A stretch of DNA of 64,000 bases from positions 1 through 64,000 of the forward strand of contig NZ_AYTW01000016.1 in NCBI RefSeq assembly GCF_002752635.1, written 5' to 3'. The notes under the pieces are model-generated. The model ran no database searches. It was not told where the DNA came from and was given only the letters and a program-made list of their open reading frames with translations. A program made the translations under genes and the position numbers. Positions 1 through 64,000 of the stretch are shown in pieces. How positions within the stretch are numbered: the stretch's first letter is position 1; every line of letters starts with the position of its first letter. The DNA comes from Mesotoga sp. Brook.08.105.5.1. GTDB lineage: Bacteria; Thermotogota; Thermotogae; Petrotogales; Kosmotogaceae.

Positions 1-792
1 ACTCGCGTAGAAAGTTGTTCCTCCGAGGTTCATCAGATTAGTGTTTCCATGTGCAATGAAGTAGAGGGTAATGTAATCCACTTTTTCAGTAGTCAAGAGA
101 TCGTTCATTGCAGCTTGAACGGCAGTCCAGTTTGGAGCGGCCGCTCCCGCGACATATTTCACGTCACGTACTCTGTCAGAACCCATAATGGCCTTGAATG
201 CGTCAGACATAAGGTTTCTAACGTCACGAGCCTCTGCATAAAGATTCTGTGATGGTGTAATCCCACTGGTAATTACAGCGCCTTTTACTCTGAGAAACCT
301 CACTAACCAATCAATATCGATCACTTTTATTATCGGCTTGATCATTTGCCAGTTATCCCAAATAACGGCATTAGCATAGACTTCTCTGCTGGTCATTGCT
401 GCCACTATGTTTCCGTTCAGTGTTGGCCAACCCTCAGTATCTTCTTCGAAGATAATCTTGCCCTTCTTGGAGACAACCACGAGTTTACCTAGATGATCAT
501 AGAATGCGCCAGGTGCTTTGTCCAGATAGAAGAAGTAACCGGCTTCGTTTATCCCTTGCAGCTGGAACTGGAGCTGCTGGCCTCCAACTGACTCGGAACC
601 GATAACATCACCCTGTTCGACTTCTCCTAAATACACACCCGTAAACGGGTCTTCCGGTTCTCCTTCTCCCTGTATGAACTGGATAAACTTCTTCGTGGCG
701 GCGGCGACAGGGTCTTTGGGAATACAGGAAGATATAAGAAGCATTGCAATAAGAGCAGCAACCATTATTAACATTATTCTTTTCAGCCGCAT
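1..792 (-). CDS. Caspase-like (peptidase C14 fold) lipoprotein, 3' end beyond window
   Basis: 264 codons are visible; the gene runs off the left edge. ATG 792 follows a GGGGAAGGTGAT ribosome site. Residues 1-23 form a lipoprotein signal with lipobox LISSC (Cys23), so the protein should be anchored outside the cytoplasmic membrane. From about residue 165 the text resembles the caspase/metacaspase fold: a beta strand (GAVITSG), an acidic helix with EARDVRNLM, a connecting strand, the helix NWTAVQAAMNDLL, then a strand ending in IAHGN with His248 where the catalytic His sits. The catalytic Cys would be in the missing part. Function inferred: surface protease or protease-fold protein. Fold assignment is by pattern only. 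Confidence 0.6.
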   Translation of the reverse strand, partial: MRLKRIMLIMVAALIAMLLISSCIPKDPVAAATKKFIQFIQGEGEPEDPFTGVYLGEVEQGDVIGSESVGGQQLQFQLQGINEAGYFFYLDKAPGAFYDHLGKLVVVSKKGKIIFEEDTEGWPTLNGNIVAAMTSREVYANAVIWDNWQMIKPIIKVIDIDWLVRFLRVKGAVITSGITPSQNLYAEARDVRNLMSDAFKAIMGSDRVRDVKYVAGAAAPNWTAVQAAMNDLLTTEKVDYITLYFIAHGNTNLMNLGGTTFYAS

Positions 793-867
793 AGCATCAC
801 CTTCCCCTCATGCGGAAGTTCCGCCATCTTATATGCGCTATATGTCAATAAATCATTGTGCACGGAG

Positions 868-890
868 ATTATAGTATCGAAAGAACGATA
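868..890 (-). promoter_or_regulatory. Candidate promoter with overlapping inverted repeat for the caspase-like gene
   Basis: On the minus strand a perfect TATAAT (873-868) lies about 75 nt upstream of the ATG at 792. Just upstream of it TATCG and CGATA (875-879, 886-890) form an inverted repeat with a 6-nt spacer. No good -35 hexamer is evident, so a regulator may act here. Position fits; function is inferred. Confidence 0.35.
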
Positions 891-929
891 TCTATATATA
901 GATTCGCTCAACGGTCGATTACGTTACAA

Positions 930-945
930 ATTCGATTGTTCGAAT
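930..945. repeat. Perfect inverted repeat ATTCGA-TTGT-TCGAAT
   Basis: Six-bp perfect arms around a 4-nt spacer, in the spacer between the caspase-like gene and the terminator of its neighbour. It could be an operator upstream of the caspase-like gene promoter; no direct support. Confidence 0.35.
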
Positions 946-1054
946 GTTTCGGGGAAAATTCTGTGTTGAATGTGAGTATCGTCGCGAGTTAAAAACAAAA
1001 GTGGGTATAATAAGTCGCAGCAAACACGAGGAAAATGAAATTGGTTGCTTCGAA

Positions 1055-1081
1055 ATAAAAAGAGGGTGTTTCCACCCTCTT
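1055..1081 (-). terminator. Rho-independent terminator of the 1099-1986 gene
   Basis: On the minus strand AAGAGGGTG-GAAA-CACCCTCTT is followed by TTTTATT, a clean stem-loop plus T-tract 18 nt past the stop codon. Confidence 0.85.
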
Positions 1082-1098
1082 GCGATTTGTCATTTTAA

Positions 1099-1986
1099 TC
1101 AGTAATACTCAATCTCCCTTGTCTCTTCCTGCTCTATCATCGCCATCTCTTTCCAACCATCTGTCTCAAGGTCGGCAATGTTCATGACATAGTAGGCTAC
1201 CATAGAGATGTAGTTGCCCATTGAGTCATATTCATACTCGTACACGACCGCTTCCTTCTCATCTCCCCAGTAGCTATCGGAGATCTTAATCGATACGTCG
1301 CCCATTTCGTTGTATTCAAGAGTAGACACGATTGGTTCTACGTCTTCTCCGGGCATCGCAAACATGTACATGAACTCCGATTCTCTTATCCTCTGATTCT
1401 TCTCATTGTATTCGTAGAAGGTTCTGGTTAGATCCATTCCCATCATGCCAAATCCCTCTTCGACAAGATTGCCTCTCTCATCGTAAGCCATCGATATCGT
1501 CATTTCGATTTCCTCGCCCTCGCTGATTCCAGACATCTTCTGAGCGACTAACCTGCCAAACTCGTCGTATTCCATTATGATGGTGGATTCTCCCTCTCCA
1601 TCTTCTACAATGATTGACACTATCCTCCCATTCTCGATGGTTATTTGCTCAACTGATTCTTCAACTCCATTTTCTCTTCCGGTAATAGAAGCTAGCATTC
1701 CGCTTGCGTCATAGTTGAACAGAATCGCACTGATTTCGTTCCCTTCTTTGTCAGAAGAAATCTGTGATAGAAGTCTACCCGATCTATCGAAAGTGAGCAT
1801 CTCGTAAGACGGAAACGCAAAATCCTCTTCCATGTAGAACTCGTCTTCTGGATAAACTATCTTAACTGTCTTGACCGGTCCTCGCAGATTGAAGTCGCTC
1901 GCACTCATTGGGATCATGAATTCCGATTGTGCAAAGGCAACTAGAGCGAATGCGACGAGCAAAGAAATCAATAACACTTTTTTCAT
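1099..1986 (-). CDS. Secreted protein with YD/RHS-like repeats
   Basis: 295 aa with an N-terminal signal peptide (KK, hydrophobic core, cut near AFAQS). The mature part is acidic and made of imperfect repeats of the type Y-D/N-x-x-G-x-(L/V) about every 22-45 residues: FDRSGRLLSQI, YDASGMLASI, YDEFGRLVAQKM, YDERGNLVEEG, YNEMGDVSIKI, YDSMGNYISM. These resemble the YD repeats of RHS-type beta-hairpin proteins, but without a long shell or toxin domain. Probably an exported or surface beta-rich protein of unknown role. It stands alone, with its own terminator. The start at 1986 is well placed; ribosome site GGAGGTG lies a few bases upstream. Confidence 0.75.
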   Translation of the reverse strand: MKKVLLISLLVAFALVAFAQSEFMIPMSASDFNLRGPVKTVKIVYPEDEFYMEEDFAFPSYEMLTFDRSGRLLSQISSDKEGNEISAILFNYDASGMLASITGRENGVEESVEQITIENGRIVSIIVEDGEGESTIIMEYDEFGRLVAQKMSGISEGEEIEMTISMAYDERGNLVEEGFGMMGMDLTRTFYEYNEKNQRIRESEFMYMFAMPGEDVEPIVSTLEYNEMGDVSIKISDSYWGDEKEAVVYEYEYDSMGNYISMVAYYVMNIADLETDGWKEMAMIEQEETREIEYY

Positions 1987-2073
1987 TACTACACCTCCAT
2001 TTGCTAAGTTACTATAATCATACAGGAGAGAGTAAGAAAAAGGAGCATCTATCTTATCTAAAGGCGGGCGAAA

Positions 2074-2522
2074 ATGCAGAATCTGCTAATCGATAGACCA
2101 TCTGAAGAAGAGAAATTCGAGATCATGAAGGAAATGTATTACTCAATTGCCGAGTCTAGTAGCGGGAGGCATTCACTTCCGGATCTAAGACCGATGGATG
2201 AAGTATACTCCGACTTTCTCAAGAGAGGAGACTCTTTGATAGTTCTCAGGAGCGGCGAAGAAATCGAGGACATGTACATTCTGGTCCCCAGATCGATGAA
2301 AGACTCGCGTTCGGAAGATCCGGTCACATCTATGACCTGTTTGTGAGCGACATATATAGGAGAAGAGGAGCAGGGAAGCTTCTGCTTAGTGCTTCTTTAG
2401 AAGAACTCAAGAGATCCTCTTACTTGACGGTCACAGCAAATACATACAGGCTTGGAGCAGGATGGCGCCTTCTCAAGAGCGACGGGTTTGAAGAGAAGCA
2501 GATTTGCTTTAGTGTGGGATGA
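2074..2522 (+). pseudogene. GNAT-family N-acetyltransferase, frameshifted
   Basis: The first frame starts at ATG 2074 and runs to a stop at 2346 as 90 codons. From about 2290 the GNAT homology moves to another frame: ERLAFGRSGHIYDLFVSDIY, then the acetyl-CoA loop RRRGAGKLLL, then a typical C-terminus with GWRLLKSDGFEEKQICF ending in TGA at 2520-2522. A single-base indel between about 2255 and 2292 explains this. The combined product would be about 149 aa, normal for GNAT. Only a sequencing error or a programmed shift would make it intact. The last codons coincide with the first of three 29-bp repeats described separately. Confidence 0.75.
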
Positions 2523-2647
2523 TTTTCTTGTCGGTGGAATAGTATTTGCCTCGTTTAAAGAGAAGCAGATTTGCTTTAGTGCCGAATCAAAAGACTTGCC
2601 TCTAAGCAGTGCTCTGGCGTTTGAAGAGAAGAAGATTTGCTTTAGTG
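2486..2647 (+). repeat. Three CRISPR-like 29-bp repeats with 38- and 37-nt spacers
   Basis: Near-identical 29-mers lie at 2486-2514, 2553-2581 and 2619-2647. Each begins GTTT(G/A)AAGAGAAG and ends TTTGCTTTAGTG. Copies 1 and 2 differ at one base; copy 3 has one internal C-to-A change relative to copy 1. The core AAGCA-GATT-TGCTT is a perfect dyad in copies 1 and 2. The intervening 38- and 37-nt segments (2515-2552, 2582-2618) share no similarity. The first copy is also the 3' end of the broken acetyltransferase gene. No cas genes are in view. It may be a relic or mini-array, or duplication of a gene end. Confidence 0.6.
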
Positions 2648-2688
2648 TCGGCAGAACACACCATGTTGCCGATAGAAGGCTAGAGGTA

Positions 2689-3120
2689 ATGCGCGGTATA
2701 CGTGAAGATTTGAGAAGTGTTTTTTTCGAGATTTCTTCTTCTCCTGAAGTGTTGAGAAGCCAGATGTCCATGACTCCAAGCGAGCTGTTCTTCACGTTGA
2801 ATGAGACTCTGGATTCAGGGGGCAGAATTCTCATCTGCAGGCGAGATGAGAAAGCTGTCGGGATACTTATCTACTCTGTCTTCGAGGATTTGATGACATA
2901 TAATCTACTTGGATATATAGAACTCGTATTTGTCATGCCACATTTTCGAGGAAAGGGTGTTGCGAAGAAACTGCTTTCATTTGCCACGAATGATCTGTCG
3001 GGAGAAGGTGTTGATGAAACGTTTTTTGAATGTGTCTTTGACAGCGATTATCACAATTGGTCTAAGGCTGTCGGGATGAGTGAATTCTCAATTCTTCTGG
3101 AGAAGAGTCTACAGCAATGA
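2689..3120 (+). CDS. GNAT-family N-acetyltransferase
   Basis: About 143 aa if translation starts at ATG 2689, after AGAGG. The same frame stays open upstream to 2452, but that part reads through the 29-bp repeats and has no family resemblance. N-terminal MRGIREDLRSVFFEI fits the first strand and helix of the GNAT fold. The central strand YIELVFVMPHF is followed by the acetyl-CoA binding loop RGKGVAKKLL (about residues 92-101). The C-terminus has FECVFDSDYHNWSKAVGM, the usual late strand and helix. The substrate is unknown. It follows a broken GNAT gene on the same strand, suggesting an old tandem pair. Confidence 0.7.
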   Translation: MRGIREDLRSVFFEISSSPEVLRSQMSMTPSELFFTLNETLDSGGRILICRRDEKAVGILIYSVFEDLMTYNLLGYIELVFVMPHFRGKGVAKKLLSFATNDLSGEGVDETFFECVFDSDYHNWSKAVGMSEFSILLEKSLQQ

Positions 3121-3261
3121 GAAGAGATCCCGAACTTTGATCGTTTCGAGAGAAGATTTCCAAGATCAACCGTAATAAGCTCTCTGAACCATAAGACTGG
3201 ATTTGAGTAGTCATTGAAGAGCTATAATTGGTAAGCAAATCAAACTAAAGGAGAGTTTCCG

Positions 3262-4440
3262 TTGTTCAACAAACGTCTTCCACTTTTGCTAACATCCCTC
3301 ATTGTGTTCTTCGTGATGTTCGGCTTCGGCTTACTACTTCAGTTGAAGTTGAGGGAGCTGGGAGCGTCTCTTCTTATGGTCGGACTTCTAACAACAGTTA
3401 GGGGAGCGGTTGAGACTCTTGGCTCGCCCGCATGGGGAGCAATATCGGACAGCCTGAAGAGGCGAAAACCGTTAATGATAGTGCTTGTTCTGACTTCTGC
3501 TCTTCTCTACTTTGCCTATTCCGTTATCGAGATACCGTTAGTTTTCATATTGTTCTCTGCTTTGATAGCATTCTTCACAGCTGGATTTGAGCCCATAGCA
3601 ATGGCGCTCAGCACTGAGCATTCCAGAGACTCTGTCAGAAATACTTCAAGGGAGCTATCGATACTGAACACCGCCAATTCAATGGGGATGTTATCAGGCA
3701 GGCTACTGCTTTCTATGCTTCTAGTATTTCTTACTGTAACCCAGACGATCAACTGGTACGCGACAATAGCTTTTTTAGCAGTGATTCCGGCTCTTTTCTT
3801 GAGGGATCAAGAACACACCGTGGCCCGCAGAAAGGGTTTTCTGAACAGACTGTTCCCTCTTAAGCAGGATTCTTCGCCGCTCTGGGAGAATGGATTGTGG
3901 GCGGTCTATGTCGGAACATTCTTAAGGCAGTTAGGTACTGCAGGAGCGACTTCTATCATTGCGATATTCATGACGGAAAGGATAGGTCTGTCGGCTTCGG
4001 CAACGGCGATAATCACATCGGTAAATCCTTTCATGCAAATATTCTCCCATATCTTCTTCGGTAGAGTAATGTACAGAATAGGACCCAGGAAAAGCACATT
4101 GATCGGTATCGGCCTTACAATATTCACGATGCTTTTCTTTGCGATGGCGCAGAGCTGGGTCTTGATAGCACTCGGTTACTTTTCGCTTGGAATTGCCTTT
4201 GGTGCTTTCATTAACGGTGCTGGTACTATGATATCTTTGAGCTCACCACCCGAGCGAAGGGCCGAGTTTCTTGGACTGCTTAGGTCAGCGAGAGCGATTG
4301 GTTTCATGGTGGGGCCTTTACTGGCCGGAACGGTTGCAGAATACTCTTATTTCGTCATGTTCATCATGATGGCTTCACTCATTGCAGCTGGAGGACTAAT
4401 CGTGATTGTTTTTACGAAGGATCGATTGATAACGAGCTGA
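3262..4440 (+). CDS. Major facilitator superfamily transporter
   Basis: 392 aa, about 12 predicted membrane helices in two six-helix halves separated by a charged loop near residues 185-205 (RRKGFLNRLF). The loop between helices 2 and 3 carries the MFS motif A-like GAISDSLKRRKPLM, and the symmetric loop in the second half has FGRVMYRIGPRKS. Start is TTG 3262 behind AAAGGAGAG (3247-3255). Helices 4-5 contain an alignment-neutral GMLSGRLLL segment. An efflux or sugar-type facilitator is likely, driven by an ion gradient. Nothing nearby reveals the substrate. The gene appears to be transcribed alone. Confidence 0.85.
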   Translation: MFNKRLPLLLTSLIVFFVMFGFGLLLQLKLRELGASLLMVGLLTTVRGAVETLGSPAWGAISDSLKRRKPLMIVLVLTSALLYFAYSVIEIPLVFILFSALIAFFTAGFEPIAMALSTEHSRDSVRNTSRELSILNTANSMGMLSGRLLLSMLLVFLTVTQTINWYATIAFLAVIPALFLRDQEHTVARRKGFLNRLFPLKQDSSPLWENGLWAVYVGTFLRQLGTAGATSIIAIFMTERIGLSASATAIITSVNPFMQIFSHIFFGRVMYRIGPRKSTLIGIGLTIFTMLFFAMAQSWVLIALGYFSLGIAFGAFINGAGTMISLSSPPERRAEFLGLLRSARAIGFMVGPLLAGTVAEYSYFVMFIMMASLIAAGGLIVIVFTKDRLITS

Positions 4441-4553
4441 GTCAAACCGGCGTATGATAGTGCAGTAGAATCTCAGGAGCAAAGTAATAGGAGATTATTC
4501 AAAACAATTGGCAACGTGGGCAAGAAGAATGATCGAAGCGGAGGTGAACAAGT

Positions 4554-4904
4554 TTGTTGAGATACATCGTCAAAATCCTTGTGTCATCGATAATAATCGC
4601 TCTTGTTTCTGAAGTTAGCAAGAAGTCCGGATACATTGGAGGACTTATAGCTTCTTTACCCCTTACTTCAATGCTGGCGCTATTCTGGCTCTACAACGAT
4701 ACAAAAAATCCAAGTAAAGTTGCAGAACTTTCCACCGGTATTCTCTTATTTGTTCTTCCTTCTCTGATTTTCTTTGTTGCTATGCCGTTGTTTCTTAGAA
4801 GAGGCATCAATTTCTACGTAGCGCTTGCTTTATCCAGTGGAATCATGATGGCGGGCTATGCCTTCTTTTTGCTTATCCTTTCAAGGTTTGGAGTGAGATT
4901 ATAG
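4554..4904 (+). CDS. DUF3147 family small membrane protein
   Basis: 116 aa with four predicted membrane helices. The sequence matches the DUF3147 pattern: an N-terminal helix followed by SKKSGYIGGLIASLPLTSML, ALFWLYNDTK, then VLPSLIFFVAMPLFLRRGI and a final helix. Start TTG 4554 lies after GGAGGTG (4540-4546). DUF3147 proteins are short inner-membrane proteins of unknown function. A 113-nt spacer separates it from the MFS gene on the same strand, so they may or may not share a transcript. Confidence 0.8.
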   Translation: MLRYIVKILVSSIIIALVSEVSKKSGYIGGLIASLPLTSMLALFWLYNDTKNPSKVAELSTGILLFVLPSLIFFVAMPLFLRRGINFYVALALSSGIMMAGYAFFLLILSRFGVRL

Positions 4905-5034
4905 CAGTTTTGACTTGAACGAATTTTTCGACCACTGTTTGTGAAGCGTTTCACAAGAAAATCTTTGTATTGCTCAGGTAGATTCCCAGGACTGTGAAAA
5001 CTTCTCCTGTAATAGTTCGCGCCCAGTACTCGAA

Positions 5035-5458
5035 TCAGGTGATTCGGCTGAACATCTTCGCAACCATTTTGGTGCTTATGGCAATTCCAACTGCGACTAC
5101 CACAACAGGTAAGCCTGTGCCGATACCATAGATTGCAGGGATTAGTAGTCTGGACTGTTCATTGGCGGCCAGTGGAATTACACTTCCAAAGAACAATGCA
5201 GACGATACAGGACAGAAGGTAAGGGCGAACAGAGAGCCGAGGATCAGGGCACCGAGCAGGCCTTTGCTCTTGATCTTTTCTTGTGATTTTGTATCCAGGT
5301 CTCTCCCCTTGTTTCTGAAACTAAGCGTTCAAGAAGAAACATACCAAGGATGATCATTATCGGACCGACTAACTTTCCCATGTATTTCTGGAGGAATCTA
5401 GACAGACCGGGAGCCGCCGTCAAGCTTGAAACAAGCACAGCACCTATAACAACCTGAC
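5035..5458 (-). pseudogene. Remnant of an ArsG/CcdA-like metalloid efflux permease
   Basis: Two out-of-frame pieces on the minus strand rebuild the second half of a CcdA-superfamily permease of the ArsG (aromatic arsenical efflux) type. The first, 5456-5285, reads VVIGAVLVSSLTAAPGLSRF and GPIMIILGMFLLE. The second, about 5285-5035, reads KGLLGALILGSLFALTFCPV, SSALFFGSVIPLA and IPAIYGIGTGLPVVVVAV. The FCPVSSALFFGS and YGIGTGLP motifs are characteristic. A frameshift near 5275-5290 breaks it and the N-terminal half is missing beyond about 5458, where transposase debris begins. Clearly non-functional. It lies beside an acr3 remnant and an arsR operon, so it was part of an arsenic-resistance island. 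Confidence 0.7.
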
Positions 5459-5583
5459 ATCCCGCTTGTTTTGTAACTAGGTTTCTTCGAAGGCAACAGA
5501 GCATCTTCGTTACAGTATCTTGTGGGCTTGCATTTCGTGCATTTATTAGGTATAAGTGTATACCTATTGAGAGGAGAGAATGC

Positions 5584-5796
5584 ATGGCTCATCGTATTCA
5601 TGTAAGAAATAAGGATACAGGGGTTACCTGCGTTTATGAGGGAATATCTTACTGGGATAAAGAGAAGAAGCAGCCACGTAATAAGAGAGTGTGTATAGGC
5701 AGTACACGGAGCCAGTCAAGCAATACCATCCCTGCAACATACTCATTGGCAAGTCTTTCAGGAATAAAGGGAGAGAAGAGAATCTTTATCGCCTAG
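5584..5796 (+). pseudogene. N-terminal fragment of an IS1634/IS4-type transposase
   Basis: ATG 5584 behind GAGAGGAGAG opens a 70-codon frame. The first ~38 residues (MAHRIHVRNKDTG, VYEGISYWDKEKKQPRNKR, VCIG) look like the N-terminus of large IS1634-type transposases, which normally exceed 500 aa. After VCIG the similarity stops and an unrelated tail follows. No DDE domain is present nearby. This is an insertion-sequence scar between two decayed arsenic genes and may mark how they were broken. A short dyad, AGGTATA-AGTG-TATACCT (5549-5566), sits just upstream and could be an IS end. Confidence 0.6.
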
Positions 5797-5872
5797 TTGA
5801 CTATCAATGTAACCAGAAGAGGCTTAGAGTTCTTCTGCACATAGACTATTTCTTTGAACTCGATTTTTAGCA

Positions 5873-6051
5873 TTATTGGGTAATCATGAAGAGCAGGACT
5901 ACTGCCACAGGAATTGACACATTTGCGGTTTGCCAGTTCCCAAGGGAATTTGATAGACCGGGAAGAATGTTACCCAGTATGGCCCCTAGAAACATAGCTA
6001 CCCCACCCACACTGTAAGGTACTTGGTGAAAAGGTCAAGTTTCTGTTCCAA
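5873..6051 (-). pseudogene. acr3: 5' remnant of arsenite efflux transporter Acr3
   Basis: TTG 6051 behind a minus-strand GGAGG starts EQKLDLFTKYLTVWVG, the usual Acr3 N-terminus (first membrane helix). Homology then shifts frame near 6015-6010 to GVAMFLGAILGNILPGLSNS and VSIPVAVVLLFMIT, the Acr3 helix 1-2 region, and stops at 5873-5875. Only about 60 of some 350 residues remain. It is divergently oriented from arsR, the classic arrangement. A frameshift plus loss of the 3' five-sixths makes it dead. The family call rests on the WV..AM.LG.ILG..LPGL and VSIPVAV patterns. Confidence 0.7.
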
Positions 6052-6137
6052 TATACTGCCTCCAATATTCTCACATTCGAATATATGAATATGATACTCG
6101 CCGATTGTTTTCCGAGCTTTTTCGGAACGTTAAGTTT

Positions 6138-6171
6138 CATTGTTGCACAACAATGCAATATCGGTTATTCT
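6138..6171 (+). promoter_or_regulatory. arsR promoter with overlapping palindromic operator
   Basis: A palindrome with 8-bp arms, CATTGTTG-CA-CAACAATG, spans 6138-6155. It covers a -35-like TTGCAC (6143-6148), which is 17 bp from TATTCT (6166-6171). The arsR ATG is at 6201. This is the expected architecture for ArsR autorepression relieved by a metalloid. A second weaker dyad (ATTCGAATATATGAAT, about 6076-6091) lies nearer the divergent acr3 remnant. Confidence 0.6.
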
Positions 6172-6200
6172 ATGAGTGTATCTTGACAGGAGGTATCTCG

Positions 6201-6488
6201 ATGAACAAGAAGACAGTAATGCTTTTCAAGGCACTAGGTTGCAGGTGGCGTTTGAAAATACTGGAGCGTCTTTCAGAAGGTACTCTGTGCGTCTGCGAGT
6301 TCGACGACTTGTTCCCCATAGACAAAACAACTCTCTCGAGACATGTCAAGGCCTTAGTCGATGCGAAGCTTATTGTTGAGAAAAGGAATGGTACGAGAAA
6401 GGAGCTCAGCATAGCAGACAGTAGGGTCCTGGAGATTATTAAGCTTGCTCACTCTATTACTGATGAGTCTTCGGAAGAAACGGAGTAG
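6201..6488 (+). CDS. arsR: ArsR/SmtB family metalloid-responsive repressor
   Basis: 95 aa. ATG 6201 is chosen because AGGAGGT lies at 6188-6194; the open frame further upstream covers the promoter. The fold is a winged helix: FKALGCRWRLKILERL, then the metal-site motif TLCVCEFDDLF with CVC, then the recognition helix DKTTLSRHVKALVDAKLI, then the wing EKRNGTRKELSI. The CVC pair matches the arsenite-sensing ArsR class. It should repress its own operon and relieve repression on binding As(III) or a similar thiophilic ion. It is followed 6 nt later by the permease genes. Confidence 0.9.
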   Translation: MNKKTVMLFKALGCRWRLKILERLSEGTLCVCEFDDLFPIDKTTLSRHVKALVDAKLIVEKRNGTRKELSIADSRVLEIIKLAHSITDESSEETE

Positions 6489-6494
6489 CGACCC

Positions 6495-6974
6495 ATGTAC
6501 AGCGTTATCATATATGCAGTTACTGGATTGCTTCTTTTGGTTTCTCTCATTAAGAGCCGCAAGAAGACATTGTTGGCTCTCAAGAAGGCTTGGATATCAT
6601 TTGAGCGAATCCTTCCTGAACTTATAGCAATTATGCTTTTTGTTGGGCTACTCATTGCGCTTTTGAATCCCGAGACAATCTCGCAGCTGCTGGGAGAAAG
6701 TTCGGGAGTTTGGGGGTTGATGATAGCTTCAATAGTGGGGTCTATCACGCTGATTCCCGGTTTTGTCGCTTTTCCTACGGCGGCCATCTTGGTAGATAAC
6801 GGTGCCGGGATAACTCAGATAGCTCTTTTCATCTCCACTCTCATGATGGTTGGAGTTGCAACTTTTCCAGTGGAGAAGAAGTATTTCGGGAGCAGACTGA
6901 CGATTATTAGAAATGTGATGGCATTTGGATTCTCGTTTATAGTGGCAGGTCTTATGGGAATGATTTTGGGATGA
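6495..6974 (+). CDS. Half-size YraQ/ArsP-type permease, first subunit
   Basis: 159 aa with about five predicted helices. The segment ERILPELIAIMLFVGLL, then SQLLGESSGVWGLMIASIVG and LIPGFVAFPTAAIL, matches one repeat of the ArsP_1/YraQ permease family (PF03773-like), whose full members have two such repeats. ATG 6495 starts 6 nt after arsR, and the end overlaps the next gene by 4 nt (ATGA), so the two are translationally coupled. Likely one half of a heterodimeric inner-membrane efflux permease for a metalloid or organo-metalloid; the exact substrate is unknown. Confidence 0.75.
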   Translation: MYSVIIYAVTGLLLLVSLIKSRKKTLLALKKAWISFERILPELIAIMLFVGLLIALLNPETISQLLGESSGVWGLMIASIVGSITLIPGFVAFPTAAILVDNGAGITQIALFISTLMMVGVATFPVEKKYFGSRLTIIRNVMAFGFSFIVAGLMGMILG

Positions 6975-7504
6975 AGGCGAAAAGGTATGTCTTTCCACTA
7001 GTAATGGCAGCTGTCGTTTCAGTTGTATTTGCCGCCGACAATCAGCTCGGGCGAAGCGCTTTGAGCATTACTGGATCGAGTTTTCTGGAGATGTTGTCTG
7101 TTATTCCTCCGATATTTATCCTATTGGGCCTTCTCGATGTATGGATTCCGAGAGAAAGGATTATCAGACATCTGGGAGAAGAATCAGGTATTAAGGGAAT
7201 AGTACTTTCCTTTCTTCTTGGAGCGGCTGCGGCGGGGCCTTTATATGGAGCCTTTCCAATAGCAGCGGTCTTCATGAAGAAAGGAGTGAAGTTTTCGAAT
7301 GTGCTGATCTTCATCGGAGCATGGTCAACAACTAAGATTCCGATGTTTATGTTCGAGATGGGATCAATGGGAGCAGGGTTCGCTCTGCTCAGACTGGTGA
7401 TAAACATTCCGGGAATACTTCTTATGGCGGTAATACTCGAAATAATAACCGGAAAGGAAAGTATTGAAGCGATATATGCACAGTGTACCGGCCTTAGTGA
7501 ATAG
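6971..7504 (+). CDS. Half-size YraQ/ArsP-type permease, second subunit
   Basis: 177 aa with about five helices. It carries the second-half pattern of the family: IFILLGLLDVWIPRERIIRH, LGEESGIKGIVLSFLLGAAA, AGPLYGAFPIAAVFMKKG and FIGAWSTTKIPMFMFE. ATG 6971 overlaps the previous stop. With the upstream 159-aa protein it gives the size and repeat content of one full YraQ/ArsP permease, so the pair looks like a split or ancestral two-gene form. Membrane efflux component under ArsR control, by context. Confidence 0.75.
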   Translation: MKAKRYVFPLVMAAVVSVVFAADNQLGRSALSITGSSFLEMLSVIPPIFILLGLLDVWIPRERIIRHLGEESGIKGIVLSFLLGAAAAGPLYGAFPIAAVFMKKGVKFSNVLIFIGAWSTTKIPMFMFEMGSMGAGFALLRLVINIPGILLMAVILEIITGKESIEAIYAQCTGLSE

Positions 7505-7518
7505 GAGGCATTTTTGAG

Positions 7519-8634
7519 ATGGAGAAAGATTTGAAGAAAGAGGTTACGAAGTTCGGATTGCTGGCAACTGGTTTTCTGGTTTTCTATTTTCTGCCTTTTG
7601 GAAGCCAATATGTGCAGGATGCGATAATCAGCGGATTTACAATGCTTGGTTCATATGCAAGAGAACACGTACTTCTCTGTCTTGTACCTGCCTTTTTCAT
7701 AGCGGGAACTATCACTGTATTTATACGGAAAGACGCAATATTAAAACTACTGGGTCCCGACGCCCGAAAGATCATTTCATACCCAATCGCCGCCGTTTCT
7801 GGTGGAATTCTGGCAGTTTGCTCGTGTACGATTCTTCCTCTTTTCGGTGGTATCTACAAACGGGGCGCTGGTCTAGGACCGGCAGTTGCCTTTCTCTTCA
7901 GCGGTCCGGCGATAAACGTTGCTGCGATCTTTCTTACTGGAAGCGCGATCGGCTGGGAGATAGCACTTGTGAGAATCGTTGGGGCCTCGACTTCAGCGAT
8001 TGTCATTGGATTAACTATGCAGAGCATCTTCAGAGAGAAGGGATCGGGAGGTTTTGCGACTCAGGAATCGGATGATCAGATTTCCTGGCCCGAAGCGATT
8101 GCTTTTCTGGGTCTGCAAATGACTTTCCTAATTGTTGGCGGTCTGGCTATCAATCCGATTGTTAAGGCATCAATACTGATTATCTCCGCTATTGCAGTTT
8201 TTGTGATGGCTATACGTTTCAAGGGAGAACTGAGAAATCAGTGGATAGGTGAAACATGGGACTTTGCAAAGAAGATTCTTCCTTACCTCTTCTTTGGGGT
8301 TTTTGCGGCAGGAATCATTTCCAGTGCGCTTCCGCAAAGCTTCGTAGAATCGCTTCTCGGAGGTAACAGACTCGGCTCAACTCTCTTCGCATCTGTCTTT
8401 GGAGCATTCATGTATTTTGCGACTCTGACTGAAGTGCCTATCGTCCAGTCGCTCATGTCTCTAGGAATGGGTAAGGGTCCTGCACTGGCGCTTTTCATGG
8501 CTGGCAACTCACTTAGTTTGCCCAGCATGATTGTTATCACCCGCCTTCTTGGAAAGAAGAGAGCTTTCACTTACTTTGGATTAGTAGTTGTCTTCTCAAC
8601 GTTTTGGGGATTCATATATGGAAATCTATTTTAG
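7519..8634 (+). CDS. Full-size YraQ/ArsP-type permease
   Basis: 371 aa, about ten helices in two repeats. First repeat: LVPAFFIAGTITVFIRKDAI, LAVCSCTILPLFGGIYKRGA and GPAVAFLFSGPAIN. Second repeat: ILPYLFFGVFAAGIISSALP, SVFGAFMYFATLTEVPIVQS and GKGPALALFMAGNSLS. The CSCT motif with paired cysteines and the TEVP motif are typical of the PF03773 permeases that pair with small thioredoxins. ATG 7519 follows GGAGG 15 nt after the preceding stop. By context an ArsR-regulated metalloid or organo-arsenical efflux protein. Family members also occur in other settings, so the substrate is inferred. Confidence 0.85.
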   Translation: MEKDLKKEVTKFGLLATGFLVFYFLPFGSQYVQDAIISGFTMLGSYAREHVLLCLVPAFFIAGTITVFIRKDAILKLLGPDARKIISYPIAAVSGGILAVCSCTILPLFGGIYKRGAGLGPAVAFLFSGPAINVAAIFLTGSAIGWEIALVRIVGASTSAIVIGLTMQSIFREKGSGGFATQESDDQISWPEAIAFLGLQMTFLIVGGLAINPIVKASILIISAIAVFVMAIRFKGELRNQWIGETWDFAKKILPYLFFGVFAAGIISSALPQSFVESLLGGNRLGSTLFASVFGAFMYFATLTEVPIVQSLMSLGMGKGPALALFMAGNSLSLPSMIVITRLLGKKRAFTYFGLVVVFSTFWGFIYGNLF

Positions 8635-8652
8635 GATTAAGGAGGTCGTATA

Positions 8653-8886
8653 GTGAAGATCGAAATCTTTGGTTCAGGCTGTCCGAGATGCAAGCAAACT
8701 GAGAAGATCATGAAAAAGGCTGTCGAAGAGCTAGGTTCAGATGCAGAAGTTGATAAGGTAACGGACATGATGGCAATAATGGAGAAGGGAATTGTTTCGA
8801 CACCGGCCGTAGCAATTGACGGAAAAATCGTTTTGTCAGGCAAGATCCCCTCTATTGATGAAGCCAAGAGACTAATTAAGGGTTGA
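8653..8886 (+). CDS. Small thioredoxin-fold redox protein (MTH895 type)
   Basis: 77 aa. The start is GTG 8653 behind AAGGAGGT. KIEIFGSGCPRCKQTEKI carries the CPRC redox motif at about residues 10-13, and STPAVAIDGKIVLSGKIPS includes the cis-proline loop. The size and motif match archaeal/Thermotogota thioredoxin-like proteins of the MTH895 type. Such genes commonly sit next to YraQ/ArsP permeases, where they may reduce the substrate or the permease cysteine pair. It is the last gene of the arsR operon, followed by a terminator. Confidence 0.85.
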   Translation: MKIEIFGSGCPRCKQTEKIMKKAVEELGSDAEVDKVTDMMAIMEKGIVSTPAVAIDGKIVLSGKIPSIDEAKRLIKG

Positions 8887-8914
8887 ATAAGAGGGCTCTC
8901 AGATGTTAGATTTG

Positions 8915-8939
8915 TGGAGGGTTGAATCCCTCCATTTTT
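8915..8939 (+). terminator. Terminator of the arsR-permease-thioredoxin operon
   Basis: TGGAGGG-TTGAAT-CCCTCCA followed by TTTTT, 28 nt after the thioredoxin stop. Confidence 0.85.
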
Positions 8940-8960
8940 CATGGGTTTGGGAGGTTTGAT

Positions 8961-9542
8961 ATGAAGGTTGTGGCTTTCAACGGAAGTCCTCGCCGGGACG
9001 GGAATACGTCAAAGATGATTGAAGAAGTCCTAGGTGTACTGCGCGAAGAAGGAATCGATACCGAAGCGGTTCAGATAGGTGGGAATTCCGTAAGAGGTTG
9101 CACTGCCTGCAATGTCTGCTTCAAGACGAAGGATAGGAGATGCATAATAGGCGGCGATTACGTCAATGGTTGCATCGAGAAGATGCTTGAAGCCGACGGT
9201 ATCATCATAGGTTCTCCGACTTACTTTGCCGATGTGTCTCCTGAAGTGAAGGCTCTAATCGACAGAGTGGGAATGGTTGCTCTTGCTAATGATGCAATGC
9301 TTAAGCGGAAAGTGGGAGCCGCTGTCATAGCCGTTCGAAGAGGAGGCTCGGTACATGCTTTCGATTCAATTAATCACCTCTTCCTTATCTCTCAGATGAT
9401 AGTACCTGGATCTTCATATTGGAATCTCTCAATTGCCTGGAAGAAGGGAGATTTTCAAGGCGACAGAGAGGGTATAAGAACTATGAGAACTCTTGGTCAG
9501 AATATGGCCTGGCTTCTGAAAAGAACTGCGGGGAACTCTTAG
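8961..9542 (+). CDS. Flavodoxin-fold NAD(P)H-dependent FMN reductase / iron-sulfur flavoprotein
   Basis: 193 aa from ATG 8961, which follows GGGAGGT; a longer frame from 8922 overlaps the terminator and is rejected. MKVVAFNGSPRRDGNTSKM is the FMN phosphate-binding loop of the flavodoxin-like reductase family. GCTACNVCFKTKDRRC gives the CxxCxxC(x)nC pattern seen in iron-sulfur flavoproteins, and GIIIGSPTYFADVSPEVKAL is the second flavin loop. Probably a cytoplasmic electron-transfer protein of the anaerobic type. It has its own position after the ars terminator. Confidence 0.85.
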   Translation: MKVVAFNGSPRRDGNTSKMIEEVLGVLREEGIDTEAVQIGGNSVRGCTACNVCFKTKDRRCIIGGDYVNGCIEKMLEADGIIIGSPTYFADVSPEVKALIDRVGMVALANDAMLKRKVGAAVIAVRRGGSVHAFDSINHLFLISQMIVPGSSYWNLSIAWKKGDFQGDREGIRTMRTLGQNMAWLLKRTAGNS

Positions 9543-9558
9543 TATTTACGGAAAACCA

Positions 9559-12500
9559 CTATTCCAGCAGGATCGTATAGATCCCGAAAGGTTCGTAGTT
9601 CAGAGAGAAGGTGCTATGAGAAACATCCAGCTCTTCTATCCTTTCCTCGAGAAGATTTGTGAGATAGGCCCTTTCAAAATCCAGAGTGCTCCTTATCACA
9701 GCTGTGCCTCTTGATCCTAACAGCTCACATACCCTGAGTATTCTACCCTTCCCATTCTCGGCGATCTTGAAGGCCATAATCCTTAAAGTCGACGCCTTCA
9801 CTTCGAAGATCGGTGAATTCGCCCTGAAAGACCCCTTACTCGTAAGTAGTCTTGTATTAAGTAATTCTGCCTCTTGAACTGTCTTGAGCAGATCGCAACT
9901 TTCATGAGGAAAAACAGCGTATGTGAATTCGTGACGCCCTTCGTCTGCTGTGAAGTCGGGAAATACTGGAGATCTAAGCAAGTTAAGGGACACATTGCAT
10001 CCTCTTACTCCGTAACCATACTTCCCGTCGTTCAATATCGATATACCGTAATCGTATTCTGATAGATCTACCCATCTATGACCGGGGACCTCAAAAGCCG
10101 CCTGTTCTATTACATCGTTTTCTGTTGTGGGTCGTGTAATGAACCCGCATGAAAGGTCATATCTTGCCTGTCTTGTGAGGACTTTCAAGGGGAACAAGGC
10201 TCTGAGCATTGTTCTTCTCATATGCCAGTCAACTGTGTTCTTTACCTCGACACGTCTTGAGTTTCTGTAAAGAGAAATGTCTTGGATTATCCTTGTCTTC
10301 CCCGCCTGAAAGACGCATCTGATTGTCTCTCTTATTGGGCCGAATTCAGTTTTCTTAATCACCCAAGGCTTCAGGCTCTCTGCGGTGTTACGATAATCTC
10401 TTTCGATGTCCCATGCGTCCCAGTAAGAGGGAATGTCTTTGAAAGTCGCTATTGAGGCTTTTCCATCGAATACGTCTCTTAAGTGTTCTTTGTCATAAAC
10501 ACTTATTCCTTCTGGATCTACTTCAACAGTGAGATATTCGTTTTCCATCAGCTTTGAGTCGTGATATTCTGTGTGCGGGTTCACGATCTCTTTATTAGAG
10601 AACTCTATTGTTACGAAGCCGGTGGGAGGAATTTCCAGCTCTGATAAGAACAAAGTATCACCGTTATCCAACAACTGGCAAGAGAATTCACCCGTAGGGC
10701 AAAACGGCTCTTTCGAACCCTGTGCAGTGAATTCAAGTTTCCTGCAGAAAGAACTCGGATTGAAGACTGTCAGTTTCATATTGTCTTCGTCCGTCAATCG
10801 ATCAAAAGAGGCCTGAACCATTGACGATGTGGCTGAATGGACTTCATCCAGTTCGTTCAATGCGTCCTCATATACCTCCTTTATTGATGAACCAGGCAGA
10901 ATATCATGGAACTCATTCTGAAGGAGGATCCTCCATAGTAATTCGATCTCCCCGGGCTTATAGCCTGAGATTGCGCCAAGCATCTCCGCAAGTCTTAGCA
11001 AATCTTCACACTCTTTGTGAGCCATTTTGATTCTTCCCTGAGAGGTGTAAGTGCCACGGTGAAGCTCAAGATACAATTCGCCGTCATGTACGTGAAACGA
11101 GCGAGAGACCTCTTCTGCCCGCTTAAAGTAACTCTCAAAGCTTCTCATCACCAGTTCGGGCATTCCAGGCAGATCCTTGAGAAACCTGTAGTTTTCGATC
11201 ATCTCATCTGTAGGTCCCCCGCCTCCATCACCATAGCCAAATGAAAAGACGGTTTCTGGGAACAAATCTTGGTCTTTGAAGTTCTTTGCAGTTGTCAGGA
11301 TGTCTTTTGGTTCCAGAAGACCGTTGTATCCATTGGATGGATTCTTGAAGCTGTGGTAGATTACCTCAGAACCGTCTATTCCTCTCCACACAAATAGATC
11401 GTGGGGGAGGCTATTCTTATCGTTCCAGGTCATTTTCGTTGTGAAAAAAGAGTCCATACCTGCCTTCCGGATAATCTGAGGCAGAATCCAGGAGAATCCG
11501 AAGACATCTGGAAGCCATACAGTGCTGCACTTTCTTCCAAAATGCTCCATGAAGAATCTTTGACCGTAGAGAAACTGCCTTACCAAAGATTCGCCGTTCA
11601 GCAGGTTGGTGTCACTCTCTACCCACATTCCACCCAGCAACTCCCAGCGACCTTCTTTCACAAGGAGCTGTATTTCCTTGAATAGACCGGGGTCTCTTTC
11701 CATTACATCTCTGTACATAGCAGCGGAAGACTGTGAGAAAATGTACTCGGGATACTTTTTTGCAAGCCTCACAGAATTGGAAAAAGTCCTGAGTATCTTT
11801 CTTCTAGTCTCCTCTAGCGGCCATAACCACGCGTAGTCAATGTGTGCATGACCAGAAAGCGTCATTGTAAGCCGACTAGGGAAGCGTCTCTTGAGATTTG
11901 CAAGTTCTTCTTCAACAGTTCTCTCTGCTTCAGTGAATGTGTTGTGATCTTCTTCACTAAGTCGTTGACCTTCAGATCTAGTGAATTCCTCAGGCAGCCA
12001 TACCGCCGATACCTCGCCAGAGATCTCCGGATCATCTAGAACTGCCTTCCAGTAGCCGGATGAATCTCTCGGGATTCTTATTCCGGCTAAGTTATCCGAC
12101 AGAATTCTGTAGAGACTACTAGCGAGAACTTCATCATCAGTATAGGTGAAAAGCTCTATCAGATTTCTAAGCTTCCCTATAATTCGCTTGATATCTGAAT
12201 CAACAATAAGTAGATCGGACTCTGAGAACACAGGTTCTTTGATACTGCTTCCAAAGAGCCCCTTGGGAACAACATCCGCTTCATAAAGGACCACTTCGCC
12301 GGCAAAAACGGAAAGATCGAGCTCTCTGTGATGTGTATTGATCTCTCCATAGGTAATTCCATTGATTCTCACTAGTGATTCTCCACCAAACCAGTTTCTG
12401 AGAATGAGCTGCTCATCAGCATCAATTGGCGGGAGTTCGATCTCCCTTGAAAAACATACCGGAAAGCTATCGGGAGACCACTTGAACTCCGGGGAGACTC

Positions 12501-12615
12501 TTCTTGAATTGAAGGACCAGGAGTCGATTCTCTTCCTTTTTTTGATTGTGTATGGGTACATTTCACCGATGGACCGAAGAAACTTACCTCTAGCGCTTTC
12601 CTTAGAATAGTACAT
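9559..12615 (-). CDS. Glycoside hydrolase family 38 alpha-mannosidase
   Basis: 1018 aa, a normal length for bacterial GH38. The N-terminal ~240 residues are the ancillary beta domain. The catalytic domain opens with GHAHIDYAWLWPLEETRRK (zinc ligands His258 and Asp260) and has the nucleophile Asp370 in VWLPDVFGFSWILPQ. Further zinc-site His is expected in the LLQNEFHDILPGSS segment. The C-terminal half is the large beta-sandwich region. No signal peptide, so cytoplasmic; it would trim alpha-linked mannose from imported oligosaccharides. Start ATG 12615 follows GGAGAGGTG. Monocistronic; converges with the flavoprotein gene. Confidence 0.93.
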   Translation of the reverse strand: MYYSKESARGKFLRSIGEMYPYTIKKRKRIDSWSFNSRRVSPEFKWSPDSFPVCFSREIELPPIDADEQLILRNWFGGESLVRINGITYGEINTHHRELDLSVFAGEVVLYEADVVPKGLFGSSIKEPVFSESDLLIVDSDIKRIIGKLRNLIELFTYTDDEVLASSLYRILSDNLAGIRIPRDSSGYWKAVLDDPEISGEVSAVWLPEEFTRSEGQRLSEEDHNTFTEAERTVEEELANLKRRFPSRLTMTLSGHAHIDYAWLWPLEETRRKILRTFSNSVRLAKKYPEYIFSQSSAAMYRDVMERDPGLFKEIQLLVKEGRWELLGGMWVESDTNLLNGESLVRQFLYGQRFFMEHFGRKCSTVWLPDVFGFSWILPQIIRKAGMDSFFTTKMTWNDKNSLPHDLFVWRGIDGSEVIYHSFKNPSNGYNGLLEPKDILTTAKNFKDQDLFPETVFSFGYGDGGGGPTDEMIENYRFLKDLPGMPELVMRSFESYFKRAEEVSRSFHVHDGELYLELHRGTYTSQGRIKMAHKECEDLLRLAEMLGAISGYKPGEIELLWRILLQNEFHDILPGSSIKEVYEDALNELDEVHSATSSMVQASFDRLTDEDNMKLTVFNPSSFCRKLEFTAQGSKEPFCPTGEFSCQLLDNGDTLFLSELEIPPTGFVTIEFSNKEIVNPHTEYHDSKLMENEYLTVEVDPEGISVYDKEHLRDVFDGKASIATFKDIPSYWDAWDIERDYRNTAESLKPWVIKKTEFGPIRETIRCVFQAGKTRIIQDISLYRNSRRVEVKNTVDWHMRRTMLRALFPLKVLTRQARYDLSCGFITRPTTENDVIEQAAFEVPGHRWVDLSEYDYGISILNDGKYGYGVRGCNVSLNLLRSPVFPDFTADEGRHEFTYAVFPHESCDLLKTVQEAELLNTRLLTSKGSFRANSPIFEVKASTLRIMAFKIAENGKGRILRVCELLGSRGTAVIRSTLDFERAYLTNLLEERIEELDVSHSTFSLNYEPFGIYTILLE

Positions 12616-12771
12616 AGTGCACCTCTCCCTAATACATTTTCGGAGCTACACTCATTAGACCATAATGAACTGTTAGTAAAGAAACATGCCAAGAGTATGA
12701 TTACCGAAAAACAGTGAGTGTCATATAGTGCCGGTTTCTATATCACGCTGGTATCTTGTAGGTGTTGATTT

Positions 12772-13209
12772 ATGGAGGAGGTGTCTTTGTTGCTTGATAC
12801 TATGAGATTTCTCGGATGGTTCAACTTTATTTTACTGCTCTTTAATACATCACTGTTTATTCTTAGGCGGTCAATCCTAAAACGCTCTTCAAAACTTGAA
12901 AACCCTCCGAGAGCGGCCTTCGTGAAGCAGGTTCGATTTCTTGCTATTGTTCACCCTTGGACTGGCTCTGTGCTTATGCTTTCCGCTTTATTACACGGAT
13001 ACCTGGCAACCGGCGGCTTCATTCTCTACAGCGGAAGCCTGGTCTTCTTAAGCGTCTTGGCCCAGTTCGTAGTCTACCTTCTGGGCAAGTACGTTCCTGC
13101 TATGAAGAATAAGTGGAGGCCATTGCACAGAGCTCTGATGATCGTCACATGGCTCTCGTTCTTTCTGCATCTACTTGCTCCTGAGTTTATCTGGTTCCCG
13201 ATAATCTAG
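12772..13209 (+). CDS. Four-helix membrane protein, possible heme b binding
   Basis: 145 aa with four predicted helices. Histidines sit in or next to the helices in IVHPWTGSV, SALLHGYLA, PLHRALMIVT and FFLHLLAPEF, a pattern like small cytochrome b561/ferric-reductase-type membrane domains. No iron-sulfur or flavin domain is attached. Start options: ATG 12772 with AGGTG upstream, or TTG 12787/12790 directly behind a stronger GGAGGAGGTG. Its end overlaps by 4 nt with the convergent hydrolase gene. Heme binding is inferred only from the histidine layout. Confidence 0.7.
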   Translation: MEEVSLLLDTMRFLGWFNFILLLFNTSLFILRRSILKRSSKLENPPRAAFVKQVRFLAIVHPWTGSVLMLSALLHGYLATGGFILYSGSLVFLSVLAQFVVYLLGKYVPAMKNKWRPLHRALMIVTWLSFFLHLLAPEFIWFPII

Positions 13210-14165
13210 TCTTTTTCAATCAGCGATCTGACAAAGGGAATGACAATCTCCAGAAAAAGAGCTGGACTTTCCTCTTGTGGGAGATGGCCGGTTTCGGGAA
13301 GGATGAAGAGCTCGGCAGAATGCAACTCTTCGGCCAGTCTAATTGAGTCCTGCACAGGGACAATTCTGTCAGAGTCGCCAGTAATGACTAGAGATGGGAT
13401 TCTTACGCTCTGTACCTTTGAGGAGTCATAAGGTCTTCTTGCGAGTGTAAGTTCCCAGAGAGCCCTGTCCCAGTTTGATGCCTTAAGCGGCTTTCTGTAA
13501 CCTTCACGTATTTCATCAGTCAGTCTTTCCGGATCATACCACGCCATTTCCAGGATACTGTCTGAGTTTCTCAAGAGAGTTCTCGAGATAAGCGGCCCCA
13601 AATGCCTTCCCTGAGGAGTGCTCGTAAGTATCTTGAACAAGAAACTGTCTGTGTCTTCTGTGTAGATCGCCGCGTCAACCAGGACAAGGCCAAGCACTTT
13701 TTCTGGGTGTTGAGCCGCGACTTCAAGAGCTGTAAGCCCTCCGGCCGAGTGACCAACGAGTACTGCCTCTTCGAATCCCAAATATTCCATAAGCGATACT
13801 GTTAACTCAACCTGTCCTTCCAAAGAGTATGGGTTGAAAGAACTGATATCCTCGCCAAGTGGTCTTGAGGTCAGGCCAAATCCAGGTCTGTCGAAAGCAA
13901 TAACAGAGAACTCTTCAGAGAGAGGACCGATCACTTCTCTCCATGAGAAAGTGCTTGCTCCGAATCCATGTAGCAGCATTAAAAGGGGTTTGCCTTCTCC
14001 TTTTGCTTTGTAGTGGATGTCTGCATTATTGATCGTGACGAACATACTGTCTTCATCGGCTAGAAGCCTTGGGACCACAGTATCTTCAAGATCGCTCACC
14101 GGTATTAAAAAAGGCGCGATCAGCAGTATTGAGATCAGCGAGGTCATGGTGAGCAAGGTCTTCAT
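13206..14165 (-). CDS. Membrane-anchored alpha/beta hydrolase
   Basis: 319 aa. An N-terminal hydrophobic segment (residues 5-22) is a signal anchor or uncleaved signal. LLMLLHGFGASTFSW is the oxyanion-hole strand, AVLVGHSAGGLTALEV holds the nucleophile Ser140, VITGDSDRIVPVQ the acid, and ETGHLPQEESP the catalytic His. The triad is complete, so it should be an active esterase, lipase or peptidase-like enzyme outside or at the membrane. It starts inside the stop of the upstream PAS-containing gene (ATGA overlap), so both are co-translated. Confidence 0.85.
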   Translation of the reverse strand: MKTLLTMTSLISILLIAPFLIPVSDLEDTVVPRLLADEDSMFVTINNADIHYKAKGEGKPLLMLLHGFGASTFSWREVIGPLSEEFSVIAFDRPGFGLTSRPLGEDISSFNPYSLEGQVELTVSLMEYLGFEEAVLVGHSAGGLTALEVAAQHPEKVLGLVLVDAAIYTEDTDSFLFKILTSTPQGRHLGPLISRTLLRNSDSILEMAWYDPERLTDEIREGYRKPLKASNWDRALWELTLARRPYDSSKVQSVRIPSLVITGDSDRIVPVQDSIRLAEELHSAELFILPETGHLPQEESPALFLEIVIPFVRSLIEKD

Positions 14166-14953
14166 TTTCTTGCCTCTGAACTCTGAATTGAAGCGAAGGC
14201 CTTATTGACAAGCTGCTCGGCATCAACACCATCTCTCGGGAGCAATACAAATCCCGCTCTTAGTTCCATAGAGAACTCGCCACAGTTTTCTTGCCAGATT
14301 TTGAATGCGTTGAGGGCCTTTCGAAGTATTGTGCTGGCATTTCTGTAATCCTTCAGATCTTCAGCTAGAAGTAGAAACTCTCTTCTTGAGAATCTGCAGA
14401 GCGTGTCATTCTTTCTAATCCCTCTCACCAGCGAGTGTGTCATATCGATTATCGTTGATTCTTCGATACTCGATACCCCTCCTTTGCTCACAAACTCGAA
14501 GGCAGCAACCATAGAGGAGGAGTTATTTCTTCTGCTCCTGAATATCGCCATGTTAACTCTATCTCTGAAAAGCACGTAATTTGGAAGACCGGTTTCGCCG
14601 TCGAAGTGGGCCAGTTGGGAGATAGTTTGTTCGGCCAGCTTCAGGTCGGAGATATCTTCAACCACGAAGAGAAAGAAGACTCTCTCCGACACCGACAGTC
14701 TCTTTACATAATACCTTAACCACCTTCCAGCACGTCTAATGTGATGAAACTCCAATGAGTCTTCGCTTGAGTGATTAACTTCTCTTATCTTCTTCGAGAT
14801 CTCTTCTTTGATGTCTTCTATCATGATAGACGCAGCGCTGTTAGCAAATACCGTATTTGAGTGTTCATCGATAATCGCTATTCCATCTTCAATTCCCGTT
14901 AGAGCTTCGAGAAGAAGATCCGGAATATTCACAGAGAGATTATCCAGTCTCAT
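14162..14953 (-). CDS. PAS-domain protein with degenerate GGDEF-like domain
   Basis: 263 aa from ATG 14953, placed 3 nt after GGTGGTG; an in-frame start at 14977 is less well placed. Residues ~10-110 form a PAS domain (LTGIEDGIAIIDEHSNTVFA, ending VVEDISDLKLAEQTI). The next part begins HFDGETGLPNYVLFRDRV, the usual entry into a GGDEF domain, but the signature itself reads FSRREFLLL instead of GGDEF, so cyclase activity is probably lost. It may act as a sensor or c-di-GMP/GTP-binding protein. Operonic with the downstream hydrolase (4-nt overlap). Confidence 0.75.
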   Translation of the reverse strand: MRLDNLSVNIPDLLLEALTGIEDGIAIIDEHSNTVFANSAASIMIEDIKEEISKKIREVNHSSEDSLEFHHIRRAGRWLRYYVKRLSVSERVFFLFVVEDISDLKLAEQTISQLAHFDGETGLPNYVLFRDRVNMAIFRSRRNNSSSMVAAFEFVSKGGVSSIEESTIIDMTHSLVRGIRKNDTLCRFSRREFLLLAEDLKDYRNASTILRKALNAFKIWQENCGEFSMELRAGFVLLPRDGVDAEQLVNKAFASIQSSEARK

Positions 14954-15133
14954 TATCACACCACCTTTGTACTGCACGAACAGATCGTAACCTCAGTCAT
15001 ATTGTAACCTCTGTTAGTAGGAATAAGGTAACTGTTCAGAAAGCTTAATCATGAAACAGATGCAGGCGAGAGATCTCCGCACTTGTCGGTATAATGGTAC
15101 TGATGTCTTAATATTGGAAAGGAGGAGCGGATA

Positions 15134-15955
15134 TTGAAGAGAAGAGCTGCGTTAGCCATGGCTTCCCTGTTGTTGATTGCACTCCTTCTCCTGCAGGCAT
15201 GCGACCGCTCAAGACTTGTCACTACGGTTACCTCGGTAATTGATGGCGATTCCATTACGGTGAAGGCGCTAAAGGGCACTGTAAGGCTTATAGGAATAGA
15301 TGCGCCGGAAACGAGATCAGGCAGCAAACCTGCGGGCCAGTTTGCCGATGAAGCGAAAGATTATCTGGAAATGATAACACGCGAGAGTGGAAAAGTTACC
15401 CTTGAGCTTCATGGAAAGGATACATACGGCAGACACCTTGCGTATCTTTTTGACTCGGAAGGTACCTTGATAAATTCTGATATAGTTAGGCAAGGTTTGG
15501 CCAGACCTCTTACCTATGAGGACACGTCCCATTATTCATCTGAGATAAGGAATGCTTACAGAGAAGCTTTCAGGAGTAGAAGAGGGATCTTCACTTTCTA
15601 TGATCAGTCTCCTGTATTTGATGCTTCAATTGTGAGAGGGAATCTCTATTCTTACCAGTCAGGGGGTTTTTTGGGAAGAGTGATCTGGGTGGAATTCGAA
15701 GTAACGTCGGTAAACGGTCTCACCTTAGTAGGCGATGACATTGTGGTTCGAATCAGGTCAGAGGAGGCATCACTTTTCGCGCTCGATCAGGCAGATCTGC
15801 AGGTGCTCTATAGAAAGAGGATCAGAGTCTATGGAGAAGTCTGGCAGGATACTTCTGGTAAGGCTTTGATGCTGATCAGAGACCCGGGAATAGAGATCAT
15901 AGGAGTAGCTCAGCTTGCAAAGACTCTTCCTCTTTTAGCATTGGGGGCTTTCTGA
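15134..15955 (+). CDS. Thermonuclease (SNase)-family lipoprotein with extra OB-like domain
   Basis: 273 aa, TTG 15134 start behind GGAGGAG. Lipobox LLQAC gives a lipid-anchored Cys23. Residues ~28-155 are a staphylococcal-nuclease domain: VIDGDSITVKALKGTVRLIG, IDAPETRSG, KDTYGRHLAYLF and LINSDIVRQGLARP, with the calcium-site acids and catalytic arginines present. Residues ~165-270 form a second small beta domain, probably OB-fold, of unknown role. Expected to degrade extracellular DNA or RNA at the cell surface. No operon partner on this strand. Confidence 0.88.
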   Translation: MKRRAALAMASLLLIALLLLQACDRSRLVTTVTSVIDGDSITVKALKGTVRLIGIDAPETRSGSKPAGQFADEAKDYLEMITRESGKVTLELHGKDTYGRHLAYLFDSEGTLINSDIVRQGLARPLTYEDTSHYSSEIRNAYREAFRSRRGIFTFYDQSPVFDASIVRGNLYSYQSGGFLGRVIWVEFEVTSVNGLTLVGDDIVVRIRSEEASLFALDQADLQVLYRKRIRVYGEVWQDTSGKALMLIRDPGIEIIGVAQLAKTLPLLALGAF

Positions 15956-15988
15956 AGCTCTTCACAAGAAAATGCCGCATACCAGGAA

Positions 15989-16035
15989 TTGACAGGAAGT
16001 GAGAAATGTGAGAAAATGTATTGCAAATGATTTGC
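15989..16035 (+). promoter_or_regulatory. Promoter and candidate Zur operator of the zinc operon
   Basis: TTGACA (15989-15994) lies 17 bp from a weak GAAAAT (16012-16017). Immediately downstream is the perfect dyad GCAAAT-G-ATTTGC (16023-16035), placed where a Fur-family repressor would block transcription of the following fur-like/znuACB genes. Confidence 0.55.
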
Positions 16036-16064
16036 GCGAATTGTTTGCCTATAGGAGGTGCCCT

Positions 16065-16469
16065 TTGAAGAGAATGACATCACTGAGAAGAGAAGTTCTG
16101 GAGATCATAGATAAATCTGAATTGCCGTTGACCGCTGATTCAATTCATGAAATGCTTGATGAAAAACCTAATCTCTCAAGCGTTTACAGAGGTCTTTCCT
16201 TTCTTGAGGAGGAGGGTCTTATCCGCTCGATATCATTCGAGTGCGAGACTAGATTCTATTTCAGCAGTCAGAGGGAACCAGTTCATTTTTTGCACTGCAA
16301 GAAATGCCACAAAACTAAGCCTTTCTATGAGTGCTTTGCCGATTCTTTTGCAAAGAGAGTTGCGGAAAACCGAGATTTTACGATTACTAACCATGTGTTT
16401 TACTTCATTGGAATCTGCGGGGATTGCAGGAGAAAGATCGTCTCCGATGTTGAGGAGGGCAGACTATGA
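16065..16469 (+). CDS. zur: Fur-family metalloregulator, probably the zinc regulator Zur
   Basis: 134 aa from TTG 16065, which sits 5-6 nt after AGGAGGT; the frame upstream overlaps the operator. The winged-helix part includes LRREVLEIIDKSELPLTADS and LSSVYRGLSFLEEEGLI. The metal part includes VHFLHCKKCHKTKPFYEC and GICGDCRRK, the two structural-zinc CxxC pairs of Fur proteins. The zinc role is inferred because it starts an operon with znuA, znuC and znuB; each junction overlaps or nearly overlaps. A dyad upstream suggests autoregulation. Confidence 0.85.
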   Translation: MKRMTSLRREVLEIIDKSELPLTADSIHEMLDEKPNLSSVYRGLSFLEEEGLIRSISFECETRFYFSSQREPVHFLHCKKCHKTKPFYECFADSFAKRVAENRDFTITNHVFYFIGICGDCRRKIVSDVEEGRL

Positions 16470-17350
16470 CAAGAAGAGTAATATTGATTCCTTTTCTGCT
16501 GATTACATTACTTTCGGGTACAGTTTTTTCGCTCAGGATAGTTGCAACGATTAATCCCTACTATTTGATCGTAAAGGAAATCGTGGGTCAAAATGCTCAG
16601 GTAGATCTTCTTATAGGGCCGGGTCAGAACCCCCACATTTTCTCTCCAAAGATCTCTGACATAAGAAGACTGGATGGAGCGGACCTGGTAATCGCAAACG
16701 GCCTAGATCTTGAGATTTTCCTGGAAAGATATCTGGACGATCTCGCCTCCCGAGGCAAGACGGTTGTGTACATTGGGAATCTCTTGCCCAAGGAGCTTAT
16801 CATGGAGAAAGAAGAGCAGAACGAAGAACACGAACATGACCATCACGTGAATCCTCACATTTGGCTTGATCCAGTGATTCTTACTGATTACGTTATACCC
16901 TTTCTAGTTGAAGCGCTCTCAGAAATCGCACCAGAGAAATCTGGGTACTTTTCAGCGAATGCTGCGCAGCTTATTGATGATCTGCAGGAGTTCGATGAAG
17001 AGGCAAATTCATACCTTGAGAAGTTTCGTGGAAGCGTAGTCATTGTTGCACACCCCAGCTTTACCTATTTCTTCAGAAGATATGGATTGAGACTCGAACC
17101 GGTTCTAGAAGGGATAGGAGATGAGCCTACAATAGGCGAGATAAAGAAACTTGTCGATTTTGTGAGGGGCGAGGAAGTTGTTGGTATTTTTGCGGAGTAC
17201 CAGCACTCTAAGAGAGCCATAGATATTCTGACGGCCGAGACATCTGTAAGACATGGGGAGCTTGACAGTCTTGGAATTTCAATGAGCAGCATCATCGAGC
17301 TGTTGCGGTGGAATCTCGGAGAGATCAAGAGGGTCTTTGATGGAGAGTAG
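16466..17350 (+). CDS. znuA: Zinc ABC transporter substrate-binding protein
   Basis: 294 aa; ATG 16466 overlaps the regulator stop by 4 nt. A signal peptide covers residues 1-22. The cluster A-I metal-binding fold is seen in QNPHIFSPKISDIRRL (first His ligand), the His-rich loop EHEHDHHVNPHIWLDP (loop plus second ligand), VAHPSFTYFFRRYGL (third ligand) and FAEYQHSKRAIDIL. It captures Zn(II) outside the membrane and passes it to ZnuB. No lipobox Cys is evident, so anchoring is unclear. Confidence 0.92.
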   Translation: MTRRVILIPFLLITLLSGTVFSLRIVATINPYYLIVKEIVGQNAQVDLLIGPGQNPHIFSPKISDIRRLDGADLVIANGLDLEIFLERYLDDLASRGKTVVYIGNLLPKELIMEKEEQNEEHEHDHHVNPHIWLDPVILTDYVIPFLVEALSEIAPEKSGYFSANAAQLIDDLQEFDEEANSYLEKFRGSVVIVAHPSFTYFFRRYGLRLEPVLEGIGDEPTIGEIKKLVDFVRGEEVVGIFAEYQHSKRAIDILTAETSVRHGELDSLGISMSSIIELLRWNLGEIKRVFDGE

Positions 17351-18080
17351 AATCCTAAGAGTAGAGAGCTTGAGCTACAAGATCGGCAGCCACTGGATCC
17401 TGAGGGACGTGTCTTTCGAAGTGTCCAGAAGAGAATTCGTAGGAATAATTGGTCCAAACGGTGCCGGAAAGACAACGCTAATTAAAGCGATCGTTGGTGA
17501 TCTAAGCGACTATTCGGGGAAGGTGTCTGTTTCAGCGAAAATTGGATACTTGTCTCAGAACCCCGAAAGAAAGCGAGACTTCCCAATAAGAGTTAAGGAA
17601 GTGGCCGCGATGGGTCTCTATGGAGAGCGCGGAATCCTGAAACCCCTGAGAAAGTGCGATTGGAAGAAAGTTGAGGATCTTCTAGAAAGGGTAGGTATAT
17701 ATGATCTGAAGGAAAGGAGAGCCGGTGCACTCTCCGGCGGCGAGTATCAGCGGCTGATGCTTGCGAGGGCATTGGCATCAGAACCGGAGTTGTTGATACT
17801 GGACGAGCCTGAGGCCGGTGTGGACGAAATGGGAAAAGCCTCCTTTTACAGATTGCTTGAGTCACTAAAGAACGATAAAAACATGGGAATACTTATGGTG
17901 AGCCATGATATTGGAATGGTTTTTGAAGCTTGTGATACCGTGATGTGTATTAACAAGACCCTTCATTGCCACAAATCTGCTGACAAGATACGACCAGAAG
18001 AACTGCAATCAGCTTTTTCTGGCGACCTCGACCTTTTCATAAGATCGAGAGATCACTTCGAAAGGGAGCACCACTTATGA
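17337..18080 (+). CDS. znuC: Zinc ABC transporter ATP-binding protein
   Basis: 247 aa; ATG 17337 overlaps znuA by 14 nt. Walker A GPNGAGKTTL (about residues 40-49), Q-loop LSQNP, signature LSGGEYQRLMLARAL, Walker B LLILDEPEAGVD and switch His in MVSHDIG. The signature and order match the metal-cluster ABC ATPases. The Walker B neighbour is PEAGVD instead of the usual PTAGVD, which is not disabling. Powers zinc import with ZnuA and ZnuB. Confidence 0.93.
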   Translation: MMESRILRVESLSYKIGSHWILRDVSFEVSRREFVGIIGPNGAGKTTLIKAIVGDLSDYSGKVSVSAKIGYLSQNPERKRDFPIRVKEVAAMGLYGERGILKPLRKCDWKKVEDLLERVGIYDLKERRAGALSGGEYQRLMLARALASEPELLILDEPEAGVDEMGKASFYRLLESLKNDKNMGILMVSHDIGMVFEACDTVMCINKTLHCHKSADKIRPEELQSAFSGDLDLFIRSRDHFEREHHL

Positions 18081-18904
18081 TTCAGGATTTTGTGAAGGAC
18101 ATCATAAGCTACGGTTTCCTGAGAAACGCGTTAGTGGCCGCCATTCTCGTAAGTTCACTAACTGGAGTGTTCTCGAGTGTGGTTGTGCTAAGAAGGATAG
18201 AGTTCATTGGAGATGGTGCGGCTCATGCGACATTTGGAGGAATTGCTTTCGGCCTACTTCTCGGAACGGATTATTTGCTTATGGCGGCAATTACGGCCGT
18301 TGTATTTGCAATTGCCGTAAGCTACTTTACCAGGAGGAACAAGTTGTCCGAAAGCAGCGTAATCGGAATACTCCTTCCTCTTTCGATGTCTCTGGGAGTA
18401 ATTGCGCTTTCATTTGTAAAAGGATACACACCGGATGTGATGGGCCTGTTCTTCGGGAACATCCTGATGGTTACTTCTGAAGACGTTTGGCTGCTTATCG
18501 CAGCTAACCTTGTCGCTATGGCCTTCTTCACGATATTCTACAGAGAGCTTCTATATTACTCGTATGACGAGGGAATGGCGAAGCATTACGGTGTGCCTGT
18601 TGGCGCTATTCACTATGCAGTCCTAATAGGAATCAGTTTGAGTGTTGTAAGCTCGGTCAAGATTGCAGGAATTATACTGGTTACGGCATTTCTGGTCATT
18701 CCGGCAGTGGCCGCGAAGCTTATCGCACGCTCATTCAGAAGTATGATCGTTTTCTCTGTGAGCCTGGCAGTGGTAGCTAGCATAATAGGCATATTCGTTT
18801 CTTATGTGCTTGATATGCCTCCCGGACCGGTAATCGTAGTTGCACTATTCTTGGAATTCTTGTTGTCAGCTTCTTTGAAGAGGTTTATTGGAAAGGAATC
18901 TTGA
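18077..18904 (+). CDS. znuB: Zinc ABC transporter permease
   Basis: 275 aa; ATG 18077 overlaps znuC by 4 nt. About eight helices in the ABC-3 permease pattern. Conserved segments: RRIEFIGDGAAHATFGGIAF (the first loop with the AH/ATFG motif), GMAKHYGVPVGAIHY and GIILVTAFLVIPAVAAKLIA, the coupling region with the ATPase. It ends the zinc operon; no obvious terminator hairpin follows. Confidence 0.92.
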   Translation: MIQDFVKDIISYGFLRNALVAAILVSSLTGVFSSVVVLRRIEFIGDGAAHATFGGIAFGLLLGTDYLLMAAITAVVFAIAVSYFTRRNKLSESSVIGILLPLSMSLGVIALSFVKGYTPDVMGLFFGNILMVTSEDVWLLIAANLVAMAFFTIFYRELLYYSYDEGMAKHYGVPVGAIHYAVLIGISLSVVSSVKIAGIILVTAFLVIPAVAAKLIARSFRSMIVFSVSLAVVASIIGIFVSYVLDMPPGPVIVVALFLEFLLSASLKRFIGKES

Positions 18905-19051
18905 AAGATACGACTATCAGATGCGCAGTAGTACAAACTTGGTCGATTGCAGGTGGAGTTGAGCGGGATAGATATATGATCCGAATAGTCGGTGAAGCTT
19001 GTTGTACAGTGGGAATTGAGTAGAGAGCTTGGCGGCGAAGGGAGAAATTAC

Positions 19052-19852
19052 ATGAAGATAACTGTTTTGTGCAACGACAAAGCTCTTAAAGGGTTTGAGT
19101 CTGAACACGGCATCTCTTTTTACATTGAATCAAGCAAAAAAAAGTACTTGTTCGATACCGGATCTACAGACGTTGCTGTTAAGAATGCAGCGAAACTTGG
19201 TATAGATTTGTCTGAGATCGAAATGATTATCATCAGCCACGGTCACTACGACCATCTTGGAGGTTTAGAGAGCGTACTTCGTGAGTCTGGAGGAAAGAAA
19301 GTACTGATTGGTGAAGGTGGTTTTGAGCCGAAGTATAGCGGTAAAGTGGAGTCAAGTCCCAAAATTAATAGAGCAGAATTCGAAGAGCTTGGGGCGTCAG
19401 TAGAAAATGTATGCTCTTCGAAGGAGATTGAAAAGGATCTCTATGTATTGACCGCAGCGCCTTTTGCCACAGATGAGAGGCCTGAGGAGAAACATAACAA
19501 GGTTGATGGCAGAAAGCAAACTCGCGATTTCTTCGGTGATGAGCTTTCTCTTGCTCTTGTCGAGAGCGGTATTGTAACGGTAATAACCGGTTGTTCTCAC
19601 AGGGGTATTGGAAACATAATCAAGCAGGCCTCTGAGTATGGAGAGGTGAAGGCTGTGGTTGGGGGCCTACATTTGCTTCACAAAACAAAGGAGGAGCTTG
19701 ATGGGATTTTCAACTATTTAGAGGGATTTAAAATTGAGAAATTCCACATTGGGCACTGTACAGGGGATGAAGTTATAAAGGCTATTGAGCGAAGGTTTTC
19801 TGCCAAAGTCTGTGAGCTTCGAGCCGGAGAAACCTTTGAGTCTCTTATATAA
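19052..19852 (+). CDS. MBL-fold metallohydrolase
   Basis: 266 aa from ATG 19052 behind AAGGGAGAA; the open frame upstream to 18992 has no ribosome site. LFDTGSTDVAVKNAAKLGID is followed by the metal motif ISHGHYDHLGGLESVL (HxHxDH). TGCSHRGIGNIIKQ and GGLHLLHKTKEELDGI carry later metal ligands, and FHIGHCTGDEVIKAIE closes the fold. The pattern is that of the archaeal/bacterial subgroup related to methanopterin-type beta-RFAP synthases, where many members have no known substrate. Cytoplasmic. Substrate unassigned. Confidence 0.85.
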   Translation: MKITVLCNDKALKGFESEHGISFYIESSKKKYLFDTGSTDVAVKNAAKLGIDLSEIEMIIISHGHYDHLGGLESVLRESGGKKVLIGEGGFEPKYSGKVESSPKINRAEFEELGASVENVCSSKEIEKDLYVLTAAPFATDERPEEKHNKVDGRKQTRDFFGDELSLALVESGIVTVITGCSHRGIGNIIKQASEYGEVKAVVGGLHLLHKTKEELDGIFNYLEGFKIEKFHIGHCTGDEVIKAIERRFSAKVCELRAGETFESLI

Positions 19853-19907
19853 CAATGTAAGACTATTACCGTCAAATCATGAAGTAGCAAATTAGGAGGT
19901 CGAAGAA

Positions 19908-21080
19908 ATGGACAAAATGATGAACTTTGAGTATTTTCTGCCGACAAGGATTGTCTTTGGTGTGGGTACGGTGAATAAGGTAGGCAAACTAGCCAGAAAT
20001 CTGGGCAAGAAGGCAATGATAGTAACAGGAAGAAGTAGTACGAAGAAAACAGGTCTTCTTGATGAAGTGATCTCGATCTTGGAGAAAAGTGGAATCGAAA
20101 GTGTTGTGTTTGATGATATAGTACCTAACCCACTATCATCAACGGTCGACAAAGGCGCCGAAATTGCCAACAGAGAAAAATGCGATATGGTCATAGGTCT
20201 TGGCGGAGGCAGCCCAATAGATTCGGCAAAGCTCATTGCAGTGGTGGCCAAAGATGGTGGCCGATGTTGGGAGTACACCGGATCTGGAGGAGGAAGAGTT
20301 CCGAAAGCTGCGCTCCCTATCATCGCCATTCCAACAACTCACGGAACAGGAACCGAGTCTGACCCCTTTGCGGTTGTGACGAACAGTGAAACCAACGAGA
20401 AGATAGGCGTTGGATTCGACCAGACTTTTCCTGTCATTTCCGTTGTGGATCCTGAGGTTATGAAGACCTTGCCTCCCTATCAGACGGCAGCTACCGGCAT
20501 GGATGCCTTCTATCATGCAATTGAGTCGTACATAAATACAAATCATCAACCGACATCTGATCTTCTCGCGATGGAAGCAATGGCGCTTATAAATCACTAT
20601 TTACCAATAGCATACACGGATGGGAATAATATTGAAGCCAGGACTGCTCTTGCCTGGGCGAGTACTGCCGCCGGCATTTGTGAAACACTATCGGGCTGTA
20701 TTGCAAACCATTCATTAGAACACCCAATAAGTGCTCATTACGATGCTACACACGGTGCGGGGCTTTGTGCTACAGGACCTGCCTTCTTTGATTACATCAG
20801 GCCTCATACAAAAGAGAGACTGGCGCGAGTGGCTCAGATAATGGGAGCTCCAGAAAGCGTGATAGATATCAACAGGCTCTCTGAAATGTCAATAGAACTC
20901 ATTCATAGGCTTCAGAAAAGTGTAGAAATCGATATCACTCTTAAGGAGCTTGGAGTCGAGAGGTCTATGCTTGGCAGATTAGCTGAAGATGCAATGAGAA
21001 CAATGGGCGGATTGGTTGAGGTGACTCCAGGAGACCTGAAGACCGAAGACTTGAAGAAGATTCTGGAGATGTCTTATTGA
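19908..21080 (+). CDS. Iron-containing alcohol dehydrogenase
   Basis: 390 aa, ATG 19908 after TTAGGAGGTCG. The N-terminal nucleotide fold has the family motif MVIGLGGGSPIDSAKLIA (about residues 90-107). The metal-binding C-terminal part holds TGMDAFYHAIESYI and HSLEHPISAHYDATHGAG with the Asp and three His ligands in place. It should reduce aldehydes or oxidise alcohols with NAD(P)H in fermentation. It follows the MBL gene by 55 nt on the same strand and could share its message. Confidence 0.93.
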   Translation: MDKMMNFEYFLPTRIVFGVGTVNKVGKLARNLGKKAMIVTGRSSTKKTGLLDEVISILEKSGIESVVFDDIVPNPLSSTVDKGAEIANREKCDMVIGLGGGSPIDSAKLIAVVAKDGGRCWEYTGSGGGRVPKAALPIIAIPTTHGTGTESDPFAVVTNSETNEKIGVGFDQTFPVISVVDPEVMKTLPPYQTAATGMDAFYHAIESYINTNHQPTSDLLAMEAMALINHYLPIAYTDGNNIEARTALAWASTAAGICETLSGCIANHSLEHPISAHYDATHGAGLCATGPAFFDYIRPHTKERLARVAQIMGAPESVIDINRLSEMSIELIHRLQKSVEIDITLKELGVERSMLGRLAEDAMRTMGGLVEVTPGDLKTEDLKKILEMSY

Positions 21081-21965
21081 TAGAGAGTTCGCCGTAAAGA
21101 TCCGTTCAACGCTGTGAAGAGCCGTCCTCTGCCGTCCAATAACATGACCGTCCTTCGTGAAGATCAGCCGAGAAAGGGCGTTGTCGAGAGCTTCGCTTCG
21201 AGAGTGCGAGAATTCATAGTTGACCGTCAACGGTCCGCCGTTCTCCGACCGAGAAGAGAGGACAAGCAGAAATGATGCCGACTTCGTCGGGAAGTGATGC
21301 TCGCTGGCGCGTGGAAGTGATGCTGGAGTAAAACATCAGACGCAGGGCTGGGCAAGAACGGCCCAGGTCGCAATGCCCGGAGAAGCATCCGGGGACGCAA
21401 GGCTGGCGAAGATCACGCCAGGGCGCAATGCTGCCTTCGGCAGGAGGCAACAAAATAGCCATTCAGGCTTCGCCTGGCCAGTACCACTTCGTGGGTATGA
21501 GGCGCAGGGAAGAACCGGGTCTGGGGTCTAGGGCCCGGTTAGATCGCTAGAAGCCGTTCTTGGGGAGAGCCGCTGAACACCTAAGAACGAAGACCTTCTG
21601 TTAAGGGTCATCCCGTGATGTTTCTGCACGGGATCTCGCATCTAAGTACCGCTGAACGGTGGGAAGAGCCGTAATCCGTTGACCGTCCAAGAGCAAGGAC
21701 CCGTCCACCGATAAGAGCATCAGTGATAGCAATGCCTGCTTCGCAGGGAAGCTTTTTTGGTTCAACGTGCTCTTTCCTACCACGAACCCGCTACCCCCAA
21801 CCCCGGCCTTTTGCTTTTTCTTACAACTTGCATCTTGGAACTTGCAACTGAGCTTTAACAAGCGCACAGCGGATCTAGGAACGAAAGACAAATCCTCGCT
21901 CTGGAAGAACAGGTTTTTTCCTTGTCGAACGGAGAACCATTCAACGGTGAACCGCTTCCTTTGCT
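21081..21965. repeat. Gene-free stretch packed with small hairpins and CCGT-type repeats
   Basis: About 880 bp without a credible gene. Several near-perfect short hairpins share the loop TTC closed by C-G: CCGACTTCGTCGG (21278-21290), CTGCCTTCGGCAG (21431-21443), CAGGCTTCGCCTG (21464-21476), CCACTTCGTGG (21484-21494) and CCTGCTTCGCAGG (21735-21747). Others have longer loops: CTGGGC/GCCCAG (21348-21366), CCCGG/CCGGG (21376-21393), CTGGCG/CGCCAG (21403-21421). Many follow AATG. Variants of CCGTTGACCGTC, CCGTTCAACG and ACTTGCATCTTGGAACTTG fill the rest. It ends where the oppF stop begins. Probably accumulated repeat debris or a structured non-coding element. Confidence 0.6.
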
Positions 21966-21970
21966 CTTTC

Positions 21971-23008
21971 CTACCCCTTAATCCCTACCCCGTTCCTGCT
22001 TTCTTCAACGACTTCCTTCCATCTCCTGCAGGCATGCAAGTGTCCGTCCTCTATCTCCTGAAGCTGAGGTTCTTCCTTCTCCCAGCATTCAGCCTTTGCA
22101 TAAGGACATCTTGGATGGAATCTGCAGCCGGGAGGGATATTGGCGGCTGAGGGGATCTCTCCCTTTATAGGCACTATCTTGGGTTTGTTCACCTTTCCCG
22201 CGACCGGTTCACATACGGCAGCAATGAGAGCCCTTGTGTATGGATGAACAGGATTGTCTATAACATCATCTGGATCTCCTATCTCTATTATCTTTCCAAG
22301 ATACATGACAGCTATCCTGTCTGTGAAGTATCTCGCAGTAGAGAGATCGTGTGTTATGTAGAGATAAGTAAGCCCGAGGTCTCTCTGCACTTCCTTCATC
22401 ATATGGAGTATCTCGGCCCTGGTTGAAAGGTCTATCATGGATACCGGTTCATCCGCAACGAGAAGCTCGGGATTGAGAAGAAGAGTCCTGGCAGTAGCAG
22501 CCCTCTGTCTCTGACCACCGGATAACATGTGGGGATACCTCACAAGGAACTCATCTGGGGGGTTGAGCTTAACTTCCCTCAAAGCCTTCTCTATCATCTT
22601 CATTCTCGCGTCCCTGTCTTCTCCGAGTTTGTGTATTATGAGAGGCTCTTCCATGACATCCCTTATCTTGAACCTCGGGTTCATGGAAGCGTATGGATCC
22701 TGAAAGATCATCTGTACGTTCCTTCTGTATCTCTTCAGTTCATCTTTCTCTATATGAGTGACATCCTTTCCGTTTAGAAGCATGTTGCCGCCTGTAGGCT
22801 CGAGGAGTTTCATAATTAGTTTTCCCGTCGTCGTCTTTCCACAACCGGACTCTCCAACGAGACCGAATATCTCGCCCCTGTTTATTGAGAAGGATATACC
22901 GTCAACGGCCTTAACATAATTGTGTTCACCCTTGAAGAACTGGGATATGCTTCTCCTTATGGGGAACCACTTCTGAAGGTCTTTCACTTCAATGATCTTA
23001 TCTGTCAT
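21971..23008 (-). CDS. Oligopeptide/oligosaccharide ABC transporter ATP-binding protein (OppF type)
   Basis: 345 aa. Walker A GLVGESGCGKTTTGKL, Q-loop MIFQDPYASMNPRF, signature LSGGQRQRAATARTLL, Walker B LLVADEPVSMIDLSTR and switch His YITHDLSTARY. The C-terminal oligopeptide/dipeptide-type tail PPGCRFHPRCPYAKAECW has the Cys cluster that binds Fe-S in some OppD/OppF proteins. It overlaps the upstream oppD-like gene by 4 nt. Last gene of a four-gene operon. In Thermotogota such transporters often carry oligosaccharides rather than peptides. Confidence 0.92.
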   Translation of the reverse strand: MTDKIIEVKDLQKWFPIRRSISQFFKGEHNYVKAVDGISFSINRGEIFGLVGESGCGKTTTGKLIMKLLEPTGGNMLLNGKDVTHIEKDELKRYRRNVQMIFQDPYASMNPRFKIRDVMEEPLIIHKLGEDRDARMKMIEKALREVKLNPPDEFLVRYPHMLSGGQRQRAATARTLLLNPELLVADEPVSMIDLSTRAEILHMMKEVQRDLGLTYLYITHDLSTARYFTDRIAVMYLGKIIEIGDPDDVIDNPVHPYTRALIAAVCEPVAGKVNKPKIVPIKGEIPSAANIPPGCRFHPRCPYAKAECWEKEEPQLQEIEDGHLHACRRWKEVVEESRNGVGIKG

Positions 23009-23982
23009 CTCTTCTCACACCTCCAGCAGGCCACCATGTGTTCCTCTTCAATCTCAATAAGGGGTGGTTCTTCTTCCTTGCACTTATCCATAGCGAGGGT
23101 ACATCTCGGATGAAATCTGCAGCCCGATGGAGGTTCCAGTAAGTCTGGAGGAGCACCGGGGATGAACGATAATTCACTTACCTTCGCGTGCAGTCTGGGA
23201 GTTGCAGCGAGCAAGTTTCTTGTATAGGGATGACAGGGCCCCTGTTCTCCGTATATCTGCTGGTTTGTTCCTATCTCCACTATCTTTCCGGCATACATAA
23301 CGGCTATTCTGTCGGACACTTCCGCCTCAGTTGCAAGATCGTGAGTTATGAAGATGAAGGAAAGGTCGAGTTTCTCCTTCAGGTCTTTGAGAAGGTTTAT
23401 TATCTGAGCCTGCACGATAACATCCAGGGCTGTGGTGGGTTCGTCACAGATTATCACCTTCGGTTCTAGAAAGAGAGCGGTAGCGATGGCGATTCTCTGT
23501 TTCATGCCACCTGAGAGTTCATGTGGATATCTCTTAACTATGTCGCTGGAGAGACCGACCAGGTTGAGATACTTCTCTATCCTCTTTCTCGCCTCGTCTC
23601 TCTCCATCTCTCTGTGTTCCTGCAGAGTCTCCATCATCTGTTTTCCGATGGTGTAGACGGGAGTGAGGGTATTCATAGCGCCCTGAAAGACCATGGAGAT
23701 CTTCTCCCAGCGGATGTTCCTTCTCATTTCATTCTCACGCAGGGGAGTAATGTCTATACCGTCGACCACTATCTTCCCGCCTGCGATCTTACCCGGGGGA
23801 GTGGGCATCTTAAGCAGGGCGAAGCCGGTGGTAGTCTTTCCGCAACCGGACTCGCCTACTAGACCGAGAGTCTCACCCTTCTTGAGAAAGAAAGAGATAT
23901 CGTCTGCGGCCTTCACGACGCCTTTGCTCGTGTAGTAGTAAAGCTTGAGGTTATCTACTGTCAATATGTTATCCATAGTCAT
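23005..23982 (-). CDS. Oligopeptide/oligosaccharide ABC transporter ATP-binding protein (OppD type)
   Basis: 325 aa. Walker A GLVGESGCGKTTTGFALL, Q-loop MVFQGAMNTLTPVYT, signature LSGGMKQRIAIATALF, Walker B VIICDEPTTALDVIVQ, switch His FITHDLATEAEV, and tail PPSGCRFHPRCTLAMDKC. The N-terminus LTVDNLKLYYYTSKGVVKAA is standard. It shares one base with the oppC-like stop upstream and overlaps oppF by 4 nt. Pairs with OppF as the heterodimeric ATPase. Confidence 0.92.
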   Translation of the reverse strand: MTMDNILTVDNLKLYYYTSKGVVKAADDISFFLKKGETLGLVGESGCGKTTTGFALLKMPTPPGKIAGGKIVVDGIDITPLRENEMRRNIRWEKISMVFQGAMNTLTPVYTIGKQMMETLQEHREMERDEARKRIEKYLNLVGLSSDIVKRYPHELSGGMKQRIAIATALFLEPKVIICDEPTTALDVIVQAQIINLLKDLKEKLDLSFIFITHDLATEAEVSDRIAVMYAGKIVEIGTNQQIYGEQGPCHPYTRNLLAATPRLHAKVSELSFIPGAPPDLLEPPSGCRFHPRCTLAMDKCKEEEPPLIEIEEEHMVACWRCEKR

Positions 23983-25376
23983 TACCTCGTCTTCAGTTTC
24001 GGGTTAAGTATCTTGTCCATTGCAAACCCTACAAATGCGAATGTCATACCCATGAAGGCTATCGCCAGTCCTGGTGGTATTACCCACCACCACATCCCAC
24101 TCAGCATAGCTCCGCCGCTGTTGGCTGCCTGGAGTATCTGTCCCCACGTAACAATAGTTGCATCTCCAAGACCCAAAAGGCTTATCGTAGCCTCTACAAC
24201 GATAGCACCTGGGACATTGAGCGCCATAGAGGCGAAGGCGTAAGGGATAAGCAGAGGCACCATATGCTTGAAGATTATTCTCGTATTAGATGCCCCGAGA
24301 GCTCTTGAGGCCTCTATGTAGGTCTCTTCCTTTATCTGGAGTCCCATGCTTCTGACTGTCTTCACCGGTCCTACCCAGTAGAAGATGCACATTATTCCTA
24401 TCATTACCCATATATTCGGCTTGAAGACTGCGCTCATGACGATGAGAACGGGAAGCATAGGAACGCTTATGAATATCTCGAATATCCTTTGCATGAGTGA
24501 GTCCTTCCAACCTCCGACGTATGCACTTATGACACCATATACGACACCTATGGATACTGAGATGAGGGCAGTGAGCAGTCCGATAAGCATAGCCCATTTC
24601 ACGCCTGCGATTACTCCGCTCCATATGTCTCTCTTGGAGTTGTCCGTTCCAAGAATACCGTGCACTCTGCCTGCAATATTTACAAAGGCTCCTTCGATGT
24701 TTTCGTCGGCCTTCTGCAGCAAAAGGGTTACCTTCAACTTGTATGTTCCCACCAATGGCGAAGGGCTTCTGAATATGCCCGGTTGAGCCTTAGAGAACAG
24801 AACATCAGTAGTCTTTATGGTCTGAAGCTGGACTCCTTCTGAGGGGGAATACTTCTTTCCAAAATTCATGGCCGAAGTCTGAGACGATCTGTCTATCGAA
24901 ACTCTTAGACTCTGAGTAGGGGACACTTCAAGCTGTTTTCTATATAGATCGATCGTCAAACCGTCCGGTCTCTCGATCGCAATAACTACAGTTGGTTTGC
25001 CGACTCCCGAGGCATGAAATACGATATCTGAAGGAGCAACTGAAGCAGAATAATCGTATTCGAAGACGTATTCTTGTATTCTCATCGCTCCCGCCATAGT
25101 CTCAGAAAACGAGTATTCCTCAATACTCTCGGAAACAGCTCTCTTTTTTGAAGCGAATATATTGATCCATGAAGGCGGAGCGCTAGCCGGCAGGTCCTGC
25201 CAATAAGTTATGTCCCTCCACTTCAGATTTGCTTCGGGATAGGGGACGATAACCGGTTCGAAGATCAAGATAAATATGAATATAACAAGAAAGATTACCC
25301 CGATTATGCCTGACTTGACCTTTCTGAACTCGCTCCAAAAACCGCCTAATGATCTTCTGAAGTCGCTAATAGTCAC
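23982..25376 (-). CDS. ABC transporter permease (OppC type) with large external insertion
   Basis: 464 aa, longer than the usual ~300. Helix 1 is at residues ~25-42. Residues ~45-255 are a hydrophilic, beta-rich insertion (for example IVFHASGVGKPTVVIAIERP) expected outside the membrane. The standard permease core then begins with GTDNSKRDIWSGVIAGVKWA and includes EASRALGASNTRIIFKHMVP (EAA loop contacting the ATPases). The insertion could dock the substrate-binding protein, whose gene is not in this operon. Overlaps oppB by 4 nt. Confidence 0.9.
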   Translation of the reverse strand: MTISDFRRSLGGFWSEFRKVKSGIIGVIFLVIFIFILIFEPVIVPYPEANLKWRDITYWQDLPASAPPSWINIFASKKRAVSESIEEYSFSETMAGAMRIQEYVFEYDYSASVAPSDIVFHASGVGKPTVVIAIERPDGLTIDLYRKQLEVSPTQSLRVSIDRSSQTSAMNFGKKYSPSEGVQLQTIKTTDVLFSKAQPGIFRSPSPLVGTYKLKVTLLLQKADENIEGAFVNIAGRVHGILGTDNSKRDIWSGVIAGVKWAMLIGLLTALISVSIGVVYGVISAYVGGWKDSLMQRIFEIFISVPMLPVLIVMSAVFKPNIWVMIGIMCIFYWVGPVKTVRSMGLQIKEETYIEASRALGASNTRIIFKHMVPLLIPYAFASMALNVPGAIVVEATISLLGLGDATIVTWGQILQAANSGGAMLSGMWWWVIPPGLAIAFMGMTFAFVGFAMDKILNPKLKTR

Positions 25377-26413
25377 TGTTTACCACCTACCTTGATCCTT
25401 GGATCAAGCAAGCCATATATAAGATCAAGAATCACAAGACCACAAATATATAGTCCGGTCGTAATAGCCAGGTTTCCCATGAGGACCGGAACATCATTCT
25501 GCTGCAAAGCAATCCAGTACAGATTGCCCATTCCAGGCCAGGAGAAAATGCCCTCGAACACTATATTGCCTCCTACAGATGCCAGAAGAGCGAGAAGTGA
25601 CATCGTTACAATTGGTGGAGCAGATGTTCTCATTGTATGCCCGTACAGAACTTTCCTCTCAGGAATACCTCTTGCTCTTGCTGCCATGATGTAATCATCC
25701 TGAAGGACTCCGAGGACTATGTTTCGAGTAAGGAAAGCCCTTCCCCAGAACCCGATGACAACAAGTGTCAGTACCGGAAGAGCTAGATGATAGAGAAGGT
25801 CGAAGAAATACGAAATTCCCTCTGGAGGAGGAGTAGAATGTAGACCACCTGAAGGAAAGATCTTCACTCCGTAAGCAAAGAACATTATCATTATCATTCC
25901 CAACCACCATGATGGCATGCCAAATACCACCATAGTTCCCACCGAAGTGCTTTTGTCTAGAACCCCGCCTGCTTTCTGTGCCTTTTTCAGTCCTAGAAGC
26001 AGGCCCAGGACAATGTCTACCATCATAGCTACCGAAAAGAGAAGAAGTGTCTTTGGGATCGCCTCCGAAACAACACTCCATACGCTCCTGCTGCCATCTG
26101 AAGCTCTAATGATTGTAGAATTCCCAAAATTGAATGTCAGCGTGTCCCATGTTCGCCACACTACTCTCTCAGCGACAGGTCTGTTCAGCCGGTATAGAGA
26201 GTACAGGTCGTTTCTTCTGTTTGCGACGTAATTTGCAAGCTGGCTCTCGTTGAGACTTGTCATCCTCATAGTTTCGCCTCTGATTTGCTCCTCTATCTGC
26301 GCTCTCAGAGTTTGCTCCATTACTGTATTGAATAGAGCAGAAAAGATGAAGATTAGGATTGAATACATCAGAAATCCGTATAAAACTCTCTTGATTGCGT
26401 ATTTCCAGTACAT
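25373..26413 (-). CDS. ABC transporter permease (OppB type)
   Basis: 346 aa; ATG 26413 follows GAGGTG. Helix 1 at ~9-28, then a hydrophilic loop of ~75 residues (ANYVANRRNDLYSLYRLNRP), then five helices. The EAA loop reads DYIMAARARGIPERKVLYGH. First gene of the operon oppB-oppC-oppD-oppF. No candidate binding-protein gene lies upstream within the 366-nt spacer, so the receptor must be encoded elsewhere. Confidence 0.9.
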   Translation of the reverse strand: MYWKYAIKRVLYGFLMYSILIFIFSALFNTVMEQTLRAQIEEQIRGETMRMTSLNESQLANYVANRRNDLYSLYRLNRPVAERVVWRTWDTLTFNFGNSTIIRASDGSRSVWSVVSEAIPKTLLLFSVAMMVDIVLGLLLGLKKAQKAGGVLDKSTSVGTMVVFGMPSWWLGMIMIMFFAYGVKIFPSGGLHSTPPPEGISYFFDLLYHLALPVLTLVVIGFWGRAFLTRNIVLGVLQDDYIMAARARGIPERKVLYGHTMRTSAPPIVTMSLLALLASVGGNIVFEGIFSWPGMGNLYWIALQQNDVPVLMGNLAITTGLYICGLVILDLIYGLLDPRIKVGGKQ

Positions 26414-26778
26414 AAGTCACCTCGATTGGCAGACAATTCCTTCTGACTTCCACTGACAAAAGTATTACCGGGACCTCCACCATTTCCAAATAAGCATCAG
26501 GAACGATCTCGTATTTCAGTTGCCTATGAACTGAATCACTCCGGGTGAATGTCTTGTGTTTTTGTGAGTGGTGTTAAGGTCTTCTCGGAGCAACTCGAAA
26601 CAACATGATTAGAAGGAAAATCTAGTCTACAGATTATTTTCCTTTCAAAAGACACATAGTATTGCAAAGCACAGGAAAAGTTAGGATAGTCTTAATGATT
26701 CAAAGCAATTATATACTATTGGTTACGGGTTTCGATCTTGTCGCGATATAATCCAGAAAGAAAATCGGGAGGTATCAT
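26414..26778. promoter_or_regulatory. Divergent spacer between oppB and the DUF1349 gene
   Basis: 365 nt with no gene. On the plus strand TATAAT at 26747-26752 is a good -10 for the DUF1349 gene, 27 nt before its ATG, but I see no good -35. GGGAGGT is at 26768-26774. The opp promoter must also lie here; no clear hexamer pair was found. The left part (26430-26580) is featureless. Confidence 0.4.
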
Positions 26779-27363
26779 ATGCGGTTGTCTTCATTTAATA
26801 AGGAAGCTATGAAGTACTTCAAATGGTTCAATGAACCAAGCAACTGGGAGCTGGATGGTGAGAAACTTGTGATTGATGCGGATTCACAAACGGATTTCTG
26901 GCAGAGGACGAGTTATGGGTTTAGAAACGATAACGGGCACTTCTTACATCTTTCTTTGATGGGAGATTTCTCGCTGATAGTTGGAGTGAAGTTTCTGCCG
27001 GTCAATCAATATGATCAAGCTGGTGTGATGGTAAGAATCTCTCCTTCTTGTTGGCTCAAGAGCTCGGTTGAATTTGAAGGCTCAGACCCATCAAAACTCG
27101 GTGCGGTCGTTACGAACTCGGGTTACTCGGATTGGTCAACTCAGAATGTGCCAGCCGATACGAAGGAGTTTAGGGTTCGTGTTGACAGAAAGGGGCCTGA
27201 CTATTCGGTTTGCTTCTGGCAAGACGGCTGGATTCAGCTACGTCTGGCGAGACTATTGGAGGATGATGGCAAGATCCCGGTCATGGTTGGACCATATTGC
27301 TGTAGCCCGAGAGGTAGCGGATACAGAGTAGTTTTCGATGAAATCGACTTGCGTTCTGAATGA
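26779..27363 (+). CDS. DUF1349 concanavalin-like protein
   Basis: 194 aa, ATG 26779 behind GGGAGGT. The sequence follows DUF1349: NEPSNWELDGEKLVIDADSQ, then TDFWQRTSYGF, VGVKFLPVNQYDQAGVMVRI, WLKSSVEFEGSDPSKLGAVV and GPYCCSPRGSGYRVVFDEID. This is a jelly-roll fold related to laminin-G/concanavalin domains, often thought to bind carbohydrate. No signal peptide, so cytoplasmic. Its neighbours (opp transporter, GH127) fit a sugar-related role, but that is inference. Confidence 0.85.
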   Translation: MRLSSFNKEAMKYFKWFNEPSNWELDGEKLVIDADSQTDFWQRTSYGFRNDNGHFLHLSLMGDFSLIVGVKFLPVNQYDQAGVMVRISPSCWLKSSVEFEGSDPSKLGAVVTNSGYSDWSTQNVPADTKEFRVRVDRKGPDYSVCFWQDGWIQLRLARLLEDDGKIPVMVGPYCCSPRGSGYRVVFDEIDLRSE

Positions 27364-27412
27364 ACATCGAAATCTCCTCTTTTAGCGCTGCTAGTTTTGC
27401 ATCTTGCGGGTT

Positions 27413-29317
27413 TTAGTTTGAGCCGACATCGTGGTCTTCATCACCAGGCTTAAGCAGGTGTTCCGTCTTTTCGGCGATTTGTGCCCTGATTGTAAATGTT
27501 TCTGCAGACGAGGCTTCCGGATTTTTCCCTCCGTAGGCAAACTCAATCAGGACTTCCCCCGGGCCGGTGGGCTTCAAATGAAATATCGTATATCGGACGT
27601 CCATATACTCTTCTGCATAGGGACCGCTGATTACCTCAAATCCGGGACAAGAAGAGATCTGCCAATCGGAATTCTCATCGCTGCTTTTTTTTAGCTTAAC
27701 AAACACGCTTTGCTGTATACCAATCTCAATTGTTCTACCATTGTCCGAATCCTGAATAATAATACACTCTCTAACGGGCTCTGCGACTACTATAGTGGCC
27801 TCGAATGTTCTTTCTGGAGGTAGATCCTCCCAGGAACTCCCGTAGTCAAAGCGAACAGACGCCGTACCGTAGTTCATTCCTTCAAAATAGTATACTTGCT
27901 CGATTACTTTCGCTGCATACAATGGATTTTCAGATACCCTGGTTTCGCTTTCTTCCGGCTGTCTAAGGATTCCGGGATTTGTTGATGCTATTCGCCATTT
28001 CAGGTCAGAATCAACTGGTGATTCTAGTACTACCTCGACCGGTTCGTTCAGTCCAACAATGAAGGTTTTTCCAGAATCCGGAGTTGTAATGGTTAGGGGC
28101 TCGACAGAATACTCTTCAACATCTAGCGACATTGAACAAGTTCTCATTGGAGTCTCGTCCCAAATGGAGCCGAATGAAAACGTGATTCGGGTTGATCCGG
28201 ACCCAACCACTCTGAAGCTAAACACATCGTAGCCGTTGCCTTGTTCTATTGGTTCTTCGTAGAAGGGATCTGAAATGAGCCTCAACATGTCTTCATCGAA
28301 GTTACTAATCTTCCACGAATAGCCAGCTCCAGGACTTGAAGGAAGCATGACAGTAAAATCCTCACTTATCTGCATGTTCACGTTTCTCTCCAGGTCTTCC
28401 TGACCGAATACTCTGTCTCCAGGATTTCCTTGAAGAATCTCACGGCTTGTTTTCGGGAGTATTCCTGTGCTCGAGTTCTCTTCAACCCGTTTGAAGAAGC
28501 CGTCGACGATCAACTCAAAAGCAGCCTTTTCTTCAATCATTGGAAAGTGACCGCTGTTCATGAATGTCACAAATTCGCTGTTCGGAGCTCCAGACTGGTA
28601 GGCTGAGGTATGCGCGATCCCCGGAAAGCTCTTGATCCCAACGCAGACCAAAATAGGCACTCGAAGGTCGGGTAAACCTGAAGACAAGTCCAGTCCACGA
28701 AGTCTGCCTTCAATCGAGGTTGGATCCTCACCCCAGAAGAGGCTGTAGGTCGCCCTGTTAATCAGATCGTCCGTAATACCTTTGGCTCTGTCTTCAGCAG
28801 AAATACCGCCAAGCAAAAAGTTGTATTTGTCGAACCCATTCGTTGGCTCCGTTTCTCTTAGTTCGGATATTGCCAGATCAATCGCGGTATAGTTAAGTCT
28901 TGGATTGACCACTACAAGACTGAGGAGTCCGGGAGGATTTGTCAGAGCTAACCCTACGGCTACTGCACTTCCAAAGCCATGACCAACTAAATGGAAAGAG
29001 TTTAGGTCTAGGGAGTATATTAGTGCGGCTAGTTCAGATATATAGTACTGGAAGTCGATGTCTATAGAGGACGAATTCTCCGATTTCCCGCTTCCAAGGT
29101 GATCGTACCTTAGGACTCTTCTTTCCTGGAAGATACCCGTCATGTAAGAGCTGTCAAGACCGGGCCCATCACTTATTACTACTACTAGTTCCCCTTCGGT
29201 CCCCTCTATCTCGTAATAGATAAGGTTCCCATTGAAGACTATCTGTCCAGAAAACGATGAACAGACTGCTGACAGAACCAATAGAAAGACTGCAAGAATA
29301 CTTCGCAAATCATTCAC
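27413..29317 (-). CDS. Secreted pseudo-alpha/beta-hydrolase fused to three chagasin-like (I42) domains
   Basis: 634 aa, GTG 29317. Signal peptide ~1-24. Residues ~25-280 are an alpha/beta hydrolase of the proline-iminopeptidase-like type, but the nucleophile elbow reads VGHGFGSAVA, with Gly114 in place of Ser. His257 survives (NSGHFPMIEE); no clear catalytic Asp was seen. Residues ~304-402, ~406-512 and ~516-618 are three beta domains resembling chagasin cysteine-protease inhibitors: SPGAGYSWKIS, then FSFRVVGSGSTRITFSFGS for the first, with matching blocks in the others. Probably an exported binding or inhibitor protein rather than an enzyme. The fusion is unusual. Confidence 0.75.
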   Translation of the reverse strand: MNDLRSILAVFLLVLSAVCSSFSGQIVFNGNLIYYEIEGTEGELVVVISDGPGLDSSYMTGIFQERRVLRYDHLGSGKSENSSSIDIDFQYYISELAALIYSLDLNSFHLVGHGFGSAVAVGLALTNPPGLLSLVVVNPRLNYTAIDLAISELRETEPTNGFDKYNFLLGGISAEDRAKGITDDLINRATYSLFWGEDPTSIEGRLRGLDLSSGLPDLRVPILVCVGIKSFPGIAHTSAYQSGAPNSEFVTFMNSGHFPMIEEKAAFELIVDGFFKRVEENSSTGILPKTSREILQGNPGDRVFGQEDLERNVNMQISEDFTVMLPSSPGAGYSWKISNFDEDMLRLISDPFYEEPIEQGNGYDVFSFRVVGSGSTRITFSFGSIWDETPMRTCSMSLDVEEYSVEPLTITTPDSGKTFIVGLNEPVEVVLESPVDSDLKWRIASTNPGILRQPEESETRVSENPLYAAKVIEQVYYFEGMNYGTASVRFDYGSSWEDLPPERTFEATIVVAEPVRECIIIQDSDNGRTIEIGIQQSVFVKLKKSSDENSDWQISSCPGFEVISGPYAEEYMDVRYTIFHLKPTGPGEVLIEFAYGGKNPEASSAETFTIRAQIAEKTEHLLKPGDEDHDVGSN

Positions 29318-29450
29318 ACTCCAGAAGATACACTAAGAGTCTTAACTCAACTATTATCCTATCGATCCGTGTCCAGTTCAAGTTGAACGCGAAAACCGAA
29401 AAGTCAAAACGCTAGTACGAATCCTCAGTCAGAGTTACGAAAAGGAATCT

Positions 29451-31316
29451 CTAGTGCATATGAAGCCAAACACACATCGGTGAATTTCCTCTGTTATTCC
29501 ACGCATAATAGGGAATAAGAGAGAATTTTACATTTTCGCTCTTGCTTTTCACAGAACCGAGCGAGTTGTAAAGCTTCTTGTCCCAGTTGTTAATATCATA
29601 AGCGATTCCCTTTCCACTTAATGTGACTGGATTTCCCGTGAGCGTATCGCTTCGTGAGAGTTCTAAGTTTTTTCTCGAAGGGATAGACAACGTACGCACA
29701 TCAAAAGAAGGATTGTCTACGCCTTCAGCACAGTAAACCAGCGGGCCGATTTGGACAGCAACTTTATCGGTATTCTCTCTTAGAAGTGGATTAGAGGTCA
29801 TCAACCTGATTCTCATCGGAAATGTGAGCGAAATCTCTGTCTTGCCCTTCCAGTTGCCTTCAAGTCTCACAAAACCTCTTTCAGGTCTTGTTTTCTGTTT
29901 CACGCCGTCTACTTGAAGATCAAACTCCCCTTCGGTCCATTCAGGAATTCTTAGGAGAATCGAGATGTCTGTATCTAGATCGGTGGAGATAATAAGATCG
30001 ATTTCTTCGGAATGAGGATAGGCTGTCTTCTGGATGATCGTCACCTCACCGTCCCTAAAGGGAATTGCAGACTTGCTCTCCTCGTAGAAATTGACTCTTA
30101 TTTCGTTCAAAGTAGTACCGTAAATGTAGCCCCCGAAGGATGTGAGCAATCTTGCGATATTGGGGGGGCAACACGCGCATTCATACCATTCCTCTCGGCT
30201 GTGCTTTCCGGCATCCTCCAGAGGATTCACGTAGAAATATCGTTTACCGTCGAGAGAGATTCCAGAAAGGACACCGTTGTAGAAAGTCCGCTCCATTACA
30301 TCGAGATACTTTGCGTCGCCGGAAATCATATACATACGCCAATTCCAGAATACATTTCCAATTGCGGCACACGTTTCCGCGTATGCTCTTCTGCTTGGCA
30401 GTTCGTACGCCTCGCCAAACGATTCTCCTTCATATCTTGAGCCAACTCCGCCCGTGATGTATATCTTTCGCGCGATCAGATCGACCCAGAGTCTTTCGAG
30501 AACTGCGAGGAGTGTTTCATCGCCTGTCTCTAGAAATACGTCGGCCGCTCCAGCGAGTAAGTAAAGCATTCTGACTGCGTGTCCAGTAAGTTCTTTGAGA
30601 TCTCTAAAGGAAGCATGGTCAATATGATACTCGTCACCACCTACATAGCCCTTTCCGCGATTATCTATGAGTCTTTCCACGAACTCCAGATAAGCACGGT
30701 CGGCGGTTTCGCGATGAAGCTCAACCAATGCCATTTCTAGATTGGGATGCCCGGTAGTAACTTCACTGTCGTCGTCATGAAAAGTCTCCAGAATTTCGTC
30801 GGCCACTCGCTTGCCGATTACGAAAAGCTTCTCATCACCTGAAGCTCTCTTATATGCTATCCCTGCTTGAATAAGATGACCCGCGCAGTAGAGTTCATGC
30901 ATGTTCTTAAGGTCTTTCCAGCGTTCCGAAGTCCGATCACCTATGAAGTAAGTGTCTATGTATCCGTTGCCGTTCTGAGCCTGAGCTTCCTCAATAAGTG
31001 TTATCAGTGACTCGATTCTCTCCCTGATTTCGGGATCTTCATTATACGGTAGCGAATAAGAAGCCGCCTCTATCCATTTGTATACATCGGAATCGTTGAA
31101 AAACCACCCGGTAAAGACTCCTTCCGATTTCCGTCCAGCCTTTCTGAAGTTTTCTATTCTTCCCGTCGATTCCAGATACTCATATTGAAGAGAGAGACTC
31201 GTCGACTTCATAAGTTCCTGATATCTGCTTACGAATCCCTCAAGTTTGACTCTTTCAAGCGCTATAGGTCTAACTTGCGCTCTTGGTGACCGCGAAGTGT
31301 CGTTGACAAAAGTCAC
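29451..31316 (-). CDS. Glycoside hydrolase family 127 beta-L-arabinofuranosidase
   Basis: 621 aa from GTG 31316, set by a perfect GGAGGTG 6 nt upstream (31323-31329); the frame further upstream is not family-like. The (alpha/alpha)6 barrel and beta-sandwich text is GH127: GYIDTYFIG, GHAVRMLYLLAG, YITGGVGSRYEGESFGEAY. The zinc-thiolate site is complete: Glu314 and Cys316 in YAETCAAIG, Cys382 and Cys383 in ECACCPPNIARL, where Cys382 is the expected nucleophile. No signal peptide: it would act in the cytoplasm on imported arabino-oligosaccharides. Confidence 0.93.
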   Translation of the reverse strand: MTFVNDTSRSPRAQVRPIALERVKLEGFVSRYQELMKSTSLSLQYEYLESTGRIENFRKAGRKSEGVFTGWFFNDSDVYKWIEAASYSLPYNEDPEIRERIESLITLIEEAQAQNGNGYIDTYFIGDRTSERWKDLKNMHELYCAGHLIQAGIAYKRASGDEKLFVIGKRVADEILETFHDDDSEVTTGHPNLEMALVELHRETADRAYLEFVERLIDNRGKGYVGGDEYHIDHASFRDLKELTGHAVRMLYLLAGAADVFLETGDETLLAVLERLWVDLIARKIYITGGVGSRYEGESFGEAYELPSRRAYAETCAAIGNVFWNWRMYMISGDAKYLDVMERTFYNGVLSGISLDGKRYFYVNPLEDAGKHSREEWYECACCPPNIARLLTSFGGYIYGTTLNEIRVNFYEESKSAIPFRDGEVTIIQKTAYPHSEEIDLIISTDLDTDISILLRIPEWTEGEFDLQVDGVKQKTRPERGFVRLEGNWKGKTEISLTFPMRIRLMTSNPLLRENTDKVAVQIGPLVYCAEGVDNPSFDVRTLSIPSRKNLELSRSDTLTGNPVTLSGKGIAYDINNWDKKLYNSLGSVKSKSENVKFSLIPYYAWNNRGNSPMCVWLHMH

Positions 31317-31404
31317 GCTTTTCACCTCCAAAGAAGATGCTCTCTCCTCAAGAGTAGCAGAAAAGGTGAGAACTTTTGTATCCTGAGATAAGGAGGGGAA
31401 GACC

Positions 31405-31725
31405 ATGTTTGAGAAGATAGATTATTGGGTTTCGGCAGCTAGTTACTCTGACAGAAATGGGACCTGGCTAATTGAGGCGGCACTTATCCATCCAAATGTG
31501 GGGGAGACCCACGAATATGGTGAGGAGTGGACACGCGAAGAGATCATTGATAAGTGCGACGTATTCGTGTTTTGTCTGATTTGTAAAGATGAAAAAGGGA
31601 ATTGGAAGATGGGTTCTCAGTTGAGAAAAGTTGAGACCGAAAAAGGAGTATTTATCAGGACTGATGAGATGAAGAAGACAGGGGATTATCTTGGAGATAT
31701 CCCGTTCTATGACAGTCTCAAGTAG
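31405..31725 (+). CDS. DUF3892-like small protein
   Basis: 106 aa, ATG 31405 after AAGGAGGGG. VSAASYSDRNGTWLIEAAL, then EEWTREEIIDKCDVF, FCLICKDEKGNWKMGSQL and the C-terminal GVFIRTDEMKKTGDYLGDIP resemble DUF3892: a beta-rich small protein ending in a T-D...D-x-LG-x-(I/L)P motif. Function unknown. Divergent from the GH127 gene, with 88 nt between start codons. No signal peptide. Confidence 0.65.
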   Translation: MFEKIDYWVSAASYSDRNGTWLIEAALIHPNVGETHEYGEEWTREEIIDKCDVFVFCLICKDEKGNWKMGSQLRKVETEKGVFIRTDEMKKTGDYLGDIPFYDSLK

Positions 31726-31976
31726 TTGCAAGACTCGAAGTAAATGTTGGTTTAAGTTTAATCAAAGCCCACTTGGCTTTTCGTCCAAAGAAGAAACCGA
31801 GACTTCGGGAGCTGGAATTTGTTTGTTGGAAGCCGTAATGCATCATAATTAAATCTACTCAAGAGAGAGCTTCTTTTAAGGACTGTCGCTGTGATATTAT
31901 TAAAATTACTATCAGTTCAAATGAACTAGAATTCTTTGTATCATTTTGCGGATAAAAAATGGTTTGGGGGTTTCAG

Positions 31977-32822
31977 ATGAGAGCTAAGATTCTCTTGACG
32001 CTTACCATTATACTTATGTTTTCCCTAGCAACTGCCTTTGGAGTTGGTTTTATCAAATACCTGGTCAGGCCAGGTGATCGTCTCTTCAATATAATCAGGG
32101 ATTATAACCTGAGAATAAGCACTGTCCTCGATTTGAACAGCATTAGCGATCCCCGTCAGCTGGAACCGGGTGAGTTCATTTACCTTCCTACTGGAGATGG
32201 CTTCTTCTATGAGGTTCAGTACGGTGATTCCATCGATTACATTGCTCGGCTGTTTTTTGCGCTTGCAGAGCATATAATGGTCGCAAACAATCTTAGCTGC
32301 AATTCCTATATATATCCCGGCCAAAGTCTGTTCATTCCGCTTGATTCGATAAACGTGTGCGGCAATGCAAATCCCGGTACACAGTTCACCTGGCCGGTCT
32401 ATGGGAAGATTTCTTCGGAGTTCGGCTGGCGCAAAGATCCATTCACCGGCGCCTCAACCTTTCATTCCGGTATGGACATAGCAGTCCAGAAGGACGCTCC
32501 CGTCTTTGCTGCGAAGGATGGAACGGTTATAGAAGCCCAGGAAAACGGAGGATACGGACTGAATATAATAATCCAACACTATGACGGCACCAAGACAAGG
32601 TATGCTCATCTTAACAGAATAAGCGTCTATGTAGGGCAGAGAGTTCTCAGGGGGGAGCTAATCGGCAGAGTTGGAGAGACAGGACGAGCAACCGGGCCTC
32701 ATCTCCACTTCGAGATCGTAGACTCTAACGATCAGTGTAGAGATCCAAGAAGCTATCTAACAGGAGCGAATTACATGTATGTGAGAAGAGAAATCGAAAC
32801 TCTTGGTGTCGGAGGTAGGTAA
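31977..32822 (+). CDS. LysM-containing M23 metallopeptidase
   Basis: 281 aa from ATG 31977 (TTGGGGGTTTCAG upstream; an in-frame ATG at 31959 is possible). Signal peptide ~1-22. Two LysM domains follow (YLVRPGDRLFNIIRDYNL and YEVQYGDSIDYIARLFFALA). The C-terminal half is an M23 domain: SEFGWRKDPFTGASTFHSGM and DIAVQKDAPVFAAKDG, TRYAHLNRI and GPHLHFEIVD with the zinc and catalytic His residues in place. Binds and cuts or remodels peptidoglycan in the envelope. Confidence 0.92.
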   Translation: MRAKILLTLTIILMFSLATAFGVGFIKYLVRPGDRLFNIIRDYNLRISTVLDLNSISDPRQLEPGEFIYLPTGDGFFYEVQYGDSIDYIARLFFALAEHIMVANNLSCNSYIYPGQSLFIPLDSINVCGNANPGTQFTWPVYGKISSEFGWRKDPFTGASTFHSGMDIAVQKDAPVFAAKDGTVIEAQENGGYGLNIIIQHYDGTKTRYAHLNRISVYVGQRVLRGELIGRVGETGRATGPHLHFEIVDSNDQCRDPRSYLTGANYMYVRREIETLGVGGR

Positions 32823-33810
32823 AATCCCTAGTACAATATTTGTTGAATCTGACTCATTTGATCCCTGGCTGAATCTCGCAGTCGAAGAGTATCTTCTAAA
32901 TTCATTTGCCAAAGAAAACATTGTTCTTTACCTATGGCAAAACGAGAACACGGTAGTGATTGGTCGAAACCAGAACGCTTGGCAGGAATGCAGGCTGGAC
33001 AACCTTCACAGAGATGGTGGTAAGTTAGCAAGAAGACTATCCGGAGGCGGTGCGGTTTTTCATGATCTTGGAAACCTCAACTTTACCTTCCTCTTGCCAA
33101 AAAGAGAGTACGATCTTCACAGGCAACTATCGGTAATTGTGGACGGGGTAAAATCGGTAGGTATAGATGCTCATTTCAGTGGTCGAAATGACATTCTCGC
33201 GGAGGGAAGGAAGTTCTCTGGAAATGCTTTCTACCATGGACAGTATGCCTCTTATCACCATGGAACTATCCTCGTTGATGTAGATACGAGAAGACTTTCT
33301 GAATATCTGAATGTCTCCAGAGCAAAGATAGAATCGAAGGGAGTTAAGTCTGTCGTTTCTAGAGTAGTGAATCTAAAAGAGCTGAAACCTGACCTTACCA
33401 TAGAAAGAATGAAAGAGGCAATGTATATGGGGTTCGCTGAAGAATACGGCAGAATACACGAAGTCTTGGATTTTGACGAACTAAGGAAGTCACTCGATGT
33501 GAAGTCGCTTTACGGAAAGTATTCTTCTAAGGAATGGCTATTGGGAAAGAGTCCGGAATTCAATTTCAAAATTGGCAATAGGTTTTCCTGGGGAGGTATC
33601 GAGCTGCTTTTTACATCGAAGAAGGGAATTATATCCGACGTGATAGTTTATTCAGACTCGATGGATGTGGATTTCATTGAACAACTGAAACGAGAGCTAA
33701 TCAGAGTTGAGTTTTCCAGAGTTGCCATAATGAAAGCGATTGAAATGCTTCCAGACTGTTCAGAAAGAAACGATATCATTGCGTGGCTTCAGACAACCGA
33801 TCTGAACTAG
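32803..33810 (+). CDS. lplA: Lipoate-protein ligase A
   Basis: 335 aa as read from TTG 32803. DPWLNLAVEEYLL, VVIGRNQNAWQEC, LARRLSGGGAVFHDLGNLNF, SGRNDILAEGRKFSGNAFYH and HHGTILVDVDTRRLSEYLNV are hallmark LplA motifs (lipoyl-AMP site RRxSGGGxVfHD). It attaches scavenged lipoate to lipoyl domains such as GcvH. The C-terminal accessory domain is present. The start is uncertain: the gene overlaps the peptidase gene by 20 nt, and the best ribosome site (GGAGGT 32811-32816) points to ATC at 32824, not to a normal start codon. Confidence 0.92.
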   Translation: MVSEVGKIPSTIFVESDSFDPWLNLAVEEYLLNSFAKENIVLYLWQNENTVVIGRNQNAWQECRLDNLHRDGGKLARRLSGGGAVFHDLGNLNFTFLLPKREYDLHRQLSVIVDGVKSVGIDAHFSGRNDILAEGRKFSGNAFYHGQYASYHHGTILVDVDTRRLSEYLNVSRAKIESKGVKSVVSRVVNLKELKPDLTIERMKEAMYMGFAEEYGRIHEVLDFDELRKSLDVKSLYGKYSSKEWLLGKSPEFNFKIGNRFSWGGIELLFTSKKGIISDVIVYSDSMDVDFIEQLKRELIRVEFSRVAIMKAIEMLPDCSERNDIIAWLQTTDLN

Positions 33811-37725
<3,915 letters not shown>

Positions 37726-37740
37726 TTCAATGTGAATTCT

Positions 37741-37768
37741 GCGGGTGGTTCACCGCCGCCCGCTTTTT
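37741..37768 (+). terminator. nifJ terminator
   Basis: GCGGGTGG pairs with CCGCCCGC (one G-T wobble) around a 7-nt loop, followed by TTTTT, 15 nt after the stop. Confidence 0.85.
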
Positions 37769-37819
37769 GTCAGAATCGGATGGTTTTCTGTTTTTGCGAT
37801 TCTCCAAAGGAGGTTTTAG

Positions 37820-38329
37820 ATGAACGCTATCGATTATGCCCTTAAGTTGGAAAAGGACGGCAAGGCTTATTACGCAAAACAGGCAGAATGCGCTAAAGAC
37901 GAGCAGTTGAAGAAGCTATTCGAGATGCTTGCGGAAGATGAGCAGAGGCACTATGAGATAATAAGGGGTTTTGAGGACAGAAACTACAGGTATAAGGGAA
38001 CATACACTTTCAAGACTACCAGGAATATGTTCTCGGAGATGCTTAAGGATGAGAAGTGTTTCGAAATCGATGCAACGAATCTTGATGCATACGAGCATGC
38101 GGTAGAGATGGAAAAGGAAAGCATCAAACTCTATCTTGATCAGGCAAGACTAACAAACGAGTTATCTGAGAAGGAGATACTTCTTAAACTGGCAGCCGAG
38201 GAAAACAAGCATCAGATAATTCTTGAGAATCTAATGGACTTTATCAGAAAGGGCCTTGACTGGACCGAATCGCCAGAGTTCAGCCATCTTGAAGAATGGG
38301 ATCAGTTCACTGATCTAGACAAGTATTGA
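37820..38329 (+). CDS. Ferritin-like rubrerythrin-family protein
   Basis: 169 aa, ATG 37820 behind AAAGGAGG. Two ExxH-containing helix pairs make a four-helix diiron bundle: YALKLEKDGKAYYAKQA with MLAEDEQRHYEIIRG, and AVEMEKESIKLYLDQA with KLAAEENKHQIILENL. No rubredoxin domain follows, so it is the rubrerythrin-like ferritin subtype. Probably detoxifies peroxide or oxygen and so protects the neighbouring oxygen-sensitive PFOR; the link is inferred from position. A strong hairpin terminator follows. Confidence 0.85.
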   Translation: MNAIDYALKLEKDGKAYYAKQAECAKDEQLKKLFEMLAEDEQRHYEIIRGFEDRNYRYKGTYTFKTTRNMFSEMLKDEKCFEIDATNLDAYEHAVEMEKESIKLYLDQARLTNELSEKEILLKLAAEENKHQIILENLMDFIRKGLDWTESPEFSHLEEWDQFTDLDKY

Positions 38330-38349
38330 TCCGGATTGTCGCTACAAGG

Positions 38350-38376
38350 AAAGACCGGGACTCTGTCCCGGTCTTT
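38350..38376 (+). terminator. Strong hairpin after the rubrerythrin gene
   Basis: AAAGACCGGGAC-TCT-GTCCCGGTCTTT, a perfect 12-bp stem with a 3-nt loop, 20 nt past the stop. The A and T arms let it work in both directions. Confidence 0.85.
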
Positions 38377-38485
38377 GTAACTCAGGGGTAATCCATGTCG
38401 CCTTCGTTTGCCTTACATTTTAAAGGGGTTGTGCCTGTGGTTTCTCTGGTCTCTGGTAATGAGACTTCACCCTTGAGAAAAAGGT

Positions 38486-39205
38486 TCAGTCGGAGAGAAG
38501 TTTTTCTGCAATTTCAAGATCCTCAGGAGTGTTAACCCCCAAGAATTCCTCTTGATTCTCGGTTACAAAGCCGCATACAGACTTATGTTCAATCAACGAT
38601 AGAGACACAATATCGGAAATGTAAATTTCTCCGGTATCCTTATTTGGTATCAGATTGTCGATATATTCTTCGACCACATCTTTTCTCAGAATTATTGGTC
38701 CAATGTAGAACTCCCAGGGAGGCGGGAAGTCAGGAATCTTTTTTTCCTTGAAGGAGATTACCTTACCGTATTCGTCACGCTCAACAAGAGCATATGGAAA
38801 TTTGGTTTCGGTTACTCCGGAAAGAAATGTTATATCACAGCAATTACTCTTATGGAGTTCAGCAAGGGCCTTAAGGGAATCTTCCGTGATCAGAATGAGA
38901 TCAGAATACATCACCAGAATCTCAGAACCTTCCGGGACCAAGTGAAGTGCTCTTTTCAGCGCATCTGCAGTTCCCTTAGGCGAATCTTGATATGCAAGTA
39001 TGGTATTGCTATCGAGCACATTCCGAAAATCGCTTTCGAAGTCCGGATTTATTACTACTATTGAATTGACGCTATCGCATACTGAAAAAACCTTTCTTAG
39101 GATGTGAACGATCATCGGCTTGCCTTTCACTTTGACCAGGGGCTTAGGGACTTCCGACTTCAGTCTTCTCCCCTTTCCGGCTGCGAGGATTACGGGAATC
39201 AGCAC
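38486..39205 (-). CDS. Sugar-phosphate nucleotidyltransferase (GlmU N-domain-like)
   Basis: 239 aa from GTG 39205, which follows AAGGAG by 8 nt; the longer frame up to 39316 has no family match. IPVILAAGKGRRLKSEVPKP, then LVKVKGKPMIVHIL, is the nucleotidyltransferase signature, AYQDSPKGTADALKRAL the uridine/base loop, and VMYSDLILITEDSLKAL the metal-binding strand. It lacks the left-handed beta-helix acetyltransferase half of GlmU, so it is a stand-alone pyrophosphorylase for a sugar- or polyol-phosphate. The exact sugar is not deducible. Confidence 0.85.
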   Translation of the reverse strand: MLIPVILAAGKGRRLKSEVPKPLVKVKGKPMIVHILRKVFSVCDSVNSIVVINPDFESDFRNVLDSNTILAYQDSPKGTADALKRALHLVPEGSEILVMYSDLILITEDSLKALAELHKSNCCDITFLSGVTETKFPYALVERDEYGKVISFKEKKIPDFPPPWEFYIGPIILRKDVVEEYIDNLIPNKDTGEIYISDIVSLSLIEHKSVCGFVTENQEEFLGVNTPEDLEIAEKLLSD

Positions 39206-39413
39206 ATCTATCACTCCTTCCAACCAATAATAGCATTTTGGAAGTGAAGAGAGCATTACGTTACTCTTGGAAAGTGGCCCTAAAGGAAGAATCACATTCC
39301 GACTTCGGTAACTCATGAAAACGCAGATATGATCTAGCGTTTTAGCCTGATGGAAGAGATCATACGAGAAGTCGAAACAATGTCGATTGGTGTAGAAATG
39401 TTGTTCTCTTGTG

Positions 39414-39441
39414 TTTACTTATCGGAGGGAAAGGTTATAAT
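39414..39441 (+). promoter_or_regulatory. Candidate promoter for the MgtC-family gene
   Basis: TTTACT (39414-39419), 16 bp, TATAAT (39436-39441), 25 nt before the TTG start and just ahead of a GGGAGGG ribosome site. Confidence 0.5.
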
Positions 39442-39465
39442 CGTAACTTAAGGGAGGGTTGAAAA

Positions 39466-40110
39466 TTGGAATATTTGGATCTGTGTTTGAGGCTATTCTG
39501 TGCTCTTGTTGCAGGAGCGATGATAGGAGTGACAAGAGAGAGAATATACAAGCCGGCAGGACTCAGGACACACTCTCTCATCTGTGTTGGTGCTGCTTTC
39601 ATTACGGTGCTTTCTACAACAGTATTTGTAACCGCAGAACACGGTGACCCTGGCCGAGTTGCGGCTCAAATTGTCTCTGGAATAGGATTTTTGGGAGCGG
39701 GAACGATCCTGAAAAAGGGTTTTTCGGTCAAGGGTCTTACAACGGCAGCAACGCTTTGGGTAACTGCAGCGGTTGGCATGGGATTCGGAAGCGGTGAATA
39801 TCTATTGTCCACCGTAGTGACCGTATTCGCAATAATGATCGTGCTTTTTCTGAAGAGGATAGAGCTTTTCACCGGCGGAAGAAATCTGCCGAGAATCCTA
39901 ATAGTTGCGAGTAATACTGAGGAAATGTCCAGAAGAATCTCAGAATGGTTCAAGGACAATGGATTGACAGTAGAATCTATGGAAGTTGAAGACGATGAAG
40001 AAAACCTCACATTGCTAATTGAGATAAGCAAAAGCGATGCTATAAAAATCAAGAATCTTATGGTTGGTTTGTCGAGATTAAGGGGCATCAGAAGTGTGGA
40101 GCTTCGATAA
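39466..40110 (+). CDS. MgtC/SapB family membrane protein
   Basis: 214 aa, TTG 39466 after GGGAGGG. Four to five helices carry the MgtC signature: LVAGAMIGVTRERIYKPAGL, RTHSLICVGAAFITVLST, QIVSGIGFLGAGTILKKGF and KGLTTAATLWVTAAVGMGFG. A C-terminal soluble ACT-like domain (residues ~140-214) follows. MgtC proteins modulate ATP synthase or magnesium homeostasis; the role here is not shown by context. Confidence 0.9.
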   Translation: MEYLDLCLRLFCALVAGAMIGVTRERIYKPAGLRTHSLICVGAAFITVLSTTVFVTAEHGDPGRVAAQIVSGIGFLGAGTILKKGFSVKGLTTAATLWVTAAVGMGFGSGEYLLSTVVTVFAIMIVLFLKRIELFTGGRNLPRILIVASNTEEMSRRISEWFKDNGLTVESMEVEDDEENLTLLIEISKSDAIKIKNLMVGLSRLRGIRSVELR

Positions 40111-40112
40111 CT

Positions 40113-40511
40113 CTATTTTCTCGGACAAATGTGGTCTATCCAGAGTTCCTGACCTCCTATCGAAAAAGATGTGATCATTCCCTGAAGATTCAGTACTCCC
40201 TTGGGGCCGCTTACGCTTGTCAGAGTTACATTCACTCCGCCTATTACTTTTCCATCGATGTCAGAGAAGTCCTGTACGTTTTCGAGAACCCCGTTTATTT
40301 CCACATTTATGTTTCCACCGTACTCTCCATAGTAGAGAATAAGGCCGGTTGGATTGACAGGGAACTTGAAGGAGATCGTGACGTTGTTCATATTCATATC
40401 CTTTTTGATATCCTTTCCCGAGTGTCCCGCCATACCTGCATTTGTAACGGTCATTACTCCGTTTGGAGTGGGAGTTCCATTGAACCAGAAGAAGGGTTTT
40501 TTCATAACCAT
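40113..40511 (-). CDS. Hypothetical beta-rich protein
   Basis: 132 aa; either ATG 40511 or ATG 40505 (MKKPFFW) may start it. No family is recognised. The composition is Gly/Asn/Val-rich with alternating strand pattern (NNVTISFKFPVNPTGLILYY and GGNINVEINGVLENVQDF), suggesting a small jelly-roll or Ig-like fold. No signal peptide or membrane helix. It converges on the MgtC gene with a 2-nt gap. Codon usage looks ordinary, so it is probably real. Confidence 0.5.
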   Translation of the reverse strand: MVMKKPFFWFNGTPTPNGVMTVTNAGMAGHSGKDIKKDMNMNNVTISFKFPVNPTGLILYYGEYGGNINVEINGVLENVQDFSDIDGKVIGGVNVTLTSVSGPKGVLNLQGMITSFSIGGQELWIDHICPRK

Positions 40512-41134
40512 CCGTGTTGTCAGTTCAGAAAAGACGTCATCATTATGATATTATGCTCGAACAGTGAATTCCCCAAAGTCAACACATTTCAAAACCACGT
40601 AACATCCAGAGAACACAAGAAGTGTCGTCAATACAAGTGCTAGCGTGACAACACGTTTCTGAATCGCCCCCCGTAGAATTTGGCAGAAACTGAAGTGAGA
40701 ATTAGAGAAAGAATGATTGAGACCAGATAATTATACGTCTCTCTCCCAGATCAAAGAAAGCCAAGACCTGTGTTGGTTCTAATCACTTTGAATGGTCGAG
40801 GGACCCGTCAAGAAAGATACCTCAATTTGCGTGCAAGTCTTGAGAAAAGATAAAGAGAATTGTTAGAGTTTTGGGTTCTCCTTTCAGAAAGCATCTAGCT
40901 GCCGCTGATGTTAATATGAAGAGGTTCAAGACGGTCTCTACTAAAGAGAAGGAAGATCAAGAGAAAGCAATGTGGAGACTCTTGGAGTCGGAATTGGAAA
41001 TAAGAGACTCGTCAATAGGTTCTGCGTTGAGTAATTGAATGCGAACGGGACAAACAGACAAAGCTATGAAGATTGGAAGACGTTACTAAAGAACAGCAAA
41101 ATGATTTGGTCCTCATTCTGGTATCGGAGAATCG
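40512..41134. other. Gene debris, no intact gene
   Basis: About 620 nt without a credible reading frame. Short stretches look like former coding sequence, for example about 40870-41030 on the plus strand reads VRVLGSPFRKHLAAADVN and EKEDQEKAMWRLLESELEIR, but stops and shifts break it. I cannot assign a family. Confidence 0.4.
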
Positions 41135-42316
41135 TCGTTCGCTGGTACCGGTGCTATTAGGGGAGGTTTTTTGGCGAAATCCTGGTTCCTGCATGAGCGT
41201 GGGGGAATCCTTAGAAACGCCTTCGATTCAGAGATTCTGAAGATCATCTTTCTGGAAAAGCTGTGATAGGCTGGAGTTTGACTTGTACTTCATTCACTTC
41301 CGACAAGAGTTTCCTCTTCCGAGCGAACAGTTAAAGAAGTTAGCTTCATTTCCTCTTCAGGTGCGGAGTTCACTGCAATAGCAAAGATGTTTCTTGATTC
41401 TACGGGTGACGCCTCACTAGGCCAAATGGCAGGAGCTACGCTCTTCTCCGGTGATACTGATGGGGCAAATCAGGCCTCAACACTTATGTTTACTATGAGT
41501 AACATCAACTTCGAGAGAATTAGGGAGGACGTCAGTCGTAGAAGAAGCAACTTCTTCAAATGGGTGACACCAGATTCGAAGCCTCTTTCAGTTGCGGGCT
41601 ACTTTGAAGAGATCGAAAAGGCTAGAAAGAGTGGACTTAACAATCTTCACGACTACTTTTTCTTCATTGAACTTCCCGGGGAAGACAGAGTATCCGTCAA
41701 CACAACTCACTCGTTCGGTAAAGGTCCTGTCAATCCTTTCGAATTGAGCAAATCGGTCTTCGAATGTTCTGAGCAGATCGACCAACTTGTAGCCTTTTCT
41801 AGGAAGTACGTTCGGGGATTTGAAAAGTCAAGAATTGAGAAGATTGCAGGCGATATTGGAATTCGAGAGAGCAGAAGAGTGAGGGGACTTTATATCTTCA
41901 CTGGAGAAGACTTTAGATTGCATAGGAAGTTCTATGACAGTGTCGCCAAAGCAACATATGGAATAGATGTCCATTCCCCTGAAACTCAGAAGATTACTCC
42001 GGAAGTCAAAGGCAGAGTACCTTCATATTCTGACTATTATGAGATACCTTTAGGAACACTCATCAGCAGCGACTTAGACAATCTAAATATGGCAGGCAGA
42101 TGTTTCTCAAGTGATTTTGAAGGGCAAAGCGCCGGTAGAATAATGCTGACGTCAGCAGGCATGGGACAGGTTATTGGTGTAGCCTCTGCGATTTCTTTGG
42201 AAAGCGGCATACCCATAAGAGAAACCTCGAGAGACGAGATTATCGGAGAACTTGACAGGATAACCGAGAAAAACCCGCTATACTCTCTGGCGGCCCTTCT
42301 GAAGATAAGCAAATGA
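41135..42316 (+). pseudogene. FAD-dependent oxidoreductase, N-terminus decayed
   Basis: An open frame from 41387 to 42316 (309 codons) is the C-terminal two-thirds of an FAD-dependent oxidoreductase of the FAD_oxidored type: MFLDSTGDASLGQMAGATLF, the central substrate domain, and the terminal FAD loop NLNMAGRCFSSDFEGQSAGR. The same frame continues upstream as VSFISSSGAEFTAIAK, but a stop lies near 41278, and the N-terminal dinucleotide loop is unrecognisable; about 41135-41260 has GGFLAKSWFLHERGGILRNA-like remains. Without the Rossmann GxGxxG it cannot bind FAD normally. Decayed. Confidence 0.65.
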
Positions 42317-42690
42317 GGTCAGGTACGCCTGTTTTGGTTCAGGGAGGCTCATTTTAAGCGATTGGCAGATGTGGTACTGGAATAGATAGTGGCAAGAATT
42401 GAGTCATTGTTGCGCCGGATACAGGTATGCAGTCAGTTTTTGAAGGGAATCGACAGCGCTGGATTTTCGAAGATGGGACGGCGATATTGATAGAAAGAGC
42501 TTCTCCCCGTGAACTTAAAACCCTGGCTAAAGGAGGAGTGAGTAGAGATTCGTGCGCCAGTAATCTACTTTGTAGCGGCGCTTATTAGATTCTGACTGAG
42601 CTGGAACAATTCTGGAAGTTGCGTACGGCCAACAATATATGAACAATGAAACGGTGTTTCATAGGTGGTTTTTACTTAGAGGTGTCGAAA
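42317..42690 (+). other. Spacer with gene fragment and inverted repeat
   Basis: 374 nt, no intact gene. A piece reading QSVFEGNRQRWIFEDG, TAILIERASPRELKTLAKGG (about 42430-42540) looks like former coding sequence of unknown family. A perfect inverted repeat ATGAAAC-GGT-GTTTCAT lies at 42646-42662, just ahead of the patatin-like pseudogene, and may be its old operator. Confidence 0.4.
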
Positions 42691-43501
42691 TGAAAAGAGC
42701 ATTGGTTCTGGGAGGTGGAGGAGCAAAAGGTGCAGCTCCGTTGGGGTTATTCGTGCGCTTGAAGAGAAGGGTTTCATTCCCGACCTCATAGTTGGAGTAA
42801 GGATTGATGCTCTAGTCGGGGCGGGATATGCAATATTGGCTGATTCAAATAGCCTCTGGAAAATTACGTTGAGGACCTGCAGAAAGGCGGCCAGATGGTT
42901 CTCATTAACGAAATCAGTGGCAAGAACGCACTTGCCGATCTTAAGTGCGATCGTGTGTTCATATGTGAACACTTTTAGAGAAGTTCTTCCCTCCAGGAGA
43001 TACGTCAGACTTCTTAGGAAGCGCTTGGGGGTACAGGTTCACCGATACAAAGATCCCCTTTATTTGTACATCTACAATCATGGATTCCGCTGAACTTTGC
43101 ATCCACAATCATGGAAGTATATATGAAGCTCTTAGAGTATCAATGGCTATTCCAGGATTATTCAAACCTGAAAAGAAAGGAGACCTAACACTTGCCGATG
43201 GCGGTATCCCGAACAATCTTCCTGTAAGCGTCGCAAGAGAGGCGAATAGTACTTTCTTAGTTGCCGTAGATCTTTCTTCATCGAATAGGGTTACTTCAAT
43301 ACTTCGAATTCAATATTGGGAGTGATGGATGAATACAGAGCCGATTTGATTTTGCAGAGAGAAATAGCTGCTGCAGATGTTTTGATCTCTCCCGTTATGA
43401 CCAGGAGTATAGATTTGATGGATTTCTCATCCTTTATTGATATCATGAATGAATCGTATGAAGAAACGCTCGGATGTGACTTGAACGGAGTGACGCTTTG
43501 A
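42691..43501 (+). pseudogene. Patatin-like phospholipase, frameshifted
   Basis: ATG 42691 opens MKRALVLGGGGAKGAA, the patatin oxyanion-hole motif, but the frame fails within about 35 codons. Homology resumes in another frame as GVIRALEEKGFIPDLIVGVR, where the GxSxG nucleophile motif has become GVRID. The C-terminal part is open again from ~43080: SIYEALRVSMAIPGLFKPEK, then LADGGIPNNLPVSVAREA with the catalytic Asp, then AAADVLISPVMTRSIDLMDF. A second break lies near 43320. It has frameshifts and a lost nucleophile, so it is dead. The tail overlaps the next gene (TTGA). Confidence 0.7.
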
Positions 43502-44274
43502 AGATACATGTCGGGGGATACGGTTTTCAAGGTCTTGCTGCTTTGGAGCACATAAGTGATCTCGCCGGCAAGGGTAACATAATACTGAATGGACTGACAG
43601 GATATTATACGGTGACTGCAGAAGCGCTGGGAGAGGGGGAGGCGATTAGCCGGTTAAATGAGTTTGTGAAGAGTCTCTTCGGCACTCTGAAAGTAATGGA
43701 TGGTTCGACAATCTCTTCACCGGTAGGGCTGCGGGATAAGTTAAAGAAGATTCGTCACTGCCGGATCTGGTCCAGACAGAATTACGTCTTCGAAAGCGAT
43801 GTTAGGGATTTCTTTCTGAAAGGGGTATCAGGAAGTACAGATGCCAGTTCTGAGGTTTTTGATCTCGAAGAACGCTCGCTCAAGCTTGTTTCAGGGGCGG
43901 CAGGGGAAGTTGCGGCTTCGTGCATCTCTATCCTCGGTCTCTTTCCGACTTTTATGGGTAGATACGTCACCACTACATTTTTTAGTCAGATTCCCGTATC
44001 ATTTCTATCGGACGGAGACATAGTCCTTCTTAACCTCAGAGATCCATCCTTCGGCAAGCTTAATACAGCTTCGAACTAACTGTTTCAGGCTATGGAAATT
44101 CGCTCGACAAATTACGCAAGGGAGAGGCTTTCGCTTTTTGAATGCCGTTTAGTAAGAGTTATGAAGAGGATTTGTTCAGACAACGTGTTTGATTTTCTGG
44201 AGAGACTGAGGAATTGTTCTGGCTTAACAAATGTTAGTATTGAAATGTTATCAACTGTTGTAATTAAAAGGTGA
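43498..44274 (+). pseudogene. Second patatin-like gene with in-frame stop and lost catalytic residues
   Basis: TTG 43498 overlaps the previous stop. The 193-codon frame reads MKIHVGGYGFQGLAALEHIS with the fold order of patatin, but NGLTGYYTVTAEAL replaces GxSxG, and the strand after SILGLFPTFMGRYV has TTTFFSQIPV where DGG should be. After TAA at 44077-44079 the same frame continues as AMEIRSTNYARERLSLFECR, a patatin-type C-terminus, to 44274. Total about 258 codons, the right family size. Either a truncated pseudoenzyme or a pseudogene. The family call is moderate. Confidence 0.55.
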
Positions 44275-44289
44275 ACGGGGGGTAGCTAA

Positions 44290-45228
44290 GTGTTCAAGAC
44301 AATGATGATAATCGGCACTCTTCTGGCCATGGGATTCTCCCTCGTCAGTGGCACGAAAAAGGGAGTAGATGAGGTTATGACGATAGAGCATGACGGCAGA
44401 ACGAGACAAACCATAATTCATCTACCTCCGGAAATCAAAGATGAGAAGTTGCCGGTAGTTCTTGTCTTTCATGGCCTCTTTGGCAATGGCAATTACACAA
44501 AGAACACTTACGGAATAACGGAAGTTGCTGATAAAGAGGGTTTCATGTCAGTCTATCCTGAGGGAACAGGCCCTTTGAACAGCGTTTTCTTGAGCTGGAA
44601 CTCAGGTTTCTGTTGTGGATATGCTATGGAGAACAATGTTGATGATGTTTCGTACATTTACGAGCTTATTGTCGAAATAATTAACAGTTATCCCGTTGAC
44701 GAGACCAGAGTCTATCTTGTCGGTCTTTCTAATGGGGGTATGCTCGCCTATCGGCTTGTATCATGCTATCCTGAGCTATTTGCAGCATGCGCAATTGTCT
44801 CTTCTTCTCCGGCAGGTGGAACCGATGAAAATTCCATAGTTATGATACATCCTCCGGATAGAGGAGTTCCGCTGATAGTGTTCCATGGGATGAAAGACCC
44901 AATAATACCCTTTGAGGGAGGTTTTTCGAGCAGCTCCGAAGCCAACGGAATGTATTTTCCCCCGGTAGAAGAATCTGTGGAATTCTGGGCAACCAAGATG
45001 GGAGCAAGTACCGTACAGGAGACACAGCATGAAAATGGACTGGTCATACTGAAAGAATACACCGGGAAAGACGAGAGGAGTCTTGTCCATTTCTATATGA
45101 TAACTGACGGTGATCACACCTGGCCGGGGAGAGAAAAAGGACTAGATGCTCTCAACAGCTCGTCTGAGGCCACAATAAAAGCCAGCGAAATGATCTGGGA
45201 GTTTTTCAGAGACAAATCCTTAAGGTAA
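44290..45228 (+). CDS. Secreted PHB-depolymerase/LpqC-type esterase
   Basis: 312 aa, GTG 44290 after GGGGGGT. Signal peptide ~1-21. LPVVLVFHGLFGNGNY is the oxyanion strand, EGFMSVYPEGTG and LSWNSGFCCGYAMENNVDDV the typical loop of the family, VYLVGLSNGGMLAYRL the nucleophile Ser147, PLIVFHGMKDPIIPF the acid strand, and ITDGDHTWPG the catalytic His. The family includes poly(3-hydroxybutyrate) depolymerases and feruloyl esterases; in a saccharolytic organism a carbohydrate-esterase role is plausible. Converges with the methyltransferase gene, overlapping it by 9 nt. Confidence 0.88.
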   Translation: MFKTMMIIGTLLAMGFSLVSGTKKGVDEVMTIEHDGRTRQTIIHLPPEIKDEKLPVVLVFHGLFGNGNYTKNTYGITEVADKEGFMSVYPEGTGPLNSVFLSWNSGFCCGYAMENNVDDVSYIYELIVEIINSYPVDETRVYLVGLSNGGMLAYRLVSCYPELFAACAIVSSSPAGGTDENSIVMIHPPDRGVPLIVFHGMKDPIIPFEGGFSSSSEANGMYFPPVEESVEFWATKMGASTVQETQHENGLVILKEYTGKDERSLVHFYMITDGDHTWPGREKGLDALNSSSEATIKASEMIWEFFRDKSLR

Positions 45229-46032
45229 TATCTTGTTCACCTTAAATAGGTACCATCTCACAAGGCCCGCACCAGGTTCTTTGAATCTGCCCCATTCAAA
45301 TCCCTTCTCGAGAAGAAAAGAGTGAATACGATCGTCTGAATCTCTATTACTCGGAAACAGAACGATTTCGCCCTCCGGTTTTGTTACCCTATACATTTCA
45401 CTGAATTCCTTCTCCATGAAGTCACCAAAGACATGACCGGAAATAACAACATCTGCGAAATCTCTCTCAAAGGGAATATCCTCTGTTAAGCCATCCACAA
45501 CATAGAAGTCACTTAATCCTTTCGCTCTTGCCCTTGTCTTCAGGTACTCCCTCAGAGTTCTCATTGGCTCAACGGCATAAACGACTGATGCGCCCTCGCT
45601 CGCCGCAAAGAATGACAGTCTGCCGCTACCCGCACCCAAATCGACGACTCTCTTGCCTCTAAAGCTAACTAAGTCAGTCAATAATCTGTTATCCCACTTC
45701 GTGAATTCGAGAGAGTCGTACACCGACGGATCAACGGCGTACACTATCCAGTCATTCACATTCTTCAGCAACTCCAATTCTGCTTTTCTGATCTCTTCTC
45801 GAGAAAGGTCTTCCGAGACGTTTTCTACCATTCTTTTGAATGTCTCAGCCCTCTCAGGCAGAATCATCTTGAAATACCATAGAATTTCTGGATTGGCCTT
45901 CAGAACCACTGCAAGCGATCTTTGATCTGAATGGTTTCTTTCAAGATGAGAAATATTGTGCTTTTCCAACAACAGAAGAGTCTTGATGTCAATGTCTGTC
46001 ACATCTATCCAGTCAAGAGACAAGAAAACCAC
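45220..46032 (-). CDS. Class I SAM-dependent methyltransferase
   Basis: 270 aa. Motif I is KRVVDLGAGSGRLSFFAASE (around residues 128-147), motif II VVYAVEPMRTLREYLK, motif III-IV ADVVISGHVFGDFMEKEF with the post-II acidic residue. The N-terminal ~120 residues are a helical cap without obvious family. The start may be GTG 46032 or TTG 46023, given TTGGAG just upstream. The substrate is unknown. Divergent from the membrane protein gene at 46110. Confidence 0.85.
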   Translation of the reverse strand: MVFLSLDWIDVTDIDIKTLLLLEKHNISHLERNHSDQRSLAVVLKANPEILWYFKMILPERAETFKRMVENVSEDLSREEIRKAELELLKNVNDWIVYAVDPSVYDSLEFTKWDNRLLTDLVSFRGKRVVDLGAGSGRLSFFAASEGASVVYAVEPMRTLREYLKTRARAKGLSDFYVVDGLTEDIPFERDFADVVISGHVFGDFMEKEFSEMYRVTKPEGEIVLFPSNRDSDDRIHSFLLEKGFEWGRFKEPGAGLVRWYLFKVNKILP

Positions 46033-46109
46033 TCCAATGGATGAATTCTATTATGCATTCTATCATGATAAAATCAGGATTATCTTTAGTCTTTTCGGCG
46101 GGAGTTATT

Positions 46110-46910
46110 ATGAAGCTAAACCAAAACATATTTGAGAGAAGGCTCGGTTTTTTTTTCATGGTTTTGTGGATTCTAATTCTTATCTTCTACTTAACTTGGG
46201 ATGGGTGGCTTTACGAGTGGCGAGATTGCGGTTACAGTGGACCAAACCAGCATTTCGATCTCGATCTTCTTGATATGAAATACGAGCACACTTCTGACGG
46301 CGGGATTACTTATTTTTCGACGAACAACTTACATAATCTGATCTATCTATGTTATCTAGTATTCTTGATTGGTTGGTTGGCTCTGTTGTTTGGGTGGGAG
46401 TGGGCAAAACAGGGGGCAATGGCGACAATGGGAATCTCTCTTGTTGCGGCACTCTCAACTCTCGATCTTTCTGACCATGTATACATGCTCCAGATAGTTT
46501 ATGACGTTGTGCATCTTTCGGGAATAGTTATAGGCGCCTATCTCTTTTCGAAATACTATCTGAAGACCTCAAAGAGTTTGCCGATTGTGTTTGGAACGTG
46601 GGCGGTCTATCTTATCAGCCATTTGATGTTCACACCATGGCCTTTCTGGGAGAAAGTTGGTCAAGCCTATTTCAGTGTTAACCAGATAAACGATTTACCG
46701 TTCTTCTTATTTGGAGTCGAGTACACTCTTGTTTTGGCTATAATTCTCTCAGTCAATTTCTTAGTAGAAAAACTGAATTCCAGAACCTCGAATAGAGTCT
46801 TGAGAGTACTAATCCCTATTGGGCTGTATTTCGTTTTATGCCTGGTTATGTATTCTATGGGACTGATAATTGTTCAGGATATGAATATGGGAACCTGCAT
46901 TAAAGGATGA
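46110..46910 (+). CDS. Hypothetical integral membrane protein
   Basis: 266 aa from ATG 46110 (GGGAG upstream); the frame continues to 46041 without a ribosome site. About seven helices. The first loop is long and outside (YEWRDCGYSGPNQHFDLDLL). No transporter or enzyme motif was recognised. Aromatic-rich helices with WDGW, WEWAKQG and FTPWPFW. Its end abuts the small minus-strand gene. Role unknown. Confidence 0.75.
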   Translation: MKLNQNIFERRLGFFFMVLWILILIFYLTWDGWLYEWRDCGYSGPNQHFDLDLLDMKYEHTSDGGITYFSTNNLHNLIYLCYLVFLIGWLALLFGWEWAKQGAMATMGISLVAALSTLDLSDHVYMLQIVYDVVHLSGIVIGAYLFSKYYLKTSKSLPIVFGTWAVYLISHLMFTPWPFWEKVGQAYFSVNQINDLPFFLFGVEYTLVLAIILSVNFLVEKLNSRTSNRVLRVLIPIGLYFVLCLVMYSMGLIIVQDMNMGTCIKG

Positions 46911-47075
46911 TTATGTAATCTTCATCTGCCCCAGTTCGCTTGTTTTTCGTAGTACCTGTACCGCGACAAGTTTTCCTTTCGGGTCATAATATCTTATGGC
47001 ATCCCTTATGCCCTTCAACTCGCCTGGTTTCAACATGATGTATTCGTAACCTTCCCAGACCCTCCAGCTCTTCAT
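46911..47075 (-). CDS. Small hypothetical protein
   Basis: 54 aa from ATG 47075, which follows TGGAGGG by 5 nt; the frame extends to 47156 but the better start is here. Basic and aromatic N-terminus (MKSWRVWEGYEYIMLKPGEL), then AIRYYDPKGKLVAVQVLRKT. No family known. May be a fragment of a larger gene. Tail-to-tail with the membrane protein gene, no gap. Confidence 0.45.
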   Translation of the reverse strand: MKSWRVWEGYEYIMLKPGELKGIRDAIRYYDPKGKLVAVQVLRKTSELGQMKIT

Positions 47076-47483
47076 CAAAACCCTCCAGAAAGAGATTTTT
47101 GGTTTCCATGGTAGCACGCATGAGATGAGTCTGCAGAATTTCCATAAACATAACAATGCGGGTAATTAACTGGATCGAAAGCTAATGAAAGCAGAGAATT
47201 AAACAAGAATGCATTTGCCGATTGGCTTATCACACATCAATTAACTATGAAGTGATAATCGAACGTAGTTGCGCTACATTGGAGATCATCTTGACAGATC
47301 ATGGTTTGTCAGAGATTGAAGAGATGGTAGAATAAGTTTGTAAACGATAAGGATTACGTACTTATTTTATTGTTTGTTTCTATATTCTTCGGCAGCCTTC
47401 AAGAGTATCGTTTTGGGTCTATTATTTGCCAGAATGGGTAGTCTGTATATTAGTTCAATAGTTTTAAAAGGAGGGTGTTTTTT
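47076..47483. promoter_or_regulatory. Spacer upstream of the peptide-system cluster
   Basis: 408 nt, no gene seen. A TTGCCA (47426-47431) with TATTAG (47448-47453, 16-bp spacing) is a possible weak promoter for the 47484 gene. AAAGGAGGG (47468-47476) is its ribosome site. Another TTGACA is at 47291-47296 without a matching -10. Confidence 0.3.
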
Positions 47484-48074
47484 GTGAGAAAGATTATCCT
47501 GGGATTTCTAGTAATGCTGATTTTAGTTTTGCCGTGCTCTGCCCTTTTCTCAGTGGAGACTGAGATGCCGGTCGTTCAGCCACCTATGGTTGTAACCACT
47601 ATGGGGCAGAGTCCGGGTGCTTTGATGTTCAGACTGGTGTGTACAAGAAGCCAGATCGCCTGTGTTCAGGAGGATCTCTTGACTGCCGAACAGCTTTCCG
47701 AGATGGCGGCAGGAGAAAATGCTCCAAAGACATTGGTTATAACCACAGGAACGAGCCTCAAAGGAATGGGAGCCGCCGGTATTGATATGAATTTCGAGGT
47801 TAAAAGGGTTGAAGCTCTTATTTCTAAGGCTAAAGAACTCGGAATGACAATTATTGGTGCACACATTGAGGGGATGGCGCGCCGTGTAGATTCTACTGAC
47901 GAAAGGTCGATAAATACAGTCATTCCAAAATCCGATTTGATTCTTGTCATCGCTGACAGCGATTCAGATGGTTTCTTCACGAACTACTCTGAAAAGAATG
48001 GAATACCTCTGATCAAGGTGAAGGAATCGTTGGACATCGGTCCCGCTCTAAAAGAGCTGTTTGAGTCGGAGTGA
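47484..48074 (+). CDS. DUF6305-like exported protein, copy 1
   Basis: 196 aa from GTG 47484 (8 nt after AAAGGAGGG). Signal peptide ~1-21. Mature protein begins with the family-type VVTTMGQSPGALMFRLVCTR. The centre, TTGTSLKGMGAAGIDMNFEV, and helix VEALISKAKELGMTIIGAHI suggest a Rossmann-like alpha/beta fold. DLILVIADSDSDGFFT holds a DxDxDG loop like calcium-binding loops. Similar to the proteins at 58197 and, more distantly, 54448 in this window. It directly precedes a DctM/IT-type permease, so I infer it is an extracytoplasmic partner, perhaps the solute receptor. Not biochemically defined. Confidence 0.7.
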   Translation: MRKIILGFLVMLILVLPCSALFSVETEMPVVQPPMVVTTMGQSPGALMFRLVCTRSQIACVQEDLLTAEQLSEMAAGENAPKTLVITTGTSLKGMGAAGIDMNFEVKRVEALISKAKELGMTIIGAHIEGMARRVDSTDERSINTVIPKSDLILVIADSDSDGFFTNYSEKNGIPLIKVKESLDIGPALKELFESE

Positions 48075-48131
48075 AACAATGAATCATTTTGCAATCGACC
48101 TCATGGTCGGTTCTGAAGGGGGAGTGTCCTG

Positions 48132-49424
48132 GTGTACTTCCACGCTGGTCTAATACTTGCCGTAATTGCCGTCTCTTTCGGGATTGCAAAGGCACTTAAA
48201 CTTAGTGTTGAACTCTCGATGTTAGTTGCTGCAATCGCAGCGGCCATTGTACATTCTGGTGGAGCTATTCCCGTTCGTCATCTGGTTGAAGGCTCTTTCA
48301 CTTATCTTGATGTCTGTTTGATCTTTATCACTGCTACTTTCTTCATGAATCTGATAAAGGAGTCCGGGGGAGTCGCCTTTCTGGTAAGGCGTATAGTTAC
48401 TGCCTTCCACAAGAGCAGAGCGCTCTGCCTTTTCTTCCTGACTCTTCTCCTGTTAATTCCCGGTGCTTTGACTGGTTCTGGTGCTACCACAGTGCTCACG
48501 GTCGGTACGCTGGTTGGGACAGTTCTCACCTACATGGGAATATCTGAGAAACGAGTAGCAGCGATAATTTTCGTTTGTGCTGCAATGAGTGCCGCCGCAC
48601 CTCCTGTTAACCTCTGGGCGATGATGGCAGCCGCAGGTTCTAACATGCCTTATGTAGGCTTCTTCATTCCGCTCCTTGTCCTGTCGCTTGCGGGGTCTCT
48701 GTTTGCGATGTTCTTCTTGGGAGGAAAGGGCAAGCCTGTAGAGTTAGGAGAAGCTTTGAAGGAGCTGCCTGAACCGCCTGCGAAGATGAACTGGATAAGG
48801 GTAGGAATTCCCTTCGTGGTCCTAATATTCTTGATCATGGCGGGACGGATATGGCCCCACTCAATTCCTACGCTGGGGTTGCCTTTCATGTTCGTTGTAG
48901 CATCTGTATTTGCGATTCTCCTCAGTCCCAAGAAGTTGGAGATTCTAAAAATAGCGACAAACACTATAAACACTTTGATCCCTCTTGTAGGAATCATGAT
49001 AGTTGTGGGTATTTTGATACAGATAATGGCTTTGAGTGGCGCAAGAGGGTTGATCTCTCTGGCCGTAGTGACACTGCCTATGTGGGTTCTGTTTGCTGCA
49101 CTCTGGCTAATATTGCCTGTTTCTGAAGGGTTGCTCCAATACGCGGTTGCACCGCTTCTCGGAGTTCCCCTTATACTTTTGTTCAACATGAAAGGTATGG
49201 ACGCAATAATCGCTCTTTCTGCAATGGCAGTAATGTGGCCAGTGGGAGATATTCTTCCCCCTACTGCAGTTGTTGGAAGGGCAACGGTTATGGAGCTCAA
49301 GTTCAAGGGTCACTACTATAAGGATTTCTTGAAGACTTCGCTTGTTCCAATGGGGTTTATTCTGCTGATCACTACACTGTTCTTGATCTTCAGTAATGAA
49401 CTTTCCTTCTTGGTTGGCGGGTGA
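48132..49424 (+). CDS. TRAP-like large permease (DctM/IT superfamily), copy 1
   Basis: 430 aa, GTG 48132 after GGGGGAGTG. About 12 helices in two inverted halves. First half: FMNLIKESGGVAFLVRRIVT, LIPGALTGSGATTVLTVGTL, SAAAPPVNLWAMMAAAGSNM (substrate-site PP motif). Second half: LILPVSEGLLQYAVAPLLGV and AVMWPVGDILPPTAVVGRAT. Its twin is at 58894. No DctP receptor or normal DctQ subunit is beside it; instead a DUF6305-like protein precedes it and a 54-aa membrane protein follows. Likely an ion-coupled importer of small organic anions, amino acids or dipeptides, by context. Confidence 0.8.
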   Translation: MYFHAGLILAVIAVSFGIAKALKLSVELSMLVAAIAAAIVHSGGAIPVRHLVEGSFTYLDVCLIFITATFFMNLIKESGGVAFLVRRIVTAFHKSRALCLFFLTLLLLIPGALTGSGATTVLTVGTLVGTVLTYMGISEKRVAAIIFVCAAMSAAAPPVNLWAMMAAAGSNMPYVGFFIPLLVLSLAGSLFAMFFLGGKGKPVELGEALKELPEPPAKMNWIRVGIPFVVLIFLIMAGRIWPHSIPTLGLPFMFVVASVFAILLSPKKLEILKIATNTINTLIPLVGIMIVVGILIQIMALSGARGLISLAVVTLPMWVLFAALWLILPVSEGLLQYAVAPLLGVPLILLFNMKGMDAIIALSAMAVMWPVGDILPPTAVVGRATVMELKFKGHYYKDFLKTSLVPMGFILLITTLFLIFSNELSFLVGG

Positions 49425-49451
49425 TGTCATGGCCGAAAGGAAGTGTTGTTA

Positions 49452-49616
49452 ATGGCTGTTCTTTATACAATAATCAGTGTCTGTTACTACTTGATAATCG
49501 CTTTTGTAGTTTTCGTTATAGCTAGAAACCTGATCAAGACCAAGAATTTTCAGGAGGCAATCCTCTTTTCTGTCATGTTAATGCCATTCATCCTGCGAAT
49601 CCTGAGAATCAAGTAG
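49452..49616 (+). CDS. Mini membrane protein (54 aa), copy 1
   Basis: ATG 49452, 54 codons, one long hydrophobic segment (residues ~4-24), then a basic stretch RNLIKTKNFQEAI, a second hydrophobic segment and the ending PFILRILRIK. The paralogue at 60214 has the same layout (NFIKTKDLKSEI, PLILRLLRMK) and the same place between permease and zinc hydrolase, which argues strongly that it is a real gene. Inferred to be a small subunit of the permease, perhaps in the role of DctQ. It starts 27 nt after the permease stop. Confidence 0.75.
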   Translation: MAVLYTIISVCYYLIIAFVVFVIARNLIKTKNFQEAILFSVMLMPFILRILRIK

Positions 49617-49627
49617 GGGGTGCTGGT

Positions 49628-50794
49628 ATGACTGACAGAAACCTGATGATTGTCAAAATAGTTTCAACTGCATTGGTCGGGATTGCCCTTATTATTGCGG
49701 GGATCGAGTTCTACAACCACAGAAACTTCCGGGAGCCAGTTGTAATTGGACCGGGGGTAACCAATGTGAAGACTCTTGGTGACTATTTTGCGCCCTTGAA
49801 AGGCACCATAAACGACACCAATATCTACATAATCGATAGTGGTGTACCCGGTGGAACGGCACTTGTGATTGGTAGATCTCATCCAGAGGAACCAGCGACG
49901 AATCTAGCCGCAAAGATATTAGTCGAGAACGCCATGCCAAGCAAGGGAAGGCTGATCGTAGCCATAACTGCAAACCAGAGTGGATCACGAGTTACCAGAC
50001 CGGGGGACGCATATCCCATGTATTACACGATCGAAACACCCTGGGGAGAGAGCAAATACCGAATGGGAGACAGATGGACAAGCCCTCTCGATTCGTGGCC
50101 GGATCCCGAGACGTACGTCCACTATCCAAGTGGTCAGCTTCTTGCCTACATGGACATTCGTAACTTCAACAGAACATGGCCAGGCAGGGAGAACGGAATG
50201 ATCACAGAACAGACTAACTACGCTTTCATGAATCTTATAAGGGAAGAAGGAGTTGACGTTTTCATCGACTTACATGAGGCCGAGCTTGAGTACCCTGTCA
50301 TAAGCACAATAGTTGCTCATCAGAAGGCCGCAGACATAGCGGGGCTGGCTTCCATGATTCTCACTTCTTCGGAATTCAGGATCGGGATGGAGTTCTCTCC
50401 TCCTAGCCTTCACGGACTCTCTCATAGAGAAGTGGGGGATCATTCGGACGCGATATCTCTTCTGTTCGAGACTCCCGAGCCTTTCCTGGACAGGGTTAGG
50501 GGAATCACGGATGAGGCGCTTCTGTTAACAGGTAAGGATGAATTTGTTATGACAGCCGGAAAGTACGGTCTGCTTTACGAGAAGATAGACGAGAAAGGTT
50601 GGCCAATCGATGTGAGAGTCGGCAGACACTGCTCCACGACTCTCATGGTTCTCGAGCTATGGAGCGATTTCAATCCAGGAAAGGAGGTACTTGTCGGAGG
50701 AGTTCCGAGATACGACGAGGTAGTTAGTAACGGTACCGGCTTCTATTTCCAGGATCCATCTAAAGCAAGTGCAAGTAAGATTTACTATGAATGA
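49628..50794 (+). CDS. Membrane-anchored zinc hydrolase, AstE/aspartoacylase-M14 type, copy 1
   Basis: 388 aa, ATG 49628 after GGGGGTG. N-terminal signal anchor (~9-27), catalytic part outside. The metal site is HPEE (His85, Glu88) in IGRSHPEEPATN plus His216 in VFIDLHEAE. The substrate motif NFNRTWPG (~179-186) corresponds to DLNRxFPG of the AstE/ASPA branch. SLLFETPEP supplies the probable catalytic Glu. So a metallo-carboxypeptidase or N-acyl-amino-acid hydrolase is expected. Twin at 60377. 12 nt after the mini membrane gene; same operon as the permease. Confidence 0.8.
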   Translation: MTDRNLMIVKIVSTALVGIALIIAGIEFYNHRNFREPVVIGPGVTNVKTLGDYFAPLKGTINDTNIYIIDSGVPGGTALVIGRSHPEEPATNLAAKILVENAMPSKGRLIVAITANQSGSRVTRPGDAYPMYYTIETPWGESKYRMGDRWTSPLDSWPDPETYVHYPSGQLLAYMDIRNFNRTWPGRENGMITEQTNYAFMNLIREEGVDVFIDLHEAELEYPVISTIVAHQKAADIAGLASMILTSSEFRIGMEFSPPSLHGLSHREVGDHSDAISLLFETPEPFLDRVRGITDEALLLTGKDEFVMTAGKYGLLYEKIDEKGWPIDVRVGRHCSTTLMVLELWSDFNPGKEVLVGGVPRYDEVVSNGTGFYFQDPSKASASKIYYE

Positions 50795-50849
50795 CCGGTA
50801 AAGCATCATTATTGTTGAGTTTTTTTCCTCAAAAGGGAGGGGTTTTTAG

Positions 50850-52415
50850 GTGAGAAAGATACTAGTAACGATTGTTCTTGTACTGTCAGTTTTCTACGCA
50901 AGTCTGATTGCCTGCACAGATATACTTGCTGGTAAGATGGCTACAATTGATGGTTCTGTTATCTGTTCGCAGACAGTTGACGGGACATATGATTCTAGGA
51001 TTCTGATACAGCCTGCAGCAGACCATGAACCGGGAAGCATGACACCTGTTTGGGAATGGATAGTTTACGCGGATAGAAGGCCACTCGAGAAACTGGGCGA
51101 AATTCCGCAGGTGGAGCATACTTACCAGTACTTCCTGACATCGTATCCTTTTGGCAACGAAAAGGGACTTCTTATGGGCGAGACAACCTTGGGAGGAGCA
51201 AGAGCAACTGCGAATAGTCCCGAAGCAATAATGACTGTTGAGCAGCTTCAGGCATTTGCACTACAACGTTGTACTACTGCAAGGGAAGCTATATTGCTTA
51301 TGGGGCAACTTGCCGAAGAGTATGGTTACCGCGAATCCTGCAATCTTGGGGAATGCATCACAATAGCCGATGGCAAGGAGGCATGGGTATTTGAAGTTTA
51401 CGGGGTAGGCCCTCTTTGGAAGCCAGGAGATGGTCCAGGAGCCGTATGGGCTGCCCAGCGTGTCCCCGATGAACATATTTCGGCTGTTGTCAACTACAGT
51501 ATGATTGGAGAAATAGATCCTGAGACAAAAAGACCGCCGGCCGTTCCAGAGGAAGACTTCTATATCTCCGATAATTATCTCGACACAGCCATCGAACTCG
51601 GTCTTTATGATCCCGCTAGTGGTGAACCGTTTGTCTGGAAGTATGTTTACGGAAACATCAAAGGTAAGTGGAGTTCCAGGCTCTGGAGGATTTTCAGCAC
51701 TTTGAATCCTTCCGGTAACTGGTCCTATGACAAGACTGATGACTATCCTTTCTCTGTGAAGCCTGATGAACTGGTTTCGGTATATGACATAATTGAGCTC
51801 TACAGAGATGTTATGACTGGTACACCTGGTGACATGGAAGCTAATGAAGCCTGGTTATATGAATACGGAGACGAGATAAGGAAGAGTGGGCTGGCATCGC
51901 CACAGCCAGGAAGTGAATTCAGAAATCTTCTTGGAATTCCGAGCGTAAGGAACATCGGTGTTCAGAGTACAAGCTGCTTCTTCATAAACCAAACGAGAGA
52001 CTGGTTGCCACCTGAGATTGGTGCGGTCTCGTGGTTTGGTCTTGGAAATTCCCACAAAGCAGTTGTTGTTCCTCTATTCTGTGCGACGACCAGCGTTCCT
52101 GAATCTTGGACCACAATAAACAGAGGGGACAGCAAGATCAACAGAGATGATGCTTTCTGGGCATTCTATACTGTCGACAGGTTATCCGGAGTCAGGTATC
52201 AGGACATGATGCCGAGAGTAGATGCTGTCAGAAAACCTCTTCAGGAAAGGATTTTCGAAGTCCAGCCAGCAATTGAGGCTACAGCACTTGAGCTTTACAA
52301 GACCGATAGGGATCTGGCAGTTGAATTCCTAACTAGCTACGTTTCCAGCTTGATGATCGAGGTAGAGGAAGCATATTGGGATCTAGCAGACTCTTTGATT
52401 CTTAGGCTTCCTTGA
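50850..52415 (+). CDS. Secreted C69-family dipeptidase 1
   Basis: 521 aa, GTG 50850 behind GGGAGGGG. The signal peptide ends LIAC; Cys22 begins the mature C69 sequence CTDILAGKMATIDGSVICSQ, so signal cleavage itself can create the N-terminal nucleophile. The family body follows: VEHTYQYFLTSYPFGNEKGL, MGETTLGG, LQRCTTAREAILLMGQLAEE, AWVFEVYGVGP and VWAAQRVPDEHISAVVNYS. It lacks the C-terminal GYPxWWLxAVGY block of its two relatives here. Ntn-hydrolase cutting dipeptides, outside the membrane. Confidence 0.92.
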   Translation: MRKILVTIVLVLSVFYASLIACTDILAGKMATIDGSVICSQTVDGTYDSRILIQPAADHEPGSMTPVWEWIVYADRRPLEKLGEIPQVEHTYQYFLTSYPFGNEKGLLMGETTLGGARATANSPEAIMTVEQLQAFALQRCTTAREAILLMGQLAEEYGYRESCNLGECITIADGKEAWVFEVYGVGPLWKPGDGPGAVWAAQRVPDEHISAVVNYSMIGEIDPETKRPPAVPEEDFYISDNYLDTAIELGLYDPASGEPFVWKYVYGNIKGKWSSRLWRIFSTLNPSGNWSYDKTDDYPFSVKPDELVSVYDIIELYRDVMTGTPGDMEANEAWLYEYGDEIRKSGLASPQPGSEFRNLLGIPSVRNIGVQSTSCFFINQTRDWLPPEIGAVSWFGLGNSHKAVVVPLFCATTSVPESWTTINRGDSKINRDDAFWAFYTVDRLSGVRYQDMMPRVDAVRKPLQERIFEVQPAIEATALELYKTDRDLAVEFLTSYVSSLMIEVEEAYWDLADSLILRLP

Positions 52416-52441
52416 TTTAAGTTAGTTCTGGAATATTTTCC

Positions 52442-52467
52442 GGGTCGGTCATAGACCGACCCCCATT
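52442..52467 (+). terminator. Hairpin terminator between dipeptidase genes 1 and 2
   Basis: GGGTCGGTC-ATA-GACCGACCC, a perfect 9-bp stem, then CCATTTT. The ribosome site of the next gene lies only 8-13 nt on, so it may be leaky or regulatory. Confidence 0.65.
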
Positions 52468-52489
52468 TTGTGAAAGGGGAGTGAAAGAA

Positions 52490-54085
52490 TTGCGACGTGT
52501 ACTTATTGTTTTGTTAGTGCTTTTTGTTGGATTTGGCGTAACCGCAATGGCATGCACCTCTATCCTGGTAGGAAAGGATGCATCGGTTGACGGTTCAACG
52601 ATGACCACACACACCTGTGATGGCAGCTACGATGCCAGAATTCAGATTATTCCCGGTGGAGTACATGAAGAGGGCGAGACCGTAAGCATTTACAAGGGTC
52701 TCTGTCAGGCGGGTATTCCCGGAAGGACTGTATCTTACGTGGGAGAAATACCTCAGGCACCGGTAACGTACACCTACTTCCACATAGGATATCCATTCAT
52801 GAACGAAAACCAGGTAATAATGGGAGAAACAACCTGGAGTGGTGAGAGAGCGCTTAGAAACTCTCAGGGATGGATGACAATCGAGCAGTTGCAGGTTCTC
52901 GGTCTTCAGAGAGCCACTACGGCGAGGGAAGCTATACAGGTAATGGGAGAACTAGCCGAGAAGTACGGATATGGCGATGGCGGCGAAGGACTAACAATTA
53001 TCGACGGAGAAGAGGCATGGCTCTTTGAGATCTGTGGTCCTGGACCCTTCTGGTCTCCTGGGAGCGAAGAACCCGGAGCGGTATGGGTTGCACAGAGAAT
53101 TCCGGACGATCATGTTCTCGTTCACGCCAACAGATCGAGGATTGGAGAAATCGATCTTGAGAACACCGACTACTTCATGGCCTCTCCAAATGTCTACTCA
53201 ACCGCTATCGATCTAGGACTGTGGGACGGAGAAGGGACTTTCCTCTTCTATGCAGCCTATGGGCCGAAGAATGCATTCTATAACACAAGACGAGAGTGGA
53301 GAGTACTGGATCTTCTAGCCCCATCACTTGAGCTTGATCCCTGGGCAGAGAGATACCCTCTGTCAGTCAAACCAGACAAGAAGGTTTCTGTTCACGATCT
53401 TATGATGATCAAGCGCGATCATTATGAAGGAACAGAATTCGATCTCACGGTTGGTCTTGCCGCGGGTCCTTTTGGCAATCCTAACAGATATGCGACCTCT
53501 TCCAGTCAAAGGCCAGAAGGTGTCAACTACGACGGTTGGGAAAGAGCAATCTCCATGTTCAGGTGTTCTTATGTAATCGTTGGACAGGCAAGAAACTGGA
53601 TGCCTGCTGAAATCGGTGGACTGGTATGGTTTGGCGAAGATGCGCCTCATTCAACTGTATACATTCCCTTCTACGCTGGCGCTACCAGTGTTCCCGAGTC
53701 ATTCAGTCAGGGAGCAAGGAATTTCTTCGACAGAAGTTCTGCATGGTGGGCATTCAACCACGTCTCTAACCTAGCCGATCTGAGATACAATGTCGCAATA
53801 GAGATTATCAAAGAGGAATACACGAAGTTTGAAACTGAGTTCCTCACGAATCAGCCACTGATCGAAAAGGTTGCGCTCGAACTTTACAAGAGCAGTCCAG
53901 AAGCAGCGATTGATTTCATCACGAACTACAGCAACGGTCTTGCTAATAGAGTTGTGGATAGATGGTGGAAACTCGCTGATGAACTGATCTACACATTGAA
54001 CGACGGTTATGTGAATGGTTCTACTGCAGGGTACCCAACCTGGTGGCTCGAAGCTGTTGGTTATGGAGATACAACCAGAAGATAG
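52490..54085 (+). CDS. Secreted C69-family dipeptidase 2
   Basis: 531 aa from TTG 52490, 8 nt after GGGGAG; this gives MRRVLIVLLVL, matching the other two signal peptides, and is preferred over GTG 52481. Cut at AMA/Cys22 yields CTSILVGKDASVDGSTMTTH. Core blocks: VTYTYFHIGYPFMNENQVIM, GLQRATTAREAIQVMGELAE, AWLFEICGPGPFWSPG, VWVAQRIPDDHVLVHANRS, and the C-terminal STAGYPTWWLEAVGY. Extracytoplasmic dipeptidase. The three copies in this cluster diverge enough to suggest different specificities. Confidence 0.92.
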   Translation: MRRVLIVLLVLFVGFGVTAMACTSILVGKDASVDGSTMTTHTCDGSYDARIQIIPGGVHEEGETVSIYKGLCQAGIPGRTVSYVGEIPQAPVTYTYFHIGYPFMNENQVIMGETTWSGERALRNSQGWMTIEQLQVLGLQRATTAREAIQVMGELAEKYGYGDGGEGLTIIDGEEAWLFEICGPGPFWSPGSEEPGAVWVAQRIPDDHVLVHANRSRIGEIDLENTDYFMASPNVYSTAIDLGLWDGEGTFLFYAAYGPKNAFYNTRREWRVLDLLAPSLELDPWAERYPLSVKPDKKVSVHDLMMIKRDHYEGTEFDLTVGLAAGPFGNPNRYATSSSQRPEGVNYDGWERAISMFRCSYVIVGQARNWMPAEIGGLVWFGEDAPHSTVYIPFYAGATSVPESFSQGARNFFDRSSAWWAFNHVSNLADLRYNVAIEIIKEEYTKFETEFLTNQPLIEKVALELYKSSPEAAIDFITNYSNGLANRVVDRWWKLADELIYTLNDGYVNGSTAGYPTWWLEAVGYGDTTRR

Positions 54086-54100
54086 TACTATTGTTCTATC

Positions 54101-54130
54101 GAAGGGCGGAGTAATCTTCGCCCTTCTTTT
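54101..54130 (+). terminator. Terminator after dipeptidase 2
   Basis: GAAGGGCG pairs with CGCCCTTC across a 10-nt loop, followed by TTTTC, 15 nt after the stop. Confidence 0.8.
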
Positions 54131-54447
54131 CTTGAAGCGTTCTTGATATCGTATGACTATAGACTCATTTGAAGTCGATTTCTCGATTCTTAAGCCGCGA
54201 CTGTGGTTCCATGTGGGACATGTCAATAAGTTGATGCAAGTGTTTAATGAGCCAGGAAGTCTTTTTGAAAGGGAATCTCACTCATGGAGTCAGAAACTAG
54301 AGCTTTTTCCTCCTATTTAAAACTTGTGTATCGATTGGAGCAAGCGGGCAAAATGGCATAAGGCTTTGCTATAATGATTATAAGAAAGTTTTACAACCTA
54401 ACTTAATGAGTTTTCCGTTCTTGGACTGATTATTATTTATTTTGGGG
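54131..54447 (+). promoter_or_regulatory. Spacer with extended -10 promoter for the DUF6305-2/propeller pair
   Basis: 317 nt without a gene. TGC-TATAAT at 54367-54375 is an extended -10 element; no clear -35 is needed or seen. It implies that a new transcript starts here, after the terminator at 54101-54130. Confidence 0.5.
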
Positions 54448-55071
54448 ATGGCACTGTTGAAAATTGCTACGGTTATGCTGATTCTTTTCGCTGGTTCAAT
54501 TCTTTGCTCTCTGACAGTCGAACCTTTGCCCGTTATTGAAGATCCTCTGTTAATGACAGTTTGGGGCGAGAGCATAGAACTTCAGAATATAACCTATTTT
54601 TGTGACAGTCTTCAGATTGCTCGTGACTATTCGCGGTTTGCGACAGTCGAAGATCTCGCTTCTGGTGCTGGATACAGGATTGGGAGAGAGCTACCCGACG
54701 AATTTTTCCATCCATTCTACGTTACCGGAACTCCATATCGTACTCTTGTTGTCATTGTTGGAGGCGCTGAACGGGGATCAGCAGAAGATATCATTAGAAT
54801 TGAGATGCTTGCCTCTTCAGTGAAGAGCTCTGGAGGAAAGGTTCTAGCAATAGACATCGATGTTGAAGGGATTGGAAACGATCCCGTAAAGGAAGAGTTC
54901 GTCCGAACAATCGTTCCGTTTCTAGATGTCCTTATAGTAGCCGAGAGCCCCACTGATCAATACTTGCCATATCTGAAAAGTGATACCCCTATATTGGTGG
55001 AGCTGCCAGTTGTTGTAGATCTCGTTTCAATCTTTGAAAGGGATTTCGGCGGCGGCAGGTGCTGTGACTAA
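54448..55071 (+). CDS. DUF6305-like exported protein, copy 2 (divergent)
   Basis: 207 aa if ATG 54448 is used; TTG 54457 (giving MKIATVMLILF) is equally possible. Signal peptide ~1-18, possibly cut before LTVEPLP. The family start LMTVWGESIELQNITYFCDS corresponds to the TxGQS segment of copies 1 and 3, with Q replaced by E. VVIVGGAERGSAEDIIRIEM, then KVLAIDIDVEGIGNDPVKEE and DVLIVAESPTDQYL, keep the fold order, but the DxDxDG loop is lost. It precedes the propeller gene by 11 nt, probably as an operon, and has no permease of its own. Confidence 0.65.
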   Translation: MALLKIATVMLILFAGSILCSLTVEPLPVIEDPLLMTVWGESIELQNITYFCDSLQIARDYSRFATVEDLASGAGYRIGRELPDEFFHPFYVTGTPYRTLVVIVGGAERGSAEDIIRIEMLASSVKSSGGKVLAIDIDVEGIGNDPVKEEFVRTIVPFLDVLIVAESPTDQYLPYLKSDTPILVELPVVVDLVSIFERDFGGGRCCD

Positions 55072-55082
55072 CAGGAGGATTA

Positions 55083-56357
55083 ATGAAGAGAGTATTTTTG
55101 TTAGCCGTTATTATGTTAAGCGCACTTACATTTTCAGAGATTAGTGTTGAGTATTCGATTGCTTACGGAGGAGAAGGCGATGACGTTGCAAACGGTCTGG
55201 TTTTGCTCAAAGACGGAAGTATTCTGATTGCAGGATATACAACTTCGACTACCGGAGATCTCGGGACTTCAAAAGGGGAAGAGGATTTTCTCGTAGTGAA
55301 AATGGACGGCTCTTTTGAAGTGTTGTGGTCTAGAACTTTCGGTGGTAGTGATTCTGATGTTGCAGAAGCGATAGCTGAGACAAGAGACGGCGGCTTCATC
55401 GTTGTTGGCATGACAGAATCATCAGACGGCGATGTTTCCGTGAGTAACAAGCTTGGAGATTTCTGGATAATCAAGCTTTCCTCGGAAGGTGAACTACTCT
55501 GGGAGAAGACATTCGGGGGAAGTGGCCAGGACCATGCTTACGATGTTGTTGAGAGGCCCTCGGGAAATGTGGTCGTTGCAGGCTACACGAGATCGGTAGA
55601 TGGAGATGTTCGAGGACATGTATGGGGAGAAGATTTCTGGATAATTGAGATCGCTTCTACAGGAGAGCTTCTGAAGCAGTGGACAATAGATGGAGAAAAC
55701 AACAACGAAGATCTTGCTCGAAAGCTAACGATTACTGACATAGGCGAGATACTGGCTGTAGGCTATACGACCTACAAAGACGTAGGAATTAGCTGTAATT
55801 ACGTTAACGAACAGGCTGCACTTGCGGTCATCGATAATGAAGGAGTCCTTTCTTCCTATAAGAGTTACGGTGGTATGTATCTCGAAGATGGTTACGATGT
55901 GATGATTTTTGAGGACACAATAATCATTGTTGGTGAACAGGATGCTGGAGTATCTATGTTTTCCAGCGGACTCGGAGGGAAAGACTTCTACGTTGTAACA
56001 GTAGACAGAGCTGGGCAAGAAATCTGGGCGAAGAATTATGGAGGAACCTTTACAGATATAGCACGCGTGGTTCAGCGATTCGGGAACGGACACTTTCTTG
56101 TTGCAGGTCACACAACTTCACAGAATGTTGACGTCAAAGATCCTCTAGGTATGAACGATGGGTGGATAATTGTAATAAAGGAAAACGGTGAGCTTGTCGA
56201 ATCATTATCGGTAGGTGGATCGGCAGACGATCTAATTCTTTCGGGTGTCAGTTCAGATGAAAAGCATATTTTCTGTGGTTATTCAACATCATCTGACGGA
56301 GACGTAGAAAGCAACAAGGGCGGAAAAGATATTTGGTTGATTTCGTTAGGAAAATAG
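55083..56357 (+). CDS. Secreted seven-repeat beta-propeller (delta-60/SBBP-like)
   Basis: 424 aa, ATG 55083 behind AACAGGAGG. Signal peptide ~1-18. Seven repeats of ~55 residues each start near a (F/Y/I/V)GG or DGE block: YGGEGDDVANG, FGGSDSDVAEA, FGGSGQDHAYD, IDGENNNEDLA, YGGMYLEDGYD, YGGTFTDIARV, VGGSADDLIL. The full unit is GG..DDA.....DGG.I..G.T.S..GDV....G..DFWI.K....GE..W.K.F. Seven units should close one propeller. Binding function outside the cell is likely; no catalytic motif seen. Follows DUF6305 copy 2. Confidence 0.8.
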   Translation: MKRVFLLAVIMLSALTFSEISVEYSIAYGGEGDDVANGLVLLKDGSILIAGYTTSTTGDLGTSKGEEDFLVVKMDGSFEVLWSRTFGGSDSDVAEAIAETRDGGFIVVGMTESSDGDVSVSNKLGDFWIIKLSSEGELLWEKTFGGSGQDHAYDVVERPSGNVVVAGYTRSVDGDVRGHVWGEDFWIIEIASTGELLKQWTIDGENNNEDLARKLTITDIGEILAVGYTTYKDVGISCNYVNEQAALAVIDNEGVLSSYKSYGGMYLEDGYDVMIFEDTIIIVGEQDAGVSMFSSGLGGKDFYVVTVDRAGQEIWAKNYGGTFTDIARVVQRFGNGHFLVAGHTTSQNVDVKDPLGMNDGWIIVIKENGELVESLSVGGSADDLILSGVSSDEKHIFCGYSTSSDGDVESNKGGKDIWLISLGK

Positions 56358-56421
56358 ATGAGGTCTAGCGACCTTAAACTGGGGTATATCCCCAATAAAA
56401 TCTAGTTGGGAGGGGTTTCAT

Positions 56422-58083
56422 TTGCGTAAGATCCTATTGGTCCTGATTGTGGCTGCTGCAATAGTCAGTATTGGCCTTGCATGTACCACAATCATCGTTA
56501 CTAAGGGTGCGTCTGTTGACGGTTCAGTAATGACGAGCCATTCAGCTGACTGTGGCCTCTGTGATTTCAGGTACGTCTATGTTCCACCCGCAGATTATGA
56601 AGCGGGAGCAAAGAGAGCAGTATATCCTTTCATCGAGCCATATCCACGTTATGTCGGTGCAGATATGGGTCCGACCTACAACGATCCAGACCTTCCGGCA
56701 ACAGAGCCTCTGGGTTACATCGATCAGGTCGAGCACACATTTGGCTACTTTGATGCAGTTTATGGCGTAATCAATGAACATCAGCTGGCAATCGGTGAAT
56801 GTACATGTTCTGCGAAGGTCTATGCGCAGCCAAGTGCAGATTGTATTTTCGATGTTGCTGCTCTTTCGAGAGTTGCAATGGAGAGAACTACCACAGCCCG
56901 AGAAGCAATAGAACTCATGGGTGCGCTTGCCGTTGAGTACGGTTACTACGGTTGGGGAGAAACACTGACAGTAACAGACCCAAACGAAGCCTGGGTCTTC
57001 GAAATCTGTGCATCGCCAGACAAGAAGAGTGCACTTTGGGCGGCGAAGAAGGTTCCAGATGGAGAAGTCTTCGTAGAATCGAACATGTTCAGGATAAGAG
57101 AACTCGATCCTGAAAGCCCTGACAATATGTTCTCGCCGAATCTTATCGATGTTGCAACAGAAGCCGGCTGGTACGATCCCAGCACAGGTCCTATCGACTG
57201 GATGGCGACTGTTAGTACAGGCGAGTACTCTATGCCTTACTACAGTCTGAGAAGAACATGGAGAGTTCTCGACAGAGTCTCTCCATCTCTTGGACTTTCT
57301 CCCTGGGTAGAAGACAGTTTTACAAAAGACTACCCATTCTCTATCGTACCTGACAAGAAACTGTCGGTTGCAGATGTTATTGATCTCTTCAGAGATCACT
57401 ACGAAGGAACAGAATTCGATCTTACTGAAGGGCTTGCAGCAGGTCCATTCGGCAATCCTAATCGCTATGCCGGTTCCAGTAAGCTAATAAAGGGAAGCTG
57501 GGAAAGAGCCCTTTCTATCTTCAGATGTGAGTACGTTTTCGTCACTCAGTCGAGAGACTGGCTTCCTGATCCTGTCGGTGGAGTAGTATGGTGGGGAGCA
57601 GCTGCACCTCACGAAACGATTCTTGTGCCGATGTACTGTGGAATAACGGACGTTCCTTATGCTTATGACAGTGGTAGCCTTCAGGAATTCGACTATAATG
57701 TCGCATCTTGGGCATTCAACTTCATGGGCAACTGGGCAGAACTGAAGTGGAGTTACATGTATCCGGAGATTCAGGAACTTCAGAAGAAGATAGAAGGAAA
57801 GCTCTTTGCAGTACAGCCAGCGATTGAAGCGGCAGCTGCACAGCTTTACGAAACAGATCCAGAACTATGTAAGGAATTCCTTACTGATTACGTTGCCGAC
57901 GTTACCGACAGAGTAATGGCGGAGGTTTGGGATTTCAACGAATATCTAATAACCAAGTACAGAGACGGATACATCAACATCCCGAACGTTGGTTCTTCAG
58001 CTGGATACCCCGACTGGTGGCTTGATGCAGTAGGATACGACGAAGGTCACATTTTCGGCGACGACGCTTACAAACCTAAATGA
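56422..58083 (+). CDS. Secreted C69-family dipeptidase 3
   Basis: 553 aa, TTG 56422 after GGGAGGGG. Signal peptide ends GLA/Cys21, then CTTIIVTKGASVDGSVMTSH. A 20-residue longer N-terminal region contains CGLC, an extra cysteine pair, near residue 50. Core: VEHTFGYFDAVYGVINEHQL, GECTCSAKVYAQPS, AMERTTTAREAIELMGALAV, AWVFEICASPDKKSALWAAK. C-terminus SSAGYPDWWLDAVGY. Extracytoplasmic dipeptidase; nearest of the three to the second permease module. Confidence 0.92.
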   Translation: MRKILLVLIVAAAIVSIGLACTTIIVTKGASVDGSVMTSHSADCGLCDFRYVYVPPADYEAGAKRAVYPFIEPYPRYVGADMGPTYNDPDLPATEPLGYIDQVEHTFGYFDAVYGVINEHQLAIGECTCSAKVYAQPSADCIFDVAALSRVAMERTTTAREAIELMGALAVEYGYYGWGETLTVTDPNEAWVFEICASPDKKSALWAAKKVPDGEVFVESNMFRIRELDPESPDNMFSPNLIDVATEAGWYDPSTGPIDWMATVSTGEYSMPYYSLRRTWRVLDRVSPSLGLSPWVEDSFTKDYPFSIVPDKKLSVADVIDLFRDHYEGTEFDLTEGLAAGPFGNPNRYAGSSKLIKGSWERALSIFRCEYVFVTQSRDWLPDPVGGVVWWGAAAPHETILVPMYCGITDVPYAYDSGSLQEFDYNVASWAFNFMGNWAELKWSYMYPEIQELQKKIEGKLFAVQPAIEAAAAQLYETDPELCKEFLTDYVADVTDRVMAEVWDFNEYLITKYRDGYINIPNVGSSAGYPDWWLDAVGYDEGHIFGDDAYKPK

Positions 58084-58091
58084 TAGTCCTG

Positions 58092-58119
58092 GCCTGCCCC
58101 TTTCGGGGCAGGCTTTCTT
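58092..58119 (+). terminator. Terminator after dipeptidase 3
   Basis: GCCTGCCCC-TTTC-GGGGCAGGC followed by TTTCTT, 8 nt after the stop. Confidence 0.85.
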
Positions 58120-58196
58120 CGATAATTTCGGACTTTGTATACAATATTTGTTTCAAATAAATGAGTCGAATAGAGCAGAAAGAAGGAGGTAGTTTC

Positions 58197-58832
58197 ATGA
58201 AGAAAGCAATTCTCGTTATGATTATTGTTTCTGTTGTCGGTGCACTTGCCTTCTCGGCTACAGAAGTCTCACTGGCACTTCCTGTTGTAATCACTTCAGC
58301 CGGTCAGAGTACGGAAGTTGAGACGGTGACTTATGTTGCCGACGAAGTAGGTTTGAAGTACGATTATTGCGACATTCTCTCCAAAGATGAGCTAGCTGCC
58401 GGAGTAGGCCTTGGTGGAGCTGTGTCGGCTATTGGAAAACACGTGACCACGCTTTCCCCTGATCCCAAAGGGACGAAGTTTCAGTCAATGATCCTGGTTC
58501 TTGGTGCGAGTCTCAAAGGTATGGGAGCGTCGGGATTGTCTGTAGAATCGGAAGTTTCAAGGCTCAAGGCACTCATCGATTACGCAAAGGCGAACGAGAT
58601 CGCAATAATTGCCGTGGCAATCGGCGGTTCAGTTCAGAGGGGTCTTCCTGGTAGTCCGATCGAGGTAATGATTGACACAGTAGCTCCCTTTGCAGACATC
58701 TTCATCGTGACAAAGGACTCAAACAAGGACGGCAGATTCACGAATGCCGCTTCAGAAAGAAATGTGCCAATAGTGGAGATTGATTCAGCTTTCGATCTTC
58801 TCGACACATTCACAGAAGTCTTCGGGTTGTAG
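58197..58832 (+). CDS. DUF6305-like exported protein, copy 3
   Basis: 211 aa from ATG 58197, set by AAGGAGGT just upstream. Signal peptide ~1-20 (cut after AFSA). VVITSAGQSTEVETVTYVAD is the family start; LGASLKGMGASGLSVESEVS and LKALIDYAKANEIAIIAVAI match copy 1 closely; DIFIVTKDSNKDGRFT contains the DxDxDG-like loop. Position and spacing relative to the next permease mirror copy 1 (61 nt here, 57 nt there). Inferred extracytoplasmic partner of the permease. Confidence 0.7.
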   Translation: MKKAILVMIIVSVVGALAFSATEVSLALPVVITSAGQSTEVETVTYVADEVGLKYDYCDILSKDELAAGVGLGGAVSAIGKHVTTLSPDPKGTKFQSMILVLGASLKGMGASGLSVESEVSRLKALIDYAKANEIAIIAVAIGGSVQRGLPGSPIEVMIDTVAPFADIFIVTKDSNKDGRFTNAASERNVPIVEIDSAFDLLDTFTEVFGL

Positions 58833-58893
58833 TTGATTGGATGCGGCGCGATCGTGATGATTGTGCCGCGTTCATTATAAGGGGGTAATCACG

Positions 58894-60198
58894 TTGTCAG
58901 CTGATGCAATATATATGCAAACGATCATAGCCGGGCTAGTCATGGTTGGAGCCTACGCCGTTGGAAAGTTCCTGAAGTTTTCAACGGAACTATGTATGTT
59001 TGTTGCAGTAATCGGGGGAGCAATTGCCGGAGGAGCAGGTTTTGACACTTTCAGGCATATAGCCGAAGGATCTGTAACTTACCTCGACATTGGACTTATC
59101 TTCGTATTTGCGACGATTTTCATGAATATTATCAAAGAGTCGGGTGGAACGAATTATATCGTCAGGAAGATAATTGGAGCTTTCCATAACAAAAGAGTCC
59201 TGATGCTGATACTACTGATGCTTGTAATTCTAGTTCCGGGAGCGCTTACCGGAGCAGGGAGTATCTCCGTTCTAGTTGTGGGGGGTACGGTAGCAGCAGC
59301 CCTTAACGCGATGGGACTTTCAAAGGTCAGGATTTCGGCGCTAATCTTCATAATTGCGGGTTTGAGCGCTGCTGCTCCGCCAGTCAACATCTGGGCAATG
59401 ATGACTTGTGCGGGAACAGCAATACCTTATGTGGGGTTCACAATGCCTCTTCTTGTACCGATCTTGATTCTGGCGCTGTTTTCTGTCCTGTTCTTTGGAC
59501 GTGGTGCAAAGAACATAGACAAAGAAAAGGCACTAAAAGAGATTCCCGATCCCAAAGGGCTCTCCGGGTGGAGTGTTGCTGTTCCTTTCCTTGTCTTGAT
59601 ATTCCTGCTCGGGGCCCCCAGAATCTGGCCGTTCGGATTCCCGGTTCTCGGATTGCCTCTAGTCTTTGCAATCTGTGCGTTAGTTGCTTGGCTAATGAAC
59701 TTCAAGAGAGTGAATATTCTGAAGGTCAGCAAAGAGACCGTTGCCCAATTAACACCCCTGATAGCAACCACCGCAGTTGTGGGAATGCTGATCCAGGTCA
59801 TGAGTTTCAATGGTGTGAAGGGTTTGATCTCAATGTGGATTGTTACGGCTCCTCTGGCTATAGTCTGGATACTCCTTCCCTTCATAATACCGATATCGGA
59901 AGGTCTCCTTACATATGGTGGTGCGATGGTAATAGGAATACCGCTTATCTGGATGTTGAATTCAAACGGAATAAACCCGGTAATTGTTTTGGCAGGATTA
60001 AGCCTTCTATGGCCTCTTGGAGATGGACTACCCCCAACTGCGCTGATAGGGAGGTTGACAGTGAGTACGGTTGGCTATAAAGGTTCTTACGGCTCGTTCT
60101 TGAAAGAGTGTGTAGTGCCCTGGATAGCCATAACCGCAGTTGCTATGATACTGATTATCTTCGCCAACAAATTCAACTTCCTGATGATGGTAGGTTGA
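58894..60198 (+). CDS. TRAP-like large permease (DctM/IT superfamily), copy 2
   Basis: 434 aa from TTG 58894 after AAGGGGGTAA; the frame upstream of it is not family-like. About 12 helices. NIIKESGGTNYIVRKIIGAF, LVPGALTGAGSISVLVVGGT, SAAAPPVNIWAMMTCAGTAI in the first half; FIIPISEGLLTYGGAMVIGI and SLLWPLGDGLPPTALIGRLT in the second. The order of motifs is identical to the permease at 48132. Both halves keep the PP loops that line the substrate site in this superfamily. Confidence 0.8.
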   Translation: MSADAIYMQTIIAGLVMVGAYAVGKFLKFSTELCMFVAVIGGAIAGGAGFDTFRHIAEGSVTYLDIGLIFVFATIFMNIIKESGGTNYIVRKIIGAFHNKRVLMLILLMLVILVPGALTGAGSISVLVVGGTVAAALNAMGLSKVRISALIFIIAGLSAAAPPVNIWAMMTCAGTAIPYVGFTMPLLVPILILALFSVLFFGRGAKNIDKEKALKEIPDPKGLSGWSVAVPFLVLIFLLGAPRIWPFGFPVLGLPLVFAICALVAWLMNFKRVNILKVSKETVAQLTPLIATTAVVGMLIQVMSFNGVKGLISMWIVTAPLAIVWILLPFIIPISEGLLTYGGAMVIGIPLIWMLNSNGINPVIVLAGLSLLWPLGDGLPPTALIGRLTVSTVGYKGSYGSFLKECVVPWIAITAVAMILIIFANKFNFLMMVG

Positions 60199-60213
60199 GG
60201 AGGAGGTGTCGTC

Positions 60214-60366
60214 ATGACTTTGATAATGTTTCTGTATTATGTGATGACAGCCTATGTGGCAGGCATGCTAATATGGAACTTCATTAAGACCAAGGATTTA
60301 AAGAGCGAGATACTCTATACTTTGGCTCTTCTACCCCTCATTCTCAGACTGCTGAGAATGAAGTAG
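60214..60366 (+). CDS. Mini membrane protein (50 aa), copy 2
   Basis: ATG 60214 follows AGGAGGAGGTG, a very strong ribosome site. 50 codons: hydrophobic segment ~1-21, then IWNFIKTKDLKSEI, second hydrophobic segment, ending PLILRLLRMK. Shares layout and the KTK and LRxxRxK motifs with the 54-aa protein at 49452. It lies 15 nt after the permease stop and 10 nt before the hydrolase start, so it is certainly co-transcribed. Proposed small permease subunit. Confidence 0.8.
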   Translation: MTLIMFLYYVMTAYVAGMLIWNFIKTKDLKSEILYTLALLPLILRLLRMK

Positions 60367-60376
60367 GGGTGGTTTT

Positions 60377-61525
60377 ATGATGAGAAAACTTATAATCGCT
60401 GGTGTACTTGCACTTATAGTTCTGGCTGGAGGAATACCACTGTACGTTCAGAGGTACTTCAAGGAAGAAGTAGTGGCCGGACCAAGTGTGACTAACGTTT
60501 TTAAACTTAGCAAGTACTTTGACGGAATAGAAGGAACGATTGCAGATACCGATGTTTTTGAACTGAAGGGCGCAGAAGAAGGCGGGAAGACTCTCATAAT
60601 AGCGGGGACCCATGCCAATGAACCTTCCGCGACTTTACTCGCATATTTTTTCATCGGGAATCTCGAAGTGGAAAAGGGAACAGTCTACGTTATTCCCCAT
60701 TTCAATGTTAGCGGTTCTCTTGGAACACAGCCAGGTGGAGGATTTCCTCTCTACTACTATCTGGAAACTCCATGGGGAGAACAGAAGTTCAGAATGGGCG
60801 ACAGAGGGTTCCAGGCACTTGACCAGTGGCCAGACCCGGACGTCTATGTACACTATCCTGATGGTCAGCTTTTGTCGTACATAGACGCAAGAAATACAAA
60901 TCGATCCTGGCCAGGCAGGCCTGACGGATTCCTTGCTGAGAAAGTCTCCTTTGCAGCAATGGAGATGATCCGTAATGAGGGTATAGATATCGTTATTGAT
61001 TTGCATGAAGCAGAGGCGATGTACCCTGTGACCAACTGCATAGTTGCCCCTGAGAAGTCAATGCCCTATGCAATAGGAGCTTCCTTCTATGTGAAGGGAA
61101 GAGAGAAGTTTGATAATCACGTGGAGTCTTCTCCAACCGGTTACAGAGGCCTCTCACACAGGGAAATTGGCGATTGGTCCGACGCATACCCGTTCTTACT
61201 GGAGTCACCCGGAGTCCATCTTGATCAGATTACGGCTGCCAAAACTCTAGAACTGATTATCGATGGTATAGACCCATTTGTGTTGAAGGCTGGTGAAAAG
61301 GGATTGCTTTTCGTCCCGTACGACGAGAACGGATTCTCTATGGACAGAAGAGTCGGACAGCATTCTTCAGTTATTCAAGAGATTCTGTCTCAGTGGACGA
61401 AGAAGAACCCCGACAGAGGATTCTCGGTTTCCGCCCCAAGATACGCCGAAATAGTCGAAAATGAACTTGGATACTACTTCAAGGACCCTGCTGAAGCAGA
61501 TTCAAGAAAGGTATACTACCAATAG
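60377..61525 (+). CDS. Membrane-anchored zinc hydrolase, AstE/aspartoacylase-M14 type, copy 2
   Basis: 382 aa, ATG 60377 (ATG 60380 also possible) after GGGGTGG. Signal anchor ~5-22. Metal site His79 and Glu82 in IAGTHANEPSAT, the canonical HxxE, and His210 in IVIDLHEAEAMYP. NTNRSWPG matches DLNRxFPG; PFLLESPGVH has the probable catalytic Glu. Clear twin of the protein at 49628, with the same C-terminal ending (YYFKDPAEADSRKVYYQ here). Extracytoplasmic deacylase or carboxypeptidase, feeding the adjacent permease by inference. Confidence 0.82.
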   Translation: MMRKLIIAGVLALIVLAGGIPLYVQRYFKEEVVAGPSVTNVFKLSKYFDGIEGTIADTDVFELKGAEEGGKTLIIAGTHANEPSATLLAYFFIGNLEVEKGTVYVIPHFNVSGSLGTQPGGGFPLYYYLETPWGEQKFRMGDRGFQALDQWPDPDVYVHYPDGQLLSYIDARNTNRSWPGRPDGFLAEKVSFAAMEMIRNEGIDIVIDLHEAEAMYPVTNCIVAPEKSMPYAIGASFYVKGREKFDNHVESSPTGYRGLSHREIGDWSDAYPFLLESPGVHLDQITAAKTLELIIDGIDPFVLKAGEKGLLFVPYDENGFSMDRRVGQHSSVIQEILSQWTKKNPDRGFSVSAPRYAEIVENELGYYFKDPAEADSRKVYYQ

Positions 61526-61543
61526 AATATCTTTCTGCATAGG

Positions 61544-61578
61544 AAAAGTGCATACGGGTTTTGCGTATGCACTTTTTT
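61544..61578. terminator. Bidirectional terminator between zinc hydrolase and HAD genes
   Basis: AAAAGTGCATACG pairs with CGTATGCACTTTT around a 7-nt loop, with A and T tracts on both sides. It sits exactly between two convergent genes. Confidence 0.85.
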
Positions 61579-61584
61579 CATTTG

Positions 61585-62229
61585 CTATACATGTGAGGAA
61601 TGGCCGTCATCAGAAACAATCTTTTCAAGCTGTAACAGATTGTCTATTGTGAAGTCGACTCGAATGGTTGGTCTGGATCCATTCTGAGAGAAGAAACATG
61701 TCTTTGTTCCCGCATCCCTTGCAGCAATGACGTCAAGGTCTCTATCACCAATGGAGAGAGTTGATCTGGGGTTCAGTCTATAATTTCTTATCGCGCTGAC
61801 GAAAGCATCGGGGTCTGGTTTCCTCTTAAATCCGCTTTCTCTGGTGATTATGTCGCTGAAAAGCGAGGTCATTTCGTAGTAACTTAGCAGCTTGAAAGCA
61901 GTCTTTCGTGATCTATGAGTTATGATCAGATTCTTACCGCCATTCCTTACAAGTATTGAGCACACCTCGCGAGCACCTTCAAAAGGAGGTTGCTCGGCCG
62001 GGTCGAGCTCTTCTTCAGATTTCTTGAAGTCTTTGTAGAAGGCATAGTCAACTCCTCTATCCAAATAGAAGTCAACGGCCTTTCCGAGGGTGTCTTTCAT
62101 GAGGGAGAGAATTTCGTTTTCGGAAGCGACATATCCCTTTCTAAGCAGAGCCTGTTTAAACAGTCTGACCATAGCGGGGTAGGTATTGAAAAGCGAACCG
62201 TCGAAATCCCATATCAGATTCTCGATCAT
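61585..62229 (-). CDS. HAD-superfamily phosphatase A
   Basis: 214 aa. Motif I IWDFDGSLFNTYPAMVRLF, cap domain of the IA (PGP-like) kind, motif II KNLIITHRSRKTAFKLL, motif III lysine in ESGFKRKPDPDAFVSAI, motif IV TLSIGDRDLDVIAARDAG. All catalytic positions are present, so an active small-molecule phosphatase is expected; the substrate is unknown. ATG 62229 overlaps the upstream stop by one base (TGATG). Paralogue of the next gene. Confidence 0.88.
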   Translation of the reverse strand: MIENLIWDFDGSLFNTYPAMVRLFKQALLRKGYVASENEILSLMKDTLGKAVDFYLDRGVDYAFYKDFKKSEEELDPAEQPPFEGAREVCSILVRNGGKNLIITHRSRKTAFKLLSYYEMTSLFSDIITRESGFKRKPDPDAFVSAIRNYRLNPRSTLSIGDRDLDVIAARDAGTKTCFFSQNGSRPTIRVDFTIDNLLQLEKIVSDDGHSSHV

Positions 62230-62882
62230 CAGCTTTCACAACCACTGTATCTGTTGCACACCTGCAAAACAGAAGGAACCTGTTTCAAGGAGGTAACGAC
62301 AAAATCAGCTTTTGTGGTTGCTGATGACGAATCTGGATTGAAGAGGCAGGTAGCTATTCCGGCGCGTTTCCCGGCCTCAATATCGATCTCTCGATCACCG
62401 ATTGTAATAACTCTTTCTCTCTCAAGCCCATACTTGTCGATAATATACATAATTGCCTGTGGATCGGGCTTTCTGGCAAAACCACCGTCTGCGGATACAA
62501 TTTCGGAGAAAAGATCCAGCATCTTGTAGTAATTCAGAAGTTTGGTCATGGAGTAATTACTCCTGTGACTGAAAAGGAAATTACTTCCACCGTTCTTATT
62601 AATCTGGATACAGGTATCCTTTGCCCCTTCAAAAGGTGGTTGTCTCTCCGGTTCAAGATGGTTCTCTATACTGTAGAAATCCTCCAGAAATCCACTGTGC
62701 AGTCTGTACTTATCCATGAAGTGTTGTGCAGCTTTCGATGTTGATTCCTTAAGCTTTTCAAGAATTTCTTTGACGGAAGCTCTCACCTCGTACTTCTCAA
62801 GGACCCTTGAGAATACCTCCGCTGCCGCAGGGTAAGTATCGAAGAGAGTGCCACCGAAATCCCAGATAACGTATTCATACAT
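62229..62882 (-). CDS. HAD-superfamily phosphatase B, variant motif I
   Basis: 217 aa. Motif I reads VIWDFGGTLFDTYPAAAEVF: the second Asp of DxD is Gly, whereas its tandem paralogue keeps DFD. Motif II NFLFSHRSNYSMTKLL, motif III GGFARKPDPQAIMYII, motif IV VITIGDREIDIEAGKRAG. Related HAD-IA proteins with DLGGT exist, so it may still work, or act differently. Ribosome site AAAGGAG upstream of ATG 62882. Operon with phosphatase A. Confidence 0.85.
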   Translation of the reverse strand: MYEYVIWDFGGTLFDTYPAAAEVFSRVLEKYEVRASVKEILEKLKESTSKAAQHFMDKYRLHSGFLEDFYSIENHLEPERQPPFEGAKDTCIQINKNGGSNFLFSHRSNYSMTKLLNYYKMLDLFSEIVSADGGFARKPDPQAIMYIIDKYGLERERVITIGDREIDIEAGKRAGIATCLFNPDSSSATTKADFVVTSLKQVPSVLQVCNRYSGCES

Positions 62883-62951
62883 AATGGATTCTCCTTTCCT
62901 GTTGCTAAGTCAATGATATACGCTTTTCGGAATTTCGTCCTGTCGCACATT

Positions 62952-63455
62952 TTAAGAATTTTGAGTTTCTTCAAGATATCTTATTCTTGATGCAGCGATA
63001 ATTTCCAACGTTTCTTCTCTTCTTACCCAGCCCTCAATACCCGTTTTCTTCTTTTCGAGATCCTTGTATACGGAAAAGAAATGCTCGATCTCCTTAAGTA
63101 GATGAGGAGGAACATCATCCAGGCTTTCTATATAGTTCCAGACCGGATCATGTATCGGAACACAAAGGACTTTCTCGTCAGGGCCCTTCTCATCCCACAT
63201 CTTGAATGCGCCGATTGGCTTTGCCTCAATTAAACACCCGGGAAAAGTCGGCTCCCAGAGCAAAACCATTGCATCAAGCGGATCTTCGTCTTCGGCAAGA
63301 GTATTTAATATGAATCCATAGTCCATCGGGTAATGAACAGCAGAAAACAGAGTCCTGTCGAACCTTATCCTCTTGAGTTTCTTATCATACTCATACTTAT
63401 TCCTACTTCCCTTAGGAATCTCTATCATTATGTCAAGCACGGTTTCTTCCTGCAA
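62952..63455 (-). CDS. ppa: Soluble inorganic pyrophosphatase
   Basis: 167 aa from TTG 63455, fixed by AAGGAGGTGAGAGC upstream; the frame beyond it crosses a terminator. Family I pyrophosphatase: IMIEIPKGSRNKYEYDKKLK, YPMDYGFILNTLAEDEDPLD and AMVL, with the DxDPxD-like metal cluster EDEDPLDAM, then KVLCVPIHDPVWNYI and the C-terminal EIEHFFSVYKDLEKKK. Drives biosynthesis by hydrolysing PPi; Mg-dependent, cytoplasmic. Confidence 0.95.
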   Translation of the reverse strand: MQEETVLDIMIEIPKGSRNKYEYDKKLKRIRFDRTLFSAVHYPMDYGFILNTLAEDEDPLDAMVLLWEPTFPGCLIEAKPIGAFKMWDEKGPDEKVLCVPIHDPVWNYIESLDDVPPHLLKEIEHFFSVYKDLEKKKTGIEGWVRREETLEIIAASRIRYLEETQNS

Positions 63456-63484
63456 AGCTCTCACCTCCTTATCAATTATGCCAG

Positions 63485-63507
63485 AAAAAAGCCCCCTTGC
63501 GGGGGCT
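63485..63507 (-). terminator. Terminator of the right-edge gene
   Basis: On the minus strand AGCCCCC-GCAA-GGGGGCT followed by TTTTT, just past the stop of the 63525-64000 gene and upstream of ppa. Confidence 0.88.
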
Positions 63508-63524
63508 AGATATTGCATACAACC

Positions 63525-64000
63525 TCAGAAGGCACTGAAGTAAAACGACCAGCCGTCTGAAATGAAACCCGTTCCGGCTGGAAGTTCTCTCTCAAAATAT
63601 ATCCTCCTGCCCGGATCGTTGTCGTACTCTACGTAGCCGGTGAAGACGACGGTTTTATCGGCCAGAAAATCTTCTAGTCCCGGGAATGGTTCGCTTGTAA
63701 GCGTATACTGCGGTGCCGGGGCATAGTCCGGGAGCGCAAAAGTTCCTCCGTCGTAGGATATAGTAGAAGAGAACTCCTCGCCGGTGAAGGCGTTGATCGC
63801 GGTCACGATGAACTGCAGAAGCGTGATCTCAGGATCGACTATCTCCGTGCCTTCCTGGAAGACCGAAATCTTTTCTATCACCAATTTCGGACTTGAAGAA
63901 AACTCGACTACATCGGCCCAGACGTAGTTTATCGGGTTGTGAGTGACTTCGTAACTCTCCCACTTCATGCCTTCCTGCTCCTGCACCCTTCCAGAGAAAT
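63525..64000 (-). CDS. Hypothetical protein, 5' end beyond window
   Basis: 158 complete codons are visible, and the frame stays open to the edge (FSGRVQEQEGMKWESY), so the true start is probably outside; GTG 63986 is an alternative internal start. No family recognised. Beta-rich, acidic and aromatic: PINYVWADVVEFSSSPKLVI, ITLLQFIVTAINAFTGEEFS, and the end ISDGWSFYFSAF. Possibly the C-terminal domain of an exported beta-sandwich protein. Confidence 0.6.
   Translation of the reverse strand, partial: FSGRVQEQEGMKWESYEVTHNPINYVWADVVEFSSSPKLVIEKISVFQEGTEIVDPEITLLQFIVTAINAFTGEEFSSTISYDGGTFALPDYAPAPQYTLTSEPFPGLEDFLADKTVVFTGYVEYDNDPGRRIYFERELPAGTGFISDGWSFYFSAF

Follow-up and report, generated by a model that had tools for sequence, protein, structure and literature searches.

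What is the role of a protein that joins a peptidase fold without its nucleophile to three peptidase-inhibitor folds? The window analysed here, the whole stretch of 64,000 nucleotides from Mesotoga sp. Brook.08.105.5.1 (contig NZ_AYTW01000016.1), carries a gene for such a protein. An earlier note, made from the letters of the window, had described it as an inactive hydrolase fused to three chagasin-like domains and had proposed that it protects against C1-type or other proteases. A dead peptidase fold combined with inhibitor folds is an uncommon architecture. Because this one is fixed throughout the genus and under selection, its role can be tested.

The ORF list of the window holds a frame of 634 amino acids on the minus strand at exactly 27413-29317. 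Its start codon is GTG, and an alternative TTG lies three codons downstream. The features of the locus are as follows, with the basis of each assignment in parentheses.

27413..29317, minus strand: whole gene, with a hydrophobic N-terminus, a dead S33-type hydrolase and three I42 domains (ORF, Pfam, AlphaFold2)
29261..29317, minus strand: hydrophobic N-terminus, probable signal peptide, residues 1-19 (read from the sequence)
28469..29254, minus strand: alpha/beta-hydrolase domain of prolyl-iminopeptidase type, residues 22-283 (profiles, AlphaFold2, fold match, F1 alignment)
28976..28978, minus strand: Gly114 in the nucleophile position, GHGFG (orthologue and F1 alignments)
28616..28639, minus strand: position at which the catalytic Asp and adjoining Glu have been lost, residues 227-234, GIKSFPGI (alignments)
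28547..28549, minus strand: His257, equivalent of the catalytic His, present in 9/10 orthologues (alignment)
28421..28468, minus strand: linker with low model confidence, residues 284-299 (AlphaFold2)
28118..28414, minus strand: I42 domain 1, residues 302-400 (Pfam, AlphaFold2, hhalign)
28313..28339, minus strand: L2 loop of domain 1, where SSPGAGYSW replaces N-x-[ST]-T-G (hhalign, motif count)
27785..28096, minus strand: I42 domain 2, residues 408-511 (Pfam, AlphaFold2, hhalign)
27473..27766, minus strand: I42 domain 3, the most diverged of the three, residues 518-615 (AlphaFold2, hhalign, orthologue Pfam scores)
29451..31406, minus strand: neighbouring gene for a GH127 beta-L-arabinofuranosidase-like protein, 133 bp upstream on the same strand (ORF list, synteny, profile)

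The hydrophobic N-terminus is seen in the window protein and its orthologues, and the fusion protein is probably exported or secreted. In an AlphaFold2 model (20 sequences, mean pLDDT 80), the hydrolase is followed by the low-confidence linker and then by three beta domains. A fold search with the whole model yielded only hydrolases among the matches listed, the hydrolase domain filling the list, and Pfam assigns Inhibitor_I42 as well as alpha/beta-hydrolase families to the window protein. The architecture is best read as new, built from folds already known. Among the titles listed by a literature search, none concerns an alpha/beta-hydrolase-I42 fusion or I42 in Mesotoga. A precedent for I42 joined to another domain is the stefin-chagasin fusion of Bacteroides fragilis, described in an excerpt of PMC2784779; there, however, the partner of I42 is itself a protease inhibitor, whereas here it is a dead enzyme.

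The hydrolase retains its fold, as the earlier note had proposed, and can be placed as prolyl-iminopeptidase type (S33) by profile and structure match. Its best NCBIfam match is the proline-iminopeptidase family TIGR01250 (E=9.5e-26; 91 bits, below the cut-off of 167.65), and phmmer gave E values down to 6.7e-10. The fold is closest to the group of prolyl iminopeptidase and tricorn interacting factor F1 (PDB 1mt3, 7a6g, 3wmr; VIA Z 29-31, rmsd 2.5, ~260 residues). Like F1, the fusion has GPG near the oxyanion position and, in the alignment, a Tyr that matches Tyr205. The differences from F1, apart from the fusion itself and the inferred export, lie in the residues on which activity depends.

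In F1, the Glu pair E213/E245 holds the substrate N-terminus. PDB titles for F1 name mutants of this pair. When the fusion is aligned with F1 (PDB 1xqw and mutants), Ser105 corresponds to Gly114, Glu213 corresponds to Pro, and the Asp244-Glu245 pair is replaced by the SFPG stretch. The GHGFG elbow reported earlier is real, and Gly114 is invariant in all ten orthologues, that of the window's own genome included, with Ser in none. Overlooked in the earlier note was a second loss common to all ten, that of the catalytic acid; the Asp-Glu of the nearest peptidases has become SFPG or NFPG, and NFPD in one. Of the Ser-Asp-His triad only the C-terminal His of the earlier note is left; it is kept in 9/10 orthologues and is Asn in L004. 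Judged by these residues, the hydrolase domain is catalytically dead: nucleophile, acid and both Glu residues for the N-terminus are gone.

By comparison, a nucleophile Ser is found in 18 of the 19 hydrolases from the same and related genomes that were aligned as relatives, including all seven of the nearest. Asp and His are also present in L018 and in the 6/6 nearest hydrolases whose entire domain was compared. Because relatives have Ser and the Gly is invariant among orthologues, the Gly is derived and fixed rather than an error of one genome. The single relative with Gly, at L015:1498-2445 (minus strand, G010), is an alpha/beta hydrolase with a GHGAG elbow and Arg at the expected His position. 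It has a hydrophobic N-terminus and no I42 part.

The earlier note had left room for the repeats to belong to an unrelated Ig-like family. A profile search returned I42 instead: PF09394 matches the window protein with 96.3 bits against a cut-off of 27.2 (E=1.4e-27), in two stretches. The third repeat is supported by scores in orthologues, where domain 3 reaches 27.3 bits in one (cut-off 27.2) and 26.3 and 25.4 bits in two others, and by hhalign. Compared by hhalign with 12 canonical I42 domains from the phylum, domain 1 reached a probability of 97.7%, domain 2 one of 96.9% and domain 3 one of 68.6%; the match of domain 3 to domain 2 had 97.1%. In a tree, the three fusion domains form a single clade (support 98/96) separate from canonical I42. 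Domains 2 and 3 each form strongly supported groups, but domain 1 does not (72/0). Because the three share one clade, they most likely arose as copies by duplication inside the fusion gene.

In chagasin, the inhibitory loops are L2 (NPTTG), L4 (GXGG) and L6 (RPW/F), according to an excerpt of PMC2607524. The L2 motif [ST]TG[YF].W is present in 12/12 canonical I42 domains of Thermotogota and in 0/29 domains of the fusion orthologues. For the L6 motif R.W the count is 10/12 among canonical domains; in the fusion orthologues it is limited to domain 2, in 3/10. RPW/F likewise is found in 0/10 copies of domain 1, in 3/10 of domain 2 (the window protein not among them) and in 0/9 of domain 3, which thus retains neither the L2 nor the L6 motif. 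All ten orthologues have one L6 Trp conserved in domain 1 and in domain 2. At L4, G[NSG]G stands in 10/10 copies of domain 1, short of the full motif, and GG in 3/10 of domain 2.

The fusion shares the family profile and apparently the fold of chagasin/ICP (MEROPS I42, PF09394) and retains part of the three-loop edge, namely G-x-G-Y and Trp in domain 1 and Trp in domain 2. Unlike chagasin, it has a dead hydrolase that carries the domain in three diverged copies, with the NPTTG-type L2 lost and RPW left in 3/10 orthologues. With its inhibitor loops altered, the fusion may or may not still block a protease. The dead hydrolase, the I42 assignment and the three repeats of the earlier note stand, and its interpretation is supported in part; inhibition of C1 proteases is a proposal.

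Among the 61 genomes searched, the full fusion was found in 10/10 of Mesotoga, although a contig end truncates one copy, and in 0/51 outside the genus, which match one half or nothing. No relative was seen among the viral contigs searched, and a viral origin was set aside on that basis. Plasmid copies were likewise rejected: the matches in 15 plasmid records never cover more than 80% of the query, and the best five of the 15 match the hydrolase part only.

Conserved neighbours of the fusion are the GH127 enzyme, with which it is paired in 7/10 genomes (its own included), and an oligopeptide-type ABC transporter, beside whose genes the order is preserved in six genomes in addition to its own. 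Within the window, an OppC-type permease (23982-25376, minus strand) has ~225 residues separating an N-terminal segment from the permease domain. In the six other syntenic genomes, the fusion is 53-60% identical to that of the window, whereas its neighbours are mostly 72-96% identical. In two genome pairs, omega was 0.21-0.31 for the fusion versus 0.01-0.14 for four neighbours. Across six close pairs, omega was 0.17-0.38 for the whole gene, 0.14-0.33 for the hydrolase, and 0.10-0.35, 0.12-0.31 and 0.22-0.56 for I42 domains 1, 2 and 3. It was lower than in the hydrolase for domain 1 in 5/6 pairs and for domain 2 in 4/6. No folded domain exceeded 1; outside the signal peptide, the sole value above 1 belongs to a 30-codon linker. 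The fusion gene is under purifying selection, yet it changes faster than its neighbours.

A candidate target is encoded in the window's own genome, whose single C1 match (L064:4752-7556, minus strand; G000:C15) combines a lipoprotein-like N-terminus with Ig/PKD repeats. The NSWG segment comes first in this protein, followed by a predicted beta-sandwich region and then by the Cys and His segments. In papain, the NSWG segment bears the active-site Asn. The order Asn before Cys and His was found in 12/12 parsed loci of this family (12 of 14 loci, in 12 genomes; relatives L107-L120), and the alignment of these loci shows no variation at the Cys, the His or the Asn. The Cys-His part aligns to mature cathepsin K until about residue 172, short of the expected Asn, and the frame stops 10-17 residues past the start of the His motif. 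C1 genes of relatives have the usual Cys-His-Asn order in 5/5 parsed cases (5 of ten tried). By sequence order, the papain domain of this secreted family appears to be circularly permuted. An AlphaFold model of the permuted region has a mean pLDDT of 61 and no Foldseek match under E 0.001. According to an excerpt of PMC10318531, the papain/cathepsin cluster has every core element in place, and the permuted forms named there belong to other clusters.

The permuted family is present in 12/103 genomes of the phylum and I42 genes in 18/103, and all 12 lie inside the 18. Of 38 genera, 4 have the permuted peptidase and 6 have I42, the 4 lying within the 6 (p=2e-4); of 11 taxonomic families, the 2 with the peptidase are the 2 with I42 (p=0.018). 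Shared descent is still included in both counts. This co-occurrence concerns I42 genes as a set and does not hold for the fusion itself: G002, G005 and G006 have the fusion and other C1 matches but no match to the permuted family, G005 being 80% complete and G002 and G006 fragmented. PF00112 as a whole occurs in 35/103 genomes, among them 15 of the 18 with I42, so C1 peptidases in general are also commoner with I42. No linkage between fusion and C1 peptidase genes was seen. In G001, G004 and G009, the contig with the fusion also carries a 500-aa-type C1 match, which was considered and rejected as too far off, at ~28-35 kb. The permuted secreted peptidase is the best candidate for a target of the I42 set. 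Through the co-occurrence, bacterial I42 inhibitors gain a concrete candidate for a native target. A 2009 statement in the excerpt of PMC2784779 has inhibition by bacterial chagasin verified for a eukaryotic peptidase only, not for a bacterial one.

The reading that we favour, tentatively, is that the fusion is a secreted multivalent protease-binding pseudoenzyme. After export, domains 1 and 2, with their loop Trp and the G-x-G-Y of domain 1, would bind the active-site cleft or the surface of a papain-like cysteine peptidase outside the cell. Inhibition would be weaker or shifted relative to canonical I42, and the dead hydrolase would act as a carrier or as a scaffold that binds peptides. The fusion's likeliest partner would be a secreted C1 peptidase encoded by the same genome. 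For this reading speak the I42 profile and hhalign matches, the fixed loss of triad and Glu residues, the low omega, the single clade of the domains, the co-occurrence of I42 genes with the permuted C1 family, and the lipoprotein-like N-terminus and Ig/PKD repeats of the genome's C1 protein. Against it stand the missing L2 (29/29), an RPW kept in only 3, a domain 3 that lacks both motifs, the 3/10 fusion genomes without the permuted peptidase, the lack of observed linkage, and neighbours that are a GH127 enzyme and an ABC transporter.

The main rival in our analysis is a real possibility, if a less probable one. Here the I42 domains would be Ig-like spacers or binding modules that have lost inhibition, and the dead hydrolase would be the functional module, serving peptides or another small ligand as receptor or chaperone near the oligopeptide-type transporter. 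The universal loss of L2 fits this proposal, as do the Tyr at the F1 Tyr205 position, the gene order kept beside the transporter in six further genomes, and the solute-binding domains on another I42 protein of the genome. However, loss of both Glu residues means that the peptide-binding mode known for this peptidase family is gone, and domains 1 and 2 mostly have lower omega than the hydrolase. That the fusion is a defence protein against foreign secreted cysteine proteases of predators or competitors, in line with the protection suggested in the earlier note, we consider unlikely. The gene's higher omega and lower identity relative to its neighbours would agree with defence, but because omega exceeds 1 for none of the folded domains in the six close pairs, they point to relaxed constraint no less than to an arms race.

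The raised omega could also be read as decay, and stops were flagged at the end of the match to the L008 orthologue. Those stops lie beyond the end of the L008 ORF, however, and the frames are open over the whole protein in 9/10 genomes, that of L010 being cut by the contig end. Moreover, omega is well below 1 in the hydrolase and in domain 1, and thus the gene is not decaying; open frames and omega together rule out a pseudogene, and we regard this explanation as very improbable. Least credible of all is that the hydrolase is still an enzyme with an unusual nucleophile. The window protein does have a Ser three residues past the elbow position (GHGFGS), but this residue is Gly in 3/10 orthologues, so catalysis through a shifted Ser is ruled out, and the acid is gone from all ten orthologues and the His from one.

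Protease binding by the fusion could also be part of a larger system, although we doubt it. Mesotoga and its relatives would then have an extracellular protease-inhibitor pair, in which the secreted permuted papain-like lipoprotein peptidase is controlled by I42 proteins and the fusion is the genus-specific part. If so, a pseudoenzyme would have been recruited to carry a protease inhibitor, and the dead hydrolase would hold the peptidase or its peptide products.

Other I42 proteins accompany the fusion in this genome and in related ones. The proteins L078, L079 and L080 of Kosmotoga-like relatives have three I42 domains and a hydrophobic N-terminus, as the fusion does, but their L2 loops are canonical, they lack a hydrolase, and their domains fall outside the fusion clade. 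Together with L081, they are triple-I42 proteins that stand alone, in related genera. Within the window's own genome, a double-I42 protein (G000:C17) and a fusion of solute-binding protein and I42 keep the canonical motifs tested. In the latter (L061:4925-6694, minus strand; G000:C24), family-3 solute-binding domains occupy two stretches and precede a single I42 domain whose loops are canonical. A further double-I42 gene (L063:4031-4801, minus strand; G000:C45) carries an in-frame stop, unlike the open double-I42 frames of other Mesotoga genomes.

What the first reader, a model, noticed from the sequence alone, without database searches (positions are those of the whole stretch)
47484..61525. 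Duplicated module: DUF6305-like protein, IT-superfamily permease, mini membrane protein and zinc hydrolase, with three secreted C69 dipeptidases
Seen: the order DUF6305-like - 12-TM permease - 50/54-aa membrane protein - AstE/M14-like anchored hydrolase occurs twice (47484-50794 and 58197-61525), with matching gaps and motifs. Between the copies are three C69 dipeptidases, a third DUF6305-like gene and a propeller. Known: C69 enzymes are dipeptidases and IT/DctM permeases import small organic solutes. Inferred: an extracytoplasmic system that cuts peptides or N-acyl amino acids and imports the products, using novel partners in place of DctP/DctQ. I know of no description of such a unit.
Basis: partly seen in the sequence, partly recalled or inferred. 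Interest (0 to 1): 0.85.

Follow-up and report, generated by a model that had tools for sequence, protein, structure and literature searches.

The report
Polyglutamate-linked uptake cassette with microprotein
Two neighbouring bacterial gene sets each encode the same four-part extracellular cutting-and-uptake unit, and across about ten phyla this unit, including an undescribed 50-amino-acid membrane protein, travels with the enzymes that make poly-gamma-glutamate, so it is probably machinery by which anaerobes break down and take back that polymer or similar glutamate compounds.

Summary
The window (Mesotoga-like, Thermotogota) holds two adjacent operons, each with DUF6305, a TRAP-M-like permease, a 50-57 aa two-helix membrane protein and a membrane-anchored AstE/AspA-type zinc hydrolase. 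Three secreted C69 peptidases lie with them. In 80 loci fetched from public genomes with the permease alone, all 84 permeases are followed by the small protein and then the hydrolase, and 64 of 68 with room have DUF6305 nearby. Two permease clades differ strictly in the peptidase: C69 with one, gamma-glutamyltransferase (GGT) with the other.

Most longer loci also carry the poly-gamma-glutamate synthase PgsB/PgsC, TIGR04332 and a two-component system. TIGR04332 occurs in 47 of 50 permease genomes. In 103 Thermotogota genomes all 17 TIGR04332 genomes are among the 19 with the permease. The window's own genome has a PgsBC-TIGR04332 operon. Glutamate 2,3-aminomutase and glutamate-racemase-like genes also adjoin some loci.

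Best reading: a system that trims gamma-glutamyl polymers or peptides outside the cell and imports glutamate or short pieces, without recognisable DctP/DctQ. Substrate and direction of transport are inferred. No held paper describes it.

The parts
47475..48074 (+). DUF6305 protein, copy 1 (signal peptide, Rossmann-like extracytoplasmic domain)
   Evidence: PF19823 172 bits; AF2 model pLDDT 94; invariant G44,G92,K96,G97,A100,E108,R111,G133
48132..49424 (+). TRAP-M-like permease, copy 1
   Evidence: weak DctM match, 17.9 bits, below cut-off; family profile's only PDB match is isethionate TRAP DctMQ 9pym, E 3e-4; tree
49443..49616 (+). two-helix membrane microprotein, copy 1 (ATG at 49452 gives 54 aa)
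   Evidence: no Pfam/NCBIfam match; homologue after every one of 84 permeases; invariant Y and R, end IPLxLRxLxIK
49628..50794 (+). membrane-anchored AstE/AspA-type zinc hydrolase, copy 1
   Evidence: Zn and carboxylate-site residues kept: H85xxE88, N181R182, H216, E281; nearest PDB AstE/DoeB-type enzymes, 1e-11 to 1e-7
50850..52415 (+). secreted C69 peptidase 1 (Cys expected at mature N-terminus)
   Evidence: PF03577 165 bits; AC at end of signal peptide
52481..54085 (+). secreted C69 peptidase 2
   Evidence: PF03577 242 bits
54101..54126 (+). terminator-like hairpin ending operon A
   Evidence: 11-bp stem and T tract
54442..55071 (+). degenerate third DUF6305 paralogue
   Evidence: 36 bits; KGxGAAG and RR motifs lost; kept at the same place in another genome of the genus, L144
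55083..56357 (+). SBBP/delta-60-type beta-propeller, secreted
   Evidence: NF047494 42 bits, TIGR02608 33 bits, both below cut-off
56422..58083 (+). secreted C69 peptidase 3
   Evidence: PF03577 183 bits
58161..58832 (+). DUF6305 protein, copy 2
   Evidence: PF19823 144 bits
58861..60198 (+). TRAP-M-like permease, copy 2
   Evidence: CitMHS 22 bits, below cut-off; 46% identical to copy 1; separate subclade
60214..60366 (+). two-helix membrane microprotein, copy 2 (50 aa)
   Evidence: mostly synonymous changes against close relatives
60377..61525 (+). membrane-anchored AstE/AspA-type zinc hydrolase, copy 2
   Evidence: PF24827 31 bits, cut-off 25; H79xxE82, N175R176, D208LH210E211, E276 invariant in 47 sequences
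61542..61578 (+). terminator-like hairpin ending operon B
   Evidence: 15-bp stem and T tract

Best explanation
The unit is an extracytoplasmic turnover-and-uptake system for gamma-linked glutamate compounds (poly-gamma-glutamate or gamma-glutamyl peptides). Outside the cytoplasmic membrane an Ntn peptidase (GGT in most lineages, C69 in the lineage of this window) and a membrane-anchored AstE/AspA-type zinc hydrolase cut the polymer or peptide. DUF6305 binds the anionic product. A TRAP-M-like secondary permease, with a 50-aa two-helix microprotein as obligate small subunit, imports the product (glutamate or a short oligomer). In most carriers the same genome, often the same operon, encodes PgsB/PgsC and TIGR04332, which make a gamma-glutamyl polymer, and a histidine kinase/response regulator that probably senses the pool. 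Shown: gene families, order, co-occurrence, catalytic residues, partition of C69 and GGT. Inferred: substrate, import direction, subunit role of the microprotein, ligand binding by DUF6305.
For: 84/84 permeases followed by microprotein and hydrolase; DUF6305 near 64/68 with room; Pgs genes beside 31/40 permeases with 5 kb on both sides. PgsB, PgsC and TIGR04332 pass NCBIfam cut-offs in L064 (377, 139, 352 bits). Own genome has PgsC-PgsB-TIGR04332 (95 bits, just under cut-off; 244; 353 bits). TIGR04332 in 47/50 permease genomes but in only 3 of 391 Clostridia, all three of them permease genomes. In 103 Thermotogota all 17 TIGR04332 genomes are among the 19 with the permease. Glutamate 2,3-aminomutase next to the module in L052 (689 bits), with same-cluster neighbours in L053 and L054; glutamate-racemase-like genes in 5 loci. 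Hydrolase keeps the AstE/AspA Zn and carboxylate-binding residues. Both GGT and a Zn carboxypeptidase-like enzyme are reported to degrade poly-gamma-glutamate (PMC4497714). Natural DUF6305-AstE fusion in Halanaerobium, just 5' of HK-RR.
Against: No substrate or transport test exists. In this genome the module is not next to PgsBC, and C69 enzymes are known for ordinary alpha-dipeptides. 3/50 permease genomes showed no TIGR04332 (one is a likely mis-binned contig, one a MAG, one an isolate). DUF6305 also occurs without permease or Pgs, next to a kinase/regulator pair, so it is not specific to transport. Many loci are MAG contigs.
Confidence: 0.6

Rival explanations
1. General dipeptide or N-acyl amino acid scavenging: C69 and AstE-like enzymes release amino acids from exogenous peptides or N-acyl amino acids, and the permease imports them; the PgsBC link is secondary.
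For: C69 is a dipeptidase family; the nearest solved relatives of the hydrolase are N-acetyl-diaminobutyrate deacetylases and AstE-like enzymes; in the window's genome the modules stand apart from PgsBC.
Against: TIGR04332/PgsBC co-occurrence is near obligate. In most lineages the partner is GGT, a gamma-glutamyl enzyme. Glutamate aminomutase and racemase-like genes adjoin some loci.
Confidence: 0.2
2. Envelope polymer assembly or export: the permease, microprotein and DUF6305 export or anchor a PgsBC-made polymer, and GGT/C69/AstE trim or attach it; no nutrient uptake.
For: Linkage to PgsBC and GGT; a GGT-family enzyme is known to anchor such a polymer (PMC4497714); PgsE, a known stimulator of the synthase, shows that accessory proteins of this kind exist (PMC3815933).
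Against: The permease belongs with TRAP-M, whose known members are importers (importer role from general knowledge). Three intact modules lie away from PgsBC in this genome. Several hydrolases per locus suggest degradation.
Confidence: 0.15
3. Sensing module: DUF6305 and its kinase are a ligand-sensing pair and the permease/hydrolase serve mainly as co-sensors.
For: In 14 of 16 Clostridia loci without the module DUF6305 is followed at once by the same kinase family, and the other two contigs end just after DUF6305; HK near 27 of 40 permeases with room.
Against: The window has no kinase beside either copy, and the permease-microprotein-hydrolase core is never broken up where the permease is found.
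Confidence: 0.05

Closest known systems
TRAP transporters (DctPQM / SiaPQM; fused DctMQ)
   Same: Permease is a distant DctM relative: the own-genome third permease passes Pfam DctM (45.9 vs 23.8 bits) and the only PDB match is TRAP DctMQ 9pym.
   Different: The window's two permeases fall below the DctM cut-off. No DctQ or DctP family listed among neighbours of the 80 loci; a two-helix 50-aa protein follows the permease instead, and DUF6305 (no match to a binding-protein fold) stands where a binding protein would.
Poly-gamma-glutamate synthesis PgsBCA(E) / CapBCADE
   Same: PgsB, PgsC and a GGT-family enzyme are encoded with or near the module.
   Different: TIGR04332 stands where PgsA usually is. 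A CapA-family gene is absent or unlinked: 5 of 20 genomes had no match, and the own genome has one weak distant match. The permease, microprotein, DUF6305 and anchored AstE-like hydrolase are not part of the described system.
NCBIfam TIGR04332 'poly-gamma-glutamate system protein'
   Same: Curators had already named a PgsBC-linked family; it is part of this system.
   Different: No paper in the library uses the accession, and none describes the transport/hydrolase cassette.
AstE/AspA deacylases and phage PghP zinc poly-gamma-glutamate hydrolase
   Same: Zn-hydrolase family and active site; PghP is a carboxypeptidase-like PGA hydrolase (PMC4497714).
   Different: Anchored to the membrane, distant in sequence, always just 3' of the microprotein.

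Membership tests
TRAP transporter | DctM-type large permease subunit | tested here: inconclusive
   Window copies below Pfam cut-off; other family members above it; profile finds TRAP DctMQ in PDB, E 3e-4
TRAP transporter | DctQ small subunit (4 TM) encoded beside or fused | tested here: not met
   No DctQ among the families listed for 115 other ORFs within 4 kb (88 families with single matches beyond the first 25 were not shown); microprotein has only two short hydrophobic stretches
TRAP transporter | DctP or TAXI binding protein | tested here: not met
   None among the listed neighbour families (same limit); DUF6305 model matches no binding protein, best TM-score about 0.44
PgsBC(A) poly-gamma-glutamate system | PgsB ligase and PgsC | tested here: met
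   TIGR04012 244 bits in own genome (cut-off 222.7); TIGR04011 95.2 bits, just under cut-off 96.45; both over cut-off in L064
PgsBC(A) poly-gamma-glutamate system | PgsA/CapA | tested here: not met
   Own genome: one weak distant PF09587 match (27 bits); none in 5 of 20 genomes; not in the loci
AstE/AspA hydrolase | HxxE...H zinc site, NR carboxylate site, catalytic Glu | tested here: met
   All invariant in 47 sequences; roles of the residues from general knowledge of the family
AstE/AspA hydrolase | activity on N-acyl amino acids | not testable with these tools
   needs enzyme assay
Peptidase C69 | C69 domain with N-terminal Cys after processing | tested here: met
   PF03577 165-242 bits; invariant ACT at the signal peptide end; below the NCBIfam dipeptidase equivalog cut-off
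DUF6305 (PF19823) | Pfam cut-off 25 bits | tested here: met
   172, 144 and 36 bits

The most novel reading that the evidence does not exclude
A widespread, undescribed polyglutamate cycle in anaerobes: PgsBC-TIGR04332 deposit gamma-glutamyl polymer, and a dedicated importer of a new TRAP-like architecture (M-like permease, obligate 50-aa two-helix subunit, DUF6305 in place of the binding protein) takes the hydrolysed glutamate back, with GGT and C69 as interchangeable Ntn partners.
Probability: 0.45. Interest if true: 0.88.

Novelty: new variant of a known kind. Interest (0 to 1): 0.74.

Why it matters
Poly-gamma-glutamate is known mainly as a capsule of Bacillus and relatives; how other bacteria degrade and re-use it, and why anaerobes from Thermotogota to Clostridia, Spirochaetota and Fusobacteriota carry PgsBC, is open. 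This cassette gives a testable answer. It also suggests functions for three families without any: DUF6305, TIGR04332 and a previously unlisted 50-aa membrane protein that was never seen apart from its permease. If the microprotein is a subunit, it is a minimal alternative to DctQ.

Tried and rejected
Recent tandem duplication: rejected by the permease tree. DUF6305 as a distant copy of TIGR04332: no profile similarity. DUF6305 as SGNH hydrolase or dihydropteroate synthase: weak matches only (TM-score under 0.45; E about 0.01), and the Ser after strand 1 is not invariant (58/65). TIGR04332 fold search: no PDB match of value. Microprotein in Pfam/NCBIfam: nothing convincing. CapA as part of the system: not linked. 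'Thorarchaeota' carrier L055: 97% identical to the window permease, most likely a mis-binned Mesotoga contig, so not counted as an archaeal occurrence.
Full report
What is in the window. Between 47475 and 61525 all genes run on the + strand with short gaps. Pfam places three DUF6305 proteins, three Peptidase_C69, two AstE/AspA-like hydrolases (one below cut-off) and two permeases with only weak DctM or CitMHS matches; the 57- and 50-aa proteins match nothing convincing. The copies are 46% (permease), 45% (hydrolase) and 33% (DUF6305) identical. Strong terminator-like hairpins at 54101-54126 and 61542-61578 and a promoter-like site at 47306-47333 suggest two operons, 47475-54085 and 54442-61525 (consensus matches only). 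Another genome of the genus keeps the whole 14-kb block (L144).

The rest of the genome. There is a third intact module on contig C56, where GGT replaces C69 and a second AstE-like gene precedes it. A broken copy lies on C21 (DUF6305 interrupted by TAG, hydrolase cut short), and a lone DUF6305 on C23. On C14 lie PgsC, PgsB and TIGR04332 in one operon, beside an OPT-like transporter gene (the OPT name is my reading of the sequence).

Other genomes. A scan of GTDB contigs with the permease alone gave 80 loci in Bacillota, Spirochaetota, Thermotogota, Fusobacteriota, Synergistota, Atribacterota, Aminicenantes, KSB1, Neomarinimicrobiota and others. Gene clustering and six-frame profile searches gave: 84 of 84 permeases followed by the microprotein (median gap 25 bases between profile matches) and then the hydrolase (median 19); DUF6305 within 5 kb of 64 of 68 with at least 1.5 kb on each side; PgsB/PgsC/TIGR04332 in the locus of 31 of 40 with 5 kb on each side; histidine kinase near 27 and a second AstE-like hydrolase near 28 of those 40. 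GGT occurs only with one hydrolase/permease clade (58 of 67), C69 only with the other (14 of 17), with no mixture (Fisher p 3e-15, not corrected for relatedness). The window's clade is the C69 one. The richest C69-type loci, in Halanaerobium and a Halanaerobiales MAG, read PgsB-PgsC-TIGR04332-[DUF6305 fused or joined to AstE]-HK-RR-DUF6305-permease-microprotein-hydrolase-C69.

Genome-wide association. TIGR04332 is present in 47 of 50 genomes chosen for the permease; my choice of loci leaned towards those without Pgs genes in view, so this is not inflated. In 391 Clostridia drawn evenly it occurs in three, all three of which are permease genomes already in my set. In all 103 held Thermotogota: permease 19, TIGR04332 17, both 17; the two permease-only genomes are drafts of 420 and 640 contigs, one of which does have PgsB. 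By genus the DUF6305 and TIGR04332 sets coincide, 7 of 38.

Glutamate context. The gene after C69 in L052 is glutamate 2,3-aminomutase above its equivalog cut-off; L053 and L054 carry a gene of the same cluster. Glutamate-racemase-like genes, some with lipoprotein-like signals, adjoin in five loci. Clostridium tetanomorphum and C. symbiosum, carriers here, are glutamate fermenters (my knowledge). GGT removes single units from poly-gamma-glutamate and the Zn enzyme PghP cleaves it (PMC4497714); Fusobacterium nucleatum makes the polymer (PMC3815933), and its relatives Cetobacterium carry the module.

Molecular features. The hydrolase keeps every AstE/AspA active-site residue. DUF6305 gives a confident single-domain alpha/beta model without a close solved relative; its invariant residues include K96 and R111, and nearly always R136, R137 and H130, which would suit an anionic ligand (inference). 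DUF6305 has a second life: in 14 of 16 Clostridia loci without the module it is followed at once by a kinase of the same family, and the other two contigs end just behind it. This suggests a ligand-binding partner used for both transport and sensing. TIGR04332 gives a confident model (pLDDT 95.6) with no solved counterpart. The microprotein has an invariant Tyr in helix 1 and Arg in its C-terminal IPLxLRxLxIK end.

Mechanism and its limits. Shown: composition, order, conservation, catalytic residues, association with PgsBC. Inferred: cutting of gamma-glutamyl substrates, import of glutamate or short oligomers, DUF6305 as binding partner, microprotein as permease subunit. The substrate could still be another peptide, and the system might serve assembly rather than uptake; tests that separate these are listed. 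No paper found in the library names DUF6305, TIGR04332, a Mesotoga polyglutamate or a TRAP-like polyglutamate transporter (the single paper only holds the annotation phrase, in a Francisella study); subscription journals are mostly not in that library.

Noticed in passing
L154-L169 (Clostridia): DUF6305 in another constant context: DUF6305, histidine kinase and response regulator, in two loci read in full between an oligopeptide-binding-like protein and an ABC transporter with a Bmp-like lipoprotein; no permease, no Pgs.
   Followed up: partly
L052:5528-6775, also L053, L054: Glutamate 2,3-aminomutase directly after the C69 gene; suggests a link to beta-glutamate, a known osmolyte.
   Followed up: partly
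L087, L090, L106, L108, L111: Glutamate-racemase-like genes in the loci, some with a lipoprotein-like N-terminus, i.e. possibly acting outside the cytoplasm.
   Followed up: partly
L098, L105, L107, L117, L125: Tandem double modules (two very different permeases, each with microprotein and hydrolase) in Bacillota and Spirochaetota, parallel to the window's double arrangement.
   Followed up: partly
L007:91-1207 (G000:C21): Broken fourth module: DUF6305 frame interrupted by TAG, AstE-like gene truncated.
   Followed up: no
L134:10654-12276 (G000:C14): OPT-family-like oligopeptide transporter next to TIGR04332-PgsB-PgsC in the window's own genome.
   Followed up: no
window 61585-62882 (-): Two adjacent paralogous HAD-superfamily hydrolases next to the block.
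   Followed up: no
L055: A contig binned as Thorarchaeota is 97% identical to the window permease: likely mis-binned Mesotoga.
   Followed up: no
L134:9556-10593: TIGR04332: confident two-TM extracytoplasmic model with no match in the PDB; possibly a new fold arrangement.
   Followed up: partly
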